This document shows, in pieces, positions 1-64,000 of a DNA stretch of 64,000 bases (position 1 is the stretch's first letter; each line of letters opens with the position of its first letter). The translations under genes were made by a program, and so were the position numbers. The notes beneath the pieces are model-generated. The model was not told where the DNA came from. It worked only from the letters and a program-made list of their open reading frames with translations, and searched no databases. The DNA lies in NCBI RefSeq assembly GCF_001456935.1, contig NZ_KQ758485.1:172944-236943 (forward strand), in the 5' to 3' direction. The DNA is from [Bacillus] enclensis (GTDB taxonomy: Bacteria > Bacillota > Bacilli > Bacillales > Bacillaceae_B).

Positions 1-103
1 AGCCGACATAGATATGATACTTGCCCAGCATGACTGAAAAAAGTAATAGAAACAGGATCAGATTGCTGCGCGGGACGCTGGATGTATCAGGATGCAGCAT
101 CAT
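1..103 (-). CDS. Partial membrane protein of the exopolysaccharide operon (N-terminus only)
   Basis: An open frame starts at ATG 103 (ATGATG) behind a strong AAAGGAGG site and runs off the left edge. The first 34 residues are a short polar stretch and then a hydrophobic segment (LILFLLLFSVML), so this is probably a multi-pass membrane protein. It overlaps the end of the flippase gene by 17 bases and is therefore the next gene of the same operon. In such operons this place is often taken by the Wzy polymerase or an O-antigen-ligase-like protein, but too little is visible to assign it. Confidence 0.6.
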   Translation of the reverse strand, partial: MMLHPDTSSVPRSNLILFLLLFSVMLGKYHIYVG

Positions 104-1538
104 GTGCCTCCTTTCCGGATTTCGACTTCCATTTGTGGTACATCTCCAAACTCTTCTCTCTCCATTCCCTATCCATTCCTGCAAGGGATAGAATAAGGAT
201 CAAATGGATGCTGACAGCAAGAAACGGGTAAGAAGACAAGAATAATCCTACAGTCAAAAGACTGATAAAAAAGAAAGCCAGATAGGGAAGGACTGCTTTT
301 TTTAATAGGATCCCCCGATCCGGATGCCAGGATACTAATCCGATCAGCAGGATCAATTCTATGAGAACTCCGGCCGCCGCTGCCCCTGTCAACCCGTACA
401 ACCGGCTGAACAGGGTATAAAAAAGAACTCCAGATGCCACGGCAATACCCTGAATAATCATCCTTCTCGACTGCAGGGCCTTTGTCGTCAACCCATCCCC
501 AAGAGCGATGCTGACGCCCTGAAAGACCATGACCAGAGACAATATCTTCAATAGAAGCGCTGCCTCGATCCACCTCTCCCCAAACAAAAGCGTAATGACA
601 AATTCAGAAAGATGATAGAAAGGAATCGCTGCCAGCATACCGACAAGACCCATCAATTTCACTTGAGCGATGCTCTTCTTCACATGCTCCCGATGGTCCC
701 CGGCCTCGAATAAACGGAATAAAACCGGGTAAAAAGCGCCGGCGATGATAAATGGCACTTGTTGCAAAGCCTGCGGGATCCTGTAGGCTACCGCGAAATA
801 TCCCACTTCTTTCCAGCTCAGTGTCTGTTCCAGGATAATCGGACCTATCTGCGGCAGGAGGATAAACAATAAACCGGTCACCATAAAGGGAATCCAATTC
901 CTGCGAAGACCTTTATAAAATGGAGATTTGATGGAAAATTCCAGTTGTCTTGCTATCAGAAATATTCCAAAGCAGCCAGCCAAAAAATAGGCAGATCCAT
1001 ATAAGAAAAAGACGATCATCGGATTTATATTAAACCACTTACCGATCAAAATGACGGAGATAAGCAGGACTGCGGAGACCATTCGTATCAACCCGGAATA
1101 TTGCATCTTTTCCAGCATCTGAAAGTAAGCAGTACTGATGCTTTGCATCGATATCCCGGTGACAAGCGGAAGGATCAGTGAGTAAGAAAGGTAGATCAAT
1201 TCTGTGTCTCCCCGGTAAACCCAATGGATGATCAGGAATCCAATCACCATGGCTGAAAGCGTCAACCCCATGCGCAGCTTAATGAATGAGGCCATGATTT
1301 CAGAAACAGGGGCTTCTTTTTTCGCCCCTTCACGAAGGACAATCTGATTCAGGCCGGCTTCCGACAAATAGGCCATGATCATAGCAAATGCGAGTACCAC
1401 ACTGAATTTCCCATAATCATCAGTACTGATAAACGAGGCAAGAACAATCAATGCGGCTGCATTCATTATGGTTGCAAGTGCGGTACTGTAAAATAAATGA
1501 AAGACATTCTTTACAATTGAATTTCGATTCTCCCTCAT
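87..1538 (-). CDS. Wzx-type polysaccharide flippase (MOP superfamily)
   Basis: This 483-residue protein is hydrophobic throughout, with about 12-14 predicted membrane segments, and has the start typical of lipid-linked oligosaccharide flippases (VFHLFYSTALATIMNAAAL, then LASFISTDDYGKFSVVLAFA). Length and topology fit the RfbX/Wzx/PST family, which moves undecaprenyl-linked repeat units to the outer face of the membrane for polymerisation. The ATG at 1538 follows an AAGGGGT site. It lies in the minus-strand exopolysaccharide operon directly after the BY-kinase-like gene. The substrate cannot be inferred from the sequence. Confidence 0.88.
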   Translation of the reverse strand: MRENRNSIVKNVFHLFYSTALATIMNAAALIVLASFISTDDYGKFSVVLAFAMIMAYLSEAGLNQIVLREGAKKEAPVSEIMASFIKLRMGLTLSAMVIGFLIIHWVYRGDTELIYLSYSLILPLVTGISMQSISTAYFQMLEKMQYSGLIRMVSAVLLISVILIGKWFNINPMIVFFLYGSAYFLAGCFGIFLIARQLEFSIKSPFYKGLRRNWIPFMVTGLLFILLPQIGPIILEQTLSWKEVGYFAVAYRIPQALQQVPFIIAGAFYPVLFRLFEAGDHREHVKKSIAQVKLMGLVGMLAAIPFYHLSEFVITLLFGERWIEAALLLKILSLVMVFQGVSIALGDGLTTKALQSRRMIIQGIAVASGVLFYTLFSRLYGLTGAAAAGVLIELILLIGLVSWHPDRGILLKKAVLPYLAFFFISLLTVGLFLSSYPFLAVSIHLILILSLAGMDREWREKSLEMYHKWKSKSGKEAHDAAS

Positions 1539-1569
1539 GATGGGTACCCCTTCGGCCTTTTGACATGAG

Positions 1570-2175
1570 TCATTCTTGATAAACCACCCCGATTACTTTA
1601 CATCCTGCCTTTTCAAGTTTGGCGCGGACCTTTCTTATATCTTCGATTTTATCTCTTTGCTGGAGCACCAGCACTGCTTCCCTGCACCCTTCAGCAAGCA
1701 GTTCCATTTCAACACCGGAATGAAAGGATGGAGCAGAAAAAATAATCCGATCATAGGACTCCTGCCAGGAAGCAACATGGTTCGTGAATGTGGATGAAAG
1801 CCAGACATCAATCGGCTTCCCTGCAGATTTATTGGGCAAAAGGACATCCAGCCCCTGCACAAATGTCGGCAGAATAGTTTTAAAAGGCTCCTGATGGATT
1901 CCGTCAGGCTGCTCAATACGGAACCATTCATGAAGCGACGGTCTCTTCAGATCCCCTTCCACAAGTAGGACTTTTTTTCCTTGCATCGCAATTGCGGCTG
2001 CCATTTCGGCTGTGATCATCCCTACAGACTTTCCAGCAGGAATCGACGTAACCATCAGCACTGAAGGATCATGCTTCTCTACTTTGCTGCTGATCACCCT
2101 CATCTGATCAAAGCAGACAATCCCCTTCTTTTTCGGTTGATCACCGCAGATGATATCCTCAATGGGACTTAGCAT
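1570..2175 (-). CDS. CpsD/YveL-like tyrosine autokinase homologue with degenerate P-loop
   Basis: This 201-residue protein looks like the cytoplasmic BY-kinase partner of Wzz proteins, which regulates polymer length and export. The fold signs are VMVTSIPAGKSVG (Walker A position), KKVLLVEGDLKRPSLHEWF (Walker A' position) and a conserved C-terminal strand VIGVV. The family P-loop normally reads PGEGKS or PGAGKS; here it is shortened to PAGKS. The usual LIDADLRKP is LVEGDLKRP, and there is no C-terminal tyrosine cluster. It may therefore be catalytically weak or purely structural. I chose ATG 2175 because of its strong AAGGAGGAGAG site; a start at 2199 would precede that site. It overlaps the Wzz-type gene by 17 bases. 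Confidence 0.8.
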   Translation of the reverse strand: MLSPIEDIICGDQPKKKGIVCFDQMRVISSKVEKHDPSVLMVTSIPAGKSVGMITAEMAAAIAMQGKKVLLVEGDLKRPSLHEWFRIEQPDGIHQEPFKTILPTFVQGLDVLLPNKSAGKPIDVWLSSTFTNHVASWQESYDRIIFSAPSFHSGVEMELLAEGCREAVLVLQQRDKIEDIRKVRAKLEKAGCKVIGVVYQE

Positions 2176-2905
2176 GGATCTCTCCTCCTTTTCCCACATT
2201 CCCTTTCTGTTCTCTAAACTGTTTTTGATAGATTTTCGGCAGAGTGTCTTTAGTGGCTGTCACTGTACCTAACACCGGCAGCCCCAATTCCTTTTCGATT
2301 CGGACGATGCTTTGTACGGAGTCATCCCAATGATCTTTTAACAAAGCCGTTCCAATCCCGAACAATAACCCTGCCATCGCTCCTATCAACATATTTACGA
2401 CTGGATTTCCCACTACTTCAGGTTTGTTTGTTCCTTCTTTTTTATTCAACACCGTTATATCTTCCATTGCCATGGAACTCTTCATCTCTTCGACTGAACT
2501 GGCAGCCAGGAGATGAGCAAGCTCCTTGGACCGTTCCCTATTGGTATCCCGTACGACAATAGAAATAATCTGGGAATCTTCCTTATTTTGCACTGTGATT
2601 CTATCTTCCAGTTCTTCCTGTGACAGGTTGAACTGATCCTGCACGGATTCCAAAACAATCGGACTAGTAATAAAATCAACGGTTGAAGCAATCAGCCTGT
2701 TAATCGTCTGAGTATCAATGTATACCTCCCCGTCATGACTGAAATTCCCTATCAGAATATATTCTTTTGCTTCATAAGTGGGTTTCAAAAAGAAAAATAT
2801 AGCTGCGCTACTTACTAATGAAATGCAAAGTGCGGTGATAAGAATGGTGGCAAATCTCCGTTTTAATATGCGGAAGAATGCTTTTAAATCCATTTGTTCT
2901 CTCAT
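2159..2905 (-). CDS. Wzz/YveK-type chain-length determinant protein
   Basis: This 248-residue protein has the Wzz architecture: a cytoplasmic N-terminus (LKAFFRILKRRF), a first membrane helix at about residues 20-45, an extracytoplasmic domain with helical segments, and a second membrane helix near residue 175 (VVNMLIGAMAGLLFGIGTALL). Such proteins set polymer length and, in Firmicutes, activate the separate BY-kinase through their cytoplasmic tail. The ATG at 2905 follows a GAGGGGGTGAT site. An upstream in-frame ATG (2929) lies inside the epimerase gene and before this site, so it is less likely. Confidence 0.85.
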   Translation of the reverse strand: MREQMDLKAFFRILKRRFATILITALCISLVSSAAIFFFLKPTYEAKEYILIGNFSHDGEVYIDTQTINRLIASTVDFITSPIVLESVQDQFNLSQEELEDRITVQNKEDSQIISIVVRDTNRERSKELAHLLAASSVEEMKSSMAMEDITVLNKKEGTNKPEVVGNPVVNMLIGAMAGLLFGIGTALLKDHWDDSVQSIVRIEKELGLPVLGTVTATKDTLPKIYQKQFREQKGNVGKGGEIHAKSH

Positions 2906-2909
2906 CGAA

Positions 2910-3848
2910 TCACCCCCTCGAACCTGCAAGGGATGCCTGCTGATAAAAGCGGACCGTTTCTCTCAGACCCTCTTCCAGGGAATGGCCTGGTGACCAGCTC
3001 AGCATTAATTGTGCACGCTCATTCTGTAATACACTTGAACGTATGTCCCCTTCCCGGGCTGGCCTTAAAAGGGGCTGGACCGGCTTCTCAATGATCATCG
3101 CCAGCTTATTGATGATTTCTTGAATAGAGACTTCCTTCCCCGTCCCAATATTAAGGATTTCTTTACTTCCGTTCGTCAAGGCAGCAACGTTTGCCCGTGC
3201 TACATCTTTGACAAAAATGAAATCCCGGGTCTGTTTTCCGTCCCCAAATATAATTGGTTCTTCTCCCTGTATCAATTTCTCGATAAAGATGGAGATGACC
3301 CCGGCTTCCCCACGTGCATCCTGCCTTGGACCATAAACGTTGGCGTAACGTAAAATGGAATAATCAAGCTGATGGGTATCTGCATAAATTTGGATACATT
3401 TCTCAGCATGTCCTTTGGTTAATCCATAAAAGGATATCGGCAGAAGGGGATGGGCTTCATCAACAGGAAGATAGACAGGATTTCCATACACCGCTGCCGT
3501 GGAAGCAAATACAACTTTTTTAACATTATGCCGGACACATGCTTGCAGGATGTTGAGTGTCGCTAGAATATTCTCTTCACAATCATATAAAGGGTCTATG
3601 AAAGAATGACTTACAGAAACTTGAGCAGCCTGATGAATGACATAATCGGGATTTTCAGCGGCAAAAAGATCATCCAGATTCATTCGGACATCCTGCTTAT
3701 AGAACCGCACAGCAGGAGGAAGGTTTTTCTCATGCCCTGTCACCAGATTATCCACGACGACAACATCGTACCGGGATTCTATCAGTGCTTCTACTATATG
3801 CGACCCTATAAAGCCCGCCCCGCCTGTTACTAACACTTTCATGGCCAT
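2910..3848 (-). CDS. NAD-dependent sugar epimerase (UDP-glucose 4-epimerase-like)
   Basis: This 312-residue extended short-chain dehydrogenase begins with the Rossmann motif VLVTGGAGFIGSHI and carries the YxxxK catalytic motif (SFYGLTKGHAEK), the active-site serine region (VVFASTAAVYG), and NVYGPRQ. These mark it as a GalE/NAD-epimerase family member that interconverts nucleotide sugars, supplying precursors for the polysaccharide. The exact sugar is not readable. A second ATG at 3842 has better spacing from the GGAAGGAAG site and may be the true start. Confidence 0.88.
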   Translation of the reverse strand: MAMKVLVTGGAGFIGSHIVEALIESRYDVVVVDNLVTGHEKNLPPAVRFYKQDVRMNLDDLFAAENPDYVIHQAAQVSVSHSFIDPLYDCEENILATLNILQACVRHNVKKVVFASTAAVYGNPVYLPVDEAHPLLPISFYGLTKGHAEKCIQIYADTHQLDYSILRYANVYGPRQDARGEAGVISIFIEKLIQGEEPIIFGDGKQTRDFIFVKDVARANVAALTNGSKEILNIGTGKEVSIQEIINKLAMIIEKPVQPLLRPAREGDIRSSVLQNERAQLMLSWSPGHSLEEGLRETVRFYQQASLAGSRG

Positions 3849-3890
3849 CTTCCTTCCGATATTTTTTGTAAGCTATCCAATACCGACCGG

Positions 3891-4850
3891 TCACTCTATC
3901 GGGGTTGAAAAGTGGTTATCCCGCCCCTCGTCCATGACCCTGTCCTTCGATAGATTTAGTTTCAAAAGATTCCCCGACGATTTTCCGGTCAACTCTATCA
4001 ACGGTTGACTATCTTTTAAGAGATGAGCATCCCAGACCATACCTTCTATGATGTTATTAGAACCCGATAGAATCACTGCTTTGTCTGTTTGCTCTGTCAA
4101 TTGGATCTGCAGGTTCTCAAACATATTCCCCGATACTTCATTCGGAACGGTAACATCACTTTTTACGTGGATACAGACAATGCAGTCATCCACTGTCATA
4201 TTGATAAACCTGTTGCCATTAATGAAATTGTAGTCCTCCCCTCCCTCGGGAGGCGCAGCCTGTAACAGCACTGCCGTATGAAACCCGCTAACATTCATCC
4301 CTGACACATTCATAAAGCTGATAAATTCTCCAGATCTTCCTGCGTTAAATAAAATTCCTTCGCCGCGATTACTGCCGCTGGAGTTATACAACGTCACATT
4401 TTCGATAAGAATCCGATCTGCCGTCCAGATCTGTTCTTTCCCGCTTACATAAATTGCAGCACCCCGGAATTCCGGATTCGTGATTTCTATGGTCCCATTC
4501 TTAATCGCCGTTTTTTGCTCTGCCTCCAAAACGTTAAAATCCCCTTCAGCCAAAAGCTTCGTGGCCATCCCCATTTCGAGGGTGACTCCCTCTTTCAATC
4601 GAATGCCCCGTTTCAATAAGTAGGAATTCCCCAGTAATTTGACAGGCAGTTTTTCATGTTTATAGCTATAATCGATGGCTGCCTGGATGGCTGAAGAATC
4701 ATCCTGTTGATCATTCCCATCCGCTCCAAACGCCTCCGCCCTGATACTGTCATCCTCATTGAATGTTTCCTTCGACAATAAGCCGATTAACAGCACTGCC
4801 GCTGCCGCAAGCAAGACGATGACTGCAATATATACAATTTGCCTCTTCAT
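3891..4850 (-). CDS. Membrane-anchored right-handed beta-helix protein (pectate-lyase-like fold)
   Basis: The 319-residue product has an uncleaved-looking N-terminal anchor (residues 4-25, IVYIAVIVLLAAAAVLLIGLL) followed by an extracellular domain. The domain opens with a motif typical of pectate-lyase_3 / GH28-like beta-helices (AEAFGADGNDQQDDSSAIQAAI) and continues with short repeated strands rich in Asn and Gly. It probably binds or trims the polysaccharide made by this operon. A paralogue without the anchor lies at 8550-9392; the two share the stretch around INGNRF...VDDCI and the C-terminal GMVWD motif. The ATG at 4850 follows GGGAAAGGAT. Confidence 0.8.
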   Translation of the reverse strand: MKRQIVYIAVIVLLAAAAVLLIGLLSKETFNEDDSIRAEAFGADGNDQQDDSSAIQAAIDYSYKHEKLPVKLLGNSYLLKRGIRLKEGVTLEMGMATKLLAEGDFNVLEAEQKTAIKNGTIEITNPEFRGAAIYVSGKEQIWTADRILIENVTLYNSSGSNRGEGILFNAGRSGEFISFMNVSGMNVSGFHTAVLLQAAPPEGGEDYNFINGNRFINMTVDDCIVCIHVKSDVTVPNEVSGNMFENLQIQLTEQTDKAVILSGSNNIIEGMVWDAHLLKDSQPLIELTGKSSGNLLKLNLSKDRVMDEGRDNHFSTPIE

Positions 4851-4863
4851 ATCCTTTCCCTGC

Positions 4864-6231
4864 CTATGAATAGTTCGAATAAACCGGTCTGTTCATGGTC
4901 CCGTCCAACCTGCCATTTTTTCTTCGATGGGCCATTAGATGTGTGCCTGTGCGGATGACGATCAGTTTCATATCACTCCGCGCCTCCCAGGAAAAGTTCT
5001 TCCCTTCTGGAATTGTAAGGCTGGTTCCAGTGCCGGCGATGGAAAATTCATCGTTCAGGACCAGGGTCCCTTCTCCTTCGATGACCGTCCACACTTCCTG
5101 GTTCCCCCTGCCCCGATCATTTAAATTTCTGCCGGCGGTCAAGTGGATTTTTTCCATAAGGGTTTCTTCCCCTTCACCCTTTTTACTGTACTCAATGACT
5201 CTGCTCCACCCCCACCAGTATTCTTGATACATCGGCCCCTCTTGAAAATGGGAAACGTACTCCTTGATTTTGTGGCTGCTCTTTTTCTCCGTCACCAGCA
5301 ATCCATCCGGGCTTGCGGCTACTACAATATTCTCCACTCCGTTCAATAGGATGGGGATTTCCAATTCATTGACGATACAAGAATTGATTACATCCTTACT
5401 TATGACACCATTTCCGATTACCGAGGTGTCCATTTCATCAGTCAGGGTGCTCCACGTTCCGAGATCTTTCCAATAACCTGAATAGGGAATGGCAATAATG
5501 TTGCTTGCCTTCTCGACTACTTCATAATCGAAGCTATTGGATTGGAGCTGACCGTAATACGTCAGTAAAGCATCATACTGTGTGGGGATGTTTTTACGTT
5601 TGAGCAGCTGAATGATATATCCCAGCCGGAAACTGAATACGCCGCAATTCCAAAGGGCCTGCTGGTGGATCAGCTTTTTGGCTGTTGCCTCATCCGGTTT
5701 TTCCCGGAACTTGCTAACATGGATAAAGTCCCCCGGAATTCTACTCCCCGGAACAATATATCCATACTTTTCTGATGGATAGGTCGGAGTCACCCCCAGA
5801 AGAGCCATATCAGCAGCACTTTCGTCCAGACCCCGTTCCAGCTCCTTTATCGTTTCAAAAAAGTGGTCTTCTACAAATGGATCGACAGGCAGCACTCCTA
5901 TGACCTCGTCTAAACTGCATCTTTCCACGGAATACAGATATACGGCTGCCAATGCGATTGCTGGAAATGTATCCTTCCGCTCAGGTTCGACGACCACGGG
6001 GATGTTGGCACCGAGCTGGTTATGGAGCATTTCCACCTGGGAACTGCTTGTTGCCACAATAGCCTGATCAGCAAGGTCAGCTTTTCTGAGCTGCCTCCAG
6101 ACACGCTGGACCATTGACTCCATCTTTCCTTGTTCATTTTTCAGGACTTTAAGAAATTGCTTGGATCTTGCATCATTGGAAAGCGGCCAAAGCCGTTTCC
6201 CTGAACCTCCTGATAACAGCACAATTCGCAT
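4864..6231 (-). CDS. Mannose-1-phosphate guanylyltransferase
   Basis: This 455-residue enzyme starts with the nucleotidyltransferase signature LLSGGSGKRLWPLSND and RSKQFL. It contains the region GVLPVDPFVEDHFF and the sugar-site motif REKPDEATAK, typical of GDP-mannose pyrophosphorylases. Residues from about 340 onwards (WGWSRVIEYSKKGEGEETLMEKIHL, then NLNDRGRGNQEVWTVIEGEG) match a short C-terminal cupin-type domain. The enzyme makes GDP-mannose from mannose 1-phosphate and GTP, so the polymer probably contains mannose or a derivative such as fucose. It has a GGAAGGAAGGTG site before ATG 6231. Confidence 0.88.
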   Translation of the reverse strand: MRIVLLSGGSGKRLWPLSNDARSKQFLKVLKNEQGKMESMVQRVWRQLRKADLADQAIVATSSSQVEMLHNQLGANIPVVVEPERKDTFPAIALAAVYLYSVERCSLDEVIGVLPVDPFVEDHFFETIKELERGLDESAADMALLGVTPTYPSEKYGYIVPGSRIPGDFIHVSKFREKPDEATAKKLIHQQALWNCGVFSFRLGYIIQLLKRKNIPTQYDALLTYYGQLQSNSFDYEVVEKASNIIAIPYSGYWKDLGTWSTLTDEMDTSVIGNGVISKDVINSCIVNELEIPILLNGVENIVVAASPDGLLVTEKKSSHKIKEYVSHFQEGPMYQEYWWGWSRVIEYSKKGEGEETLMEKIHLTAGRNLNDRGRGNQEVWTVIEGEGTLVLNDEFSIAGTGTSLTIPEGKNFSWEARSDMKLIVIRTGTHLMAHRRKNGRLDGTMNRPVYSNYS

Positions 6232-6248
6232 GCAGACACCTTCCTTCC

Positions 6249-7475
6249 TTATTGAACGAGCACTTTCTCCACTTCTTCCGATGCTTCAAGGGTCCTATTC
6301 ATGACGGCACCGCTCCAGCATTGGATCAATCTTGCGCAGTTTTGCTCCCAGGAGTAATTCTCACGGACAAAAGCTTGACCCTTCACTGCATATTTTTCTT
6401 GTAAATACGGGTTATCAATTAAACGTTTGACAGCTGAAATCATTTCCTCGTTACTCCCTGCGCAAATCAACTCATCTCCGCGCCTTCCTGCAATCCCCTG
6501 CAATGCGATCGGGGATGCGATAGTCGGGATTCCGCAAGCCATCGATTCCACAATTTTGTTCTGCATCCCCGTGCCTGATTTCATTGGATATATACCGATT
6601 TGAGCCTTCAGCAGAACGCTGCATAGATCGTCAACGAATCCGGTGACAACCACATTTTCCTTGCCATGCAGGGCTTGCACTTTCTTCACTGGATCCTTAC
6701 CTGCGATGTAAAATTGGTACTCAGGATATGCCTCATGAATATGCGGCCAAACCTCTTTAACAAAATCAACAACAGCTTCGACATTTGGATAGTATTGCAT
6801 GTTTCCGTGAAAGAGGATGATTTTTTCCTTAGGGATGGAGGAATAGTGGGATAGATGCTGTTTCGTTATGAAGGTTCCATTTGGATTTACGATAATCTTG
6901 CTGTCATTCAGGTGTTTCTTATCACTTTCAGAAACGAGCATCACTTGGTCAAACTTCTTTGCTATCACTTTCTCATATCGTTTCATCAGCTGTGATTCAA
7001 GCTTGAATATCGGCTTCAGCCACTTACTCCCTGACCTTGCTCGCCTCTCCATATTCAGTGACAAAGCATCAATCAAGTCGATACATTTCGGGCATTCGAT
7101 ATCCAGAAAATACTCGGCAGCTCTGGCAGTCTGCACATGTATAATTTCCGGGTTAATTCTTTTATATATATCGATCACGCGTTTCTTTACTTTCGGATAA
7201 AAAAACAGGTTCACTTGAATGGGTCTGGAGTTATAGATCGTTTTTAACGATCCAAGCAGCATTTCTATTGGATGGATGTTAAATAGGATGACCTCTTTAC
7301 AGTAAGGAGAAAGCTTATCCTTAATGAGTTCCCCTTCTTGCCTGGATTTTACAAACGTAAGCAAGTAGACTTGGCATCCATTCGCTTTCAGTTGTTTGAT
7401 CTGTTCCCACGCAATCAGCTGGTCCCCTTTAGTTGGCGGATACGGCGGCCTGGGGGACATATACATTACTTCCAT
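6249..7475 (-). CDS. Family 4 glycosyltransferase (GT-B)
   Basis: The 408-residue protein opens with YMSPRPPYPPTKGDQLIAWEQI and carries the C-terminal donor-binding region GIYPMKSGTGMQNKIVESMACGIPTIAS, where a conserved Glu of retaining GT4 enzymes is visible. The combination of the SPRPPYPP start and the GTGMQNK motif is like the sugar transferases found with polysaccharide and exosortase loci. It should add a sugar from a nucleotide donor to the lipid-linked repeat unit at the membrane's inner face. It is preceded by a GAGGAGG site. Confidence 0.87.
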   Translation of the reverse strand: MEVMYMSPRPPYPPTKGDQLIAWEQIKQLKANGCQVYLLTFVKSRQEGELIKDKLSPYCKEVILFNIHPIEMLLGSLKTIYNSRPIQVNLFFYPKVKKRVIDIYKRINPEIIHVQTARAAEYFLDIECPKCIDLIDALSLNMERRARSGSKWLKPIFKLESQLMKRYEKVIAKKFDQVMLVSESDKKHLNDSKIIVNPNGTFITKQHLSHYSSIPKEKIILFHGNMQYYPNVEAVVDFVKEVWPHIHEAYPEYQFYIAGKDPVKKVQALHGKENVVVTGFVDDLCSVLLKAQIGIYPMKSGTGMQNKIVESMACGIPTIASPIALQGIAGRRGDELICAGSNEEMISAVKRLIDNPYLQEKYAVKGQAFVRENYSWEQNCARLIQCWSGAVMNRTLEASEEVEKVLVQ

Positions 7476-7493
7476 GAAAGTTCCTCCTCTTAT

Positions 7494-8186
7494 TTATCTT
7501 GCTCCTTCACCAGTCACCACAACTTTTATGGTCAAAAAAAGGATTTTTAAATCGAGGATAAAACTTCTGTTACGAATGTATTCCAAATCGTAAGCGAGCT
7601 TTTCTTCGGGAGTTACATCATATCCTCCGTTTACTTGGGCCCACCCTGTCAGTCCAGGCTTCACTGCAAGCCGATTGATAAACCCTGGTGTTTCCTGATT
7701 GAAAATCTCTGTAAACATAGGTCGTTCCGGCCTTGGGCCGATAATGCTCATATCTCCTTTCACCACATTAATAAGCTGCGGAAGCTCATCGATTCTTGTC
7801 TTTCGGAGAAACTTTCCGATTCTTGTCACTCGCGGATCATTAATGCCTGCCCATCTTGGTCCATCCTTCTCGGCATCCATTTCCATCGTGCGGAGTTTTA
7901 TCAACTGAAAATATTTCCCTTTTACTCCCACCCTCTCTTGGCGATAAAACACCGTGCCTTTCGAATCCATTTTAATCAGGATCGAAAAAATAATTAAAAG
8001 CGGCATTGCTGCTGCTAAACCAGCAAGAGACAGAACAATATCAAATACCCTTCGGACCGTAAGATATGGAGCAGATGACAAAGATTTGTTTTCTAAAAAG
8101 AACTCCTCTTCATTCGAAGCAACCCTCTCTAAACCTCTTATATCATCGACTTTAAGCGACAAACACTTCACCTCTCTTATCAGCAT
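7494..8186 (-). CDS. Undecaprenyl-phosphate sugar phosphotransferase (bacterial sugar transferase)
   Basis: This protein of up to 230 residues starts repeat-unit synthesis by moving a sugar 1-phosphate onto undecaprenyl phosphate. It has one membrane segment (FDIVLSLAGLAAAMPLLIIFSIL) followed by the family motifs GTVFYRQERVG, FQLIKLRTM, RKTRIDELPQLINVVKGDM and SIIGPRPERP. It lacks the extra N-terminal membrane domain of WbaP/WcaJ, so it is the short form. It is the first gene of the operon. ATG 8186 is the longest start, but a TTG at 8162 sits ideally after AGAGAGGTG and may be used instead. Confidence 0.9.
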   Translation of the reverse strand: MLIREVKCLSLKVDDIRGLERVASNEEEFFLENKSLSSAPYLTVRRVFDIVLSLAGLAAAMPLLIIFSILIKMDSKGTVFYRQERVGVKGKYFQLIKLRTMEMDAEKDGPRWAGINDPRVTRIGKFLRKTRIDELPQLINVVKGDMSIIGPRPERPMFTEIFNQETPGFINRLAVKPGLTGWAQVNGGYDVTPEEKLAYDLEYIRNRSFILDLKILFLTIKVVVTGEGAR

Positions 8187-8549
8187 CTAAAATAGAACCA
8201 GATCTTTACTAGTTCTTTATAAAGAACATTGTTTGACAGTATCTTAACAGATTTTCAGTTTATTAGAAATAGTTTTTTAAAAATTTTTTCCATATTTAAC
8301 AAGAATGGTGGATCGAGCTGTTCTCTGCTTGTGTAATTGATTGATACCCGCCGTGAAATCAAACCCTATGAAACTGTATTGAAACCGGGATTTATACATG
8401 GAATATTGAAAGTCCCGAATGATCCCTATCCCCCTTTTCACTCGTCCATATTCAGCACCTTTTTTATTTTTCAAGAATAAGATAGTACAAGCTTAGAATA
8501 GTCTTGATCCACGTTATAGTTAGGAGAATAAAGGAAAGCAGGGAAAAAG
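8187..8549. promoter_or_regulatory. Divergent promoter region of the exopolysaccharide operon and the beta-helix gene
   Basis: This 363-bp AT-rich gap separates the leftward operon from the rightward beta-helix gene. No convincing gene is present: the minus-strand open frame at 8277-8474 has no ribosome site. The clearest element is the 16-bp palindrome at 8212-8227. A TATAAA box overlaps that palindrome on the minus strand and could be the -10 element of the operon. Confidence 0.55.
8212..8227. promoter_or_regulatory. SinR-like operator
   Basis: The sequence GTTCTTTATAAAGAAC is a perfect palindrome built from two GTTCTTT half-sites. This matches the known SinR recognition heptamer (GTTCTYT) in inverted arrangement. 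In B. subtilis SinR represses the eps matrix operon, and this site lies 26 bp before the first gene of an exopolysaccharide operon. The assignment is by motif and context only. Confidence 0.6.
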
Positions 8550-9392
8550 ATGAATGAAGACATCTATGTAGAAAATTTCAGCGGCGGGAATGACTCCCTT
8601 AAAATACAGGCTGCCATTAACTATGCCAGGAATCATGCAGGAAAGAACGTTAAATTGGGTAATAGAGATTATGTCATTACAGCCCCCATCATCATTAAGC
8701 AAGGGGTCAAATTACTGTTTGATTATGGAACAAAGTTTGTTGTCGAGGGGAATTTTCGTGTAGTAGAAATTCAACAGAATGCCTCATTGGAAGGGGCATA
8801 TATTGCAATCAATGACCCCGCATTTGATTCAGAAGTCATTTATTTAGATGGGAAATATAAATATTACAATACATGGAATCGAACACACATACGGGATATT
8901 AATATTGTCAACTGGCACAGCAGTCACAAAGGGATCGGCCTATCATTATTTTCCGGCGGTGCAGGCCACGAAATTTCTTACGTTCAATTTGAAAACATCA
9001 AAATAGCAGGATTGAAAATAGGTATGAAACTGGTTGCGAAACGTCCCTCTTCCGGGATGTCGTGGATCAATGCAAACCGGTTTCTCAGTCTGTCACTGGA
9101 TGATTGTATCGAAATGATCTCCATGACGAGCAGCTCTACAATCCCTTACGAAATCAGCGGGAATCGTTTTAGAGACCTCCAAATTCAGCCAACCTCCATA
9201 ACCACTAAAATTTTAAGGGTCAGTGGTCAATTCAACTATTTTGATGGAATGGTTTGGGATATTTCATCCATCCCCCACAATAACCCTGTGATTGATCTTA
9301 CCTCTTACAGTATGGATACCACCCTCGATATCCCCTCCGTACCTGACGGGCGGATCATCGATAATGGGTACCGGAATAAGGTAAACCTTTAA
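8550..9392 (+). CDS. Right-handed beta-helix protein, unanchored paralogue
   Basis: This 280-residue protein has the same fold and length as the extracellular domain of the operon-encoded protein at 3891-4850. Corresponding features are NDSLKIQAAINYA near the start, a central INANRFLSLSLDDCIEMI and a C-terminal FDGMVWDISS, but there is no signal peptide or membrane anchor. Either it acts in the cytoplasm, leaves by an unrecognised route, or has lost its anchor. Its divergent placement next to the polysaccharide operon suggests a related function. The ribosome site (CAGGGAAAAAG) is weak. Confidence 0.75.
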   Translation: MNEDIYVENFSGGNDSLKIQAAINYARNHAGKNVKLGNRDYVITAPIIIKQGVKLLFDYGTKFVVEGNFRVVEIQQNASLEGAYIAINDPAFDSEVIYLDGKYKYYNTWNRTHIRDINIVNWHSSHKGIGLSLFSGGAGHEISYVQFENIKIAGLKIGMKLVAKRPSSGMSWINANRFLSLSLDDCIEMISMTSSSTIPYEISGNRFRDLQIQPTSITTKILRVSGQFNYFDGMVWDISSIPHNNPVIDLTSYSMDTTLDIPSVPDGRIIDNGYRNKVNL

Positions 9393-9587
9393 AGTGCCGC
9401 GGGGAGAGTACCACCGGGATAGGTACCGGTTCTTTTCAGGGGGAAACCACGGAGACAGGAATTGCGGTTCTTCCCGTCAACCAAGGGACGAAACCACAGT
9501 TCCTGTCCTTTCAGTCCTCCATCCCCTTGGTCCTTTCAATGCTGATTGGGACACTGTACCTGTCCCCCTGTCCCACCCTCGTATAAT
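9393..9587. repeat. Gap with degenerate palindromic repeats
   Basis: No gene is apparent. The segment 9430-9540 holds a degenerate version of the palindrome at 51803-51842, with arms such as ACAGGAATT / AGTTCCTGT and CCAAGGGAC / CCCTTGG. 9548-9575 is a typical family-A REP-like palindrome (GGGACACTGTACC, then TGTCCCCCTGTCCCA). Such elements recur between genes across the window. Confidence 0.65.
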
Positions 9588-9617
9588 TTGACAATGTTTT
9601 TAATCTTCAGATAACAT
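9588..9617 (+). promoter_or_regulatory. Sigma-A-type promoter for the SLC13 transporter gene
   Basis: A consensus -35 box TTGACA (9588-9593) is followed after 18 bp by TAACAT (9612-9617). It lies 41 bp before the start codon of the transporter. Confidence 0.55.
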
Positions 9618-9658
9618 ACTTATAACGGTTAAATGTATATATATGAAAGGAGAAACCT

Positions 9659-11293
9659 ATGGGAGAAGTGATTCAGTCTTTATGGGGAAAGATGTGGGGA
9701 ATGCATCATAAGGCAAAAAAGACATTGATGATGACCGGTGATGCGCCAACTCCAACTGCAGGAACAGGGACAACGAAAGGAAAGCTGAAAAATGTAAATC
9801 CGGAGAAAAAGCCGAATTATACGAAAAGGCAAAAAGCAGGGTTGTTCTTGGGTCCGGCTTTATTTTTATTCATTCTTCTGTTTTTAAGTCCTGATGGGAT
9901 GTCAAAGGAAGCACTCGCTGTGCTGGCGGGGACTGCTTGGATTGCGACCTGGTGGATCACAGAAGCGGTGCCGATTCCGGTTGCTTCCTTACTGCCCATT
10001 GTGTTGTTCCCGCTGACGGGAGCGGTGGATTCTGCAGGTGCCATCACAAGTGCGTATGCGGATCCCAATATCTTTTTATTCATGGGCGGCTTCATGATTG
10101 CCCTGGCGATGGAGAAATGGAACTTACATAAGCGGATCGCGATGAACATCATACTTGTGATGGGGACAAGCACCGAACGGCTGATTTTAGGATTCATGGT
10201 GTCCACAGGGTTTTTATCGATGTGGATCTCCAATACAGCGACTGCGATGATGATGATGCCGATTGCACTGGCCGTCATTTATCAAGTGCAGGATTCAATG
10301 AAAGATGCCAAAGAAAAGACCGTAAACTTCAGTAAAGCAATCATGCTCGGGATTGCATACGGAGCATCCATCGGCGGGCTCGGAACGTTGATTGGAACAC
10401 CTCCTAATACGATTTTCGCTTCCGTTGTAAAACAATTGTATGGGATTGAGATTTCCTTTGCGAAGTGGATGATGTTCGGGGTGCCGCTCGCTGTGATCCT
10501 TTTGGGAATGACGTGGATCTACTTAGTGAAAGTGGCTTTTCCAACGAAGATCAAAGAATTGCCAGGCGGCAAGCAGGTCATTGAAAAGGAAAAGAAGGCA
10601 TTGGGAGTGCCGGGCTTTGAAGAACGTCTTATCTTTGCAGTGTTCGTGTTTACGGCGTTCTGCTGGATTACACGCACGTTTATCTTAACGAAATTCATCC
10701 CGAATCTGGATGATACGATCATTGCCATTCTCGCAGGGATCATCCTGTTTTTATTGCCGGCGAAAAGCAATGGTGAAACACGCATTCTTGCCTGGGCAGA
10801 TGCAAAAAATCTTCCGTGGGGCATTTTGCTATTATTCGGAGGGGGCCTTGCGATTGCGGCAGGCTTTAAAGAAACCGGACTGGCAACATGGATCGGGGAG
10901 CAACTGACCGTCTTACAAGGCGTACAGTTCATCATCGTGGTGGCGATGGTAACAGCGCTCGTCATTTTCCTGACGGAGCTGACATCGAATACAGCCACCG
11001 CTACGATGATGTTCCCGATCATGGCTTCACTGGCACTCGCGCTAAACGTTCACCCATACAGCTTGATGATTGCAAGCGGCGTTGCGGCGTCATGTGCCTT
11101 TATGATGCCAGTGGCGACACCTCCGAATGCGATTGTATTCGGATCCGGTATGATAAAGATCGGTGATATGGTGAAAGCCGGGTTCTGGATCAACATATTC
11201 TGCATTGTTTTTATTACACTGATGATTTATTACGCACTTCCTGCGGTCTGGGGAATTGATTTGACGACGTTTCCGGACGGGCTGGAGGGATAA
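9659..11293 (+). CDS. SLC13/DASS family sodium:dicarboxylate symporter
   Basis: This 544-residue transporter contains the two family signatures: IGGLGTLIGTPPNTIF in the first half, and FMMPVATPPNAIVFG together with TELTSNTATATMMFP in the second. These form the paired sodium- and substrate-binding SNT-type sites. The protein has about 11-13 membrane segments. It likely imports C4-dicarboxylates or related di/tricarboxylates with sodium. A polar, lysine-rich N-terminal extension of about 55 residues precedes the first membrane segment. The ATG follows GAAAGGAG, and the gene ends in its own terminator, so it is monocistronic. Confidence 0.92.
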   Translation: MGEVIQSLWGKMWGMHHKAKKTLMMTGDAPTPTAGTGTTKGKLKNVNPEKKPNYTKRQKAGLFLGPALFLFILLFLSPDGMSKEALAVLAGTAWIATWWITEAVPIPVASLLPIVLFPLTGAVDSAGAITSAYADPNIFLFMGGFMIALAMEKWNLHKRIAMNIILVMGTSTERLILGFMVSTGFLSMWISNTATAMMMMPIALAVIYQVQDSMKDAKEKTVNFSKAIMLGIAYGASIGGLGTLIGTPPNTIFASVVKQLYGIEISFAKWMMFGVPLAVILLGMTWIYLVKVAFPTKIKELPGGKQVIEKEKKALGVPGFEERLIFAVFVFTAFCWITRTFILTKFIPNLDDTIIAILAGIILFLLPAKSNGETRILAWADAKNLPWGILLLFGGGLAIAAGFKETGLATWIGEQLTVLQGVQFIIVVAMVTALVIFLTELTSNTATATMMFPIMASLALALNVHPYSLMIASGVAASCAFMMPVATPPNAIVFGSGMIKIGDMVKAGFWINIFCIVFITLMIYYALPAVWGIDLTTFPDGLEG

Positions 11294-11298
11294 TTTTC

Positions 11299-11344
11299 AA
11301 GACGTTCTAAAGGGGGGCTTGCGCCATTTAGAACGTCTTTTTTT
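11299..11344 (+). terminator. Rho-independent terminator of the SLC13 gene
   Basis: A 13-bp perfect stem (AAGACGTTCTAAA / TTTAGAACGTCTT) with a G-rich loop is followed by a run of T, six bases after the stop codon. Confidence 0.9.
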
Positions 11345-11481
11345 CATGGTTCAAGAATATGTTGATAGTCCGGTTCACCAATTGGGCCGTTGCATCTCCC
11401 CATTTTAAAATCAAATAATTTGAAACAAATGATGACGATAGACCGTATATTCAACTAATCAATAAGAAGTGGTGGATGATC

Positions 11482-11679
11482 ATGAAAAAATGGCGTAAGG
11501 AAATGAAGGAGAAGAGAACCAGAAGACGAAGCCAAGGAGAGCATTTCTCTCTGGTTGATTTTTTACTTGAGATTCTGATATGGATACCGGAGATTCTCAT
11601 TTTCCCATTCAGGCTGGTATTTTGGTTGTTCAGGGGGCTGGGCAAGTTGATCGGTGGGATATGGGATTTCATAAATTAG
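11482..11679 (+). CDS. Small basic membrane-associated protein
   Basis: This short frame encodes 65 residues: a strongly basic start (MKKWRKEMKEKRTRRRSQGEH) and then a hydrophobic, tryptophan-rich half (LLEILIWIPEILIFPFRLVFW) that could lie in or on the membrane. The ATG at 11482 is preceded by GGTGG at 11471; an in-frame ATG at 11476 is also possible. I do not recognise a family. The lack of a strong ribosome site leaves some doubt. Confidence 0.55.
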   Translation: MKKWRKEMKEKRTRRRSQGEHFSLVDFLLEILIWIPEILIFPFRLVFWLFRGLGKLIGGIWDFIN

Positions 11680-11775
11680 ACCCGGCAGCTGCGGTCGATT
11701 CAATAAATACCGATATGAAACACCTCCACGCAGAATATACTCTAAAAAAACGACAACATTTCAGGAGGGACAGCC

Positions 11776-12591
11776 ATGAACACTTATATCGAAGTGGAAC
11801 CAGGCATTGAATTATACGTGCAGGATACCGGCAGCGGGGACCCTATTATATTCATTCCCGGTTTCACCTTTACGACGGAAGTCTTTACCGAACAGGTCGA
11901 ACATTTTTCAAAAACCCGCCGTACGATCGTGATCGATCCCAGAAGCCACGGACGGTCCACCATAACGGTTCATGGGAATGACTATGTCACGCACGGGACT
12001 GATTTAGGGAAAGTATTGAAGCAGTTGAAGGTTGAGAATGCCACGCTTGTTGGCTGGTCATTCGGATGCCTGACGCTGTGGGAGTATATCCGGCAGTTCG
12101 GCGCGGACGGTATTAAAACCCTTGTTTTCATTGATATGCCGCCTAAATCCTTATCTTTGAACCAGGATAAGGAGTGGGTGGAAGGTCCGCTTGATGACAT
12201 GGCAGCAGCCTACACCAATTACCTCCGAAACCCAAAAGGACAGCGGGATTTCATTTCTGCCTACGCCACCGGCGTCATGGTCCAGCGGGAGCTTAAAGAT
12301 GATGAATTAAATTGGATCGTTGAGCAATCGCTGAAGACTCCATATTATATTGCCGCAAATCTGTTTTCTTCCGGGCTGTTCTCCGATTATCGGGTCGAGG
12401 CGGCCGAGAGCAGCGAAGCCCTCCCGACTCTGTATGTTGTGGCCGAGCACTGGGCCAAAGCGGCGGTATCAACTGTAAGTACGCTGGCTCCGAAAGCGTC
12501 GGTGGAAGTATTGGGGGGACATCTTATGTTTTGGGAGCATAGTGAGAAGTTTAATGAGCTTGTTGATTCGTTTTTGGAAGGTCGGGGATGA
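11776..12591 (+). CDS. Alpha/beta hydrolase
   Basis: The 271-residue protein has the alpha/beta-hydrolase fold: an oxyanion region IIFIPGFTF, the strand RTIVIDPRSHGRS, the nucleophile elbow GWSFG with Ser95, and a catalytic histidine in GGHLMFWEHSE (His249). The family includes esterases, lactonases and haloperoxidase-like enzymes. No substrate can be named from sequence. The ATG is 7 bp behind a strong AGGAGGG site. The gene stands alone and ends in a bidirectional terminator. Confidence 0.88.
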   Translation: MNTYIEVEPGIELYVQDTGSGDPIIFIPGFTFTTEVFTEQVEHFSKTRRTIVIDPRSHGRSTITVHGNDYVTHGTDLGKVLKQLKVENATLVGWSFGCLTLWEYIRQFGADGIKTLVFIDMPPKSLSLNQDKEWVEGPLDDMAAAYTNYLRNPKGQRDFISAYATGVMVQRELKDDELNWIVEQSLKTPYYIAANLFSSGLFSDYRVEAAESSEALPTLYVVAEHWAKAAVSTVSTLAPKASVEVLGGHLMFWEHSEKFNELVDSFLEGRG

Positions 12592-12627
12592 CAGCTTTTC
12601 TCTCCTTTCGCTGTGTTGTAGAAAAGA

Positions 12628-12662
12628 AAAGCCACCTTGGTTATATTCCCAAGGTGGCTTTA
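12628..12662. terminator. Bidirectional terminator between the hydrolase and acyltransferase genes
   Basis: A 13-bp perfect stem (AAAGCCACCTTGG / CCAAGGTGGCTTT) surrounds a short AT loop. A-rich and T-rich flanks could serve both converging transcripts. Confidence 0.75.
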
Positions 12663-12697
12663 TCTCTAGAAAGGCAACGCTGTATCCTTACTCAATA

Positions 12698-12729
12698 GTG
12701 GGACAAGGTACCTGTCCCCCCGTCCCACT
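12698..12729. repeat. REP-like palindrome, family A
   Basis: The sequence is GGGACAAGGTACC followed by TGTCCCCCCGTCCCA. It is inserted so close to the acyltransferase that its last bases touch the stop codon (TTA at 12729-12731 on this strand). Confidence 0.8.
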
Positions 12730-13853
12730 TACACAGCGATTTGTTTTTGATGGGTGTTGTCGGGTTGTTTTGTTTTTTTGGTTTTTTTCTTTCCTGCGAC
12801 GGTGACGATATATTGTCCCAAAGGCAGTTTGTTGATGATTTTCACAATAATGATGGAGGCTGCGACTGTAAGAATGTATGCGAGCGGGATCCATCGGGTT
12901 CTTTCCAACAGGAAAGAGGCATGCTGGTTAATGAAATACAAAGCCAGTGGGTGAACAAGATATATTCCCATTGATAGGTTACCTAATTCAATGATTTGTT
13001 TTCTTAGCTTTCCAAAATTGCTCATCAAGAAATAGACCCCAATTATGGAAATAAAGAAGATAGGCATTATGATCAAATTAGCTATTCTCGTAGAAGAATA
13101 GAAACCGAACACCTCGTATTCATAGATACCTGCCCCGACCATCATCAAAGCAATGATCACACAGAACTTCGCATTTTCTTCCACCTTCTTTATGATGAAT
13201 CCCCAATAGTGAACCAGGAGTCCTCCAAGCATAAAGAAGAAAATCCAATAAAGTATGGACGAACGGTCATGCGTAAAGATCGTTAATAATTCATTTCCCG
13301 TTTCTAAGGGGCGTCTTATATGAAAATAATTAACAAAAAAGGCCAATATCGTTAAAGCAATCATCCATTTTTTCGTTTTTAAAAACTGTAAAAACGGAAA
13401 AAGGATATAAAATTGTACGACAACCATCATAAAATACAGGTGAAAATAACTGTCACCCAGGAAAAAGTGAGTAAGGAAGTAACTCATTTCCCGTCCATTC
13501 TCCTGCCATGGGAATGGATAAGAAATTAATAACAAATAGATGAAACTCCAAACAACAAAAGGAATCACAACCTTGGTGAATCGGGAAGAAACGAAATGAT
13601 TCATTTGAAATCCTCTGTTGATTGCCTGGTTATATAACAGAAAACCGCTTATGATGGCAAACATAGGCGTTCCGAGGCGCGAGACCTGATTTAGGAACAA
13701 TGTTGCCCAACTAAATGTTTGTTCATTTAGATGATAATATTTTGCAGTTACATGGACCATTACCACAAATAAACAGGCTATCGCCCGTACAAAATTCAAT
13801 TCATAGAAGTATTTCCTGGAAGCACTATTCTGTTTTGATTCTGATGTTTTCAA
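12729..13853 (-). CDS. Acyltransferase 3 family integral membrane protein
   Basis: This roughly 374-residue protein with about ten membrane segments starts its first helix with ELNFVRAIACLFVVMVHV, the typical histidine-bearing start of acyltransferase-3 proteins (OatA/WecH-like). These modify cell-surface polysaccharides or other acceptors with acyl groups. The TTG at 13853 is the best start because AAAGGAG lies 8 bp before it; the open frame extends further upstream to 13904 without a better site. A similar but distinct enzyme lies at 52030-53070. Confidence 0.85.
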   Translation of the reverse strand: MKTSESKQNSASRKYFYELNFVRAIACLFVVMVHVTAKYYHLNEQTFSWATLFLNQVSRLGTPMFAIISGFLLYNQAINRGFQMNHFVSSRFTKVVIPFVVWSFIYLLLISYPFPWQENGREMSYFLTHFFLGDSYFHLYFMMVVVQFYILFPFLQFLKTKKWMIALTILAFFVNYFHIRRPLETGNELLTIFTHDRSSILYWIFFFMLGGLLVHYWGFIIKKVEENAKFCVIIALMMVGAGIYEYEVFGFYSSTRIANLIIMPIFFISIIGVYFLMSNFGKLRKQIIELGNLSMGIYLVHPLALYFINQHASFLLERTRWIPLAYILTVAASIIIVKIINKLPLGQYIVTVAGKKKTKKTKQPDNTHQKQIAV

Positions 13854-13960
13854 CCCTATTACTCCTTTGTTTTTACGTTTAACAAACATATAGTATTGTA
13901 GCACATTTAATTAACATATAAAGGAAATATCCACAAAAAAATATTGTAAATGATGGAATC

Positions 13961-13990
13961 GGGACAAGGGGACAGGGACACTGTCCCGCC
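13961..13990. repeat. REP-like palindrome, family A (inverted orientation)
   Basis: GGGACAAGGGGACAGG followed by GACACTGTCCCGCC. The rest of the 13854-14163 gap is AT-rich and shows no gene. Confidence 0.75.
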
Positions 13991-14121
13991 TACCCACACA
14001 ACTCAACTTATAGAATAAATAACTCTAACAAACATATTACTCCCTAAATATCCCTCACTAAACAAATTCCTACTATTCAACCAGTATTTATCATAAAATA
14101 GAACTACTGTACTTCCGGCTT

Positions 14122-14149
14122 GGGACAATGTACCTGTCCCCCTGTCCCG
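14122..14149. repeat. REP-like palindrome, family A
   Basis: GGGACAATGTACC followed by TGTCCCCCTGTCCCG, ending 15 bp before the start of the small membrane protein gene at 14164. Confidence 0.75.
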
Positions 14150-14163
14150 CAAAGTGAGGTGAA

Positions 14164-14451
14164 ATGATGAAAAGAGGAAAGGTTCGTTTGTCGATATTTT
14201 ATATACTTCATATTATCTTCCCGCTGTTGATTGCAGCGTCAATTGTGCTGGGGTTTTTCAGCCATTTCTATTACTTTTTTGTGGTGGCTGCGCTGCCTGT
14301 TGTCTGGCTTGTCTTAGATATCATACTATTAAACTCCATCCGACGTCTTTGGGGTCTACATCTCGTAATTGGACTGACGCTTGCTTATGTGGTGTTCAGG
14401 TATTCCGTCAGCATTTTCTTTATGATGGGCGCTAAGACCCTTCCGTTTTAA
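14164..14451 (+). CDS. Small membrane protein
   Basis: This 95-residue protein is almost entirely hydrophobic, with three predicted membrane helices and a basic start (MMKRGKVRL). An AGTGAGGTGA ribosome site precedes the ATG pair. It is followed 33 bp later by another membrane protein gene, so the two probably form an operon. I do not recognise a family. Confidence 0.65.
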   Translation: MMKRGKVRLSIFYILHIIFPLLIAASIVLGFFSHFYYFFVVAALPVVWLVLDIILLNSIRRLWGLHLVIGLTLAYVVFRYSVSIFFMMGAKTLPF

Positions 14452-14483
14452 CATCAGAATCAAACCGGATTGGAGGTTAACCA

Positions 14484-15134
14484 TTGATTAAATCACCCTT
14501 ATTATTGGCAGCATCATTCGTTCTGTTTCTCATTTCGTTCCTCTTGAGGTTCCCATTCAGCTCTCTCCAAGCACCTGAAATGGAAATCATCCTTACGAGA
14601 CATCTTAACCTGGCCTTTCATCTCTCCATACTGTCACATGTATTGATGATTGCAAGTGTGACCGTGCTTTGGTTCGCCCTTAAAAGATTCCAATTGCTCA
14701 CCGTGACGATCGCGTTTGTCCTTGTCCTGTCCTCCCCCGCACTGGCAGTGGACTTTTATCAGAAATTCATGGCAGAAGGGGTTGAAAAGGTAAATTATAT
14801 CGCAGACGACAGCGTATGCATGTTTGACGTCCCAGACTGGGATAACCCGAGGACCATGACGGCCGACTGCGAAATGACCTTCGAGAACAACGGCAATGAG
14901 GACCTGACATTCACATACAGCTTCGATGAGAACAACTATAAACCAGTTCCGCTCCTGAATCAGGGCGCCCCGTTCCACGCTAAACTGAAAGCAAAAGAAA
15001 AGAAAACCATCCGCTTCAGCACGATGATTGAAGCTCCCGAGGGAGCCGACGGTCACATCGGAGGCGTCCAAGGCCCCCGCATCATCCTGTATACAGGAAT
15101 GGGACAGGGGGACAGGTCCACTGTCCCTGAATAG
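14484..15134 (+). CDS. Membrane-anchored protein with an Ig-like extracellular domain
   Basis: The 216-residue product has two N-terminal membrane segments (residues 5-22 and about 45-95) and an outside domain from about residue 105 with a beta-sandwich look (MTFENNGNEDLTFTYSF, then AKEKKTIRFSTMI). Translation begins at TTG 14484, 7 bp after GGAGG. The last residues (about GMGQGDRSTVPE) are encoded by a family-A REP-like palindrome that has landed in the 3' end of the gene, so the natural C-terminus is probably altered. Function unknown. Confidence 0.7.
   Translation: MIKSPLLLAASFVLFLISFLLRFPFSSLQAPEMEIILTRHLNLAFHLSILSHVLMIASVTVLWFALKRFQLLTVTIAFVLVLSSPALAVDFYQKFMAEGVEKVNYIADDSVCMFDVPDWDNPRTMTADCEMTFENNGNEDLTFTYSFDENNYKPVPLLNQGAPFHAKLKAKEKKTIRFSTMIEAPEGADGHIGGVQGPRIILYTGMGQGDRSTVPE
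15101..15128. repeat. REP-like palindrome, family A, inside a coding 3' end
   Basis: GGGACAGGGGGACAGG followed by TCCACTGTCCCT. It supplies the last codons of the gene at 14484. A hairpin at 15133-15156 (AGGGCGGGGA / TCCCCACCCT) follows and may help to end transcription. Confidence 0.75.
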
Positions 15135-15185
15135 GGCGGGGATATTCCCCACCCTTTCAAACAGATCAATTATCTATCAATAGTG

Positions 15186-15542
15186 TTACCCTGGGCTTTC
15201 TTCATCTCTCATCTCAATGAGCTCTAGAAAGAGATTCTGCAGTTCCCCATCTGTCTTTTTAGAGTCGAGCAGTAGTGAGGGTTCTGCAGAATACCCGTTT
15301 AACGTCGAGCTTCCATCCATTATACCAAGCAGGTGTGAAATGGTATCAATCTGGATTTGTTCAATGATTCTCAACAATATCGTTTTCTTTTCTTCTGTCA
15401 GGCTGTTGTAGAGACCAATAGCTGATTTCCAATATTCATCCGTCTTCGGCACTATTTCTGCAGTTTCTAAAAGCTGCTGATATGATACCAAATCATCCTT
15501 AACGATTGTTTCATATAGTGATTCAATAAATTTCCGCTTCAT
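15186..15542 (-). CDS. Conserved-looking hypothetical helical protein
   Basis: This 118-residue, acidic, probably all-helical soluble protein has no motif that I recognise (start MKRKFIESLYETIVKDDL). ATG 15542 follows GGGGAAGAAG. It lies beside two other minus-strand genes that look like immunity-type proteins (15709 and 16183), so an immunity or stress role is possible but not shown. Confidence 0.6.
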   Translation of the reverse strand: MKRKFIESLYETIVKDDLVSYQQLLETAEIVPKTDEYWKSAIGLYNSLTEEKKTILLRIIEQIQIDTISHLLGIMDGSSTLNGYSAEPSLLLDSKKTDGELQNLFLELIEMRDEESPG

Positions 15543-15674
15543 CTTCTTCCCCGTTTCTAGGCTAACGATTATATTCCAGAACGTTCACTGTTAAGATCAG
15601 ATCAATCCAACGATTCTTGTGAGAGGCACATTCTGCACCCCTGTTACCATGCTTACCATGTGGCACTAAAAAAC

Positions 15675-15702
15675 GGGACAAGGTACCTGTCCCCATGTCC
15701 CA
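15675..15702. repeat. REP-like palindrome, family A
   Basis: GGGACAAGGTACC followed by TGTCCCCATGTCCCA, 7 bp after the stop codon of the gene at 15709. Confidence 0.78.
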
Positions 15703-15708
15703 TCCCCC

Positions 15709-16164
15709 TTATAGCTTCTCTACAGAAATGACCAGTTTATCAAAATTCGTCTCAAATCCTGTATCGTTACAGCAATATATTATGGCATTGTCCTTCTGGT
15801 CTATCACTATACCTGAAGAATAGGATTGGGATTGTCTCCCGGCTCCCCGGTCCCAGATATTATAAAAGCTCAATATACCTTCACTGGTAAAGCATTTCAA
15901 CAGTACTTCTTTAGGAGTCGTGTCTTCCCATAATTCGATTGATGAGTACGTTTCCCCCATCACTTCAATTCCTTTATCCGTCTTCAGCCATACCCCTTGG
16001 CGGTGTGGAGAGTTCTTAGAAAGAAACGTGAATCTGATCTCTTGGCCATCATTCACTGATTGTGTTTCCCATTTGAATACATCACTTCTGCCTTTATTAT
16101 GAAATCCCCTATTCATAATCCGTCCAACATTCAACTGAATGACTCTCCTTCCGCACTCACACAT
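15709..16164 (-). CDS. Hypothetical beta-rich protein
   Basis: The 151-residue product is predicted to be mainly beta-strand, with cysteines near the start (MCECGRR) and near residue 133 (IIYCCNDTG). No known domain is evident. The ATG follows an AGGTGA site. It is 18 bp downstream of the DUF2185-like gene at 16183 and probably cotranscribed with it, which hints at a shared immunity-type role. Confidence 0.6.
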   Translation of the reverse strand: MCECGRRVIQLNVGRIMNRGFHNKGRSDVFKWETQSVNDGQEIRFTFLSKNSPHRQGVWLKTDKGIEVMGETYSSIELWEDTTPKEVLLKCFTSEGILSFYNIWDRGAGRQSQSYSSGIVIDQKDNAIIYCCNDTGFETNFDKLVISVEKL

Positions 16165-16182
16165 TTTTTCACCTGCTGGCCC

Positions 16183-16812
16183 CTATCCGTTCAAATACCC
16201 ATCCCAATCATAATCATCAATCTTCCAGAAGACCCCGTCTTCATTCCGCTCAAATGCACACATAGGCCTTTCATCGATAATAGATAATATCGAATCATCC
16301 ATATTTAAGATGACCCCGATGGAAATACATTGAAGGTTTGCAGCGTCCTGGAGATATTCGTCTTCTTCATATCCACTTAAAATTGACCAGCCGGAGTCCT
16401 GGTCGTTATTCGGGGCATCCCTCAACATAAAGTTAAATTCCCGTCTATCAAGTACGTCCCTGCTGACAACCACTTTCATGTCAAAATAGTAATCCCAGTC
16501 AGAAGACGAAGGATCGTCGTATTGAGTATCACAGATATGCTCCACTTTGAATGTAACTTCCTGACCAGCCTTTAAGCCCTTCAAATCATAAGGTTCATTG
16601 GTCAACACCCCTTTGAATCTCTCCTCATACCTCTCTGTAATCTCGACCCACATTTTCTCCCCCGCCGGACCATCTGTTTCGGATTCTCCCAGGAATATCA
16701 GCTTAACCAAGTCACCCAATCTCAATTTATCTATCACATCGCTGCCTGGTATGTAAAACGTATACGGAGCCATTTTATTTCTCTCATTAGCATTATCCAA
16801 TTCCCAAGACAT
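16183..16812 (-). CDS. DUF2185 / Imm33-like protein with a DUF2314-like N-terminal half
   Basis: This 209-residue protein combines two parts. Residues ~45-85 (MWVEITERYEERFKGVLTNEPYDLKGLKAGQEVTFK) resemble DUF2314. Residues ~130-205 (DSGWSILSGYEEDEYL, ISIGVILNMDDSILSII, CAFER...FWKID) resemble the DUF2185 / Imm33 domain. These domains often occur as immunity or housekeeping-associated proteins of polymorphic toxin systems. No partner toxin lies next to it here. Domain naming is from motif memory. Confidence 0.65.
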   Translation of the reverse strand: MSWELDNANERNKMAPYTFYIPGSDVIDKLRLGDLVKLIFLGESETDGPAGEKMWVEITERYEERFKGVLTNEPYDLKGLKAGQEVTFKVEHICDTQYDDPSSSDWDYYFDMKVVVSRDVLDRREFNFMLRDAPNNDQDSGWSILSGYEEDEYLQDAANLQCISIGVILNMDDSILSIIDERPMCAFERNEDGVFWKIDDYDWDGYLNG

Positions 16813-16880
16813 TGAGGTATCTCCCCTTATTTTTACTTTTAAAAAAAGCTCATGAACCGCCTTACCGGTTCATAAGCTTA

Positions 16881-17282
16881 TTACTTCCTTCTATTGATGA
16901 TCGATTGAAGAATTTGGTTCTCACAGGCTTCATTATAGTCAGCTATTCTTCTATTCAAGAAGAACGCATCGATCCAAGACCATATAACAGAGCCGGCTAA
17001 CAAAATGATAAATAACCATAACATAAACATTGTAAAGCTATAATAGTATTCAATAGTCGATAACATAATAATAATAGCAATAATTGGAACCATACTCGTA
17101 ATGAGCATAGCTGAAGCGTAGCCATAATTCTCCGTATAAAAACGATGAGCACCAAAGAAACTCAATCCGGCCCATAATCCCCATGCGGCTTCTTTATTCT
17201 TTCTCTTCTTCAACATTTCTGATTCAAGGATGGCCAATTCTTCAATTGTAAGATCAAACTTTGATACAGGATTCATCCACAT
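16881..17282 (-). CDS. TM2-domain membrane protein
   Basis: This 133-residue protein has a polar N-terminus and then the TM2 signature of a first helix followed by GAHRFYTENYG, with three hydrophobic segments. TM2 proteins are small membrane proteins of poorly known function. It shares the N-terminal segment LTIEELAILESEMLKKRKNK with the neighbouring TM2 protein ([18 protein letters not shown]), so the two arose by duplication. Confidence 0.8.
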   Translation of the reverse strand: MWMNPVSKFDLTIEELAILESEMLKKRKNKEAAWGLWAGLSFFGAHRFYTENYGYASAMLITSMVPIIAIIIMLSTIEYYYSFTMFMLWLFIILLAGSVIWSWIDAFFLNRRIADYNEACENQILQSIINRRK

Positions 17283-17296
17283 TCACCACTTTTACG

Positions 17297-17623
17297 TTAG
17301 TTTGCGAGTTTTGAATTATGTTCAGCACTCTTCAACAAACGGATTTCAGAAAGTATATCATTTTCAATTCTTTCATTTGTATCTTTGATCATCCCGTTCA
17401 GCAAAAACAGATCGATGAAGCTCCAAATACCCAACCCGCCAAACGTCAAAAGCATCGCAACAGCCGTTCCCGTCTTGCCTAAATAAAAGCGGTGACCACC
17501 AAAGCTAGTTGTAAAGAACCATAGCAGCCAAGTCGTACCCGCAGATTTTTGCTTCTTATTCATTTCTGAATTAAGCATTTGTAATTCTTCAGATGTGAGC
17601 CCTTGCTTCTGAATAAGTGACAT
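17297..17623 (-). CDS. TM2-domain membrane protein
   Basis: A 108-residue TM2 protein with the motif [11 protein letters not shown] between two membrane helices and a final [14 protein letters not shown] helix. I chose the ATG at 17623 (MSLIQKQ) because GGGGGAAATGAT precedes it; an upstream in-frame ATG at 17665 would add 14 residues without a ribosome site. It lies 14 bp before the second TM2 gene in the same direction. Confidence 0.82.
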
Positions 17624-17665
17624 ATCATTTCCCCCATTGTTTCTAAAATTAGCGGGTATAATCAC

Positions 17666-18000
17666 AAAGACTTATACCACCTCAAAATTATACCACCACA
17701 AACAGGAAAAATGTGATTATTTTTCTATTTTTATGTAATTATTTCTTTGTTTTTTTGGGTTTTATTACCTAATAAAAGCATGGCGGACAGGTTGATTATC
17801 TCAAAATAATCGTCCGCTCCTAATAGTGGGACGAGGGACCTGTCCCCCTGTACCTGCCCCTGTACCTGATTAAGATACATCTGCTACTGCTTCATGAGCC
17901 CGCCGACGACGATTACATTTTGGATGATAAAATTAAAACGTAATTCGCTATGGACTGAGACAGATAGTCTAGTATCTCATTCCTGATAGAAACTAAAAAA
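17666..18000. repeat. Gap with a family-A REP-like palindrome at 17828-17868
   Basis: The region contains no gene. 17828-17868 is a REP-like palindrome with its right side duplicated (GGGACGAGGGACC, TGTCCCCCTGTACC, TGCCCCTGTACCTG). The remainder is AT-rich spacer. Confidence 0.65.
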
Positions 18001-18042
18001 AGACCTTAACACCACTTTAAATTAGTAGCGCTAAGGTCATTT
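17995..18042 (-). terminator. Terminator of the regulator-peptide operon
   Basis: On the minus strand the arm GACCTTA at 18033-18039 pairs with TAAGGTC at 18003-18009, and a T run follows at 17995-18001. It lies about 20 bp after the stop codon of the repeat peptide gene. The loop is long, so efficiency is uncertain. Confidence 0.6.
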
Positions 18043-18057
18043 TATTATGCTTTTACC

Positions 18058-18444
18058 CTATGTAAGTTTTATTCCATCCGGAAGCGGAGGGAATATCTCG
18101 TCCCCTGCAAGTTCTACCCCAGTTCCATCCGGAAGTGGTGGAAAGATTTCATCCCCTGCAAGTTCTACCCCAGTTCCATCCGGAAGTGGTGGAAAGATTT
18201 CATCCCCTACGAGTTCTACCCCGGTCCCATCCGGAAGTGGTGGAAAGATTTCATCCCCTGCGAGTTCTACCCCGGTCCCATCCGGAAGTGGTGGAAAGAT
18301 TTCATCCCCTGCAACTTCTACATCAAAATCATCAGGAAGCGGAGGGAAAATCTCATCAACCGCAGTTTCTGATTGTGTGTAAGCGAATGCGCCCGCTGTA
18401 ATTCCTCCTGCGAATACCAATCCGGCTACTAATTTTTTAATCAT
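18058..18444 (-). CDS. Secreted peptide precursor with six 17-residue repeats (putative multi-copy pheromone)
   Basis: The 128-residue product has a signal peptide (MIKKLVAGLVFAGGITAGAFA, residues 1-21) followed by six near-identical repeats of 17 residues. Each carries DEIFPPLPD (at residues 30, 47, 64, 81, 98 and 115), with a full unit GDEIFPPLPDGTGVELA. The gene starts 17 bp after the stop codon of an RRNPP-type regulator, behind a perfect AAGGAGG site. That is the arrangement of PlcR-PapR, NprR-NprX and Rap-Phr pairs, in which the small secreted precursor is processed and the peptide is re-imported to bind the regulator. A six-copy precursor would yield several signals from one molecule. 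The function is inferred from position and architecture. It could instead be a structural secreted repeat protein. Confidence 0.8.
   Translation of the reverse strand: MIKKLVAGLVFAGGITAGAFAYTQSETAVDEIFPPLPDDFDVEVAGDEIFPPLPDGTGVELAGDEIFPPLPDGTGVELVGDEIFPPLPDGTGVELAGDEIFPPLPDGTGVELAGDEIFPPLPDGIKLT
18076..18357 (-). repeat. Six tandem 51-bp coding repeats
   Basis: The part of the peptide precursor gene encoding the DEIFPPLPD units repeats every 51 bp. The four central units are nearly identical, while the first and last diverge, as expected for expansion by recombination or slippage. Confidence 0.9.
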
Positions 18445-18461
18445 ACTTTTTTCCTCCTTGG

Positions 18462-19727
18462 TTATGTGATTGATTTATTTAGATATTTATATGAGAGTGC
18501 GTAGTATCTGGATGATTTCTTATATTTTCCGTTTTCATATAAATAGTCTGCAATGAATGATAGATATTCTGCTATAGATCGGAGCTGATTGGCTTCTTCA
18601 AATAACGGCAGCAGCTCCTTTATTAGTCTCTTATCTAATGAATCAATGTCTTCACTATATATTTTTGTCAATAATTCATATTCTTTGAGGGTGAGCTCGC
18701 TTATACCATCTAGTTCAGGCAGGGCTTTCGCCATTTCGGCCAAGGTTTTCTTCGCTTCGTCCTTCTTACCCGATTTGAAGTATTCTTTGCTGAGGGAGAT
18801 GTGTGTATTCAAACGATCTTCGCAGGTGCATTCATTTTGCAGGCTACTGTTGAAGTGCTGGATGGCAAGTTTTGATTTATTAAGGTGAGAATAGAGAGTA
18901 CCCAGATTGTGTTCAATCGTGTGAAGAACAGTGGTAAACCCGCCTACCCTTGACAGTTCGCCGGCTTTTAAGTACTCCTCGATTGCTTCTGTATGCTGGC
19001 TGCTTCTTTTATAAAGGATACCAAGCAAAATGTGGGCATGCACACAGTTCTCAAATTCATACAGCGATTGATAAATTGAGAGAGACTTTTTTGTATACTC
19101 AATACTCTGCTGGTTTTTGTTCAGTTTTCCATTGACCAAGCCCAGGGAATAGTGTAAAGATGCTTTTTCCTTCGGTGTAATATCGATAAATTCACAGTAC
19201 TTCCTTGCTGCTTCATAGTGCCCACTGGATTGCTGGAATTTCTTGAATTTGTAATTGAAAGCACCTTGATACTTTTCATAGTAATAAAGAGTTGGGTAGT
19301 CCATGATAAATTTCGATTGACGAAGATCTTCTAATATGGAATGAACCTCATTGTACTCTTTCAATTCCATGAAATACCTCACGGAGTATACTTTAAACTT
19401 GATCAAGATTAGTTCATTGGTCGTCACGGAAAGCTGCTGCTTGATTAGTTCGTATTCTCTTGTAAATGCTTCTCTCTCTTTATTATTTATGGTAGAAAAC
19501 CAGCGATCCAACCGATTTGACAAAACCTGATCAAGGCTTTTGTCTTCGTGAAAGATGCCCAACCGCTTCAATAAAGCATGTTCTACGTCTTCACTGGGGA
19601 CTATATTATCATTCTCTACCTTTGATAAATAAGAAACTGAGCAGATTCCTTTCGCCAGTTCAGATTGTCTTACTTTTTTCATTGAACGTACATATTTTAT
19701 CCTCTGCCCCAATGTAAAGTGATCGAT
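18462..19727 (-). CDS. RRNPP-type transcription regulator (HTH + TPR), PlcR/NprR-like
   Basis: The protein begins with an XRE-type helix-turn-helix (LGQRIKYVRSMKKVRQSELAKGI, then CSVSYLSKVENDNIVPSED) and continues with about 300 residues of tetratricopeptide-like helical pairs, e.g. ALLGILYKRSSQHTEAIEEYL-type units (in the sequence: HAHILLGILYKRSSQHTEAI). This is the layout of peptide-sensing RRNPP regulators such as PlcR and NprR. About 421 residues from 19727 is NprR-like in length. The open frame reaches an ATG at 19838, but a sigma-A promoter lies inside that stretch. The strong site AAAGGGGGGAG is followed by ATC at 19727 (or TTG at 19712), so the start may be non-canonical. It probably controls the divergent operon and its own peptide gene. 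Confidence 0.85.
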   Translation of the reverse strand: MDHFTLGQRIKYVRSMKKVRQSELAKGICSVSYLSKVENDNIVPSEDVEHALLKRLGIFHEDKSLDQVLSNRLDRWFSTINNKEREAFTREYELIKQQLSVTTNELILIKFKVYSVRYFMELKEYNEVHSILEDLRQSKFIMDYPTLYYYEKYQGAFNYKFKKFQQSSGHYEAARKYCEFIDITPKEKASLHYSLGLVNGKLNKNQQSIEYTKKSLSIYQSLYEFENCVHAHILLGILYKRSSQHTEAIEEYLKAGELSRVGGFTTVLHTIEHNLGTLYSHLNKSKLAIQHFNSSLQNECTCEDRLNTHISLSKEYFKSGKKDEAKKTLAEMAKALPELDGISELTLKEYELLTKIYSEDIDSLDKRLIKELLPLFEEANQLRSIAEYLSFIADYLYENGKYKKSSRYYALSYKYLNKSIT

Positions 19728-19774
19728 TTTACTCCCCCCTTTCTCGAGCGAATCACACCAATCGAACCAAATAA

Positions 19775-19802
19775 AGCATACCAAAATTAACATATAAGTC
19801 AA
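19775..19802 (-). promoter_or_regulatory. Sigma-A-type promoter of the regulator-peptide operon
   Basis: On the minus strand TTGACT (19802-19797) and TATGCT (19780-19775) are spaced by 16 bp. Transcription would start near 19768, downstream of the ATG at 19838, which argues against that ATG as the start of the regulator. Confidence 0.55.
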
Positions 19803-20105
19803 ATTCAACCTGTTACACGTGAGAAAGTTCCCACTCATTAATAACTGCTTATTACTTAGTATTATTCAAAAACTTGAACTGAAAATAGAAAAAGAGAAGA
19901 AAAAACTAAGTTCTGGGGCGGTAATTATTCAATATCTTTATTTATACTCCAATATGCAAACAAGGGAGACAAAAATAGAATAATAACATAGCCAAAATAT
20001 AACTATATACCTACTATTATCCAATTAATGTAATTAACCTTCAAAAAAACCGTGACTATACTCTCGTAATCCAATTGAATTATGTAAAAAAGCGCTAATT
20101 TTGAA

Positions 20106-20175
20106 GAACAATGTCAACTTTTTGAACAAATTGATATATTTGGATTTTTGCTATACTGAAGTCGTTATAGTATAG
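20106..20175 (+). promoter_or_regulatory. Promoter and candidate operator of the secreted-protein gene
   Basis: A -35-like TTGATA (20131-20136) and -10 TATACT (20152-20157) are only 15 bp apart, suggesting an activator-dependent promoter. Two direct GAACAA repeats (20106 and 20124) lie just upstream. An inverted repeat CTATACT / AGTATAG (20151-20157 and 20169-20175) overlaps the -10. The upstream remainder of the gap (19839-20105) is AT-rich with no gene. Confidence 0.45.
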
Positions 20176-20200
20176 GATTAAAAAAGGAGGAAATTGGAAG

Positions 20201-20689
20201 ATGGGTGTAAAAAAGAAGATTGTACGTACTTTAGGTGGAATCGCTTTGGCAGGAGCAGTGGTAGTAGGAGGATTTGGCAGCAGTGCAAGTGCTTATCAGG
20301 ATTCAGTAACAGAGCCGATCAGCCAGCTATCTGGAAATGATATTCAGTCTAATATCTGGATGAGCGCTACCGCTTTCTACCAGACTCAACGTTATCAAGT
20401 AAGCGCTAAATTCTTAGGATACAACCCGCCAAATGCTGATTGGGTAAAGACAGCATGGAATATTAAAGCAAATGGTCTGGGAGTAAGCATCGGTGGAGTA
20501 AGTGGCGGTACTGCCAGCGGAAATGAATTATCAGGAACTTGGACAAACTATAACAACTGGATCTCTGACTATTCAGGTTCTTATAATATTTCTGGTGTAC
20601 CTATAAGTGGATCTGGAAATAACACAGCGAATTTCTTGGCATTAGGTGTTAAAGATTCAGCAACAGCTTCCATTTTCCGGTGGTATTAA
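20201..20689 (+). CDS. Secreted 162-residue protein of unknown family
   Basis: It has a classic signal peptide (MGVKKKIVRTLGGIALAGAV..., cleavage expected after ASA at residues 29-31), giving a mature protein of about 131 residues. The mature part is rich in Ser, Gly, Asn, Tyr and Trp with alternating patterns typical of beta-strands (TWTNYNNWISDYSGSYNIS), has no cysteine and ends in FRWY. A strong AAGGAGG precedes the ATG, and a terminator follows directly, so it may be produced in excess over the downstream transporter genes. Placement beside a peptide-sensing regulator and an ABC/lipoprotein set suggests a bacteriocin, toxin or matrix protein. No family was recognised. Confidence 0.75.
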   Translation: MGVKKKIVRTLGGIALAGAVVVGGFGSSASAYQDSVTEPISQLSGNDIQSNIWMSATAFYQTQRYQVSAKFLGYNPPNADWVKTAWNIKANGLGVSIGGVSGGTASGNELSGTWTNYNNWISDYSGSYNISGVPISGSGNNTANFLALGVKDSATASIFRWY

Positions 20690-20770
20690 TAGCTGTAACC
20701 GCATCTTTAACAACCCGTTAAACATTACCAATATTATAACATAATATGATTAAAATCTGTACTATAACCC

Positions 20771-20812
20771 AATAGAAGTAAATGCTAATATGGGCATTTA
20801 CTTCTATTTATT
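20771..20812 (+). terminator. Hairpin terminator after the secreted-protein gene
   Basis: A 15-bp perfect stem (AATAGAAGTAAATGC / GCATTTACTTCTATT) is followed by a T-rich tail. It ends only 16 bp before the next start codon, so partial read-through would set the ratio of secreted protein to the downstream membrane proteins. Confidence 0.8.
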
Positions 20813-20827
20813 CATCTTCCATGACAT

Positions 20828-22597
20828 ATGAAAAACAAAGGAAGAATTACATTTCTTTTCATTATATTTGTCACGGCCGCCTTTATCATTTATCAATACG
20901 TAATGAAAGACCCAGTAGTGTTGAGTAAGAATCATGAAGAGGTTCTCAGCAGCCAAATGACCAGCACTGAACAAACAGTCAAATCTGATATCACTAAAAA
21001 TACAAAGAACTTTTTAACATATCCTGTTGAGGGTTCAAAGGATGAATTCACCACTTTATATACATATTTTTCATTGAGTTTTCTGGACATTGCGCCAGGT
21101 CAAAAAGTGTGTGAACATTTTTCAAGTGAATTGTCCAAAGATGAATTTATCCAAACGGAAGAAACGTTTTACACCGGGATTGAGAGATTATATTATGCAA
21201 TGAAACTAATTGAAATGTGTGATCAAAATCAACTTCCTGACCAAACGATGGAACATGCAGTAAACGCCATAAAAAAGCTCTATAACCAGACTTTTTATGA
21301 AGAAGGGTACTTTTTATCAAATGAATTTAAAAAATACAGGAACGAAGACGGATATGATGAGGTCGAGTTAATGCACACATCAATGATGCTAGAGCTTGCC
21401 CTAAAAACGGATATTGATTTGAACAAGAATAAAACCTCAATTGTAAATTGGTTGAATCAGTTCATGGTAGGTAAAAATGATCCACAGTTTATTCGTCAAT
21501 ATTATAAAATAATGAAACTATTAAACTTGAAAGCTTCTCCTTCCATTTTAGGACAAAACAGCTATGAGTCTATTATTCAAAAGGAAAACTATGAGTTTAA
21601 TGATCTGCTTTCGATTGAAAGTTTAACTTATTTACACAAGGAAAATAAAATCACTTTGAACCGTGAGGAAATTCAATCAATTCTACAAGGCTTATCTTAC
21701 AGCCATAACCAATTTGCTAATATTCAACATGAATATTATGTGTTATCGATTTACTCAAATTTAGATCTCATTGATGTTTATCCTCATAAAGATAAATTAA
21801 GGAAACAGTTTAATCGCTATGCTTACCCGGATGGCATGATGCCGGTATTTTCAATGACCACCAATCCGTATAGCGGATATTACAGCATGGTAGTCGCTTT
21901 ACAATCTGCAGAACTAGACGACGGGTCGGCTATACAGCTTAAAAAATTCCTCTCCGACTTCTTAAGTGAAACAGATGTCGAAAAGTTATTAGGTACGGAC
22001 CCTTTCGAAATACTAAGCTACATACACCTTATGAAGTATGTTGACGATACCTATCCAGACTCGAAAGAAGCAGAAAGAATTTCAAAAGTATTAAAAGAAA
22101 AGCTCCCACCCCAAGTCAATCCTGGCAACATAATAAAAACAAGCCATATTATTGAATCATTGGCATTATTGGAAGCAAATCTAAAAGTTAAAGACTTTCC
22201 TGCAAACACGATGGAAATTGTGAATCAATTAGGAAAAGGAAATACAAAATTATTTGAAAATTCTACTGACTTCACTAACCTTCTTTTCATAAATAGTCTG
22301 GCAGAAACCGGAAAGTTCTCTAAAGAATTAAAAGAAGTAATACCTTATGTTAAGAAAGTTAAAATTAACCTTTCCGGCGAAGTAGCTGCTTACGAACTTT
22401 ATCAGAAGACATTATTTCTCAAGCAGATGGGAGAAGCAACCAATGATGACCTGATTGCGGAGAAGCTGATCCAACTTCATGACGGGAATGGGTACAAGCT
22501 GAATGATCAGCAACACTATAAAAACTTTTATGCAACTATTTTCCTCAATCGATTAAATCAAATCCTGCTGGGAAAGGAGCAGATTCATGAGCAATAA
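20828..22597 (+). CDS. Membrane-anchored helical extracellular protein of unknown family
   Basis: This 589-residue protein has an N-terminal anchor (residues 5-27, GRITFLFIIFVTAAFIIYQYV) and a long, largely helical outer domain. The spacing of helices and motifs such as DGMMPVFSM...YSGYYSMVVAL is reminiscent of alpha/alpha-toroid folds, but I cannot assign a family. No ribosome site precedes the ATG, which lies directly after a terminator hairpin. It overlaps the ABC ATPase gene by 11 bases, so it belongs to that operon and probably works with the transporter at the outer face. Confidence 0.7.
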   Translation: MKNKGRITFLFIIFVTAAFIIYQYVMKDPVVLSKNHEEVLSSQMTSTEQTVKSDITKNTKNFLTYPVEGSKDEFTTLYTYFSLSFLDIAPGQKVCEHFSSELSKDEFIQTEETFYTGIERLYYAMKLIEMCDQNQLPDQTMEHAVNAIKKLYNQTFYEEGYFLSNEFKKYRNEDGYDEVELMHTSMMLELALKTDIDLNKNKTSIVNWLNQFMVGKNDPQFIRQYYKIMKLLNLKASPSILGQNSYESIIQKENYEFNDLLSIESLTYLHKENKITLNREEIQSILQGLSYSHNQFANIQHEYYVLSIYSNLDLIDVYPHKDKLRKQFNRYAYPDGMMPVFSMTTNPYSGYYSMVVALQSAELDDGSAIQLKKFLSDFLSETDVEKLLGTDPFEILSYIHLMKYVDDTYPDSKEAERISKVLKEKLPPQVNPGNIIKTSHIIESLALLEANLKVKDFPANTMEIVNQLGKGNTKLFENSTDFTNLLFINSLAETGKFSKELKEVIPYVKKVKINLSGEVAAYELYQKTLFLKQMGEATNDDLIAEKLIQLHDGNGYKLNDQQHYKNFYATIFLNRLNQILLGKEQIHEQ

Positions 22598-23273
22598 GCT
22601 GCTAATGAGTGTAAAGAAAGTATCCAAGACATATAAAACGAAAGAGAACGAAATCACCGTTCTAAAAAATGTCAATCTTGAGATTTATGAAGGCGAGATT
22701 AACGTCATCATGGGGCCATCAGGTTCTGGAAAAAGCACATTGCTCAGTATGATGGGCCTTTTGGATAAGCCTTCCGAGGGTGAAGTCCGACTCTTGAATA
22801 AGGTGGTTACCTCCCATTCACTTGAAGATCTTACCGATTTAAGGGCGCAGCACCTCGGATTTGTCTTTCAAGATTACCACTTAGTACCGAATCTATCCGC
22901 ACAGGAAAACGTTTCGCTTCCCCTTCTATTAAAGAAGGACATGACCAAAAAAGACCGGGATGAAATAAGCTGCGAACTACTAAACAGCGTAGGTTTGTCA
23001 CATCGTTATACGCACTTCCCCTCCTCTTTATCCGGTGGTGAGAAACAGAGGGTAGCAATCGCCCGTGCATTATCCAATCAACCCCGAATCATTTTGGCCG
23101 ATGAGCCGACTGGGAATGTGGATACAGAAACCGAAATAAAAATCATTGAAATCTTTCAACAACTAAAGGCACAAGGCGTTGGGATGTTGATTGTCACCCA
23201 TAATGAAATCTTCAAGCAGTATGCCGATCATTTATACTCCCTTAGACAAGGGGAACTTGAAAAGGTGGGATAA
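22587..23273 (+). CDS. ABC transporter ATPase, LolD/MacB-type
   Basis: This 228-residue ATPase has Walker A GPSGSGKST, Q-loop FQDYHLVPNLSAQENV, signature LSGGEKQRVAIARAL, Walker B IILADEPTGNVD and a switch histidine in VTHN. The NLSAQENV and DEPTGNVD wording is typical of the LolD/MacB/BceA branch, which drives FtsX-like permeases in peptide resistance or export. It pairs with the permease 5 bp downstream. Confidence 0.92.
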   Translation: MSNKLLMSVKKVSKTYKTKENEITVLKNVNLEIYEGEINVIMGPSGSGKSTLLSMMGLLDKPSEGEVRLLNKVVTSHSLEDLTDLRAQHLGFVFQDYHLVPNLSAQENVSLPLLLKKDMTKKDRDEISCELLNSVGLSHRYTHFPSSLSGGEKQRVAIARALSNQPRIILADEPTGNVDTETEIKIIEIFQQLKAQGVGMLIVTHNEIFKQYADHLYSLRQGELEKVG

Positions 23274-23278
23274 CAAAG

Positions 23279-24463
23279 ATGAAAGCAAAAGATTATGTAG
23301 CACTGGGGTTCAAGAACTTTCAAAGAAGCGGCAAGAAAAACATCGCACCAATCATCATTATCACGGTGGGCATATTGCTTTTTAACATTGTCTCAAGCTT
23401 TTTCACTAGTATTACTGCCAGCGTGAACGAAACCGTGGTGGATAATGCAAGCTTGAAGTTCATCCATGTTTCCTCAGCGGAAGGTGAGCTGACAAATACA
23501 GACTTGGATAAACTGAAAGAAGTCGATGGTGTCGCCACTGTCTTTCCGCGGACGGAATCTTTTATTGGGATTGAACAAAATAAGGAAAAAATCACCTCAA
23601 CACTAATTGGAGTCCCTAACAACGCCATAGAGTATTTCACTGAAAAAGAAACCAAAAGTCTGCCTGTCAACGGCATCCTATTGAATAAGAATATCACTTC
23701 TTCCCTCGAGGAAGGTGACCCTGTAAAGATCAGTTACACCGTGAAAGTAAAGGAAAACGAAGGTATACGCAAGGAACTGGACGCAACTGTCACAAGCAAG
23801 ATCGAACCGCCCTATCTGATCAGTTTCCCGGAAGATATTTCGATTGCCAGCCTGGAGCTTGTCCAAACCTTAAATGCAGGTTTCCTCGGCCTCACCCTTG
23901 AAGAATACCTTGAGAATCCAAGCTATCAGGAAGTCATTGCCATCGTACCGAATGTAAACGCGGTAAGCAAAGCTGCAGGTCAATTCGATAAGATGGGATA
24001 TATGACAGACTATTCACTAAAAGCTTCCAAATCGATCCCAGTCATCGCGAAGATACTGGCAAGCGTCGGCGGGATTCTTGTGGTCGTTCTTCTTATCTTT
24101 GCCGGAACCAGTATTGCATCAATCATCAATCAATCTCTTCAGAGCCGCTATGGAGAAATCGGGATCATGCGTGCTGTGGGATTTAAACAGAAGCATCTGA
24201 TAAAGTTATTTGCTGTTGAAGTCACAATCATTTCCTTTCTTTCATTTTGTTTGTCGGTTCTTCTCAGTTTCTCTGCATTGAAAGCAATCGAGCACTATGT
24301 TAATAATATGGGATTTGCAGACTATACGTTCATTCTGTCCATCGACACCTTTCAAATCCTGGCAAGCTTGGCCGTAATTTTTCTGGTCAGCTTCATCTCG
24401 AGTGCTTATCCGATAAAGAGAGCTTCTTCGATTCAGGTTACTGATATTTTGAAAGGAGCTTGA
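23279..24463 (+). CDS. FtsX/MacB-type ABC transporter permease
   Basis: The 394-residue permease has one N-terminal membrane helix (IIIITVGILLFNIVSSFFTSI), an outer domain of about 220 residues, and three C-terminal helices with the family motif YGEIGIMRAVGFKQKHL. This is the MacB-like topology, used for mechanotransmission in peptide or lipoprotein handling rather than simple import. Neighbouring lipoproteins and an anchored protein suggest a complex across the cell envelope. Confidence 0.9.
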   Translation: MKAKDYVALGFKNFQRSGKKNIAPIIIITVGILLFNIVSSFFTSITASVNETVVDNASLKFIHVSSAEGELTNTDLDKLKEVDGVATVFPRTESFIGIEQNKEKITSTLIGVPNNAIEYFTEKETKSLPVNGILLNKNITSSLEEGDPVKISYTVKVKENEGIRKELDATVTSKIEPPYLISFPEDISIASLELVQTLNAGFLGLTLEEYLENPSYQEVIAIVPNVNAVSKAAGQFDKMGYMTDYSLKASKSIPVIAKILASVGGILVVVLLIFAGTSIASIINQSLQSRYGEIGIMRAVGFKQKHLIKLFAVEVTIISFLSFCLSVLLSFSALKAIEHYVNNMGFADYTFILSIDTFQILASLAVIFLVSFISSAYPIKRASSIQVTDILKGA

Positions 24464-24466
24464 GCC

Positions 24467-25456
24467 ATGAATAGAATAAGATTTATTATACTTTTGATCG
24501 GAGCAGCCGCTTTTCTCTCCGGCTGCTTCGACAGCGAAGAAAGCATTCCTGCACATTCTATCCATTACCTGAACGGTAAAGATTCAGTCAGCTTGTTCGA
24601 TTTTGAAAATGGTAATACCAATCAGCTCAAACTTGACGTATTGTCTGAGTCTCCATACGGGACGACAAGCAGGAACCCCGTAGAAGAGAAGACCTTGACG
24701 ATGATTCAAGATGATAAAAAGGGATATCAGTATTACCTTCAATCAGGAGAAGCGTTTATAGAAATCGGAAAGGTAGATACCCCTGTTTTTGGGGGTGTTT
24801 ATACAAAGGATAGAATCTATACGATTGTATATGAAAAAGAAAAAGCCATCCTGAAAGAAATCGATCCGAATTCATTCAAAAAAGTGAACGAATGGGAACT
24901 AAATGGGTATCCGGAGGCCATTACTGCTGACTATGAAACCGGCACAGTTTACATGCTTTCCAGAACTGATTCCATTCTGCTCTATACTCTGAAGGACGGA
25001 AACATAAAGAAGAAGCAACTTCTGGATGACACCTATGAAGTCAATGCCCAGTTCGATGATGATCAACTGATTATCTCCATCAACCAACTCGTCAGGAACA
25101 ACGGAAAAGAAACGAATAACAAAGAAGTAAAGGAAATTGCCGTTTACGATACGAAATCTGAAGAAATAATTGAAACCTATACTACGGAACACCCGCCAAA
25201 GTACGTGGTACCTTCCGGAAATGAAATGCTTGTCATTTCCGGAACACCTAACAGCAACTTTATTGAGACAATCAATAACCAAAATAAGGTCACATCCAGC
25301 AGTGAACTCAAAACCCGGGAAGTGTTTGGAATTACCCCCTACAAAAACGATTACTACGTCATTTCGCGGGACGGCATATACAAAGCCGATAACAATCAGC
25401 TTACATTAATTGAAAAAAATGAAGTCCCTGATTCAGTAGATTTAAGCATTCAATAA
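24467..25456 (+). CDS. Lipoprotein with beta-propeller-like repeats
   Basis: A lipobox (AAAFLSGCFD, cysteine near residue 21) marks this 329-residue protein for lipid anchoring outside the membrane. The body has repeated strand patterns such as VYTKDRIYTIVYEKE, TVYMLSRTDSILLYTL and KNDYYVISRDGIY that suggest a beta-propeller. It starts four bases after the permease gene, so it belongs to the same operon. The role is unknown; a partner or immunity lipoprotein for the secreted product is plausible. Confidence 0.75.
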   Translation: MNRIRFIILLIGAAAFLSGCFDSEESIPAHSIHYLNGKDSVSLFDFENGNTNQLKLDVLSESPYGTTSRNPVEEKTLTMIQDDKKGYQYYLQSGEAFIEIGKVDTPVFGGVYTKDRIYTIVYEKEKAILKEIDPNSFKKVNEWELNGYPEAITADYETGTVYMLSRTDSILLYTLKDGNIKKKQLLDDTYEVNAQFDDDQLIISINQLVRNNGKETNNKEVKEIAVYDTKSEEIIETYTTEHPPKYVVPSGNEMLVISGTPNSNFIETINNQNKVTSSSELKTREVFGITPYKNDYYVISRDGIYKADNNQLTLIEKNEVPDSVDLSIQ

Positions 25457-25466
25457 GGAGGCTATC

Positions 25467-25973
25467 ATGAAAAAAATGAAACGATTTGCCCTGCCGCTCC
25501 TGCTTTTGCTTTTTGCGGCAGGCTGTTCATCATACCAGGATTCAGAAGCAAAAAATGTAGAAACACTTGAATACGCTGACTTATCCGGACTGGAGCAAAC
25601 CAGTTTGGGAGATAACTCCGCTGTAATCAATACCGTGACCAAGTTGGCCGGTGGGGAAATTCCCCATAAAATCGAAATCTCTTCCGATGTATTACAGATT
25701 AAATACGACCTTGCTGCTTACAATGAAAAAAATGAAAAAGGCTCGGAGTATTGGTACAAACCGGACAAAGAACAAAGAAACGCAGCCCTAAACAGCGCCA
25801 TCCTGTTTACACTAGTCAATAACCTGAATACTGTAAAAATTTCTTTTATTGGAGAAACAACCAAGGAATATGAATTCAGACGTGAGGAACTGGCCAATAA
25901 ATTAAACACCTCTTTTAAATCATTAGATGAAAAAACATACAAGAAGTATAAAGATGCATTTGCTGAAAATTAA
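25467..25973 (+). CDS. DUF4825-like lipoprotein
   Basis: This 168-residue lipoprotein has the lipobox LLFAAGCSS. Its domain begins with SLGDNSAVINTVTKLAGGEIPHK and has a central strand LQIKYDL, resembling DUF4825 proteins, which are small extracellular domains in Firmicutes. It ends the operon that starts at 20828. A ribosome site AAGGAGG lies before the ATG. Confidence 0.7.
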   Translation: MKKMKRFALPLLLLLFAAGCSSYQDSEAKNVETLEYADLSGLEQTSLGDNSAVINTVTKLAGGEIPHKIEISSDVLQIKYDLAAYNEKNEKGSEYWYKPDKEQRNAALNSAILFTLVNNLNTVKISFIGETTKEYEFRREELANKLNTSFKSLDEKTYKKYKDAFAEN

Positions 25974-26055
25974 TTACTATGTAAAGGTCGGTGTAGAAAA
26001 ATTCCTTTGTCTAAAAACCTTTAAGACCCACAAACTCTAATAGGAGGTGTAAGGT

Positions 26056-27036
26056 ATGGACGTCTCAAAGGTGGAATATCGTCTGGTAAATAAATCACAC
26101 ATCCAAAAACTTGAAAAAAAAATTACAGCTCACAAGAAAGAAATTGTTGTAAAAGTAAAAGCAGTTGGCGTGTGTATGACAGACTGTCTTAATTATAAAT
26201 ACAAAAACAATAACTACTTTGGTCATGAATTAGTGGGAGAGGTGCTAACTCCCTTCTCTTCATTTAAAAAAGGAGATAATGTAGTCATTCTACATCGATA
26301 TAGCTGTGGGACATGCATTTCCTGTAAACAAGCCCAGTTTCATTTATGCAAGAACTCCAAGAATACTGATACATGCTTTTCCAATTACTTAGTACTTGAT
26401 GAAAGGGCTGCCTCAAAATCATTTTATCGTATTCCAGAGGGGACCGATAATAGGTTATCTGAATTTGCCTATACTGATTCTCTTGCTTGCGTGCTTCATG
26501 CCTTAAAGAAAGTAGATCTAAGTAAAACAGAACACATCCTAATCCTCGGGAATGGATTCATGTCATTACTGTTTTATTACGCTCTTACTCTAATTTATAA
26601 AAAGAGAGCAAAAATAGTGGGAAGTAATAAAAAAAAGCAAAATTTGATATCTAGAAGTCTCAAGATAGAACAACTCGAATGTGGACAATTAAATGAACAA
26701 CATTTTGACTTATGCATAGATACAGCAGGACAGTCAAAATTGGTTTCTCAAATTCTGGTTTATTTAAAGCCTTCATCCTCTTTCCTCTGTTTTAGCGGAG
26801 TGAACTCTATAGGAGAATTATTTACTTTAAATTACCTTAGGAATAACGAAATCAATATTACATTTTCCAAGCATACGAATCCAGCAAGCATAAACGAAGC
26901 TATTAGTATCATAGACTCGGAACTTTTGCCCCTTAAGAAAATTATCACACCTTTTCAACCAGCCTCTAAGTTAGAGGGCATAATCAATAAAACATTGCAA
27001 AATGAAATCATAAGGGGAGGAGTCTTAATTGAGTAA
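26056..27036 (+). CDS. Zinc-dependent medium-chain dehydrogenase
   Basis: The 326-residue protein has catalytic zinc ligands in GVCMTDCLNY and GHELVGEV, and the four structural cysteines in CGTCISCKQAQFHLC, so it is a zinc alcohol-dehydrogenase-type oxidoreductase. The nucleotide-binding region is short and divergent (HILILGNGFMSLLFYYAL). It is the first gene of a nine-gene plus-strand operon with a sugar-phosphate cyclase. Dehydrogenases of this kind oxidise hydroxyls of cyclitols before transamination, and that role is inferred here. It overlaps the cupin gene by 8 bases. Confidence 0.85.
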   Translation: MDVSKVEYRLVNKSHIQKLEKKITAHKKEIVVKVKAVGVCMTDCLNYKYKNNNYFGHELVGEVLTPFSSFKKGDNVVILHRYSCGTCISCKQAQFHLCKNSKNTDTCFSNYLVLDERAASKSFYRIPEGTDNRLSEFAYTDSLACVLHALKKVDLSKTEHILILGNGFMSLLFYYALTLIYKKRAKIVGSNKKKQNLISRSLKIEQLECGQLNEQHFDLCIDTAGQSKLVSQILVYLKPSSSFLCFSGVNSIGELFTLNYLRNNEINITFSKHTNPASINEAISIIDSELLPLKKIITPFQPASKLEGIINKTLQNEIIRGGVLIE

Positions 27037-27379
27037 GATTAAGAATATATTTAGGGCAGAATATTTTTTGGAAAAGAGTCACAATGGAATCGGTGCTTTG
27101 GAAAAGGTAAGGGTTTTCGAAAAGGAAGATTTCAAAACGAAAATCGATTTCATCGATTATGTTATTGTGCAGCCTGACCACACTATCGGTTACCATCAAC
27201 ACAGTGAAAATGAAGAAATTTATTTTATTCTTAAGGGAAGCAGCTCGATGATTACCGGTGGTGAAACAGTTAAGATTTGTAAGGGTGATGTAATCATTAA
27301 TGAATGCGGAGAAAGTCACGGATTAATCAACAACTCTGAAGAGCCAATGGAAATCTTTATCTTTCAAGTTTCTAAATAA
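27029..27379 (+). CDS. Cupin-domain protein
   Basis: A single-domain 116-residue cupin with both motifs: YHQHSENEEIYFILKGSS (metal ligands His, His, Glu) and ECGESHGLINNS (second histidine). Such proteins act as isomerases, epimerases or dioxygenases, or bind sugars. It starts at TTG 27029 behind GGGGAGGAG. The exact role in the cyclitol operon is not clear. Confidence 0.82.
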   Translation: MSKIKNIFRAEYFLEKSHNGIGALEKVRVFEKEDFKTKIDFIDYVIVQPDHTIGYHQHSENEEIYFILKGSSSMITGGETVKICKGDVIINECGESHGLINNSEEPMEIFIFQVSK

Positions 27380-27395
27380 AAGGAGGAACAAGAGA

Positions 27396-28574
27396 ATGAG
27401 TGTATCTTCTAACTTTTTAGCATTTGAGCAGTTTGCAGGACTAACTACCAATTTAAAGGTCGAATATCACATTACAGAAACCTCTGATGTCTTTAATGTA
27501 AATAATCTTACCATTCAACAGAATTGTAAATCTAAAAAGCTATTGATTGTAACATCACCAACAGTATATAGGCTTTATGGTCATCAAATTACTGAATATC
27601 TTTCTTATCATTTTTCTGAAGATTCTTACAAAATAATCGTTATTGAGACGACAGAAGAAAACAAAGACTTTGATAATGTGATGAAGATATGTGAAGCGGG
27701 TAAGAATTTCGGGTTGGATCGACGCTCCCTTCTAGTGGCGATTGGTGGTGGGATCTTAATGGATATGGTAGGTTTCGCCGCTTCCATGTATAAGCGGAAA
27801 ATTGATTATATTCGTATCCCTACAACGTTAGTAGGCCAAATAGATGCCGGAGTCGGTGTGAAAACAGGTGTAAACTTCAAAGGATCAAAAAATTTCATTG
27901 GAGCATTTCACCCGCCGTACAGTGTAATCAATGATACCAGTCTATTATATACCCTTGAAAAAGATGAATTGATTTGTGGATTAGCTGAAATTATTAAAAT
28001 GGGTATTATTGTTGATGCCCAACTATTTGAACTAGTTAACACTTATGGCTTTTCCCTGGTTGACTCAAATTTTCAAGGAAATCTCGAAGCTGCCAATTCA
28101 ATAAATCAAAAAGCCGTACAGCGAATGCTTGAACAACTTGAGTCTAATTTATTTGAATTATTCTTGGAGAGACTGGTTGATTTTGGTCATACTTTCAGTC
28201 CATTTATTGAAGAGTTTTCAAATTATCAGATTAAACATGGAATAGCAGTAGGTTATGACATGGCGATTTCAACTGAAATTTCCTATTTATTAAATAGAAT
28301 ATCCAAAAAAGATAGGGATAAGATTTTGACCACATTAATGAAGATAGGCATTAACATCTATCATAAGGAAACCTTTATCGCTGAAAAAATGTGGAACTCA
28401 TTAAATAATATAGTTTTGCACAGGGGTAATAAATTGAATTTAGTTATCCCCACAGGTATAGGACAATCAGACTTCCTAAGAGAGTTAACCAACTTAAGTC
28501 CGGAATTATTACATCAAGCAATCGAAAACTTGGCAGCTTACCAATACTCATACACTGAGGGGATATTAACTTGA
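27396..28574 (+). CDS. Sugar-phosphate cyclase (2-epi-5-epi-valiolone / dehydroquinate synthase family)
   Basis: This 392-residue enzyme has the NAD-binding GGG (residues 117-119), the motif IPTTLVGQIDAGVGVKTGVN, KNFIGAFHPP, and the three metal ligands Glu198 (GLAEIIKMG), His265 (VDFGHT) and His281 (KHGIAVGYDM). The family turns a sugar phosphate into a carbocycle: dehydroquinate, 2-deoxy-scyllo-inosose or valiolones. The DAGVGVKTGVN wording and the neighbouring kinase and aminotransferase suggest a C7- or C6-cyclitol synthase rather than the aromatic-pathway enzyme. Sequence alone does not settle which product is formed. Confidence 0.85.
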   Translation: MSVSSNFLAFEQFAGLTTNLKVEYHITETSDVFNVNNLTIQQNCKSKKLLIVTSPTVYRLYGHQITEYLSYHFSEDSYKIIVIETTEENKDFDNVMKICEAGKNFGLDRRSLLVAIGGGILMDMVGFAASMYKRKIDYIRIPTTLVGQIDAGVGVKTGVNFKGSKNFIGAFHPPYSVINDTSLLYTLEKDELICGLAEIIKMGIIVDAQLFELVNTYGFSLVDSNFQGNLEAANSINQKAVQRMLEQLESNLFELFLERLVDFGHTFSPFIEEFSNYQIKHGIAVGYDMAISTEISYLLNRISKKDRDKILTTLMKIGINIYHKETFIAEKMWNSLNNIVLHRGNKLNLVIPTGIGQSDFLRELTNLSPELLHQAIENLAAYQYSYTEGILT

Positions 28575-29590
28575 GAGGGGTCGTAGTTTTCGATATTGGA
28601 GGTACGTATACAAGGTCGGGTTTGTTTACTGAGACAGGAAGAATTTTAAATGTGGAAAAAGATTCTTCACCTAATTTCAATAGTAATGAATCCATCTATG
28701 ATCTTCAAGAACAATTGCTTGAGTATGTTAAACGTAAGGTTTTGGAGATTGATAAAGCTACTTCCATTTCCATAGAAGAGGTAGGGATTGCCTTTCCTGG
28801 ACCTATAACGAAAGATGGGTGTGTGTTAAAAGCTCCTACATTATGGGGAGAAGCAGGTGTAAAGTTTCCTATGAAAGACAAGCTAGAAAGCTTACTAGAT
28901 GGAATAAGTGTTACGGTAATCAATGATTTGACCGCAGCCGGCTATAGGTACATGAAATCATCCCTCAAAAGCTTTGGATTGATTACCATTAGCTCCGGAG
29001 TTGGGAATAAAGTCTTTTGGAATGAAGAAACCCTCCTTAATGATAATGGTGCTGGAGGAGAATTAGGTCATTACGTCTATAAAGATTCAGAATTCCCTAA
29101 CTTAATATGTGATTGCGGATCTTATTCACACATAGGCGCGATTGCTTCCGGGCGCGGCATGGAACAGCTTGCAAATCAAATGCGTGTGAAATATTCCCAT
29201 TTATTAAGTGATTCCCCCCTTAGAAACCTAAATAAGATTACTACCTTTGAATTAGTAGAAGGAATCAGACATAAAGATCCATTTTCCGAAGCAGTTTTAA
29301 GAAAAGGTATTACTCCAATAGCTAACGCCATTTTGTTTATGCATAACCTAATGGGCTTGGAAGATTTCATCATCATTGGTGGATTCGCTTTGGCTATTAG
29401 AGAGGAATACAAAAAAGAGCTTTGTCACCAGCTAAGTCAATCCATTTATTTTGGCTTAGAAAATAAAAACATTAAAGATATGATTCACATGGGAGTAGAA
29501 GATGACTTAAATGGGTTAATCGGGATGGGGATATATGTATTCAAACATATGAAGAAGGATAACAGACATATGGAGGTTCAAACTGGATGA
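28571..29590 (+). CDS. ROK-family sugar/cyclitol kinase
   Basis: The 339-residue protein has the ATP motif VVFDIGGTYTRSGLF, the catalytic region VINDLTAAGYRY and GAGGELGHYVY of ROK kinases. The usual zinc motif CxCGxxGC is replaced by CDCGSYSHIG, so metal binding may differ. In acarbose and validamycin pathways a glucokinase-like enzyme phosphorylates the valiolone product, and the overlap of 4 bp (TTGA) with the cyclase gene supports a similar step. It starts at TTG 28571. Confidence 0.82.
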   Translation: MRGVVVFDIGGTYTRSGLFTETGRILNVEKDSSPNFNSNESIYDLQEQLLEYVKRKVLEIDKATSISIEEVGIAFPGPITKDGCVLKAPTLWGEAGVKFPMKDKLESLLDGISVTVINDLTAAGYRYMKSSLKSFGLITISSGVGNKVFWNEETLLNDNGAGGELGHYVYKDSEFPNLICDCGSYSHIGAIASGRGMEQLANQMRVKYSHLLSDSPLRNLNKITTFELVEGIRHKDPFSEAVLRKGITPIANAILFMHNLMGLEDFIIIGGFALAIREEYKKELCHQLSQSIYFGLENKNIKDMIHMGVEDDLNGLIGMGIYVFKHMKKDNRHMEVQTG

Positions 29591-30834
29591 TTACTATTAA
29601 AGAAAAATTTGATTACTTAACTCGAAATACATGGCCAAATGAAGCTACTTCCCCCGTAGTAAAAGGGGATGGAATTTACTTTTGGGATGAAAACAATAAG
29701 AAATATATGGACTTTTCAAGTCAAACGCTTAATTTATTGCTCGGTCAATGTTATCCGGCCATCGTAGAGGCTCTTACTGAACAAATAAAAACCTTGACTT
29801 ATGCATCAAGCAGATTTGGAAGTTCCGCATATTTAGAGGCAGCAAAAAGAATTGTCAGGGTTGCCCCCAAGGGATTTACTCGTATAAATATTAAAATGTG
29901 CGATGGTTCAGATGCTAATGAGACAGCTCTTAAAACAGCAAAAAAATTCACTGGTAAGCCTGGTGTTATTTCATTCCATAAAGCTCATACCGGCCAAACC
30001 ACTCAGACTTTGCATGTTCGAGGATATGCCAGAGATGAAAGGACCTTATTAGGAAGTACTGAAGATGTCACTTTTATTTCACCTCCTTCATGTCAGGAAA
30101 AGGGAGATTATAAACATTCGTTAAAGGAGTTTGAAGAAGTTATTACGAAGCACGGCGGTATTGGAGCTGTGCTAGTAGATCCAATGATGGTAAACGCAGG
30201 TGTTCTGGTAAACGAGGAAACATCCGCGTATTTAAAAGGAATTGAAGCGCTATGTCACCGATATAATGTAATGTTCATTCTCGATGAAAACCAAAGTTTT
30301 GGATGGGTTCCTGGAATATTTGCTGCAAACTATTATGATATTTCACCAGATATCATTACACTTGGAAAAGGCTTATCTTCAGGGCACCCTTTAGCAGGTG
30401 TTCTAGTTAAAGAAAAGTATAAAGAAGCACTTGATTATAATGAAGCCGACTTTACGCATGGAGGTCATGTTCTAACATGCAGGGCTGCAGCAACAACTAT
30501 TGAAACTTTAGAAACCGTAGATTTTCACCTCCTTGAAAAGGAGAAAAAGATTGAATCTGAAATTAGAGATCTCCAGTCCAAAGCGAATTTCCCATTGATT
30601 CATCGGGGGGTAGGGTTGATTCATGGGTTGGAATTCGCGACCGAAGACGAAGAAAGAAATAGTGTAATGGCAAACAGTATATTTGAGACAGCATTAAGAA
30701 AAGGGCTTTTTCTCAGGAAGTATAATAACAAAATCATTCTTAAACCGCCAGTAATTGTTAGTGAAGAAGAAATCGAAAAGGCATTTGCAATCTTGAGCAG
30801 TTCGTTTAAGGAGGAGGGTTTACTATTAAACTAG
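29587..30834 (+). CDS. Class III PLP-dependent aminotransferase
   Basis: This 415-residue enzyme resembles glutamate-1-semialdehyde aminomutases and class III transaminases: the cofactor aspartate region FILDENQSFGW and the PLP lysine in ITLGKGLSSGHP (Lys261). It probably puts an amino group onto a ketone of the cyclitol, giving an aminocyclitol. It overlaps the kinase gene by four bases (ATGA), which indicates tight coupling. Confidence 0.85.
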   Translation: MITIKEKFDYLTRNTWPNEATSPVVKGDGIYFWDENNKKYMDFSSQTLNLLLGQCYPAIVEALTEQIKTLTYASSRFGSSAYLEAAKRIVRVAPKGFTRINIKMCDGSDANETALKTAKKFTGKPGVISFHKAHTGQTTQTLHVRGYARDERTLLGSTEDVTFISPPSCQEKGDYKHSLKEFEEVITKHGGIGAVLVDPMMVNAGVLVNEETSAYLKGIEALCHRYNVMFILDENQSFGWVPGIFAANYYDISPDIITLGKGLSSGHPLAGVLVKEKYKEALDYNEADFTHGGHVLTCRAAATTIETLETVDFHLLEKEKKIESEIRDLQSKANFPLIHRGVGLIHGLEFATEDEERNSVMANSIFETALRKGLFLRKYNNKIILKPPVIVSEEEIEKAFAILSSSFKEEGLLLN

Positions 30835-31754
30835 GATTATTCACACGAGTCTATCAGCATTTAGAGCCCGAAGAGGCGTTTCCCAAAATTAACGGGCTTG
30901 GGATTCAATCAATTGAAGTAGTATCAAATAAAGGAAGTAAGCACTTTGACCTGGAACAAGCATTGTCCCTGAATTATTTATCAAACTATCAGAAACTGTT
31001 AGAAAAACATCAACTAAAAATAGAAGCACTGACTATGCATCGCGATTCGCAACTAATTATGGGGCCGCATGGAGATGCCACTCAGCGTTTCTTCAAGGGT
31101 ACTCCTGATGAACAAGTTGAATACGGAAAACAAAGACTCATGAAAGCCGCAGAAGTCGCTAATGAATACGGAATACCGAAAATCACTGGATTTATGGGGG
31201 CAGGAGAATTTTCATCTTGGTATCCATGGCCCCACTCTGAGGGTTGGAAGCAGCAGCAAAACTTGGCGTATGAAAGATGGATGCCCATACTCGAGTACTA
31301 CGAAAAGCTTGGGGTGAAATTTGCTCATGAAGTTGGACCTCAACAACTGGCATATAACTTGGAGACAACCCAAGAGATATTAGAAATTTTAAACATAGAT
31401 TCCTTTGGAATATGTTTCGATCCATCAAACTTTATTTTAACAGGGGTAAACCCGTGTATATTTGTAGAGGAGATTGGTTCAAAAATCTTCCATGTTCATG
31501 GGAAAGATTCAGAGTTAACACATCACGTCTCATCTTCGGGGTGGATGGCTCATGGAGATCTTTCAAGACCAGACAGAGGGTTCAGGTTTAGAATACCCGG
31601 ATGGGGAGATGTGAATTGGAAAAAGGTGTTAACCACATTAAAGTTAAATGGCTATAATGATGTCATTTCAATAGAAATTGAGGATCCAACAATGGATTCG
31701 GAAGAAGCTCTAGAAAAAACGATTGACCATTTAAAACCATTACTATTTAAATAA
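30825..31754 (+). CDS. TIM-barrel sugar epimerase/isomerase (xylose isomerase-like) with an apparent ATT start
   Basis: From the ATT at 30825 the frame encodes 309 residues beginning (M)KLGLFTRVYQHLEPEEAF, the usual first strand of xylose-isomerase-like TIM-barrel enzymes (IolE/IolI/tagatose epimerase group). Metal-site segments are FAHEVGPQQ, GICFDPSNF, IFHVHGKD and VISIEIEDP. AAGGAGG ends 7-8 bp before the ATT, and no ATG, GTG or TTG lies nearer; the first one (TTG 30963) would cut away about 46 conserved residues. It overlaps the aminotransferase gene by 10 bases. It likely isomerises or epimerises the cyclitol. Confidence 0.82.
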   Translation: MKLGLFTRVYQHLEPEEAFPKINGLGIQSIEVVSNKGSKHFDLEQALSLNYLSNYQKLLEKHQLKIEALTMHRDSQLIMGPHGDATQRFFKGTPDEQVEYGKQRLMKAAEVANEYGIPKITGFMGAGEFSSWYPWPHSEGWKQQQNLAYERWMPILEYYEKLGVKFAHEVGPQQLAYNLETTQEILEILNIDSFGICFDPSNFILTGVNPCIFVEEIGSKIFHVHGKDSELTHHVSSSGWMAHGDLSRPDRGFRFRIPGWGDVNWKKVLTTLKLNGYNDVISIEIEDPTMDSEEALEKTIDHLKPLLFK

Positions 31755-31765
31755 GAGGTGTTTGT

Positions 31766-32446
31766 TTGGAGTTACTTCTATCTAATTTTATCGGTTATCA
31801 TTATTTTTCTCACAAAAAAATATTTGAGGAAAACCTCTACCCGTGGGAACTATTAAGAGAACTTCCTTCCTATATTGAAAGATACCTGCAACAGGAAAAA
31901 GAACTAATTGGGACGATGAATTTTCTAGGCCCAAAAATCATAGTGGGAAAGAATGTCACCATAGAAGAAGGAGCGTTCATTAAAGGACCGGCGATTATTG
32001 GGGATGATGTTCAAATCAGGCACGGGGCCTATATTAGAGAAAATGTAATTATTGGAGATAATTGCAAGATAGGACATTGCAGTGAGATTAAGCATTCTCT
32101 GATTGTAAACGGTTCAAACGTTCCCCATTTTAACTATATAGGCGATTCAATTATAGGGAAAGAGGTTAACTTTGGAGCTGGATCTATATGTTCTAATTAT
32201 AAGAATCTCCCGTACGGCAGTGAAATCAATATCACTGCCGAGGGAGGCACGATTTCAACAGGACTCACACATTTTGGAGCAGTGGTGGGAGACGGCAGCA
32301 AGATAGGCTGTAACACCGTACTCAATCCCGGTACTATCCTTGGGAGAGGAGTAGTTACTTACTCTAATTTATCTTTAAGAGGAATCATTGAAGCAGGTCA
32401 CCTAATAAAATCTCCTGACATAGAAGGGAAAGTGGTTATCCGATGA
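31766..32446 (+). CDS. Left-handed beta-helix transferase (GlmU C-terminal-like)
   Basis: The 226-residue protein is built of hexapeptide repeats from residue ~55 (VGKNVTIEEGAFIKGPAIIG) and includes NVPHFNYIGDSIIGKEVNFGAGS, close to the acetyltransferase half of GlmU. It lacks a nucleotidyltransferase domain: the first 50 residues are helical. N-acylation of an amino sugar or aminocyclitol is the obvious guess. The TTG at 31766 follows GAGGTG. Confidence 0.8.
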   Translation: MELLLSNFIGYHYFSHKKIFEENLYPWELLRELPSYIERYLQQEKELIGTMNFLGPKIIVGKNVTIEEGAFIKGPAIIGDDVQIRHGAYIRENVIIGDNCKIGHCSEIKHSLIVNGSNVPHFNYIGDSIIGKEVNFGAGSICSNYKNLPYGSEINITAEGGTISTGLTHFGAVVGDGSKIGCNTVLNPGTILGRGVVTYSNLSLRGIIEAGHLIKSPDIEGKVVIR

Positions 32447-33066
32447 ATGAAATACTCAATTGGGCTAAACAAATACAAGCCTTGGCTCAGAACGGATTAA
32501 CATACGGAAAAGATAAGTATGATCTACAAAGATATGAAGAGTTACGTACTTTGGCAGTAGAGATGATGTCAACTGCATCAGGGGTCAAAGATCACTCAGT
32601 GCTGAGGGAGTTATTTGCAAATGAAACGGGTTACCAAACCCCTAAAGTTGATGTAAGGGGAGTAGTGTTTAATAGTGATAATGAAATTCTGCTTGTAAGA
32701 GAACTGGAGGACTCTAAATGGTCACTTCCGGGAGGCTGGGCGGATATTGGTGTTTCTGTTAAAGAAATGGCCGCTAAAGAAGTGGAAGAGGAGTCAGGTT
32801 ATATCGTGGAGCCATTCAAAGTGCTTGCTGTGTTTGATAAGAAACATCATCCCCACCCTCCATCACCATATCACGTGTACAAAATTTTCATTCAATGCCG
32901 CAGTATTCAAAAGGCACATGAGGGAGATCAAATAGAAACGGACAAAATCGGATTCTTTAATTTGGAAAACTTGCCAGTATTATCAGAGGAAAGGGTTACC
33001 GAATCTCAACTAAAGATATTGTTTAATCACGCTACAAATCCTATGAGGCAGACTGATTTTGACTAA
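32443..33066 (+). CDS. NUDIX hydrolase with N-terminal helical domain
   Basis: This 207-residue protein has a helical N-terminal domain (NWAKQIQALAQNGLTYGKDKY) and a NUDIX box within GGWADIGVSVKEMAAKEVEEESG. This two-domain form is common in ADP-ribose or nucleotide-sugar pyrophosphatases. Within the operon it may split an NDP-cyclitol or act in nucleotide recycling. It overlaps the previous gene by 4 bases (ATGA). Confidence 0.85.
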   Translation: MNEILNWAKQIQALAQNGLTYGKDKYDLQRYEELRTLAVEMMSTASGVKDHSVLRELFANETGYQTPKVDVRGVVFNSDNEILLVRELEDSKWSLPGGWADIGVSVKEMAAKEVEEESGYIVEPFKVLAVFDKKHHPHPPSPYHVYKIFIQCRSIQKAHEGDQIETDKIGFFNLENLPVLSEERVTESQLKILFNHATNPMRQTDFD

Positions 33067-33081
33067 TAAGGAGATGGGGAC

Positions 33082-34668
33082 GTGGAATTAAGTTTTGTTA
33101 CGGAATACGGACCAACTTATTTAGCTGTTCCGGAAAAAAAACAACATATAGAATTTATTGAGCCGACTTATTTTGAACTAGATGAGAAAGAACACTTCAC
33201 ATATATTGCAGATAAAAATAAAGCCTATACTATAAAGGAAAAATACTTAATTGAAGTACCGAAAATGTTCATTGGCAGACCTGAGCAGAAAGCCATAATC
33301 TTAGACGAAAATAATAAAGCAGTTGATTACCGCAGAATTCTTCACACTCATTGGAAAGAACGAATTGAAATTAAATACGATAATAAATCTTATCTTTTTC
33401 ATTTTGACCCTGTTTATGAACCTGAGGTTATCCAGTTAATCAACAATTCATTAGCATTACTGACAATTAGGAAAAGACAAATTGTTGTACTCATAAACAA
33501 GGATGGAGATATACTTTGGCAATTCGGAGAAGATATGATACCTGGAAAAGGAAAGCAATTGAAAGTTCCTATATTTTCTCTGTTTTTAAAAGACACGAAA
33601 ACAATTTTAATGTGTGATGGATTGAACTCCAGGGTCTTGGAATCCGACTTATCAGGTGAAATCATCTGGCAGTATGGAATGGAAGAAAGACTTGGAGCGA
33701 GTGAAGGGTTATTGTGGAAGCCTACGTGTGCAAGACGTACCAAAGAAGGTGAAACATATATTGCCGATTCAAAGAATAAAAGAATTTTGGTTGTCAATCA
33801 GAAAAAAGAAATTATAAATCAATATGGACAATCCCTGATCAATGAATTGAAACTTAATTATCCCCGGTCAGTTCAAGAAATGCCAAATGGGAACTGGTTG
33901 ATAACCAATACCCATAAAAATAGTATAATTGAAGTAGACCCTATTAATATGAAGGTTGTTTATGAAATCAATAATATAAAAGACCAGCTGGGATTGTATT
34001 GGCCCCGCTGTGCGTACTATAACAAGTTCAACTCCGAAATTATTATCTGTGATGGTCTGAACAACAGAATATTATTTGTCGATTATACTTCAAAAAAGCT
34101 TAAAAAGGTCATTCATGCATATACAGAAGGAAGTAACGAACATCCTATGAGTGATCCTCACCATCTTGATATGCCACAAAACGAACATAATAAACTACTA
34201 ATCACATTATCTGAATCGCATGAGGTAGTAGAAATTGATTATGAAGGAAACTTGATAAGAAAATGGACAGGACTGAATGATCCTCACTCAGCTTCTTATT
34301 TTCCAGAAGGAATTGTTGTATCCGACTCAAATAATCATCATATAAAAATATATTACGATAATGGTAAAGAAGAGGTCGTTGATCATTTTTTTACTCCTGA
34401 GGGAGAAGCAGATTCCTTTAACAGACCCAGGTTTTCAGTTTATTATAATGATGGGCTGCTAGTAATGGATACTGCTAATCATAGAATTGTGTATGTTAAG
34501 AAAGTGGAGACCAAATGGAGAGGTTCATTAGTAGATATTAAGTTTCCTCGAAACATAAGGTTAAACAACCTTGATAATTCACGTTGGATAAACCTTTTGC
34601 ACAATCAATCCATTCTTTTAACTGACACGGAAAATTGTCGTATTATGAAATTGGAAATAAAAAGTTAA
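33082..34668 (+). CDS. Large beta-propeller protein (NHL/PQQ-like repeats)
   Basis: The 528-residue soluble protein, with no signal peptide, shows repeated blades with wording such as ILWQFGEDM, IIWQYGMEE, TYIADSKNKRILVVN, NWLITNTHKNSIIEVD and IIICDGLNNRILFVD. This is the pattern of NHL or arylsulfotransferase-like propellers. It starts at GTG 33082 behind AAGGAGATGGG. It is the last gene of the cyclitol operon. It may be a sugar-acting enzyme or a binding scaffold; the catalytic residues cannot be read. Confidence 0.78.
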   Translation: MELSFVTEYGPTYLAVPEKKQHIEFIEPTYFELDEKEHFTYIADKNKAYTIKEKYLIEVPKMFIGRPEQKAIILDENNKAVDYRRILHTHWKERIEIKYDNKSYLFHFDPVYEPEVIQLINNSLALLTIRKRQIVVLINKDGDILWQFGEDMIPGKGKQLKVPIFSLFLKDTKTILMCDGLNSRVLESDLSGEIIWQYGMEERLGASEGLLWKPTCARRTKEGETYIADSKNKRILVVNQKKEIINQYGQSLINELKLNYPRSVQEMPNGNWLITNTHKNSIIEVDPINMKVVYEINNIKDQLGLYWPRCAYYNKFNSEIIICDGLNNRILFVDYTSKKLKKVIHAYTEGSNEHPMSDPHHLDMPQNEHNKLLITLSESHEVVEIDYEGNLIRKWTGLNDPHSASYFPEGIVVSDSNNHHIKIYYDNGKEEVVDHFFTPEGEADSFNRPRFSVYYNDGLLVMDTANHRIVYVKKVETKWRGSLVDIKFPRNIRLNNLDNSRWINLLHNQSILLTDTENCRIMKLEIKS

Positions 34669-34677
34669 TAATTAAAA

Positions 34678-34705
34678 AGAGACCGAGTACTTTACTCGGT
34701 CTTTG
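34678..34705. terminator. Bidirectional terminator between the cyclitol operon and the RiPP-like operon
   Basis: A 9-bp perfect stem (GACCGAGTA / TACTCGGTC) with a three-base loop, A-rich on the left and T-rich on the right, lies between convergent stop codons only 50 bp apart. Confidence 0.85.
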
Positions 34706-34718
34706 TTGTGGAACTGGG

Positions 34719-35348
34719 TTAAAAAGGAATAGTTTCTAATGCCTTTATGAATCGGCTATATTTACTTTCAGTAGATACTTTGTACTCAATATTCAATTCA
34801 TTAATAATAGCCACACATTCTATCTCGTCCTTTTCCGACAGGTTTTCAATTTCTAATTCATATTCAACATGGTTGTCTGGGAAGGTTGTTTTATCTAAAT
34901 CAATCAATCGATTATTATCAGTTGTAACCTGAATACGTTGATTTGATAGTTTGCCAATATAGATGGCTCTATTAAGAGTTTCTGATACTTGAGTACTGGC
35001 CAAAAATTCTTTGATTTCCTCATTATTCGAGCCTCCAAAGTATGTGGCAAGGTCTTTCTTTTTGTTGAGTAAATCTGAAGCTTCTGAAGGTGTAAGTGAA
35101 ACGGATAGTTCATCAGATAATACTTTTTGATTTTGATCAATTGAATTTCTGATCTTTAAAGTAAGGGTGTATTTGCCATTATACTCTCTAACCCTCAATG
35201 TCGAGCCTGTTTTGCTTAATCTGTATCCAGGTGTGTCAAAGTAATAATTAATCTGATTTATTTGTTTCGCTTTATCAAACCGATTTAGCACTTTAACATA
35301 AGAATCCTCTGATAGTAATAGTTTTATTTCTCTTTCTTGTTCTATCAT
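34719..35348 (-). CDS. CYTH-domain protein
   Basis: This protein of about 209 residues begins with the CYTH signature EQEREIKLLLSE (ExExK) and has LRVREYNGKYTLTLKIR and a late EYELEIENL strand. CYTH proteins bind triphosphates in a beta-tunnel and include thiamine triphosphatase, adenylate cyclase and tripolyphosphatase. It ends the minus-strand operon with the peptide genes. ATG 35348 is better spaced from AAGGGG than the TTG at 35357. Its place next to an exporter is unusual, and a role in a nucleotide-dependent modification is possible. Confidence 0.82.
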   Translation of the reverse strand: MIEQEREIKLLLSEDSYVKVLNRFDKAKQINQINYYFDTPGYRLSKTGSTLRVREYNGKYTLTLKIRNSIDQNQKVLSDELSVSLTPSEASDLLNKKKDLATYFGGSNNEEIKEFLASTQVSETLNRAIYIGKLSNQRIQVTTDNNRLIDLDKTTFPDNHVEYELEIENLSEKDEIECVAIINELNIEYKVSTESKYSRFIKALETIPF

Positions 35349-35365
35349 TTGACTCAATCCCCTTA

Positions 35366-36175
35366 TTAGTAAAAAGTTAAATTACCGTTAACCCTCGCAT
35401 GGCGCTCTGCTCTCTTTACGACTAGCAGCGTTATCAAAAGCATAAGGGCTAGTTCAATGACTAAGTACCATAGACTATTAATGGAAGCCGGTGACAGTGT
35501 GCCAAGCAATAGTAAGTCTCTAATGACAAAGAGTACATGTGTCAAAGGAAAGATAAATCCGATTACCTGGGCCCAAACCGGAAAGAGTGCAACCGGAATT
35601 CTGACTCCTGAAAAAAGCATCATAGGGTCATCGAGAATCATAAACAAAATGGAAGCGTCTCTTGAGAACAGGAATATGGCGTTCAATAACCCTCCCCAAA
35701 ACGTAGCAGTTACAATAATAAGCAAAAAACAAACTGGTAAGTAAATGATATGGGCAATAGGAATGGCACCGATGATAAAAAGCATAAAGATAGTGAATAC
35801 AAAGAACATCCAAATGTTTTCAAAAAGCGCCCCCAAAGTCCGGCCGTAAAGAATGGACAAGCGGTTAGCTGGTGATAAAAAGATGGTTTCCAACGTTCCA
35901 TTCGATCTTTCATAGCTCATTTGCCACGCACTTTGCATAAGTGATTTGAAAGAAAGGTACGTTAAAAAACCTATCAACAGAAAGGAGATTAACTGATCAT
36001 AGCTATCCAACTGAATGAATTTCAGATTGTCGAGACTAAAGGGTTTATAGCTGAAGTAGGCGTTGGAAAAATGTAAAATGGGCCATATTAACAGCGAAAA
36101 ATAGGTGATTTTCGAATGAAATGAGTTGCGATGCTGCTTGTAAATCTCACCCTTAACTACTTTTAACCAATTCAT
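35366..36175 (-). CDS. ABC-2 type transporter permease
   Basis: A 269-residue protein with six membrane segments. An ABC-2 permease motif lies around residues 85-115 (MSYERSNGTLETIFLSPAN) and a conserved loop PVALFPVWAQVIGFIFPLTHVL. It pairs with the ATPase that it overlaps by 23 bases. The second permease of the complex is encoded at 37175. Confidence 0.87.
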   Translation of the reverse strand: MNWLKVVKGEIYKQHRNSFHSKITYFSLLIWPILHFSNAYFSYKPFSLDNLKFIQLDSYDQLISFLLIGFLTYLSFKSLMQSAWQMSYERSNGTLETIFLSPANRLSILYGRTLGALFENIWMFFVFTIFMLFIIGAIPIAHIIYLPVCFLLIIVTATFWGGLLNAIFLFSRDASILFMILDDPMMLFSGVRIPVALFPVWAQVIGFIFPLTHVLFVIRDLLLLGTLSPASINSLWYLVIELALMLLITLLVVKRAERHARVNGNLTFY

Positions 36176-37163
36176 ATTCCTTGTCTCCTTCTCTGTTGGT
36201 TAAAGCCAGCAGTGCATCTTCCAGGTTGGAGTCTTCGGTTTTAAAGCTTAGGATACTCACACCATGATTTGAAATAATGGTTACGACATCAGAAGTAATA
36301 TCTTCTTTTGCTGAAATAGTAATAGTAGTGATACCATTTTCTTCAACTGTGTGCAGCCGCGCATGCTTCATGTTGGTATACTCTTTTAGCTCCTGCTTCA
36401 ATTTCAGGGTTGAAGATTCCACGATAACCTTTAAGTTTGTCTCAGGGATGACTTTTGATATTATGTCTGAAGGGGATCCTTCCATCAACAGTTCACCCTG
36501 ATTGATGATATAAACCCAATCACACAGTTCTTCTACTTCTGAGAGATAATGAGTTGTCAACAATATCCCCTTTTTTTCAACTTTTGACAGTTTTTTGATA
36601 TAGTGCCTCAATTCTTTGGCAATGCTGACGTCCAGCCCTAAGGTTGGCTCATCCAAGAATAAATACTTAGGATCATTAATTAACCCCCTGGCGATTTGTA
36701 ACCGCTGTTTCATTCCTTTTGAATATCTTTCAACAGGGGTTTTTGTATCCTTCAACCCTACCAATGCCAATGAATAGTCTATGTAAAGGTTAAGTTCTTT
36801 TTTGGATAGCCCATATAGAGCGCCGAAGTATTCGAGGTTTTCCCTTGCTGAAAGTCTCCAGTATAAATTTCTTTCTCCCCCGGTAATGACATTAACCATT
36901 TTCTTTACCCGTTGAGGGTGCAATATGGCATCGATTCCATCTACTTCAACTGTACCGGTTGTAGGTTCGAGGATAGAAGATAATATTTTGATCGTCGTAC
37001 TTTTACCTGCGCCGTTAATCCCTAATAATCCGGTGATTTTTCCAGGCTCTATTGTAATATCCAAGTGTTTTAATGCCTCGATCTCTCTTTTTTTTGAAAA
37101 AGAAAAAAATTTCTCCTTTTCCTTGACTGTATATGTTTTACTTATTCCTTTTGCTAGTAACAT
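36153..37163 (-). CDS. ABC transporter ATPase (peptide exporter)
   Basis: This 336-residue ATPase has Walker A GLLGINGAGKST, signature YSKGMKQRLQIARGL, Walker B YLFLDEPTLGLD and switch His in TTHYLSE. A C-terminal extension of about 100 residues follows the nucleotide domain, typical of ABC-2 exporters of the NatA/BcrA/YydI type. The operon context suggests export of, or immunity to, the processed 19-residue peptides. Confidence 0.9.
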   Translation of the reverse strand: MLLAKGISKTYTVKEKEKFFSFSKKREIEALKHLDITIEPGKITGLLGINGAGKSTTIKILSSILEPTTGTVEVDGIDAILHPQRVKKMVNVITGGERNLYWRLSARENLEYFGALYGLSKKELNLYIDYSLALVGLKDTKTPVERYSKGMKQRLQIARGLINDPKYLFLDEPTLGLDVSIAKELRHYIKKLSKVEKKGILLTTHYLSEVEELCDWVYIINQGELLMEGSPSDIISKVIPETNLKVIVESSTLKLKQELKEYTNMKHARLHTVEENGITTITISAKEDITSDVVTIISNHGVSILSFKTEDSNLEDALLALTNREGDKEYELVKSS

Positions 37164-37174
37164 TTTATTCCCTC

Positions 37175-37981
37175 CTAATTAAAGGTATTTTCGAGCAACT
37201 TTTTCTCTACCTTCTTTAACCAAAAAAGTCCTATAGAACAATATAAAACTCCCAATAGTACAATGTGGAAAATTTCGAATAAATGGCTTCCCAGACTTTC
37301 TCCAGTCATGACTTGACGAAACAATGCCAATGCAGGGGATAAAGGGAAAATAGAAGACAAAATCTGAACAGGGGACGGCAAGTATTCGATAGGAAATGAA
37401 ACCCCGCAAACCAGACTCATCACAATAAAAAGTGTATTTTGTGTGATATATGTGTCACGTAAATACAGCATGAGAGTAGCAACAAATATACCTACACAGA
37501 ATAGGGATAAGACAGTAAGAATAATGACCAGTATGACCTCAAATGGCTGAGCAATCAGAAATTTGGCCCCCAGCAGCAAACTAAACAAAATGACAGTCAG
37601 GAACTCAAGGGTGGACCTGCCCAATTGCTCCATGAAAACTCCAAAAAAATAACCCATCCGTGAGCTGGGGGAAAGCAGGAAGTTCTCTAGTGTTCCTTCT
37701 ACATTTTCAAGCATCAATGACCTTCCTACATTCATAAGGATAGAAATTGAAAGGATATATAGACCTGCACCGAGGACCGAAAAACTCATGTAGTCAACTC
37801 CATTGCTGTATTCCATAAAACGACTATCCATTTCTCCGTTGAACATGTAGTAATAGGTAAAATAAGCAAAGACAGCAACGTATATTCCCATAAGGACACG
37901 GGCAATGAAAAATGACCATGGAAAGGCGCGCTGCGATACGATATGATTTCTTTTCATAGTGGCGAGTATAACTTTATTCAT
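37175..37981 (-). CDS. ABC-2 type transporter permease
   Basis: The 268-residue permease has six membrane segments and the motif NVEGTLENFLLSPSSRMGYFFG, matching that of the permease at 35366 (NGTLETIFLSPANRLSILYG). The two are likely the halves of one exporter. The ATG follows AAAGGAGAG, and the gene overlaps the protease gene by 8 bases. Confidence 0.87.
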   Translation of the reverse strand: MNKVILATMKRNHIVSQRAFPWSFFIARVLMGIYVAVFAYFTYYYMFNGEMDSRFMEYSNGVDYMSFSVLGAGLYILSISILMNVGRSLMLENVEGTLENFLLSPSSRMGYFFGVFMEQLGRSTLEFLTVILFSLLLGAKFLIAQPFEVILVIILTVLSLFCVGIFVATLMLYLRDTYITQNTLFIVMSLVCGVSFPIEYLPSPVQILSSIFPLSPALALFRQVMTGESLGSHLFEIFHIVLLGVLYCSIGLFWLKKVEKKLLENTFN

Positions 37982-38642
37982 AATGGTACTCTCCTTTAAT
38001 GACGGGTGCCTGATCTTTTTTTTCTTTTCTTGAAATGTTGTAGTGTACAGCAGTGATTATCATGCTTGGCAGATTATAAATGAAGTGTCCTATGATGGCA
38101 GACAGAATCGATCCGGTAAAGACATAACTTGTATACCATACCAGGCTTAAACCGAATAATATAAGATATGTCTTTGCATCAAAGAAATTCCGGGTGTAAT
38201 CTTGTATATAATGAGCCAAACTGAACAAAAACCCTGATAGTAACATTCCAATTAGAAAATTAGAACTTGGAACAAAGCTTCGATAGAAAATCTCTTCAAA
38301 GACAGCACTACCTATTAGTGATATTTCCATGATGATAAAATGCTTAAATGAAAGTTGAGGCAAAAGTTTATAAAAAGACTTGTTCATATAAGGTTTGAAT
38401 TCCTGATATTTAATACATAGGGCAATGAGGGCTGCAAGTATACTAATCGCGTAAAATACCAATCCTCCCTTTAGTTCAAAGCTTGGTAAACCATAATATA
38501 AAGCGGGGAGGATAAATGGGATAAAAAACAACACGTTTCTTATTACATCTGATAATAAACTGCCTTTTATTGCTCTAATAAACTTTAAACTTGTTTTCAT
38601 GAACAAGAAAACTAACAGAAAAAGGAATATTTCTTTCATCAT
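37974..38642 (-). CDS. CPBP-family (CAAX-type) intramembrane protease
   Basis: This roughly 222-residue protein has multiple membrane segments and the CPBP/Abi motifs: AVFEEIFYRSFVP (EExxxR), FSLAHYIQD and IIGHFIYN with the metal-type histidines. Such proteases are regular members of bacteriocin and RiPP loci, where they process the peptide or give immunity. I chose ATG 38642, 8 bp behind GGAG. It is the first gene after the three peptide genes, so leader cleavage or immunity is a reasonable guess. Confidence 0.85.
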   Translation of the reverse strand: MMKEIFLFLLVFLFMKTSLKFIRAIKGSLLSDVIRNVLFFIPFILPALYYGLPSFELKGGLVFYAISILAALIALCIKYQEFKPYMNKSFYKLLPQLSFKHFIIMEISLIGSAVFEEIFYRSFVPSSNFLIGMLLSGFLFSLAHYIQDYTRNFFDAKTYLILFGLSLVWYTSYVFTGSILSAIIGHFIYNLPSMIITAVHYNISRKEKKDQAPVIKGEYHYE

Positions 38643-38660
38643 TGTCGTCACTCCAATGCT

Positions 38661-38682
38661 AATAATGTGGATAAAGGGCGCC
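38661..38682. repeat. Left arm of a 22-bp inverted repeat bracketing the peptide genes
   Basis: The arm ends in AAAGGGCGCC. It matches the complement of 39011-39032 in 21 of 22 positions. The pair encloses 328 bp containing all three peptide genes and no other gene. Confidence 0.85.
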
Positions 38683-38719
38683 GGATTTTATCATAAGTAT
38701 AAGTATTTAAAATTGTTTA

Positions 38720-38779
38720 TTATGCAAGCTCCATTGCAACTGGAAGCTTAACTTTAACTAGTACTGGTTTTTTGTACAT
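38720..38779 (-). CDS. 19-residue RiPP-like precursor peptide (copy 3)
   Basis: This minute gene encodes MYKKPVLVKVKLPVAMELA, identical in protein sequence to copy 2 although five codons differ by synonymous bases. An AGGTGA site precedes the ATG by 5 bp. The 105-bp spacing from copy 2 and conservation of flanking sequence show gene duplication with selection on the peptide. The M-Y-K-K-P start resembles the PqqA precursor (M-W-K-K-P), and a PqqD-like gene lies upstream. No post-translational change can be read from sequence. Confidence 0.85.
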   Translation of the reverse strand: MYKKPVLVKVKLPVAMELA

Positions 38780-38825
38780 GTAAGTCACCTACTTTCTAAA
38801 GAGTTTTGAGAAAAAAGGATAATAA

Positions 38826-38885
38826 TTAAGCAAGTTCCATTGCAACTGGAAGCTTAACTTTAACTAATACTGGCTTTTTGTACAT
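38826..38885 (-). CDS. 19-residue RiPP-like precursor peptide (copy 2)
   Basis: It encodes MYKKPVLVKVKLPVAMELA with a GAGGTGA site 6 bp before the ATG. It lies 45 bp after copy 1 and 46 bp before copy 3. Together with copy 3 it is the majority form of the peptide. Conserved Pro5, Pro13, Glu17 and alternating Val/Lys residues would make an amphipathic strand. Confidence 0.85.
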   Translation of the reverse strand: MYKKPVLVKVKLPVAMELA

Positions 38886-38930
38886 GTTCGGTCACCTCAC
38901 ATTTATTGAATTTAATAAAAATTAATGGGA

Positions 38931-38990
38931 TTAAACTAGCTCCACAGCAACTGGAAGCGTAACTTTAACTAATACCGGCTTTTTGTACAT
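38931..38990 (-). CDS. 19-residue RiPP-like precursor peptide (copy 1, variant)
   Basis: It encodes MYKKPVLVKVTLPVAVELV, which differs from copies 2 and 3 at residues 11 (Thr for Lys), 16 (Val for Met) and 19 (Val for Ala). A GGGAGGTGAT site lies 5 bp before the ATG. It is the copy closest to the PqqD-like gene. The invariant first ten residues fit a leader recognised by PqqD, and the variable tail fits a core. Confidence 0.85.
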   Translation of the reverse strand: MYKKPVLVKVTLPVAVELV

Positions 38991-39010
38991 GAGAGATCAC
39001 CTCCCGAAAA

Positions 39011-39032
39011 GGCGCCCTTTACCCACATTATT
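39011..39032. repeat. Right arm of the 22-bp inverted repeat bracketing the peptide genes
   Basis: It begins GGCGCCCTTTAC. It pairs with 38661-38682 with one mismatch. In the transcript the two arms could form a long stem that encloses the peptide genes. In the DNA they could serve as recombination sites. Confidence 0.85.
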
Positions 39033-39054
39033 AACAAGGAGTTCGTTTTACAGG

Positions 39055-39315
39055 TCAGCTGGCTTCAATTAAACCGCCCTTTTGTAATTCCCTTAAGTAT
39101 TTTTCTATATCTCTTTTAATCTCTTTAGAAGTTACTGAGTAGCTCTCAGCAATTTTATCGATTATTTCTTCCCCGCTATTAATTCCATCTATTAACTCCC
39201 AAACCTTTACTCCAACTTCATCCAATATAAAAGCTTCACCCTTATGGACCAAATAAGGCTGTGATTCTACAATCCTGTATCTAACGAACATATTTTTTTG
39301 ATATTTCATAACCAT
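39055..39315 (-). CDS. PqqD-like peptide chaperone (RiPP recognition element)
   Basis: The 86-residue protein fits PqqD in length and pattern: an N-terminal strand pair (FVRYRIVESQPYLVHKGEAFILDEVG), then VWELIDGINSGEEIIDKIAESYSVT and a last helix DIEKYLRELQKGGLIE. PqqD folds as a winged-helix RRE that binds the leader of a ribosomal peptide and hands it to the modifying enzyme. The three peptide genes follow directly downstream. It is preceded by a strong GGAGGAAGG site. Confidence 0.88.
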   Translation of the reverse strand: MVMKYQKNMFVRYRIVESQPYLVHKGEAFILDEVGVKVWELIDGINSGEEIIDKIAESYSVTSKEIKRDIEKYLRELQKGGLIEAS

Positions 39316-39324
39316 TCCTTCCTC

Positions 39325-40140
39325 CTACTTTAAAATGATTTGGGCTTTCATAATCAAACCTTGAGTGAAATTAACTACATTAAAAGCATATTCTTTGATT
39401 GTTTCTTCAGAGAAAGGATAGCTGTCTAATTGAAGAAATAGTTTCAATAAATCTCCTTCAGGATTCTCAGTTGTATACCGGAGCAACTTCCGATAAATCC
39501 ACTTTTCCCCGGGATTTGTTTCTCCGACACTTGCCAAGTATGCATTCACTGCATTTTTTAGCAACAGCTTAACTACAACATAGGCTGTACCTAAATCATT
39601 AGATGATAAAGCACCTTCAAGGTCTTCCAGATAGCCGTCGTATTTTTCAATCGTTGTAACAACGATATATTTATTTAGGTTTTCAAAATTAATCTCTTCT
39701 TTCATTGTCTTGAATGTTTCTTCATGCAACAAAGGACTTGCAAATTTCAGCCTATGCAGTAAATCAACATCATCTGCTGGTAACCTTGAGATATGTTCAT
39801 CGGTATTGAAGTTTAAGCTATTTAATTCATTTATAATCGTATGAAAATGAGAAGAGGAATAATATTCAAAATCATACCTTACATCATTGATCACGATATT
39901 CTTAATCAGGCTTTCCCCTACCTTCATAGTGGCTTCCCGTGCATGTCTTTTGTGATTGTTTAGCAGCTTCTCAGGCTCTTCACTGATGACAAAAACATCA
40001 ACATCAGATGATTCATTACCGAACCCTTCCATGATTGATCCTGCAATATAGAGATAATCGATATTTTTGTTGTTATTTTTTACTTCTGGAAACAACTCCA
40101 AAATTTCTAATTTGTCTTCGATACCCTTAACTAAGCTCAT
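39325..40140 (-). CDS. Nucleotidyltransferase-fold protein
   Basis: This 271-residue protein has the polymerase-beta-type motif YIAGSIMEGFGNESSDVDVFV, with Gly34-Ser35 and the two aspartates Asp46 and Asp48, followed by a helical C-terminal domain. Members transfer nucleotides to small molecules, proteins or peptides. It is the first gene of the operon, 9 bp before the PqqD-like gene, and is the best candidate for the enzyme that modifies the peptide. The AAAGGAGAGAGG site lies at ideal distance. Confidence 0.85.
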   Translation of the reverse strand: MSLVKGIEDKLEILELFPEVKNNNKNIDYLYIAGSIMEGFGNESSDVDVFVISEEPEKLLNNHKRHAREATMKVGESLIKNIVINDVRYDFEYYSSSHFHTIINELNSLNFNTDEHISRLPADDVDLLHRLKFASPLLHEETFKTMKEEINFENLNKYIVVTTIEKYDGYLEDLEGALSSNDLGTAYVVVKLLLKNAVNAYLASVGETNPGEKWIYRKLLRYTTENPEGDLLKLFLQLDSYPFSEETIKEYAFNVVNFTQGLIMKAQIILK

Positions 40141-40154
40141 ACCCTCTCTCCTTT

Positions 40155-40193
40155 TATATATATATAATTATATATATTTATTTATATATATAT
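40155..40193. repeat. Alternating TA tract upstream of the nucleotidyltransferase gene
   Basis: About 39 bp of nearly pure TA repeat with a few TTT interruptions lies just before the ribosome site of the operon's first gene. A second, shorter tract of this kind lies at 41407-41431 upstream of the GGDEF-like gene. Confidence 0.7.
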
Positions 40194-40833
40194 GATAACA
40201 AGACGAAAAAGATAATGCAATGACTTTTTAGAAAAATCCCCCTATTCTAAAAAAGCGGTTTATTAATCCTTTTATTAATCCTCTACCAGTCTTGATATCC
40301 AGTTCCAACTAATCCTGTGCGCACAGTGGATTTGGGGTTATATTGTAATTCTTCATTTCCGAATTTCTTGTAAGGCTAATTTAATTTTGTATAGACTCTT
40401 CAATATATCCGTAAAAAATATGTATAAAGTTTCTGAAGAAGGGGCGAAATAAAATATAGATCGCGGACACATCTTTACCAACTCTAAAAAGCAAATGGAT
40501 CAAAAGGAAAAATGAATTCATAAGGATGACATGAATACTTTACTGTCGAGTGTGTCTCTATATTTGTAAACCAATACTCCTTTCCAAACATTAATAATTC
40601 CTTCAGTTGCTATTTGCTTTACAATATCCCTTTGCTTTAGTAGCAAAAAATTATTATTCATAAGTTGATCACTCAGTGCATTCAAATAATACCGACAAAG
40701 TTTAAGTATTGAGAGCCTGGAGAAAATAAACAAAATGAAGAGGCTGCTGACGAATAGTCAGCAGCCTCTTCATTTTGTTTGTTTTAAGATTAAATAATGT
40801 AAAGGTTTGGAAATTACCTCTTTATATATAAAT
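40194..40833. other. Gene-poor gap with a perfect hairpin
   Basis: About 640 bp without a convincing gene. A minus-strand open frame at 40518-40733 (71 codons, TTG start, no ribosome site) may be a remnant. The main structure is the long hairpin at 40728-40780. The rest is AT-rich and may hold the promoter of the peptide operon. Confidence 0.6.
40728..40780 (-). terminator. Terminator with a 24-bp perfect stem
   Basis: The two 24-bp arms (core AGAGGCTGCTGAC / GTCAGCAGCCTCT) around the five-base loop GAATA pair perfectly and end in T-rich sequence on both sides. It lies 54 bp beyond the stop codon of the GGDEF-like gene. Confidence 0.8.
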
Positions 40834-41403
40834 TCAAATATCGTCATGTCTTCTAAAGTATTCATCTAAAGCTAGACGGAGTATTTCTGATTCTTTCTTT
40901 TTTTGTTTTTTTGCGATTGTTTTCAAACGTTCCAATTGATATTTATAATAGTAATTGCTTTTTAAGACTAAACTACCGTTATCTGGCTGGCATATCATAT
41001 TGCGTCCTTGTTGCTTTGCTTTATATAATCCTTCTTCTGCCCTTCTCAATACTTCTTCTGGTGTGTTTCCGTGTGAAGGTACACTGACTAGCCCTGCACT
41101 ATAGGTGACTTCAAACTTTCTGTCCCTTTCCCAGTAAAGCTTGAATTCAAAAAGCTGTTGGAAAGTTTTTTCTATACTTTCGTCTACAAAGAGTATAAAT
41201 TCATCTCTTCCGATATAATGAAATTCTTTAAAATTAGAACTTTCAAGCACCCTCCTAAAGTCAAGAATCAGCTCCTCAAGATTAAAAGACTTATCATTCC
41301 ACTTATCTAAATCTATCAAAGCCATACTAAAAACATTTTGTTCTTCCAATTTTGAATTAATTAAATGCAGCAATTCATCTTGAGATAAAATATTTATATT
41401 CAT
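40834..41403 (-). CDS. Degenerate GGDEF-domain protein with a ribbon-helix-helix-like tail
   Basis: This 189-residue protein has the GGDEF-fold pattern (FSMALIDLDKWNDKSF, YIGRDEFILFVDES, VTYSAGLVSVPSHG, RRAEEGLYKAKQQGRNMI), but the active site reads IGRDEF, so cyclase activity is doubtful. The last 25 residues (KKKESEILRLALDEYFRRHDD) look like a ribbon-helix-helix DNA-binding segment. No N-terminal sensor is present. The start has no ribosome site. Confidence 0.75.
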   Translation of the reverse strand: MNINILSQDELLHLINSKLEEQNVFSMALIDLDKWNDKSFNLEELILDFRRVLESSNFKEFHYIGRDEFILFVDESIEKTFQQLFEFKLYWERDRKFEVTYSAGLVSVPSHGNTPEEVLRRAEEGLYKAKQQGRNMICQPDNGSLVLKSNYYYKYQLERLKTIAKKQKKKESEILRLALDEYFRRHDDI

Positions 41404-41534
41404 ATTTTCATTATATATATACCTATATATATGTCAAATTGATAAAGAATTGACTATTAATCTATTGTTACCTATCATACAACATTTATTAACCTTCTCT
41501 AAAAGAAAAATGCAATACCCTCCAATCCTAATAA

Positions 41535-41556
41535 TGGGTACCTGTCCCCTTGTCCC
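41535..41556. repeat. Truncated REP-like palindrome, family A
   Basis: GGGTACCTGTCCCC followed by TTGTCCCT: the left half is shortened. It ends 6 bp beyond the stop codon of the DnaD-like gene. Confidence 0.65.
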
Positions 41557-41561
41557 TCCCC

Positions 41562-42599
41562 TTACCTCGAAAGATATGTCTTCCCCTCAGTAAATGCCTT
41601 CAACTCCGCCACCAGCTTCGCCTTCTCCGCTTCAAAATCGTCATCTAAAACAGGGGTCGCATTACTCTCCCCATCCGTAAACCATTCGGGAAGCTTCTCC
41701 GTGCGGACCGGTTTCCTATGCTTGCCAACCGTCTTCTCTTTAACAACCTTTCGATACATCTTCCTGAACTCTTTCTCCCGGGCACCCTTCACGTCCCTAA
41801 CATCATTCAGCTCCCAGTACATCAGGATCGCCTCCACATAACTCCAATACTGCTTCCCCTGTTCAACAGCCTTCTTCATCGCTTCCACCACCAGGCTGTC
41901 CGACAGCTTCGCACACCAGCCCCGTACTTTCTCTTCAAGATGCGATCCCATCCTGCCGAATCCATTTTCCTTAAAAAAATTCACCGCACATTCACTCGCG
42001 CTTTGTTGTTGTTTATTATTTCTTTCTGAAGAACTCTTTGAAGATCTCTCTGTATACGTCCCCTCCCCCGCAGGAGGTGCCCCTTCTTCCTGACGGGACA
42101 TGCACTCCTCTGAAGCGTCCGTGCCGGTACGTTCCAACGTATCATCAGTGCAAATGGAAACCAATTCACTGACATGACATTTTCCGGTCATGACCTTATT
42201 CACATTCCCGGCAACAGGCTGTACGTACATGACATTGCTCAGCACAATGCTCGAAGTCGTAATCGTCCTGAACTCCCTGATCAGCAGATGATTCTCCACC
42301 AGAAAATCCACCGCTTCCTTCACCTGCCTCTTCGTAAACCCATATGTATCGGAGAATGCCTGGTAACTCTTCTGCAGCATATCTCCTTTAAACTTGGTCC
42401 GTGTCCCAATCACATCGCCGCTCTCATCCCTCACAAGCGTCGGACGATACCAATACAAAATATCCGCTAGCAGCGTAATCGCCACAAAATGTGCCTTCCC
42501 GCTCGCGTATGTGATGTTCTTGTACCATAAATGAGGCACCAGATTCCCCTCGATTTTCATATTCCCTACCTGATCTACTACTTTGCAACCTGATTTCAT
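41562..42599 (-). CDS. DnaD-domain replication-like protein
   Basis: The 345-residue protein starts with a winged-helix-like domain (WYKNITYASGKAHFVAITLLADILYWY, then YGFTKRQVKEAVDFLVENHLLIREF). It has a linker rich in Ser/Lys/Glu and a DnaD-type C-terminal domain (NFFKENGFGRMGSHLEEKVRGW, then LVVEAMKKAVEQGKQYWSYVEAIL). This architecture is that of DnaD-like helicase-loader proteins, often of phage or plasmid origin. Here no phage genes surround it, so it may be a chromosomal orphan. An alternative start is the ATG 14 codons downstream. Confidence 0.8.
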   Translation of the reverse strand: MKSGCKVVDQVGNMKIEGNLVPHLWYKNITYASGKAHFVAITLLADILYWYRPTLVRDESGDVIGTRTKFKGDMLQKSYQAFSDTYGFTKRQVKEAVDFLVENHLLIREFRTITTSSIVLSNVMYVQPVAGNVNKVMTGKCHVSELVSICTDDTLERTGTDASEECMSRQEEGAPPAGEGTYTERSSKSSSERNNKQQQSASECAVNFFKENGFGRMGSHLEEKVRGWCAKLSDSLVVEAMKKAVEQGKQYWSYVEAILMYWELNDVRDVKGAREKEFRKMYRKVVKEKTVGKHRKPVRTEKLPEWFTDGESNATPVLDDDFEAEKAKLVAELKAFTEGKTYLSR

Positions 42600-42680
42600 A
42601 AAAAATCCACCCTTCTATATCTAGTCACTTACTAGGTATAAAGAAAGATGGAAAAAGGACACCCTGTTATGAAATTATTT

Positions 42681-42842
42681 TAATTAAACGTTTGTTTAAT
42701 CTTTCAGATGGCTCCTGCCGCGGAGGGGTGGGAGATTAATCAAACGTTTGTTTAAAAGGGACAAGGGGACTGGTTTACTGTCCCACTAATATAATTACTC
42801 TGTTCTAACTCGTGGGACGAGGGACCTGTCCCCCCCGTCCCA
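42681..42842. repeat. Composite repeat, copy 1
   Basis: In order it holds an AATTAAACGTTTGTTTAAT box, a variable 34-bp stretch, an AATCAAACGTTTGTTTAA box, a REP-like palindrome (42758-42785), the linker CTAACTCG, and a second REP-like palindrome (42814-42842). The same order occurs at 48457-48617. It lies right after the WHH nuclease gene. The rest of the gap 42600-42845 holds no gene. Confidence 0.8.
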
Positions 42843-42845
42843 ACC

Positions 42846-43742
42846 TTAACGGTGTTCTGCGCCGCCGCCCCATAATTCCCGGCCACCTGTGTGTCCGGTG
42901 TTGTGATGGGTTTCTTCGTCTACCAGCTGGAGAACGCCCGGCTCTTCGCTGTGATGCCACACGTATCCTTCCGGCGTGATGTTATGGGACAATCCTTCAA
43001 TTTCTTCCGGAGTAAGTCCCAATTCAACTGCCAGCCCGGGATTCTGTTGGATGGATTCATAGAGGGTTTCGTTTGCCACCGAGAAGTGGAACGAATCGCT
43101 GTTCAGGTAAACGTCTTCCGTAAGCACCACACTGAAATCTGATTCAAATACCGGGAACGTTCCTTCCACTACTTCCCCTGTTGGAAGGTCGATCGCTTTC
43201 GCTTCGAACGGTACTCTCGTTTCTGCATGCTCCATTCCCATTAGGTGATCGTTTCGAGTTTCAATGCCCTCTGCTCCTGCCAGATCCGCCCCGTCAACGA
43301 TGTCAATTACACCGACAGCAAAAGTGGTTACTGCCGCTACCTTCCCGAGGTTTTTCAAACCGTTTACGAGCTGTTCCCTATCCTTGGTCCTGATCCCCGT
43401 CACAACGGTCTTACCGTTATGGAAGGTATACTTCACACTGTTTCCGACTCCCCTTATTGTACGGCACGAGGAATCCTTGATGTCATCCCACCCCTGCTTT
43501 TTCATGTCTTCATTTTTCTTCCATGCTCCGTAACCGGTCCTCACTGCCCCGTCCGCAAATTGCCCTACGGAATCGACTGCCGCTTTAGAAGCGTCAATCA
43601 CACTGGTCCCAAGCTCATCTATATAGCTCCCCGCCTTCTCATTTTTCATAGAAACCGCTTTACTGATCAGCTTCACACCACCCTTTGCTGTTCCTCCGAC
43701 CACTGTATTTGCCATATTACCTAATCGTCTGAATAGTACCAT
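42846..43742 (-). CDS. Protein with a C-terminal WHH-type HNH nuclease domain
   Basis: This 298-residue protein ends with PEGYVWHHSEEPGVLQLVDEE, then HHNTGHTGGRELWGGG, matching the LHH/WHH branch of HNH/endonuclease VII toxins (conserved Trp-His-His, Gln and HTGG). The first 160 residues are Gly/Val-rich with repeated GA-type segments and may associate with membranes. No signal peptide or secretion domain is seen, and no immunity gene lies next to it. It lies downstream of the dynamin pair but behind a terminator, so it has its own promoter or depends on read-through. Confidence 0.78.
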   Translation of the reverse strand: MVLFRRLGNMANTVVGGTAKGGVKLISKAVSMKNEKAGSYIDELGTSVIDASKAAVDSVGQFADGAVRTGYGAWKKNEDMKKQGWDDIKDSSCRTIRGVGNSVKYTFHNGKTVVTGIRTKDREQLVNGLKNLGKVAAVTTFAVGVIDIVDGADLAGAEGIETRNDHLMGMEHAETRVPFEAKAIDLPTGEVVEGTFPVFESDFSVVLTEDVYLNSDSFHFSVANETLYESIQQNPGLAVELGLTPEEIEGLSHNITPEGYVWHHSEEPGVLQLVDEETHHNTGHTGGRELWGGGAEHR

Positions 43743-43831
43743 TTCATCTCTCTTTTCCTTATATGATTTAGGTATATTTTACCATTAAAAGGATAGTTAG
43801 GTTACATATTTTCCTATATTGATATTTTTCA

Positions 43832-43880
43832 GATATAAAAAACCTCTTAAATGAACAGAGATGTTCTTTAAGAGGTTCTT
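43832..43880 (-). terminator. Terminator of the dynamin operon
   Basis: On the minus strand AAGAACCTCTTAAAGAACA pairs with TGTTCATTTAAGAGGTTTTTT (one mismatch), giving a long stem with a T tail 10 bp after the stop codon. Confidence 0.85.
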
Positions 43881-43887
43881 CCCACTA

Positions 43888-45711
43888 TTAGTTTACGGCC
43901 GCCTGCTCCGTCTTCCTGACAATACCTGTATCAGATTGCTGTTCCCATTTGTAAAGAGAATGTGTGTAGCCTTGCAAGTCTTGCTGCAGTTGAATCAGCT
44001 CTTTTTCTGTCCAGCCTTGAGACATGAAAGAGCAAAGCTTTTCAAATAAGTTATGAGCGATCCGGTTGCTTTCTGTATCAAGCTGATTTTGCATATTTGG
44101 AAGGAATACGTCCGACACATTTGCTTTTACTTCATCCAATGCTTTTCTGACTTCGAGCGTATATTCTTTCTTCTTTTTATTACCGAAGACAAGTTTTGCA
44201 GCTATGCCAGTCACTGCCCCTATGATCAATACCGGAGGCATGACAGCCGCTAGTGCAGAACCCATTGTAATTCCTGCTGCAGAAGGACCTAATACAGCTG
44301 CATAAGTGGCAGCCGCAAACCCATAAGCGCCTCCGATGGCAGCCCCTTTTACTGCTCCGTCTTTCAACTCATTTTCTCCTTCTGGAAGATACAGATTCAT
44401 GGAAATGTCCCGGTCTTGATAGTTCCGTTCCTGGTTCTTCCTGAACTCGTCCTCTTCCATAATGATTTTATCCCCGATATCACGTATCGCCTCATTCCAC
44501 TCCTGATAAAACAATTCGTTGATGTCAGAGAATTTCTTCTCCAATATGTTGGTTATATATTCACTGGATACATACCGGTTTACACGTTCTGAAATGGAAT
44601 CATAGGTCCCTTTGCCCGACATCATTCCGAGTTCGTCTACGAGCTGCATGACCTCACGCTTTTCTTCATCCATGAATTCCATAGCGATCCAGCTTTGCAG
44701 CTCATGCTTCACTTTTTTCTTGATGGCTTCATTATGATAGGTGATCTCCTGCTTTCTTCTTTCCATAGACTTAAGGAGGAAATCAGCGGTGTCCGCTACC
44801 ATCTGATGCTGGATCCTCTCTTTTTCAGCCAGTGCGTTCATTGAGTTAATGATACTTTGTTCCTGCACATGTTCGGTTTGTTTTTCAATGTTTTCTTCGA
44901 GATAGCTCAACAGTCTGGGGTATCTTGAGTTTGAAAGCAAGGATTCATCACCGCCCCGGATTCCTTCAAAAGCCTGAAATGCAGAAACGGCAAACGTTTC
45001 TTCCACGAAGAATCCCAGGTGCTCTTCCACGAACCCTTCAACCTCTTCAGCATGACCGTTGATTTCATCCAGACGGTTAATGACTGCAATGATCGGTTTA
45101 CCGAACGACTTCACATTCGCCAATTGCTCTTCAATATCCCATTGGCCAAGGTGATGGGCACTGAATACCCACAATACAACATCTGAATTCTGGATATAAT
45201 CCAATGTCGTCTGTTCGTTATTGGACGTGATGGTAGCAAGTCCCGGCGTATCCACCAGATGGATTTTCTTCAATCCCGGGAGAGGGAATTCCAATTTCAC
45301 GACAGAAACATCTCCAAAGAAATCTTGATTCCCTCTGTTCTCGCCTAATATCCCGTATATTTCCTCCGGGGTGCCCTCCTGATCATCTCCACTCTTTCGT
45401 TTAATGATGCCCCTCGGTTCTGATGCATGCTTAATCTCGATGATGCTTGCTGTCGCTTCTGTCACATTTACAGGGGATACAGCATCTCCGGCAAACGCAT
45501 TCAACAGCGTAGATTTTCCAGCTTTCACTTCCCCCATTAACACGATTTTCAATGGGGTATTACATTTTTCTTCAAGGATGTCATATTCCATGCGGTGAGC
45601 ATGGAGCTGACGAAGCAGCTCTGAGTGATTTGGAAATTCTTTTGATAATGTGACGAGCGGTGACTGCTTAAAGACCTTCTGAAGAGACTGCAGACGCGCC
45701 ATGATTTCCAT
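43888..45711 (-). CDS. Dynamin-like GTPase A
   Basis: This 607-residue protein has the GTPase motifs GEVKAGKSTLLNAF (residues 60-73), LVDTPGLATI and a NRLDE guanine-specificity motif. Long helical segments follow, then a C-terminal Ala/Gly-rich hydrophobic hairpin (about residues 455-520) that would insert in membranes, as in bacterial dynamins such as LeoA, DynA and BDLP. Bacterial dynamins often come in adjacent pairs, as here. Roles include membrane repair, vesicle release and phage resistance. Confidence 0.87.
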   Translation of the reverse strand: MEIMARLQSLQKVFKQSPLVTLSKEFPNHSELLRQLHAHRMEYDILEEKCNTPLKIVLMGEVKAGKSTLLNAFAGDAVSPVNVTEATASIIEIKHASEPRGIIKRKSGDDQEGTPEEIYGILGENRGNQDFFGDVSVVKLEFPLPGLKKIHLVDTPGLATITSNNEQTTLDYIQNSDVVLWVFSAHHLGQWDIEEQLANVKSFGKPIIAVINRLDEINGHAEEVEGFVEEHLGFFVEETFAVSAFQAFEGIRGGDESLLSNSRYPRLLSYLEENIEKQTEHVQEQSIINSMNALAEKERIQHQMVADTADFLLKSMERRKQEITYHNEAIKKKVKHELQSWIAMEFMDEEKREVMQLVDELGMMSGKGTYDSISERVNRYVSSEYITNILEKKFSDINELFYQEWNEAIRDIGDKIIMEEDEFRKNQERNYQDRDISMNLYLPEGENELKDGAVKGAAIGGAYGFAAATYAAVLGPSAAGITMGSALAAVMPPVLIIGAVTGIAAKLVFGNKKKKEYTLEVRKALDEVKANVSDVFLPNMQNQLDTESNRIAHNLFEKLCSFMSQGWTEKELIQLQQDLQGYTHSLYKWEQQSDTGIVRKTEQAAVN

Positions 45712-45731
45712 CCGACTTTCCCCTTCCTCTA

Positions 45732-47726
45732 TTATAATAAGTATTCTTTCACTGACGGGTAATAATCAGGCGCCGAGCCTGAAATACCATCTAACAGCTT
45801 ATTGCCTTTTGAAAGGACATTCTCTACTGCATTTCTATCTTTCTTCAAGTCTTTGATCTGTTCAAAACTGTACACTTCAATGAATGAATTTGTCGCTGAA
45901 GAATTGACTTTGTCGCTTGCCTCTGCTTTCATCGCACCAATGCTGGAGGTTATTTTCCTCGTAAGGTCTTTGATCATGCTATTCAGTTCTTCTGTAAGGC
46001 TGTTCCTCACTTTATCCCGTATGCCCTGTTTGGCAAACCAGCTGACGATTCCCCCGACAAGGAATCCGAGCGGTCCCAGGAAGATGGTGGCAACCAGTCC
46101 AGCTGCCACACCGGAACCGTATGTAATAAGATCTTCCTCTGTATTATCGCGGCCGATGTTTATATGGAATGCAATTTCCTTGTGCGAGGCAATTGCGTTC
46201 TGCTTTTGCAGATTTGGATATTCAGTAAAGTAGATTTTGTTCATATAGTTCTCAGCAAGCTTGGTAAAAGAGGACGACGCTTCCTTTTGCAAGCCTTTAA
46301 GCATGCTGACCAGTCGATCGGTTTCAAAAATCTCCTGATCGACGAACTCTTTTTGAGCATCTGAATTTTTTAAATTGATAAATGTTTCCGCCTGATACCT
46401 GATATTCTCTTCTACCCGTTTCCGGTAGCTGTTCAGCTGTGCTTTCGCATAGTCCAATTGCTTTCGGTATTCTTTTTCCACCTGTTCATCGGCCTTTTTC
46501 ATTTCCTCCTGAAACTTGTACAAGTCCCTTCCTAAATGATCGGTGTATTGAATGACTGCCGCGGAAACCTGATTGTTATATGCCGAGCAGGATTCTTTCT
46601 TCTTGCGGCATTGGATGTTTTTCGCATTTTTATAAAAAGCATGCCGAATTTCATTCATGAGTGTGTTCATACCGCTCACTTCCAGCATTTGCTCATTTTT
46701 TGAGACAGCCGCATCAAAGGCCTGGGTAGCGGAGAACGGGACGATTGCACGGAAGAATCCGTTATAGATGGATTCTGCGTCCGCCAACACCCGCTTCACC
46801 CCGTCTTCACCCTGATTTGCATAAACAAGGTCGATTCGGTTGAGAACGGCAATGATATTCTGCTGGTGCTTGCCCCCTACTTTCGCCAGGCTTTCTTCCA
46901 AATCCTGAACGAGTTTCTTCGCATTGCTTGCAACGATTGAAGTGGCATCAAGCATCCACAGCACACCGTCTGCCTTATGATAGTAGTCCTGGACATTCGT
47001 ACGGACTTCCCCCATTATACGCTGGGTCAATCCAGGCGTATCCACCACATAAAAGCTTTCTAATATAGGTGCCTTTTTCATTCCCCAGTGCATTTCCACA
47101 ATATCAGAGTTATAGATTTCCTCGCGTTCAAGCTTAAGCTTCATCTCTTTGAAAGCTTCAAAACTGGAAATCTCCTTCTTATACTGTTTTAACTTTTCAT
47201 TTACAATTCCTTCAGAGTCAGCACGCCTCTTTTCTTCGATTTCGATGATGGTCTTCGCCTGTTCGACATTTACCATTCGTTCCTTATTATCCCTGTATTT
47301 TATGAGTACTTTGTCAATCGGGAGGTCTTTCCGGTAGATGTCGATTTTCCATGTTTTCGGAAGTACACCAACTTCTGCCGCTTCCGTCTCGAGTAAGGCA
47401 TTGATCAGAGTAGACTTACCATACTTACCTGTCCCAACAACAAAGAGCATGAAGGATTCATCCAGTCCTTTTATCAGGCTTTTGTACCGTGTATTGTAAT
47501 CTTCCAAGAATGATAATAACCGTCCCGTTTTATTCGGTTTATTTCCGTGTATGGCACGTAAGTCTCTGCGAAATTCTTCCGGCAGGCCACGGTAATAATT
47601 CAATTCCTTTCTGACTACTTCATCAAGCCCTTCTTCCCGTATACGTTCAAGCTGCCCTAGAATGGACGTATAATGATCAAAACCGCTTGGTGCACTTGTT
47701 CGCTCTTTAAGTTTAACCCCATTCAT
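45732..47726 (-). CDS. Dynamin-like GTPase B
   Basis: The 664-residue partner carries GTGKYGKSTLINALL (residues 98-112), YVVDTPGLTQRI and NRIDL, a very long helical middle region and a hydrophobic segment near residue 560 (GSGVAAGLVATIFLGPLGFLVG). It lies 20 bp upstream of GTPase A in the same operon. The two probably form a hetero-oligomer. Its GAGGGGGG ribosome site and placement after the coiled-coil gene show cotranscription. Confidence 0.87.
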   Translation of the reverse strand: MNGVKLKERTSAPSGFDHYTSILGQLERIREEGLDEVVRKELNYYRGLPEEFRRDLRAIHGNKPNKTGRLLSFLEDYNTRYKSLIKGLDESFMLFVVGTGKYGKSTLINALLETEAAEVGVLPKTWKIDIYRKDLPIDKVLIKYRDNKERMVNVEQAKTIIEIEEKRRADSEGIVNEKLKQYKKEISSFEAFKEMKLKLEREEIYNSDIVEMHWGMKKAPILESFYVVDTPGLTQRIMGEVRTNVQDYYHKADGVLWMLDATSIVASNAKKLVQDLEESLAKVGGKHQQNIIAVLNRIDLVYANQGEDGVKRVLADAESIYNGFFRAIVPFSATQAFDAAVSKNEQMLEVSGMNTLMNEIRHAFYKNAKNIQCRKKKESCSAYNNQVSAAVIQYTDHLGRDLYKFQEEMKKADEQVEKEYRKQLDYAKAQLNSYRKRVEENIRYQAETFINLKNSDAQKEFVDQEIFETDRLVSMLKGLQKEASSSFTKLAENYMNKIYFTEYPNLQKQNAIASHKEIAFHINIGRDNTEEDLITYGSGVAAGLVATIFLGPLGFLVGGIVSWFAKQGIRDKVRNSLTEELNSMIKDLTRKITSSIGAMKAEASDKVNSSATNSFIEVYSFEQIKDLKKDRNAVENVLSKGNKLLDGISGSAPDYYPSVKEYLL

Positions 47727-47738
47727 CTAAAGCCCCCC

Positions 47739-48305
47739 TCAAACTGAAATAACGCCTAATGTAAATAAAAGAAGGGTGAGCATGATGCCGAAGGAACCAA
47801 GAGAAAATATGAATGACCAGATTAATAGCTTGTTTGACTTTTCCCCTGTCAACACACCACTCTCAGTCAACGTATGTAATTCTTTCACTTGATTACCAAG
47901 AGAGCCTGAATGCCGGTCCGCTTGCTCTTTTACGCTTTGGACAGCATTTTCCTGCTGATCGAACCTTCTTTCCATTTCTAAACAAAAGCTATCCACACTC
48001 TCCTGTACTTCATTTGAAAGATGAATATCTTTATCAATCTTCTGAACGATATTCTTCAACTGATGATCTACCCGCTGCTCGCGTTTATTCAGTTCAACCT
48101 GATGTTTCGTCAACTCTGCGTTCACAGCATGAAGATTCTCCAACGCCTTTCTCAGTTGCTCAACATTATTGGAAATGGCAGGAACATTCTTCTTCATCGA
48201 ATCAGCCGATGTACCTATTATTTTCGTCACCGAAAGATCGAGGACCTCCTTGCTGATTTCCGTGATTAATTGATGAAACTCTCTTTGTAAGCCAGTTTTA
48301 GACAT
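47739..48305 (-). CDS. Coiled-coil protein with a C-terminal membrane anchor
   Basis: This protein of about 188 residues has long heptad-like helices between residues 40 and 140 (e.g. LRKALENLHAVNAELTKHQ) and one membrane helix at the C-terminus (LLIWSFIFSLGSFGIMLTLLLF). It is the first gene of the dynamin operon and may recruit the GTPases to the membrane. ATG 48305 follows AAGGGGAG; an in-frame ATG at 48326 lacks such a site. Confidence 0.75.
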   Translation of the reverse strand: MSKTGLQREFHQLITEISKEVLDLSVTKIIGTSADSMKKNVPAISNNVEQLRKALENLHAVNAELTKHQVELNKREQRVDHQLKNIVQKIDKDIHLSNEVQESVDSFCLEMERRFDQQENAVQSVKEQADRHSGSLGNQVKELHTLTESGVLTGEKSNKLLIWSFIFSLGSFGIMLTLLLFTLGVISV

Positions 48306-48336
48306 GAAACGTCTCCCCTTATGCAAGTATGTAACT

Positions 48337-48345
48337 ATTATACCA
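48337..48345 (-). promoter_or_regulatory. Extended -10 promoter of the dynamin operon
   Basis: TGGTATAAT on the minus strand gives an extended -10 (TGnTATAAT), about 32 bp before the start of the coiled-coil gene. No good -35 box is visible, as is usual for extended -10 promoters. Confidence 0.5.
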
Positions 48346-48385
48346 ATTAATAAAATAATTAGGTTAAATTACCAATTAAAAAATA

Positions 48386-48413
48386 GGGACAAGGGGACAG
48401 GTCCCTTGTCCCA
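48386..48413. repeat. REP-like palindrome, family A
   Basis: GGGACAAGGGGACAGG followed by TCCCTTGTCCCA. It stands alone just before the composite repeat copy 2. Confidence 0.78.
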
Positions 48414-48441
48414 ACACAAACGTCCAATCAAAATGATAGAT

Positions 48442-48617
48442 GGGACGGGGACCTGTCAATTAAACGTTTGTTTAGATTTGCATATGGCTTTGCGGCGGTG
48501 TTTTTGAGAGGTTAATCAAACGTTTGTTTAAAAGGGACGTGGGGACAGGTTTACTTTCCCACTAAAAAAATTGCGCGATTCTAACTCGCGGGACGAGGTA
48601 CCTGTCCCCCTGTCCCG
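48442..48617. repeat. Composite repeat, copy 2, preceded by a truncated palindrome
   Basis: 48442-48457 is a truncated family-A palindrome. Then come the same elements as in copy 1 and in the same direction: ATTAAACGTTTGTTTA box, variable stretch, AATCAAACGTTTGTTTAA box, palindrome 48534-48561, CTAACTCG linker, palindrome 48589-48617. The region 48306-48686 holds no gene. Confidence 0.8.
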
Positions 48618-48686
48618 ATCCACCTAAACCTTTATGCTCATATTCCGATAGTAAAAATAAACACCTGCTTTGCAAAGGAGAGCAAT

Positions 48687-49517
48687 ATGCTATTATTCCT
48701 AAACTTTTTAAAGAAGAAAAAAGAAAACGTCAAACCTATACAAACAAGAAAACCTACCGCTAAGTCTATAAAGAAGACTTCAGAAGAAATCGCAGTCAGA
48801 AAAGGGGAGCTTGGAGAATACAAGATAGACATCCAACTTGATCAGCTGCCGAAGGACTGCCGTTACTTGAGCGACCTTCTTGTAAAAAATACGAAGGCGA
48901 AGTCAGGATATTCCCAAATTGATCATGTAGTCTTGACTCCCTACGGCATTTTTATCATAGAAACGAAAAATTATCAGGGCACAATCTATGGCGGGAAAGA
49001 CCGGAAAACGTGGCTGGTCAATGGAAAGTTTAAAATGATGAATCCATTTGTCCAAAATTATGGCCATATTGCCGCACTGAAAATACTAATTGATGAAACA
49101 TACCACCCCTTATTCATCTCAATGGTTTCCTTCACAAAGAGATGCACCTTTAAAGTCGGTCTGGAGTATCGTAAAATCGCATCCAATGAGTTAATCGTCT
49201 ATGATATTGAATTGTCCGAGTTCATTCACAGGAAGATTTCCGTCTTGAAGCTTCAGCACAAAGAACCCCTGTTGAGTGAGCAAGACATTTCCACTATTCA
49301 TCATGCTTTTAATCATGCGAATATAACTGATTCAACCATTAGGGAAGAACATAAACTCAAACTGAGCACCCCTGAAGTAAAGAAAGGAGATCCCGACGCC
49401 TCCGCTGCCTGTGTGACGTGCAGTAAACCTGTTTCGTCAAAAGTACAGACGTATTGTCTGTCAAATAAGCGGTTCGGAGGAAAAATATATTGTTATGAGC
49501 ATCAGAAGACTAGGTAG
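48687..49517 (+). CDS. NERD-domain nuclease-related protein with zinc-binding tail
   Basis: This 276-residue protein has a short hydrophobic start, a charged linker, and a NERD domain from about residue 45 (GELGEYKIDIQLDQL, SQIDHVVLTPYGIFIIETKNYQGTIYGG) with the Asp...Glu-x-Lys pattern of restriction-nuclease folds. The last 50 residues contain paired cysteines (CVTCSKPV, YCLSNKRFGGKIYCYEH) that probably bind zinc. NERD proteins are thought to process DNA. It is divergent from the dynamin operon and has a strong AAAGGAGAG site. Confidence 0.85.
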   Translation: MLLFLNFLKKKKENVKPIQTRKPTAKSIKKTSEEIAVRKGELGEYKIDIQLDQLPKDCRYLSDLLVKNTKAKSGYSQIDHVVLTPYGIFIIETKNYQGTIYGGKDRKTWLVNGKFKMMNPFVQNYGHIAALKILIDETYHPLFISMVSFTKRCTFKVGLEYRKIASNELIVYDIELSEFIHRKISVLKLQHKEPLLSEQDISTIHHAFNHANITDSTIREEHKLKLSTPEVKKGDPDASAACVTCSKPVSSKVQTYCLSNKRFGGKIYCYEHQKTR

Positions 49518-49696
49518 TGCGTGGCTCGTCCCCGTTTAACTCGAGGGAACAGGCAGGCCGTTAAAACCACAGGCCTGTGCCTAAATTCTCTACAACCATC
49601 GAAATGGGACACGGTACCTGTCCCCCCGTCCCACATGCCTATATGCCCTCGCTCGCTCATATAGTAAAGTAATCAACCGAAAAAGGGGTGAACCCT
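49518..49696. repeat. Gap with a REP-like palindrome at 49605-49633
   Basis: GGGACACGGTACC followed by TGTCCCCCCGTCCCA (49606-49633) is a family-A element. Upstream, 49546-49582 has the imperfect arms CAGGCAGGCC / CAGGCCTGTG. No gene is present. Confidence 0.7.
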
Positions 49697-51019
49697 ATGA
49701 AGAAAGTAATTTCTCTGACGTATTTATTCGGGGTTGTGTTTCTTCTGGCAAGTGCACTTTATTTTTTCGCTTCTAATTGGCAGGTGTTTTCCCGGCAGGA
49801 GAAGGTGGCTTTGGCGGGGTCGTTGATTGTGTTGTTTTACGGGGCGGCATTTCTTTTGGACCGGGTGTTGAAGGGGGCTCATTTCCTTTCAAACTGGCTG
49901 ATGGTCAGCGGAGTGATTTCTTTCGGCTTGTCCGTTGCTCTTCTCGGGCAGCTATACAATTCCCACGCGGACAGTTATTTATTGTTTCTTGTCTGGTCGA
50001 TTCCCGCACTCTTGTTCAGCTTGTACACGAGGTACAGCGGTTTTTATGCGTTGACCCATATCCTCATCCATCTGACAATCTACTTTTATCTGTTCCCTTC
50101 GTCCCCATTCGAACACTGGACACCCGCCCATACATGGTTTGCGTTCGGAGTCGGGATCATGAATACAATCTTATTTTTGATTATAAAAAAAAGCTGGATC
50201 TCTTCAAAGCCGCTTCTTTACCTGAGTCTCGTCTCTGCCAACTTTCTCTTTATGACAACGGCATTCAGTGAGGGGTACCCGGTTTTCTTCTCCCTCTTTT
50301 ATATCCTCATCCTGTGGGTCGGGGTATATCGGTACATCCATAAAGAAACGTCCATCTTCATCATCCTATCGATGTTCGGAACGGGCTTTATCATTGGTAA
50401 AATGTTCGAGCTGATGGCACGGTATGTGTCCAGCCTCTTCTTTGTCGGACTCTTATTCGCCGCGATTCTATTATTGGCAGGAAGCGTTTTCCTCGTGAAC
50501 TATTTACGGAAGCATCCCTCCTCCCGTCATTGGACAAAGACGATCTTCGTTGCCAGCGTCACAACCATCGCCTCTGTTTTCATCGTGGCATCAGTCTTCG
50601 GTCTGCTTTCTTTACTCATGGTGGATGTCTCAATGGTCGGATTATTCCTATTCGCCACGGTACTTCTCGTCATCCCAAGCGCGCTGACCAGCTGGCCGGC
50701 CCCTGTAAAATATTCACTCACCATGACAGGCATCGTCATCGGGATGCTGGCAAGCACCTTTGATGACTTTTCATATGCCATGTTCTTCGTCCTCGCCTTT
50801 GTGTTTTATCTTGAAAAACAGCCCGCTGGGAAAATTGTATTCTACCTTCTGTTTCAATTGAACCTGGGAATCTTCCTGGGACAAACGCTGGACTTAGGCG
50901 CCCATCCCCTCCTCGCGGTGATGCTGATCTTGAATAGCGCCGTGTTCCTAGCTGCTCAGAAAAGACACGTCATTCAGTATGGAGATTTCTCATTGGGTTC
51001 CTTGCTTTTTTCTCGCTAA
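49697..51019 (+). CDS. DUF2157-type membrane protein (N-terminal part of a frameshifted gene)
   Basis: A 440-residue membrane protein with about 12 membrane segments that begins like DUF2157 proteins (LLASALYFFASNWQVFSRQEKVALAG, then YNSHADSYLLFLVWSIPALL). The frame stops at 51017-51019, soon after a GGG run (50995-50997). One extra G there would join it to the +1 frame, which continues with more membrane helices and the GDYXXLXY domain at 51154. So this is probably the first part of one broken gene. The ATG 49697 follows AAGGGGTG. Confidence 0.75.
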   Translation: MKKVISLTYLFGVVFLLASALYFFASNWQVFSRQEKVALAGSLIVLFYGAAFLLDRVLKGAHFLSNWLMVSGVISFGLSVALLGQLYNSHADSYLLFLVWSIPALLFSLYTRYSGFYALTHILIHLTIYFYLFPSSPFEHWTPAHTWFAFGVGIMNTILFLIIKKSWISSKPLLYLSLVSANFLFMTTAFSEGYPVFFSLFYILILWVGVYRYIHKETSIFIILSMFGTGFIIGKMFELMARYVSSLFFVGLLFAAILLLAGSVFLVNYLRKHPSSRHWTKTIFVASVTTIASVFIVASVFGLLSLLMVDVSMVGLFLFATVLLVIPSALTSWPAPVKYSLTMTGIVIGMLASTFDDFSYAMFFVLAFVFYLEKQPAGKIVFYLLFQLNLGIFLGQTLDLGAHPLLAVMLILNSAVFLAAQKRHVIQYGDFSLGSLLFSR

Positions 51020-51153
51020 CGGTCATCGATCTTTCTCTGCCGCTTCATACGATCTACACCGTTCTGTTCTTTCTGACCGCAACGGGATGCATCTATTTTT
51101 TCAAAAAGCGGAACCGCACCTTCTATTGGGTTACATCCCTTGTCTTCTGGTTC

Positions 51154-51798
51154 ATGCTCATTATCCAACTGTATTACGATTTGGCTTGGAAGCTCGTCCA
51201 TAAATCCCTGCTCATGGCCTTATTAGGTCTCCTCTTCATCATGGTGGCTGCATACCTGGACAAAAAGGCCGGACACGATCTGCAATCCCGGGCGATGCTT
51301 TCCGGTAAAAAGCTCGGATTCCTCCTCATTATCTTCCTTCAAGGAGGATGGATCGGATATCAGGTCTATTCAAACGAAACCCTTTTACAAAACGGGGAAA
51401 CGATCCTACTAGAGCTTCAGCCTGTCGACCCGAGATCCCTCCTCCAGGGGGACTACGTGCAATTGAATTACACCATTTCACAGCTCGAACGCACCTCCAT
51501 CGAGGGCAACGGGCCCATCACCATCGTGCTGCGGAAAAATGCACAAGGCCACCACGAATATACAGGTGTGTATAGCCTAGACGGGGAATGGAACACCTCT
51601 TACGAAAAGAAATCGGGGGATGTTCTCTTAACCGGGAAGGTCACAGGTTCATGGGACCACACCACTCAGGTCACCTATGGGATTGAACATTTCTTCATTC
51701 CTGAGGGAACGGGAGTGGATGTGGAAGGGAAAGTGAAGACTGCTGTGGTTAAAGTGAGTGATAAGGGGGATGGGATTTTGGTGCGGTTGGAGGAATAG
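51154..51798 (+). CDS. GDYXXLXY-domain membrane protein (C-terminal part of a frameshifted gene)
   Basis: From ATG 51154 this frame gives 214 residues, with two membrane helices and then an outer domain containing GDYVQLNY, which gives the GDYXXLXY family its name. The frame is open upstream back through 50998 and encodes further hydrophobic helices (FLAFFSLTVIDLSLPLHTI) without a start codon or ribosome site. This supports its being the second part of the DUF2157 gene before it. Function unknown. Confidence 0.7.
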   Translation: MLIIQLYYDLAWKLVHKSLLMALLGLLFIMVAAYLDKKAGHDLQSRAMLSGKKLGFLLIIFLQGGWIGYQVYSNETLLQNGETILLELQPVDPRSLLQGDYVQLNYTISQLERTSIEGNGPITIVLRKNAQGHHEYTGVYSLDGEWNTSYEKKSGDVLLTGKVTGSWDHTTQVTYGIEHFFIPEGTGVDVEGKVKTAVVKVSDKGDGILVRLEE

Positions 51799-51802
51799 GA
51801 AT

Positions 51803-51842
51803 ACCAAGGGGACAGGAACTGTGGGCTCTCTGTCCCCTTGGT
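51803..51842. repeat. Long palindrome, family D
   Basis: Arms ACCAAGGGGACAG / CTGTCCCCTTGGT (13 bp perfect) around a 14-bp centre. It lies 4 bp after the stop codon of the gene before it and may act as its terminator. A degenerate relative lies at 9430-9540. Confidence 0.75.
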
Positions 51843-51863
51843 CTTTTCCACATTTATGCAAAA

Positions 51864-51892
51864 GGAAGCAAGAGAACCGTCCCCTTGCTTCC
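51864..51892. repeat. REP-like palindrome, family B
   Basis: GGAAGCAAGAGAACC followed by GTCCCCTTGCTTCC. The preceding TTCCACATTTATGCAAAA is also conserved before the copy at 59616. Confidence 0.75.
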
Positions 51893-51957
51893 CCAGATGG
51901 GTTGTTGAATCGGGGGAAGATTTTTATTGTGATTGGAAGTAGGATGGTTGAGGTAAT

Positions 51958-51986
51958 GGGACAGTGGACCTGTCCCTCTGTCCCGC
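51958..51986. repeat. REP-like palindrome, family A
   Basis: GGGACAGTGGACC followed by TGTCCCTCTGTCCCGC, just before the terminator of the acyltransferase gene. Confidence 0.75.
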
Positions 51987-51987
51987 A

Positions 51988-52024
51988 CAAAAAAACCTCC
52001 AGATATATAATAACTGAAGGTTTT
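51988..52024 (-). terminator. Terminator of the acyltransferase gene
   Basis: On the minus strand AAAACCTTCAG pairs with CTGGAGGTTTT (one G-T pair), followed by TTTTT, just after the stop codon. Confidence 0.8.
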
Positions 52025-52029
52025 CATGC

Positions 52030-53070
52030 TTATGCGGTTTTCGGAATAACTTGATGTTCTTTAGACTTTTTACGAACCTTACGTCTTGTGTTGCCCACTA
52101 TATAGCTTCCAAACGGAAGAAGTGAAGTCACTTTGATAAGGGCCAGCGAGATGATCAAGGTAATCACGAATACGCTAATTACCCTGGTACTTGTGCTGTC
52201 AAAATATGGAGCTACATATGGTGCAATAAAACGGAGCACCTGCCAGTGTACCAGATAAATTCCGAAAGAGAAGTTGCTTATCATATTCACAAATTTGGAA
52301 TTTGGCAGCAGCTGTCCCCAAGCAAGGATTGCTAATGTAATTCCGATAGCCAGAGGAAACAAATCATGTCTGTAAGAAGCTACTCTAAAGTTTCCAGATT
52401 GATACGACAAGAAGAAGTAGCCAAACGCAAGAGCCACCCCTGCGAGAGTTAACCATTTGTATTTTAATAGTTTTTTCGCAAGGCTTTGATAATGCTTTCC
52501 TATTATATATGCGAGTGCAAAATAACCTAACCAGGCAGTAAACGGAATCTTGAGGTGGTTACGATTTTCCTGAATAAATGGAAGGTTTCCATTTAGAAGT
52601 GATAAGTGCGCAACCATGATCATTAAACTTATAGGAAGCAGCCAGTTTGTTGGGATTTTGAACTTAGTAACCACATAATGAAGAACGTAGAATTGGAATA
52701 TGATCAGAACAAAGTATCCTTCATAGTTTCCCATGAATATGTTTAAAAATAGCTTTTCGCCAAGGCCAATGGCCGGGCTGAAATGTTTTGTGACGAAAGC
52801 ATCGATAATGGCAAACGCAAGGTACGGGGCAAATATCCATTTAATTCGTTTAGACCAGAACTTTTCTGGAAGACGGTGTGGGTATCTGTTTGCCAATATA
52901 ATCTCAGACAAAACAATGAAAGTAGGAGTCGCATAACATAAGGCAGTTCTGAGCAGATTATAATACTCGATTTCTGGGTAGCCAACTGCTCTTGCTGTCT
53001 GTGTTGTGCTGTGCAAGAATACAATACTTAAACAGGCAATGGTCCGCAGTAAATTCCATTCTTTAATCAT
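52030..53070 (-). CDS. Acyltransferase 3 family integral membrane protein
   Basis: A 346-residue, about ten-helix protein with the family start WNLLRTIACLSIVFLHSTTQTAR and a late motif FSFGIYLVHWQVLRF. It ends with a basic tail, as does the relative at 12729. These enzymes O-acylate cell-surface polymers or exopolysaccharides. It is the sole gene of its transcript. Its -10 region is not obvious. Confidence 0.85.
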   Translation of the reverse strand: MIKEWNLLRTIACLSIVFLHSTTQTARAVGYPEIEYYNLLRTALCYATPTFIVLSEIILANRYPHRLPEKFWSKRIKWIFAPYLAFAIIDAFVTKHFSPAIGLGEKLFLNIFMGNYEGYFVLIIFQFYVLHYVVTKFKIPTNWLLPISLMIMVAHLSLLNGNLPFIQENRNHLKIPFTAWLGYFALAYIIGKHYQSLAKKLLKYKWLTLAGVALAFGYFFLSYQSGNFRVASYRHDLFPLAIGITLAILAWGQLLPNSKFVNMISNFSFGIYLVHWQVLRFIAPYVAPYFDSTSTRVISVFVITLIISLALIKVTSLLPFGSYIVGNTRRKVRKKSKEHQVIPKTA

Positions 53071-53420
53071 ATAAACTATCCTTCTAATTATTATTTAAAA
53101 TGTCATTACTAAAATAACATGAAAAAAGTTTCGAAACAACTTACATCTTGTTCCAGTTCGTTACATTTAAATAACTTCAATTTTCTTACAAATCCAACCT
53201 GATGCCCCCACACCTAAAAAACACAAGCTGGGTGGGGGGTCAGACCCCAATACAAGCCTCAGTTCCACAGTTCATGTACCCCCTACCATATTCATGAAAA
53301 ATGAAGCAAGAGATACGTCCCCCTTGCTTCTTCTTGCTTCCCTTAAAGGGGTGTACCACTCTCTGAAAAAGGAGTAAGATAAATAGAAAAACAGGCAATC
53401 ACTTAAAGGATGACTCTATT
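53071..53420. repeat. Gap with palindromes of families B and C
   Basis: 53233-53249 is TGGGGGGTCAGACCCCA, a near-perfect palindrome of a type common in other genomes (family C here). 53303-53330 is a family-B palindrome (GAAGCAAGAGATACG, then TCCCCCTTGCTTC) with a partial duplicate of its right arm to 53341. No gene is present. Confidence 0.65.
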
Positions 53421-54173
53421 ATGATAAGTGCTTCAGCCATTTTCTCCATCGTTATTTTCCTATGTCTGCTCATTCCAATCATTGCACTGGTCATTCTCAG
53501 TATTATTAAGCTGCTTGAAAAAGAGTTTGATTACTTGCAGATGGAAAATAAACAGATCCAGCTTCAGACACAGCTCCATCAAATGGAATACCTACAGCTC
53601 AGCCAGCAAATCCGCCCGCATTTTCTTTTTAACAGTTTGAATGCGATGATGTCTCTCGCCAGGCTGAACAGAAATGAAGATCTCATCCAATCGATGGAGA
53701 AGTTCTCCCTCTTTCTAAGGTATCAGAACAAGGAGAAGGGGTCTCTTATTCCTTTTGAAAGTGAATTGGAGCATACAAAAAACTACTTAGCGATCCAGCA
53801 GATGCGTTTTGGCAAGAAGCTCGAAGTAGAGATCATGATTGATGAACGGGCACTGCCAACACACCTTCCTCCCTACACCCTGCAGACATTCGTTGAAAAT
53901 GCCTTTAAGCACGGCATTGAAAATAAACGTGGGGAAAAGCGGCTGAAAATTGAATTGCACCGGGAAGGAAACTGGGTCATCTTAAAGGTTTTAGACAATG
54001 GAAACAGTGAAAATGAACCATTCATAACAAACGGAGATGGAACTGGGTTGGAGAATATCCGCAAAAGGCTTGAATTACTATTTGAACTGCATACAGAAGT
54101 CTCAATGAAACGAAAGCCAGGATGGACAGAAGTGAAAGCCATTTGGCCATATTCACCGGGGGAATCACAATGA
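53421..54173 (+). CDS. Sensor histidine kinase, LytS/YesM type
   Basis: This 250-residue kinase has one N-terminal membrane helix, a short coiled segment and the His_kinase domain with LSQQIRPHFLFNSLNAMMSL (phospho-acceptor His67). An ATPase domain follows with FVENAFKHGIE and GDGTGLENIRKRL. There is no outer sensor domain, so the signal is probably sensed in the membrane or by way of the transporter encoded two genes downstream. It overlaps the response regulator gene by 4 bases. Confidence 0.9.
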   Translation: MISASAIFSIVIFLCLLIPIIALVILSIIKLLEKEFDYLQMENKQIQLQTQLHQMEYLQLSQQIRPHFLFNSLNAMMSLARLNRNEDLIQSMEKFSLFLRYQNKEKGSLIPFESELEHTKNYLAIQQMRFGKKLEVEIMIDERALPTHLPPYTLQTFVENAFKHGIENKRGEKRLKIELHREGNWVILKVLDNGNSENEPFITNGDGTGLENIRKRLELLFELHTEVSMKRKPGWTEVKAIWPYSPGESQ

Positions 54174-54871
54174 ATCTATTAATAATCGATGATGAACCAT
54201 TAGAGCTTGAACAGCTCACTTATTTGGTAAAAAAACAATATCCGAACTGGAACATATTCACTGCAGAGGATGCCTTTGAAGCAAAGCAGCTAATAGAACA
54301 ATATTCTTTCCCGCTTGCTTTTGTCGATATCCAATTGCCCGGGGATTCCGGGTTGGACTTTTGTGAATACTTGAGGGCGAAGGGTATAGACACCGAAGTC
54401 GTACTGATTACTGCTTATCAAGACTTCGTCAGCTATGCGAAACAGGCAATCCACTTGAATGTATTGGATTACCTCGTTAAACCTGTGATTGAAAAAGAAC
54501 TGATTAAGGTGATTGAGGATTTTTTACAAAAAAACACGTTCACTGAGACGAAATCACTGCTGATCAACGAAGTACTGGAGATTGTCCACGAAGAGTACAA
54601 TCAAAAGCTTCAGCTAACCAACCTGGCGATGAAGGTGTATGTTACCCCTACTTATTTAAGCAAAAAGTTCACAGAGATCGTTGGCATGAAATTCACAGAT
54701 TATATCAATCATTTCCGGATTCAGAAAGCGAAGCAGCTGATGCTCGAAAACCCAGATTGGAGTCTGTTCAAAATCGCTGAAATGGTCGGTTTTTCCAGTC
54801 AGCATCATTTCAGCAATTCATTCAAGAAAATCGAAGGTATTACTCCGAGCCAATTTAAGGAGAACCGCTGA
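54170..54871 (+). CDS. Response regulator with AraC-type output domain (YesN-like)
   Basis: A 233-residue regulator with a receiver domain (LLIIDDEP, phospho-acceptor Asp53 in FVDIQLPG, Lys in YLVKPV). A C-terminal AraC/XylS pair of helix-turn-helices follows (LAMKVYVTPTYLSKKFTEIVG, then MVGFSSQHHFSNSFKKIEGITP). It pairs with the kinase before it and probably controls the transporter, acetamidase and permease genes downstream. Confidence 0.9.
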   Translation: MNLLIIDDEPLELEQLTYLVKKQYPNWNIFTAEDAFEAKQLIEQYSFPLAFVDIQLPGDSGLDFCEYLRAKGIDTEVVLITAYQDFVSYAKQAIHLNVLDYLVKPVIEKELIKVIEDFLQKNTFTETKSLLINEVLEIVHEEYNQKLQLTNLAMKVYVTPTYLSKKFTEIVGMKFTDYINHFRIQKAKQLMLENPDWSLFKIAEMVGFSSQHHFSNSFKKIEGITPSQFKENR

Positions 54872-56205
54872 TGATTGATTGGTATGTCCTATTATTCATT
54901 GCTTTTACACTCGTCATTCTTCTCATCGACAAGATTGGCAGATATCGCAGTGTCCATGAATATACGAATCCCGGAAAAGAAGTCGGCTTAGGCGGTGGAA
55001 CATACTCTTTGGTGATTCAATATATGACTGGGGCAACCGTTCTTTTCCCTTTCATTCTTACAGTTAAAGGTGGATTGTCAAGCTTCTTCATTTTTACCGT
55101 CTCCTCTCTTATCCTCTATTTATTATTAAGGAAATGGATATTCAGCGAGGAGAAAATGGATGTCATTCTACATGACCAGTTTCATTCCCCCAGTAAAATA
55201 AACACTGCTGTATTTTTGATATTTGGTTTTTCCAGTATCGGGAGCATCTTAATCCAGACTTCGTTGATTATTATTCTGTTCCGGGACTTTTTTCATCAGT
55301 CCTCCTATTTGGCTGTGTTCTTATTTCTAATCTTTAGCTATGTATTATTTGGCTTAGGAGGAAAAATGGGAGTCACACGAGTCGGCAGCCTGATTTTAAT
55401 CGGGGTGTTATTCACCATTTCCTTCACAGTCCTGACACTCTACTTAAGGACTGGAACAGAAGCTGTTTACCAGCGGTTCATGACAAACTTCCAAGGGATT
55501 TTCAGCGGAAGCATTTTGGAAAACGGTTCTTACTTTTTAACGTTCCTATTCGTTATGGCGGGCCAAACCTTCACAAGTCTTTATTTCTGGGAATCGGTTA
55601 ATACAATCAAGCCCAATCACCGTTTATCTGCATTAAGGTATTCTTCATTTTCCTGGACCGCCTTATTGCTCTCCTATACAGCTTTGACAATGTACCTGCT
55701 TTCGCAGACTCAAACATCAGCATCTAAACAACTGCTTGAGTCGATGATTCAGTCCAATACAATAATAGCTCATATTTTCATCTATACTGGCATTTCCATG
55801 CTCGCAGTTGGCACCGGGCATTCCCTTTACTCAATAGTCAGTCTATTTCTAAATATATTGCCAGCACGACACACTGAAGAGTCATCATCCTATCACAATT
55901 TAAAAACAGGCTATTTTTATGGAATGTTTATGATCGTGCTTCATGGACTGTCAGGCGTACTGCTGGCGGGTTCCTTAGAAACATGGCTTCCTTACTTTAT
56001 GGCCTTCTTTGCCTCGGCGTCTATCCCATTTTTTTATATTTTTCTGAAGGGGCAATTCTCCCTAAAGCATTTTTCACTTACAGTCGGACTGATGAGTATA
56101 GCAGGAATTGTAATCAACTTGACGGTAACCGACTTGTATATGGTCGTACCGGTAACTGTCGCTCTCACATTCGTTCTACATACGCTGGTGACAAAATTTA
56201 TATAA
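54871..56205 (+). CDS. Sodium:solute symporter-like membrane protein
   Basis: This 444-residue protein has about 12-13 membrane segments and the LeuT-like SSS style of motifs (YSLVIQYMTGATVLFPFIL, then VMAGQTFTSLYFWESVNTI). It overlaps the regulator stop by one base (TGATG), so kinase, regulator and transporter form one operon. It may act as a transporter or as a co-sensor. The substrate is unknown. Confidence 0.78.
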   Translation: MIDWYVLLFIAFTLVILLIDKIGRYRSVHEYTNPGKEVGLGGGTYSLVIQYMTGATVLFPFILTVKGGLSSFFIFTVSSLILYLLLRKWIFSEEKMDVILHDQFHSPSKINTAVFLIFGFSSIGSILIQTSLIIILFRDFFHQSSYLAVFLFLIFSYVLFGLGGKMGVTRVGSLILIGVLFTISFTVLTLYLRTGTEAVYQRFMTNFQGIFSGSILENGSYFLTFLFVMAGQTFTSLYFWESVNTIKPNHRLSALRYSSFSWTALLLSYTALTMYLLSQTQTSASKQLLESMIQSNTIIAHIFIYTGISMLAVGTGHSLYSIVSLFLNILPARHTEESSSYHNLKTGYFYGMFMIVLHGLSGVLLAGSLETWLPYFMAFFASASIPFFYIFLKGQFSLKHFSLTVGLMSIAGIVINLTVTDLYMVVPVTVALTFVLHTLVTKFI

Positions 56206-56307
56206 AATTGTGCAAAAACAGATTGAAATTTTGCAAACAAGCACAGGTGAAAAAGTGTAACATTTTAATTATTCAGAATATAAAAATAAAATTCAGGAGG
56301 GATTTAC

Positions 56308-57225
56308 ATGACTGCACATTTATCGACCCAAGCGTTTGTTTATGCCATGGATAAAAACAATAAGCCAGCACTGACAGTGAAGTCTGGAACAGAGGTCGAA
56401 ATTGATACTTTCGACTGCTTCCAGAATCAAATCCAATCCGATCAAACGACTTTTAACGCGATTGACTGGAATCAAATCAACCCCGCAACAGGGCCGGTTT
56501 ATGTTGAGGGAGCACAGCCTGGTGACATATTAAAAGTGACGATCGATGACATCGAGTTAGGGAACCAGGGTGTCATGGTTGTTGGGCCGGAGCTTGGTGT
56601 CATGGGACACCGCTTGGATAAGTTCGAAGTAAAGATCATTCCTGTCGAGGATGATAAAGCGATTTTCAATGAAAAAATCGCGCTGCCGTTAAACCCTATG
56701 ATTGGTGTTATTGGAGTAGCTCCAGAGGGTGAAGCTGTCAATAATGGTACTCCTGGAGCCCATGGCGGAAATATGGATACAAAGCTGATTACCACGGGGG
56801 CAACCCTTTACTTCCCTGTCTTCCATCCTGGTGCACTTTTTGCGCTGGGAGATTTGCATGCAGCAATGGGAGATGGAGAAATCAGCGTGTCGGGAATCGA
56901 AATCCCCGCAAAGGTAAAGGTAACGCTTGAAGTCCTCAAAGGTCACAACATAAATCATCCAGTTTTGGAAAACGAAGAAGGTATAGCCACTCTCGTTTCC
57001 AAAAAACTATTAGATGAAGCCGCCAATGCAGCTGTTGAGGAAATGATCGATTTACTCCAGCCGCAGACAGATTTGTCTTTAGGTGAGTTCACCATGCTGA
57101 TGAGTGCAGCGGGTCAAGCACAAATCAGCCAAATCGTCGACCCGTTGAAAACGGCACGATTCTTTGTGCCGCGGTCCATCCTCGAAGCTTACAATATCGA
57201 ATTGTTCAAGAGAGAGGTGGTATAA
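56308..57225 (+). CDS. Acetamidase/formamidase family protein
   Basis: The 305-residue protein has the FmdA/AmdA pattern: NPATGPVYVEGAQPGDILKV, MIGVIGVAPEGEAVNNGTPGAHGGNMDT and FHPGALFALGDLHAAMGDGE, with the metal-type aspartate and histidine residues. It would hydrolyse short amides to acid and ammonia. An AGGAGGG site and a gap of 102 bp after the transporter suggest its own promoter or control by the two-component system. The permease gene follows 3 bp later. Confidence 0.9.
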   Translation: MTAHLSTQAFVYAMDKNNKPALTVKSGTEVEIDTFDCFQNQIQSDQTTFNAIDWNQINPATGPVYVEGAQPGDILKVTIDDIELGNQGVMVVGPELGVMGHRLDKFEVKIIPVEDDKAIFNEKIALPLNPMIGVIGVAPEGEAVNNGTPGAHGGNMDTKLITTGATLYFPVFHPGALFALGDLHAAMGDGEISVSGIEIPAKVKVTLEVLKGHNINHPVLENEEGIATLVSKKLLDEAANAAVEEMIDLLQPQTDLSLGEFTMLMSAAGQAQISQIVDPLKTARFFVPRSILEAYNIELFKREVV

Positions 57226-57228
57226 TCC

Positions 57229-58590
57229 ATGGCTGAACTCCAATCTAATCAACCCCAGTCAAATATGGGTTATAAACAGGAGTTAAAAAGATCCCTGACA
57301 TTCTGGGATTTGCTGATTTATGGTTTGGTATTCATGGTACCGATCGCTCCGTTCGGAATATATGGCGCAGTTGCCCAGGGTTCAAATGGGATGGTCGCCC
57401 TTGCCTACCTCATCGGGATGGTCGGGATGATTTTCACCGCATTAAGCTATGCCAGAATGTCTGAGGCCTTTCCGATTGCCGGATCGGTATATGCCTATGC
57501 ACAGCGGGGCATCAATGATTCTGTAGGTTTTATTGCTGGCTGGCTTATATTGCTCGATTACATTTTCGTACCTGCACTTCTTTATCTAGTCAGTGCCGCG
57601 GCATTGCATGATATCGTTCCAAGTATTCCATTACTCGTTTGGCTCGTGATTTTCATCGCGATCAATACAGTCGTCAACGTGCTGGGAATTGAGTTCACTG
57701 CGAAGGCGAATAAGATCATTGTGGTCGCCGAACTAATTGTTTTAGTGATATTCGTAGCTGTCGGCATTTTTGCCATCACGAAGGGAGTGAACGGAGCTGA
57801 GTTCACTTGGAAACCTTTATATGATGCAGATCATTTCAGCATGGGTACAGTAATGGGTGCAGTATCAATCGCTGTACTCAGCTTTTTAGGATTTGATGCT
57901 ATTTCAACATTGGCGGAAGAATCTAAAGGCGGCAGTAAAGCCATTGGTAAGGCAATCATTTTCTCTTTACTTGTAGTTGGAGTCCTGTTCATCATCCAGA
58001 CTTGGGTAGCTGCATTGATCTGGCCTGATTACACAAGCTTTGAAAATGCGGATGTGGCATTCTATCAGATTGCTGAAATCGCTGGCGGCCCTTGGCTGAA
58101 GTGGACGACGATCATCGCAACCGCAGTGGCCTGGGGAATTGCCGACGCACTTGTTGCACAGGCAGCCATATCACGAATCCTGTACAGCATGGCCCGAGAC
58201 CGCAAGCTGCCAAAGGTCCTGTCAAAAGTACACCCTAAATTCAAGACACCTTATGTCAGCACCCTGCTTGTTGCTGTTGTCTCGTTGCTTGTGACAGCAT
58301 TCTTTGCTTCACAAATCGGTGCATTGGCATCAGTGGTCAACTTCGGTGCATTATCAGCATTCTTGTTCCTGCATGCATCTGTGGTCATTTATTTTATCAA
58401 AAAGCAAAAGAGCAAGCAGTACTTTAAACATCTGGTACTTCCGCTGATCGGTTTTATCATCATCGGTTATGTATGGTTCTCTCTTGATCCACTTTCCAAA
58501 CAACTGGGATTCATTTGGCTCGGAATCGGAATTGTCTACCTGATCCTGCTGAAAGTATTCAAAAAGGATACCTCGCTTGATTTAGAATAA
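57229..58590 (+). CDS. APC-family amino acid / amine permease
   Basis: A 453-residue, 12-helix permease with the APC start LTFWDLLIYGLVFMVPIAPFGIYG and the motif FLGFDAISTLAEESKGG, typical of amino acid and polyamine transporters. Its gene is 3 bp after the acetamidase, so it likely imports the amide, or the amine it gives. It is followed by a terminator. Confidence 0.9.
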   Translation: MAELQSNQPQSNMGYKQELKRSLTFWDLLIYGLVFMVPIAPFGIYGAVAQGSNGMVALAYLIGMVGMIFTALSYARMSEAFPIAGSVYAYAQRGINDSVGFIAGWLILLDYIFVPALLYLVSAAALHDIVPSIPLLVWLVIFIAINTVVNVLGIEFTAKANKIIVVAELIVLVIFVAVGIFAITKGVNGAEFTWKPLYDADHFSMGTVMGAVSIAVLSFLGFDAISTLAEESKGGSKAIGKAIIFSLLVVGVLFIIQTWVAALIWPDYTSFENADVAFYQIAEIAGGPWLKWTTIIATAVAWGIADALVAQAAISRILYSMARDRKLPKVLSKVHPKFKTPYVSTLLVAVVSLLVTAFFASQIGALASVVNFGALSAFLFLHASVVIYFIKKQKSKQYFKHLVLPLIGFIIIGYVWFSLDPLSKQLGFIWLGIGIVYLILLKVFKKDTSLDLE

Positions 58591-58596
58591 ATAATG

Positions 58597-58652
58597 TTTT
58601 AAAAGCCTGCAGAGAAAGGAGTCTCCCTCGATCTACAGGCTTTAAAAACAAA
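58597..58652 (+). terminator. Terminator after the permease gene
   Basis: TTTTAAAAGCCTG pairs with CAGGCTTTAAAAA around a 24-bp loop, 7 bp after the stop codon. Confidence 0.7.
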
Positions 58653-58748
58653 CACTCCTAACAACTTTATTTTTAATAATTAACACTTATATTAAGTACA
58701 TCCATTTCCCTTTTTTAAAGTTGTTATTCTAATGTTTTATTATCTACA

Positions 58749-58812
58749 TGGATCAGAGCATGAGGACAGGTCTATCAGTTCACCAAGAATCAGGGGGCCT
58801 GTCCCCTTGCTT
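58749..58812. repeat. Degenerate REP-like palindrome (family B type)
   Basis: GAGGACAGG pairs with CCTGTCCCC across a 35-bp centre, and CTTGCTTTC follows as in family B. The rest of 58653-58884 shows no gene. Confidence 0.45.
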
Positions 58813-58884
58813 TCGCCTCTCCTTCACAGGAATGTCTTAGCTCCCACTCTCATAGACTTAAAGAAAAGAAGGGAGCTGGTCTCA

Positions 58885-59247
58885 ATGCTTGAGTGGAGTG
58901 CTGTTATTGCAGCCGTCGCGTTTACCATTCTCGTCATCTATTTGATTTTGACATTAAGAAAAGTAATGACAACACTTGCTGAAACAAACAAGACGCTGTC
59001 TGACACCCGGACAGCGGTGAATGGCATTACAGAAGAAGCTGAAGAACTGATTCATACAGCTAACCAAATTTCTGTTGATGTAAAAGGAAAAATGAAAGCC
59101 GTTGACCCTTTGGTTGAGTCCGCTCATGATGTTGGGGAAATCATACACAATGTTACCAGTTCGGTAAAGAGAACATCTTTGCAAAAGAACAATCCCAAAA
59201 CCATTCATGCGCATGAAAGCAAGCCTGTACAAATTAAATTGAAGTAA
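58885..59247 (+). CDS. DUF948-type membrane-anchored coiled-coil protein
   Basis: A 120-residue protein with an N-terminal membrane helix (AVIAAVAFTILVIYLILTL) followed by helical heptads (LAETNKTLSDTRTAVNGITEEAEEL) and the segment MKAVDPLVESAHDVGEIIH, which are typical of DUF948 (YtxG-like) general stress-type proteins. ATG 58885 follows GGGAGCTGG. Frames extending upstream run through the palindrome and are not likely to be translated. Confidence 0.82.
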   Translation: MLEWSAVIAAVAFTILVIYLILTLRKVMTTLAETNKTLSDTRTAVNGITEEAEELIHTANQISVDVKGKMKAVDPLVESAHDVGEIIHNVTSSVKRTSLQKNNPKTIHAHESKPVQIKLK

Positions 59248-59249
59248 GC

Positions 59250-59281
59250 AAAAAGAGGCCGGGCGATCCGGCCTCTTTTTA
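59250..59281 (+). terminator. Terminator after the DUF948 gene
   Basis: AAAAAGAGGCCGG pairs with CCGGCCTCTTTTT around a five-base loop; 13-bp perfect stem with T tail. Confidence 0.92.
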
Positions 59282-59677
59282 TTTCGTTGGGGCTTCACAC
59301 GATTGCCTACGCTTGATCACGACGAGTTCTCCCTACTCTCACACCTAATCAGGATGGGCACATCTGTATCCCTGCAAATCCGTAATGCGTCCCCATTATA
59401 CCAGTTCACCTACTTTATATAGACGCTCTAGAAAGCAGAGTCGGAAACGTCTGCGATTTACCCGAAACGCAAAGTGTCAAACAACCTGTCATATGCTGAT
59501 GCATTTGTAGACGCTAGGTGGTAAGTAGAATGTAAGGGGTGATTCATTTCATTTTGCTGTATGCAGTCAAACGTAAGACAATAACCTGGTTTCACTTTCC
59601 ATATTTGTACAAAAAGAAGCAAGAGACCGTGTCTTTGCTTTTATCAAAATTCTATTTTAATATAATTTCTGAATCAA
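59282..59677. other. Gap with a family-B palindrome
   Basis: Nearly 400 bp without a gene. The base composition in 59290-59480 is less AT-rich than other gaps and could be a remnant of foreign DNA at the edge of the defence pair. 59616-59640 is a family-B palindrome (GAAGCAAGAGACC, then GTGTCTTTGCTT). Confidence 0.5.
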
Positions 59678-60388
59678 TTATTCCATTAAATCATCCAAAA
59701 TATCGAATATTAAATGAAAATTTGAATATTGTTTTAGAGAATTGTTATCTCTTTGAATAAATTCCCAGGTTTCTCGCTTGGTTCCTTTGACAGCAAATGC
59801 TTCTTTTTTAAAGAAATCCACAAAGTCCTTTGGCTTCCCTTTATATTTCTTATCAAACTCTTTTGCTTTTGGTTCTTTTTCTTTATCATTTAAATTCATT
59901 TCACCATGAATTACATGATCTAGATTGCAGGAAAAATACAATAAATGATAGTTAATACTTTTTTGGACTTTTAGCGTGGGATACATAGTTTTTAATTTTG
60001 CTGCTTTAACTTTATTTCTTTGTTGTATATTAATTGCCTTTTTTTGGCTAGAAACCTTTATAGAATTACAAAAATATTTTTTACTTTCCCCAATATTTTC
60101 ATCTACTATAACTAGATCATCATTAATGAACGCCCCGTCTGTGTCTGCAACTTGAATAACAGCAAGAATTTCATTTTTAGTATATTTATATTGTTGCATG
60201 ACTTTCTGAACCTGATCCCCAACTACCGCTTTAATCCCCTTTCTATATGAATTATCGGAAAAAACGTCCCCATGAGTTAAGTGAATAAAGACTCCAAATG
60301 TGTCTCTTACATATTTCCTAATGGAAGAAATTGCTCTTTCATCAGATATCCCCTCGACAATGACAATAACAACCTTTTTTTTAGCCAT
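59678..60388 (-). CDS. RloB/TOPRIM-like protein of a probable defence pair
   Basis: This 236-residue protein starts with the TOPRIM-like strand VVIVIVEGISDERAI and has VIQVADTDGAF (DxD) in the middle and a late YFSCNLDHVIHGEMN region, resembling RloB / AbiLii-type proteins. It overlaps the ATPase gene by 8 bases. In known two-gene systems (AbiL, PARIS, OLD-class) the TOPRIM partner is a nuclease or effector set off by an ATPase sensor. I cannot say which system this is. Confidence 0.75.
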   Translation of the reverse strand: MAKKKVVIVIVEGISDERAISSIRKYVRDTFGVFIHLTHGDVFSDNSYRKGIKAVVGDQVQKVMQQYKYTKNEILAVIQVADTDGAFINDDLVIVDENIGESKKYFCNSIKVSSQKKAINIQQRNKVKAAKLKTMYPTLKVQKSINYHLLYFSCNLDHVIHGEMNLNDKEKEPKAKEFDKKYKGKPKDFVDFFKKEAFAVKGTKRETWEFIQRDNNSLKQYSNFHLIFDILDDLME

Positions 60389-61802
60389 TATTTAACTCAC
60401 CAGCTTCTTCGAACGCATCCATAATATCGTACCTATCTGTTTCTTGATAAACTGATTCTTCATCCGTACCTAATTGTATTGCTCGTATATAAACGTCCCT
60501 AATATTATTGGTTTCTTTTATTCCCTTTAAATTTATATACCTTTGCTCTGGGTTTGTAGTAGTAAACACTAAGTTATCTTTATCTAGGACCTCTAGTAAA
60601 CGTAAATTATGAGAAGTAAATAAAAGTTGTCCTTTTCCGCTGTCATTTAATATTCGGACTATCTCACCGAGGAGAAATTCGAATATACCAGCATCTAATT
60701 CATCAATAACAATGCAAGCATTAGGATCATTATACATTACTATTAAAGAGCTTAGAATAGAAACTAATTTTTTTATCCCATCTGATTCACAAGAAATAGG
60801 TAATGCGATTCCCTCTCTAATTGCAATCAACTCAGCCCTCATGCCAATACTTCCATCCTTTAGTGTCTGTTCTCCTACTGGTCTTAACTCAACTGTAAGT
60901 CCAGGTACAATTTCTTTTAATACTTTACTTAATGACCAGAACATATTTTGAACCATCTTATAAGTATCAATTTTCATTTTTATCGGTTCATTACTTGGTA
61001 GAACTATAAACCCATATGTTACTTCACCATTAACCAGCTCCCTTTTCCTGAAATGAACCGGGATCATTACATTTGCGAGTATTAGACTAGAATGCTGATT
61101 GTTAATTACAAATAAATTATTTGCATATATTTGTTTTATATTGTCAATAAGGTTGCTTACATTCTTATTCAATACTTGTTTTGCTAAAGAAAGGCCTTCT
61201 TTTCTGAATAGAAAAGATGTACTTTCCTTAAATGCAAGCTCAGCATTAACTTTATAAGAAACAAAATAATCGTTTTTATTAGATTTTATTTTTTTGAAAA
61301 CTAGGTTAGGTGCTATTGTATATTCATCGTTTGACCTAAAATACTGAATAGCAGTTTTTGGTCTTGATCCTTTAACCAATTCTTTGAAACGCAACTCTTC
61401 TCTAGAGACATAAACACTGACTTCATCATTATTATCATCATTACTATCTATGTCCGATTCATCAGGTTTTTCACTATTAAACTTTGTAATATCCACGCTA
61501 TAATAGGTCTCAAAAAGTTTGTTTTCTAAACTAACTAGAAAAGTAAAGTTTAAACTCGATGTGTCACTTCCTTGGTAAATTAACATTTCTGTTGATCTTG
61601 TTAACTTTTCTCCTTGAAGTAATCTTTTAAGTATTTGAAATGCCTCTACGATGGCAGTTTTTCCGGAACCATTTTGTCCATAAATCCCTAAAACATCAGC
61701 ATTTTCTAATGATCGCGTTTTTGAACTTGGAAAAGAAACTTTTCCTTGTAACACATTCTTAAAGTTTCTAACCTCTACTTCAGTAACCCTCACTAAATTC
61801 AC
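60381..61802 (-). CDS. AAA ATPase (RloA/OLD-like) of a probable defence pair
   Basis: A 473-residue SMC/OLD-type ATPase: Walker A GIYGQNGSGKTAIVEAF near residue 40, a long middle insertion, Walker B CIVIDELDAGIFEFLL and LLFTSHNLRLLEVL. The N-terminus VRVTEVEVRNFKNVLQGKV is typical of AAA_21 proteins. It starts at GTG 61802 behind AAGGGGATG. The AT-rich composition of this gene pair compared with its neighbours suggests that it was acquired. Confidence 0.85.
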   Translation of the reverse strand: MNLVRVTEVEVRNFKNVLQGKVSFPSSKTRSLENADVLGIYGQNGSGKTAIVEAFQILKRLLQGEKLTRSTEMLIYQGSDTSSLNFTFLVSLENKLFETYYSVDITKFNSEKPDESDIDSNDDNNDEVSVYVSREELRFKELVKGSRPKTAIQYFRSNDEYTIAPNLVFKKIKSNKNDYFVSYKVNAELAFKESTSFLFRKEGLSLAKQVLNKNVSNLIDNIKQIYANNLFVINNQHSSLILANVMIPVHFRKRELVNGEVTYGFIVLPSNEPIKMKIDTYKMVQNMFWSLSKVLKEIVPGLTVELRPVGEQTLKDGSIGMRAELIAIREGIALPISCESDGIKKLVSILSSLIVMYNDPNACIVIDELDAGIFEFLLGEIVRILNDSGKGQLLFTSHNLRLLEVLDKDNLVFTTTNPEQRYINLKGIKETNNIRDVYIRAIQLGTDEESVYQETDRYDIMDAFEEAGELNNG

Positions 61803-62008
61803 AGTCTCATCCCCTTAGGGTGAATTAAATAATACACCATAAATTTTTATCGCTTTATATGATATATTATATTCCGAAATAGACAATAAGTATACATAAT
61901 TAACTCATCTTTTAAGCTAATTTCTTTTTTTAAAACTTAAAACTCATATATTTAAGGTTATAGACAAGGACTAATAATTAGACCTAAACTACAAGCTTTT
62001 ATTGTATG

Positions 62009-62037
62009 GAAGCATGGGGACGGTTCCACTGCTTCCT
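62009..62037. repeat. Palindrome next to the RAYT gene, related to family B
   Basis: GGAAGCATGGGGACGG followed by TTCCACTGCTTCC. It lies 42 bp beyond the stop codon of the transposase gene, where RAYT genes commonly have a REP element. Its GAAGC...GCTTC ends match family B. Confidence 0.75.
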
Positions 62038-62078
62038 CCTACAAAAGCAAAACATTCCTCCTCTGAGCTTCGTTACCC

Positions 62079-62867
62079 TCAAGCCTTAAACACCAAATTA
62101 ACCGAAACCCCCAATATCCTAGCCGCCTGCCGCTGGGACACCCCTTCAATCCGCTTCACCTTCCTCAACACCGCATTCCGATCCTCTCTCGGAAGACTCT
62201 TCAATTGAGGAATTTCAATATTCCCGAGGCACTTCCTTATTTCAATCCTGGCTTCATCATCGGATAACCTTCGCCCAAAGCCCCCGTAGTCCTCCAAACA
62301 CTGGTCCTGATTGGTCCATTCATTAAAATTCCTGAACCTTGCCTGTGCAATGGAGATATCATGAGAGAACATACGCAAGAGATAATGGGGATCTAGAAGA
62401 TCCAGGGAATAAACAGATTGACCGTAGTATCCTCTGCAGCTGCTCCACTGCCAGTGGTGGGGCTTTTCCACGATGCCTGCTTTCACGGGGTTTTGGTGAA
62501 TGTACCTGGTGACGGTGAGGAGGTAGCCCACGGTTTCCACATTCTCGCTTTTGAACCGGTCCTGAAAGAGATGTCCGGTTGTTTTGTACTTCCAGTTATA
62601 GTAGTTGGCATAGCTGACACCGATCCGTTTCATCACAATTGAAATGCTTTCGCTTCCTTCTTTGACGAGAAGGTGGACATGATTCCCCATCAGGCACCAG
62701 GCATAGAATGCCATTCCGGATTTTGTCTTATATTTCTGAAGGATATCAAGGAACTTAAGGCGGTCTTCCTCATCATGGAAGATTTCCTGCCTGTTCGCTC
62801 CCCTGACAATGACGTGGTACACTCCACTGCTACTCTTCCTCCTGGCATGCCTGGCCATCCGCTTCAC
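62079..62867 (-). CDS. REP-associated tyrosine transposase (RAYT, IS200/IS605-like)
   Basis: The 262-residue protein has the Y1 transposase fold: HARRKSSSGVYHVIVRGANRQEIF, the HUH motif in GNHVHLLV (His63, His65) and a catalytic-type tyrosine in VSYANYYNWKYKTTGHLFQDRF (Tyr86, 89 or 90). A C-terminal helix-turn-helix (GVSQRQAARILGVSV) completes it. RAYTs are single-copy domesticated transposases linked to dispersed REP palindromes. This one lies beside a family-B type palindrome, and the window has many others. Confidence 0.9.
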   Translation of the reverse strand: MKRMARHARRKSSSGVYHVIVRGANRQEIFHDEEDRLKFLDILQKYKTKSGMAFYAWCLMGNHVHLLVKEGSESISIVMKRIGVSYANYYNWKYKTTGHLFQDRFKSENVETVGYLLTVTRYIHQNPVKAGIVEKPHHWQWSSCRGYYGQSVYSLDLLDPHYLLRMFSHDISIAQARFRNFNEWTNQDQCLEDYGGFGRRLSDDEARIEIRKCLGNIEIPQLKSLPREDRNAVLRKVKRIEGVSQRQAARILGVSVNLVFKA

Positions 62868-62881
62868 CTACTCATAAAATC

Positions 62882-64000
62882 TTAGTTATACATCATCCCG
62901 CTATCTTCCCCCGTCAGCGATACAGTGGAAGTCCGGGACAACTTACGAAATGTAAGAGCTTCGGTAATGGCCCCGTCGGTTATAGTCTCCTCCCCCACCA
63001 AGTCGGAGATGGTGCGTGCCAGCCTGATGATTTTGATCTGCACGCGGTTACTCAACCCGTAATGAATTGAGAGTTGCTGAAGGTCCTTCTGCTGCTCTGG
63101 AGTCAGGGGACTCTTTTTGATCAGTTCCTCGAAAGGGACGCTGCCGTTGCATATTTCCCTTCCGTAACGGTAATGTTGTCTTTCCCTCGCCTGGCGTACC
63201 CGTTTCATGATCTCTCTCGAAGACTCGATACCGGCAAAATCATGATTTTTCAGATTCACCGCCTTCAATGAAAGCAGAAGATCCATCCTGTCCAAAATCG
63301 GTCCCGACACGCGGCTTTTATACGCTTTTATCTGTTTTTCCGAACAGGTACAATATTGGTCCTTGGATCCATAATAGCCACAGGGGCACGGGTTCATTGC
63401 AGCGATGAAGATGAACTTCGCGGGGTAGGTGACCGTTGAGTGGGCGCGGCTGATCGTGACAGTTTCGTTCTCAAGTGGCTGCCTCAACATGTCCAGCGTC
63501 TTCTTTGAAAATTCCCCGAGCTCATCAAGGAACAGGACACCGCGATGGGCAAGCGACACTTCGCCGGGTTTGGGGTTTGTTCCTCCGCCAATGATTGATA
63601 CGGCTGAAGCAGAGTGATGAGGATGACGGTATGGAGGCAGCGTGATGGAGGTATAAGGGGCACCAGCCAACTGATAGAGGCTGATCTTTTCAAGCTGTGC
63701 TTCCTTCGACAATGGCGGCAGGATCGAACGGAACGTTTCGGCAAGCAGGCTCTTCCCGCAGCCTGGCGGACCGTCCATCAAAAGGAAGTGCTCACCGCTC
63801 GCTGCAATCTCCATTGCCCGCTTTGCAAATTCATGCCCGATGATTTGATTGAAATCTCTATCAATCGTCTGTTGTTCCTCTCTTCTCTCTTCAATCCGTG
63901 GGAACGGGAGCAGCTGCTGACCGGAAAGGACATCGAGCACATCCCGGATCGTTTCTATGTAAACCAATTCAAGCCCAGGGATGTCGATGGACGGGATGGA
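62882..64000 (-). CDS. ComM/YifB-type Mg-chelatase-like AAA ATPase, N-terminally cut by the window edge
   Basis: The frame is open to base 64000, so only the C-terminal 372 codons or so are in view. Motifs are the Walker A MDGPPGCGKSLLAETF, GVLFLDELGEF (Walker B), AMNPCPCGYYG and the C-terminal Mg_chelatase_C domain (LDRMDLLL, RARQRQ-like VRQARERQHYRYG, then LSNRVQIKIIRLARTISDL). Full-length members have about 500 residues, the missing part being the N-terminal Lon-like ChlI domain. ComM homologues are branch-migration helicases in natural transformation. The RAYT gene lies 14 bp past its stop. Confidence 0.9.
   Translation of the reverse strand, partial: SIPSIDIPGLELVYIETIRDVLDVLSGQQLLPFPRIEERREEQQTIDRDFNQIIGHEFAKRAMEIAASGEHFLLMDGPPGCGKSLLAETFRSILPPLSKEAQLEKISLYQLAGAPYTSITLPPYRHPHHSASAVSIIGGGTNPKPGEVSLAHRGVLFLDELGEFSKKTLDMLRQPLENETVTISRAHSTVTYPAKFIFIAAMNPCPCGYYGSKDQYCTCSEKQIKAYKSRVSGPILDRMDLLLSLKAVNLKNHDFAGIESSREIMKRVRQARERQHYRYGREICNGSVPFEELIKKSPLTPEQQKDLQQLSIHYGLSNRVQIKIIRLARTISDLVGEETITDGAITEALTFRKLSRTSTVSLTGEDSGMMYN

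Follow-up and report, generated by a model that had tools for sequence, protein, structure and literature searches.

Lasso peptides carry a YxxP leader followed by a core of about 15-20 residues or more, the PqqA precursor of the PQQ pathway begins MWKKP, and in pearlin-type pathways the product is built on a peptide carrier and then released. Microcin C pathways, as described in PMC9239234, combine a very short ribosomal peptide, a nucleotidyltransferase (NT), an exporter and variable nucleotide-decorating genes. The NT of a lasso cluster is described as decorating pseudomycoidin (PMC8498205), and MntA of the MNT/HEPN systems as an adenylyltransferase that adenylylates its partner protein (PMC7641770). 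In daptide clusters, the RiPP recognition element (RRE) is described as fused to an intramembrane site-2 protease, with NTs as accessories (PMC10036551).

Here, we analysed a 64-kb stretch of DNA (the window), in which three tandem genes for 19-residue peptides are flanked by a PqqD-like gene and a CPBP protease gene, downstream of a Pol-beta-type NT gene. The locus probably, though by no means certainly, belongs to an undescribed RRE-guided RiPP family, in which the NT would load a nucleotide or phospho-cyclitol on the peptide before trimming and export. The features are as follows.

40834..41403, minus strand: GGDEF-domain protein upstream of the NT, membership uncertain
39325..40140, minus strand: Pol-beta-superfamily NT, 271 aa, with GS...SDxD and a third Asp (PF18765 and PF01909 above cut-off)
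39055..39315, minus strand: PqqD-like RRE, 86 aa (PF05402, E 1.4e-14)
39011..39036, no strand: inverted-repeat arm, 26 nt, between PqqD and the first peptide
38931..38990, minus strand: precursor peptide copy 1, MYKKPVLVKVTLPVAVELV, 19 aa, first in transcript order and nearest PqqD
38826..38885, minus strand: precursor peptide copy 2, MYKKPVLVKVKLPVAMELA, 19 aa
38720..38779, minus strand: precursor peptide copy 3, MYKKPVLVKVKLPVAMELA, the same protein as copy 2
38657..38682, no strand: second inverted-repeat arm, between peptide copy 3 and the CPBP gene
37974..38651, minus strand: CPBP/Rce1-like intramembrane protease (PF02517, E 6e-11)
37175..37981, minus strand: ABC-2 permease, proposed exporter (PF01061, PF12698)
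36153..37163, minus strand: ABC transporter ATPase, proposed exporter (PF00005, E 8.5e-27)
35366..36175, minus strand: ABC-2 permease, proposed exporter (PF12698, PF01061)
34719..35357, minus strand: CYTH (triphosphate tunnel type) protein, whose gene closes the operon (PF01928, E 3.2e-18)
34680..34702, minus strand: terminator-like hairpin after the CYTH gene (consensus scan only)

The initial annotation had described three 60-bp genes with a period of about 105 bp, each with its own ribosome site. This proved accurate: the starts are 105 and 106 bp apart, and a Shine-Dalgarno-like stretch precedes every copy (GGGAGGTGA, GAGGTGA and the weaker AGGTGA). In Nei-Gojobori counts, copies 2 and 3, reported there to encode one protein, are separated by 4 synonymous changes and no non-synonymous one. 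Copy 1 departs from both at residues 11, 16 and 19, as the annotation had it; against them it shows 3 non-synonymous changes, together with 4 synonymous ones in one comparison and 6 in the other. The mostly synonymous drift fits purifying selection on the peptide, in agreement with what the annotation had read from the codons. The annotation also placed the peptides among the shortest known precursors; they are not the shortest, as microcin C precursors are described as mostly 7 residues long (PMC6495379).

With a profile trained on other loci only, the three copies took ranks 1, 2 and 3 among the 834 tiny ORFs of the window and retained them with the Tyr and Pro columns masked, a result well beyond chance. 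The suggested search for the 19-residue motif in other genomes had a divided outcome: the exact 19-mer was confined to its own genome (1 of 150 searched), whereas diverged YxxP peptides were found beside NT and PqqD genes elsewhere. Among 23 non-redundant NT loci, 19 harbored a YxxP peptide of 18-25 residues, and a profile search detected a PqqD-type RRE in exactly the same 19 and a CPBP protease in 17, with loci in the training alignments matching by construction (L011 and L036-L040 lie outside the NT alignment, and L011, L012 and L036-L040 outside the PqqD alignment). By our own arithmetic, the two locus lists would coincide by chance 1 time in 8855. A lack of conservation in related loci, which by the initial annotation would have refuted its proposal, was not observed for the class as a whole. 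L024, L027 and L035 (the same records as L014, L015 and L020) and L021 (near-identical to L020) were left out of the counts.

The set of peptide, NT and RRE, in most cases joined by the protease, is found again in different genera and phyla, distant bacteria included. The NT usually neighbours PqqD directly, amid quite different payload genes; kilobases separate the peptide from the NT in L013, L037 and L038. L037 and L038 contain the peptide and PqqD without CPBP. The NTs of L011, L012, L036 and L039 occur without PqqD, peptide or CPBP, and therefore at least one function of the NT does not involve PqqD and the peptide; these four loci offered no peptide for ranking. A fused NT-PqqD protein in S. 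virginiae (L011) was considered and rejected, with an hhalign probability of 0.2% and no PqqD in that locus. The gene-set family is sparse: 1 of 398 genomes was positive in a phylum sample, namely the window's own, and 5 of 397 in an order sample. The single-protein PqqD scan of genome contigs and the viral contigs scanned with A3 gave no match.

In 15 loci, the peptides were chosen by the YxxP pattern or by eye, in gaps beside core genes. In leave-one-locus-out profiling, the peptide ranked first in 15/15 of these loci, and in 12/15 with Y and P masked (L010 at 13, L029 at 10 and L016 at 2-3); with a larger training set and the same mask, those below first among the 15 were L010 (4), L029 (6) and L022 (2). 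The larger set gave rank 1 in 18/19 loci, and in 13/19 with Y and P masked, ranks that are partly circular for L013, L038 and L040, whose peptides were the profile's top hits, and for L037, whose peptide was its second. In comparison, 20 control sets of other YxxP ORFs reached 0-3 of 19 unmasked and 0 of 19 masked. All five plasmid records with a peptide and annotated neighbours (L009, L010, L037, L038 and L040) list no gene at the peptide, in a PLSDB gene table known to be incomplete.

YxxP is conserved in 21/21 peptides, partly by construction, since it was a search criterion. Y+8 is V or I in 18 and Y+9 is K in 15; from Y+9 onward, 8-12 residues follow. The cores of the 21 peptides contain no universally conserved modification residue, and no conserved nucleophilic side chain apart from a penultimate Asn, which is absent from the window's peptides. 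A leader that is kept while the core varies is what a disposable, RRE-addressed carrier would show, with the nucleotide or cyclitol built on the peptide and freed by the protease with few or no peptide residues, much as pearlin-type pathways do. The tandem near-identical copies, as expected of an abundant substrate, point the same way, as do extra PqqDs directly before thymidylate-synthase genes (L025 and L040) and a HAD phosphatase ending in a PqqD-like domain (L009). However, core preferences persist (A/G at Y+13 in 16 of the 21, penultimate Asn in 11) that a mere carrier would not need, and we regard the carrier explanation as unlikely, if worth keeping in mind. The export systems are compatible with both a carrier and a conjugate.

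The gene before the peptides had been called PqqD-like, which the Pfam match confirmed, and it is the sole such gene in the genome at E 0.001. Its family profile lies nearest the lasso-type TbiB1 (5v1u/5v1v, E 2e-13), and its best NCBIfam model is lasso_PqqD_Bac, below cut-off (40.7 of 80 bits). These matches, together with the YxxP leader, an NT as in the paeninodin and pseudomycoidin clusters with their discrete B1 RRE (Bacillota lasso clusters can contain one, according to PMC8498205) and asnB genes beside the peptide in L037 and L038, would suit a degenerate or minimal lasso-peptide system. We find such a system scarcely credible: the window's genome yielded no B2 transglutaminase-like peptidase (PF13471) at E 0.001, a Pfam scan of the genes of both operons (the peptide operon and the convergent one described below) revealed no asparagine-synthetase-like cyclase, the residues from Y+9 on are too few for ring and tail, and a CPBP protease is present instead. 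The PqqD family is also shared with the PQQ pathway. The resemblance to PqqA noted in the initial annotation held for the start of the peptide but not beyond it: a 22-aa reading matched no NCBIfam model up to E 1, in a search where very short queries are low-powered, no PqqE-type radical SAM gene was among the genes of both operons scanned, and the core has no E..Y pair. PQQ membership was therefore rejected.

Among 18 NT sequences, S35, S45, D46 and D48 are invariant and D90 nearly so. The closest PDB relative is MntA (5yep, E 5.5e-5), matching over about 50 of 272 positions. The NT here differs from the MNT/HEPN systems in its much greater length and in its RRE partner, and no HEPN partner was found among the operon genes scanned, so we rejected membership. 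At some NT loci (L010, L017 and L012), the likeness to microcin C extends to neighbouring genes for tRNA synthetases and an S66-family peptidase. However, MccB is ThiF-like there, whereas a Pol-beta-type enzyme and an RRE are used here; the Pfam scan of the two operons' genes brought up no ThiF-like MccB, the precursors of 18-25 residues have a leader-like half, and a C-terminal Asn is not the rule. Membership in the microcin C family was likewise rejected. The Pol-beta fold also includes aminoglycoside NTs, and the NT might serve self-resistance or housekeeping for the cluster's nucleoside or aminocyclitol, with the RRE-peptide pair serving another modification. This role is consistent with the cyclitol-type genes of the window, L009 and L038 and with the 4 of 23 NT loci without PqqD and peptide. 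We consider it improbable, as the NT accompanies the peptide-RRE pair despite differing payload genes, usually adjoining PqqD, and no other shared modification enzyme was found in the core set. The window's NT could instead act on a small molecule rather than on the peptide.

The protease contains the CPBP motifs EExxxR, FxxxH and HxxxN, by eye. CPBP and ABC-2 genes often accompany unmodified peptides, and the basic N-terminus and hydrophobic C-terminus of the peptides would also fit pheromones or small bacteriocins that are processed, exported and rendered harmless to the producer by the CPBP and ABC-2 proteins, with the NT and PqqD acting elsewhere. This is very improbable, since PqqD tracks the peptide more strictly (the same 19/23 loci) than CPBP does (17/23), and the shared motif is like the W/Y/LxxP/L/I pattern that this RRE group is reported to bind (PMC12710340). 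Several short precursors and an RRE with an intramembrane protease are also described for daptides; the protease here is of another family, the RRE is unfused and the daptide motif is ELExMEAP (PMC10036551).

The variable neighbours at the NT loci are largely nucleotide enzymes and, in the window, cyclitol-type enzymes. In an all-against-all comparison of 18 loci, thymidylate-kinase-like proteins occurred in 10, ABC-2 permeases in 9, MFS proteins in 6 and CYTH proteins in 5. Pfam identified thymidylate kinase in 9 of the 10 proteins tested; PF02223 genes number just 2 in the 4.48 Mb of the window's genome, and the window cluster contains no nucleotide kinase. Other Pfam matches at the loci were AICARFT (PurH-like), phosphoribosyltransferase, nucleoside phosphorylase, inositol monophosphatase, Nudix, Ni_insertion, AIRC and NAD_synthase-like (Lar-like type), OMP decarboxylase, GTP cyclohydrolase II and SAM-HAT. 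Thymidylate synthases and NDK matched below the NCBI cut-offs, the former also being supported by annotation. In the window, the following genes form a convergent operon.

26056..27036, plus strand: zinc-type MDR dehydrogenase (PF08240)
27396..28574, plus strand: sugar-phosphate cyclase of the DHQ-synthase family
28571..29590, plus strand: ROK-family kinase (PF00480)
29587..30834, plus strand: class III aminotransferase (PF00202)
30963..31754, plus strand: xylose-isomerase-like TIM barrel (PF01261; weak IolE and IolO hits)
31766..32446, plus strand: hexapeptide-repeat acyltransferase (GlmU C-terminal-like)
32443..33066, plus strand: Nudix hydrolase (PF12535, PF00293)
33082..34668, plus strand: NHL-repeat protein

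The solved chains nearest the sugar-phosphate cyclase are 4p53 ('Cyclase') and 5tpr, deposited as 3-dehydroquinate synthase, which is also its best NCBIfam model, below cut-off. The NHL-repeat protein shares 44% identity with one encoded next to the same core genes in L028 (a Brevibacillus MAG), and because of this shared gene and their proximity we tie the two operons together. The convergent operon (26056-34668) is the probable payload pathway, and the window's payload is probably an amino-cyclitol made by it. An origin of carbocyclic rings from an inositol-phosphate-synthase homologue was dropped, as no supporting paper was found in the literature.

Returning to the preferred reading of an RRE-guided, NT-modified peptide, the locus has an encoded precursor beside modification genes, conserved across loci, as in RiPPs. 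At the sequence level, the 19/23 co-occurrence gives good support to the proposal that these are ribosomal precursors served by a PqqD-type RRE and a candidate for a new RiPP class. Judging from its relatives, the motif and the strict co-occurrence, the PqqD-like RRE would grip the N-terminal YxxPxLxxV part of the 19-mer. The NT would then move an NMP or a phospho-sugar/cyclitol unit, presumably the product of the cluster's variable enzymes, onto the final ~9 residues, with the C-terminus or its vicinity as the most likely site; the CPBP protease would cut off the leader and the ABC-2 transporter carry the conjugate out. The product would most likely be a small-molecule weapon of the peptide-nucleotide type.

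We remain narrowly sceptical of a broader claim, namely a bacterial pathway class, independent of microcin C, in which an RRE-addressed peptide of ~20 residues is the acceptor on which a Pol-beta-type NT mounts a nucleotide or carbocyclic analogue. Searches of the literature turned up no account of such a RiPP class. If real, it would be one overlooked so far because its precursors are too small for annotation; ribosomal peptides would then be linked with the chemistry of nucleosides and cyclitols, candidates for new inhibitors would come into view, and further members could be mined through a YxxP tiny ORF with NT and PqqD. The analogues under such a scheme would be of pyrimidine, purine, nickel-pincer and cyclitol types. 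Peptide, RRE, NT, protease and exporter would form the fixed core, behind which payload modules are swapped.

The 26-nt inverted repeat flanks the whole peptide array and is the sole such pair in the window (mRNA fold z -6.2); a like repeat of other sequence occurs in four further loci. This repeat and the nucleotide/cyclitol nature of the variable genes are additions beyond the initial annotation. The long RNA hairpin around the array would probably give the peptide segment separate mRNA stability, and the peptide would thereby outnumber the enzyme. A promoter scan showed no excess over shuffled sequences (27 vs 27.3). The GGDEF gene has a separate promoter-like site (41437-41410) and is divided from the NT gene by a strong hairpin; in L023, a homologue stands directly upstream of the NT.

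Re-reading of the sequence confirmed the three tandem 60-bp genes that the initial annotation had described as encoding 19-residue peptides beside a PqqD-like protein. Copies 2 and 3 differ by four synonymous and no non-synonymous changes, and synonymous changes make up the majority of the differences among the three copies. The minus-strand genes from the nucleotidyltransferase (NT) to the CYTH protein apparently form one operon:

40140-39325, minus strand: NT, the first gene listed of the operon
39315-39055, minus strand: PqqD-like protein, followed by the three peptide genes
38657-38682 and 39011-39036: arms of an inverted repeat enclosing the peptide array
38651-37974, minus strand: CPBP intramembrane protease, after the peptides
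down to 34719 (end of CYTH), minus strand: ABC-2 permease, ABC ATPase, ABC-2 permease and CYTH protein, in that order after CPBP
34702-34680, minus strand: terminator-like hairpin 3' of the CYTH gene

The 19-mer itself had no match outside its own genome, the sole match among 150 genomes. The NT protein as query matched 5 of 199 genomes (its own included), 7 plasmid records and, later, 11 loci in a genome contig set. Two more plasmid records were obtained with the Paenibacillus NT, none was added when plasmid records were queried with the Nonomuraea NT, and PqqD retrieved four, including Geobacillus thermodenitrificans pGeo12a (L040), whose NT, annotated as hypothetical, was verified by profile (E 4.9e-39). 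After duplicates were dropped, the set comprised 23 loci, window included (the others are designated by L numbers), all of which match the NT profile (23/23). They derive from Bacillota (Bacillus, Fictibacillus, Brevibacillus, Paenibacillus, Parageobacillus, Geobacillus, Streptococcus mitis, Exiguobacterium and a Bacillota MAG), two further genomes of the window's order, Corynebacterium, Nonomuraea, Streptomyces, Agrobacterium and Neorhizobium.

Profile searches of the 23 loci detected PqqD in 19 and CPBP in 17, and a tiny YxxP ORF lies within the cluster in 19. The loci lacking PqqD (L011, L012, L036 and L039) are exactly those in which no peptide was found; the chance of such a match is 1 in 8855 if the two lists are independent, with the loci also treated as independent. 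This match is the strongest evidence here that the RRE and the peptide belong together. The four loci also show that the NT exists without RRE and peptide; their NT homologues may represent a branch of the family that does without a peptide. Where annotation is available, these homologues are surrounded by nucleotide genes (NDK, tmk, pyrF, dihydroorotate dehydrogenase).

The peptide lies between or beside the core genes NT, PqqD and CPBP in 16 loci. In L013, L037 and L038 it precedes a TauD or asnB gene, adjoining the NT on the opposite strand in L037 and lying ~5 kb away from it in L013 and L038. Examples are MYKKPKLVKVKLPTALVNV in B. xiamenensis (with a slightly different second copy), MYKAPKLKSVKLLAGMENA in Brevibacillus, MNKYVKPVAVKVETPSAAVVVLHQ in L016 (four tandem copies, three protein versions), MKKAYRKPEATKAEFGAIMAWPG on a Corynebacterium plasmid and MRKYTKPTAKTISQGTVLRDNA on a Streptomyces plasmid. 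We aligned 21 peptides without gaps, anchored at the Tyr, with one L016 version only. Tyr and Pro are invariant (21/21), in part because the peptides were sought with the YxxP pattern. Beyond these, 18 peptides carry V or I at Y+8, 15 carry K at Y+9, 16 carry A or G at Y+13, and 11 have a penultimate Asn. Against 105-834 tiny ORFs per locus, held-out profiles ranked the peptide first in 15/15 loci with a peptide found by pattern or eye. In the larger set it came first in 18/19 loci and second in L037, and it kept first place in 13/19 loci when Y and P were masked. The 20 control sets, built from other YxxP ORFs, reached first rank in 0-3 of 19 loci, and in none with masking.

The RRE profile matched the lasso RRE TbiB1 (2e-13), PqqD (3.8e-11) and a lasso PqqD-family chaperone (2.4e-10). 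An RRE group including PqqD and lasso types is reported to bind W/Y/LxxP/L/I (PMC12710340). The NT retains the Pol-beta active site: S35, S45, D46 and D48 are invariant and D90 nearly so among 18 sequences (both L025 copies included; L011 and L036-L040 left out), and the L016 NT lacks the third-Asp stretch in this alignment. An all-against-all comparison of 18 loci placed ABC-2 permeases in 9, CYTH proteins in 5 and MFS transporters in 6, a count that omits the annotated MFS genes of L009 and L010, outside that similarity cluster.

The window's inverted repeat (26 nt, 24/26 paired, arms separated by 328 nt) brackets precisely the three peptide genes and is the sole pair of its kind within 64 kb (at least 15 nt, at least 90%, 100-400 nt apart). 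The 18 loci together (382,273 bases) contain 13 such pairs, compared with 19 in 1,146,819 bases of a first-order Markov control. Five of the 13 surround a peptide (window, L014, L015, L020, L023), with differing arm sequences, and one (L026) surrounds PqqD. Around the peptide genes of these five loci the structure is maintained and the sequence is not. Among 14 loci scanned, five have the enclosing repeat, five a short hairpin 3' of the peptide (L016, L022, L025, L028, L029; a raw count without a chance control) and four neither (L009, L017, L019, L026). The window's peptide mRNA folds at -119.1 kcal/mol, versus -87.3 (sd 5.1) for 100 shuffles. We infer that the repeat is an expression device for excess peptide.

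In the best-supported reading of these genes, the RRE would hold the peptide and the NT would nucleotidylate or phospho-glycosylate it there, CPBP would cut the modified peptide, and the product would be exported. Because no side chain is universal in the core of the 21 aligned peptides, attachment would most likely be at the C-terminus or, in peptides that have it, at the penultimate Asn. Precedents for such a modification are microcin C, reported as a peptide-NMP phosphoramide joined at the C-terminal Asn (PMC9239234), the pseudomycoidin NT, reported to add hexoses onto a phosphorylated lasso peptide (PMC8498205), and MntA, which is reported to adenylylate its partner protein (PMC7641770). 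Next to some loci are genes for TrpRS or AlaRS and for an S66-family peptidase, a hint, not general across loci, of synthetase-directed toxins with self-immunity. AlaRS-related genes and an S66-family peptidase lie close to the NT in L012 (Exiguobacterium plasmid), as do two TrpRS genes in L017; these are possibly immunity or biosynthetic synthetases. The family is probably a RiPP family and a new class; among the matches listed from the open-access PMC literature, mostly at abstract level, no description of a class with these parts was found.

The variable neighbours, putative payload genes, change between loci and lean to nucleotide or cyclitol chemistry. Thymidylate-kinase-like proteins occur in 10 of the 18 compared loci, with Pfam support for 9/10 proteins tested (the L013 protein being the exception). 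In its 4.48 Mb, the window's genome contains 2 thymidylate-kinase-family genes, neither of them on the window's contig; at that density, their presence in 9/17 twenty-kilobase loci has p ~8e-15, a rough figure from a single-genome yardstick. Other neighbours include PurH-like, phosphoribosyltransferase, nucleoside phosphorylase, inositol monophosphatase, Nudix, Lar-type (Ni_insertion, AIRC, NAD_synthase-like), radical SAM, OMP decarboxylase, GTP cyclohydrolase II, SAM-hydroxide adenosyltransferase and TrpRS proteins, together with annotated inositol-1-phosphate synthase (L009) and inosamine-phosphate amidinotransferase (L038). No Pfam family was found for the tested genes L020 5691 and 7609, L016 12706, and L017 13117 and 14139. 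L025 (below NCBI cut-offs) and L040 (by annotation) each have two thymidylate-synthase-like genes. An extra PqqD lies directly 5' of such a gene in both loci, and a HAD phosphatase in L009 has a PqqD-like C-terminal stretch (hhalign 89.6%, E 1.9e-6), suggesting that payload enzymes may act on peptide-bound material. One payload module recurs on the conjugative plasmid pGeo12a (L040) and in Brevibacillus (L025); it consists of QueA (identified by eye in L025), a pair of thymidylate-synthase-like genes, Nudix and a phosphotransferase-like gene. LarB-, LarC- and LarE-like genes, DUF362 and a thymidylate kinase lie close to the core genes at L026 5892-9676; this set suggests a nickel-pincer-type nucleotide payload. 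The window has its own candidate:

26056-34668: candidate payload operon with MDR dehydrogenase, sugar-phosphate cyclase, ROK kinase, class III aminotransferase, TIM-barrel isomerase-like protein, acyltransferase, Nudix and NHL genes

The cyclase is nearest to 4p53 (ValA, deposited as 'Cyclase', 2.4e-66), then 5tpr (deposited as 3-dehydroquinate synthase, 2.4e-61), and more weakly to the next DHQ synthase (7.2e-45) and 2-deoxy-scyllo-inosose synthase (8.4e-22); its best NCBIfam model is 3-dehydroquinate synthase, below cut-off. We take it for a putative C7-cyclitol synthase. Over 533 positions, the window's NHL protein shares 44% identity with one in L028 (Brevibacillus MAG). In that locus an NHL-repeat gene split into three ORFs (11033-12302) accompanies an intact copy at 16126-17712.

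Elsewhere in the window, a small protein that looks secreted and contains six DEIFPPLPD repeats (18058-18444, minus strand), perhaps a multi-copy pheromone precursor, adjoins an HTH-TPR regulator (18462-19838, minus strand; RNPP-like by eye) with homologues in L014 and L016. A GGDEF protein with a degenerate signature (40834-41403), whose homologue precedes the NT in L023, has a 12/12 sigma-70-type promoter match ahead of its gene (41437-41410), and two large dynamin-like GTPase genes stand in tandem (by eye) at 43888-47726.
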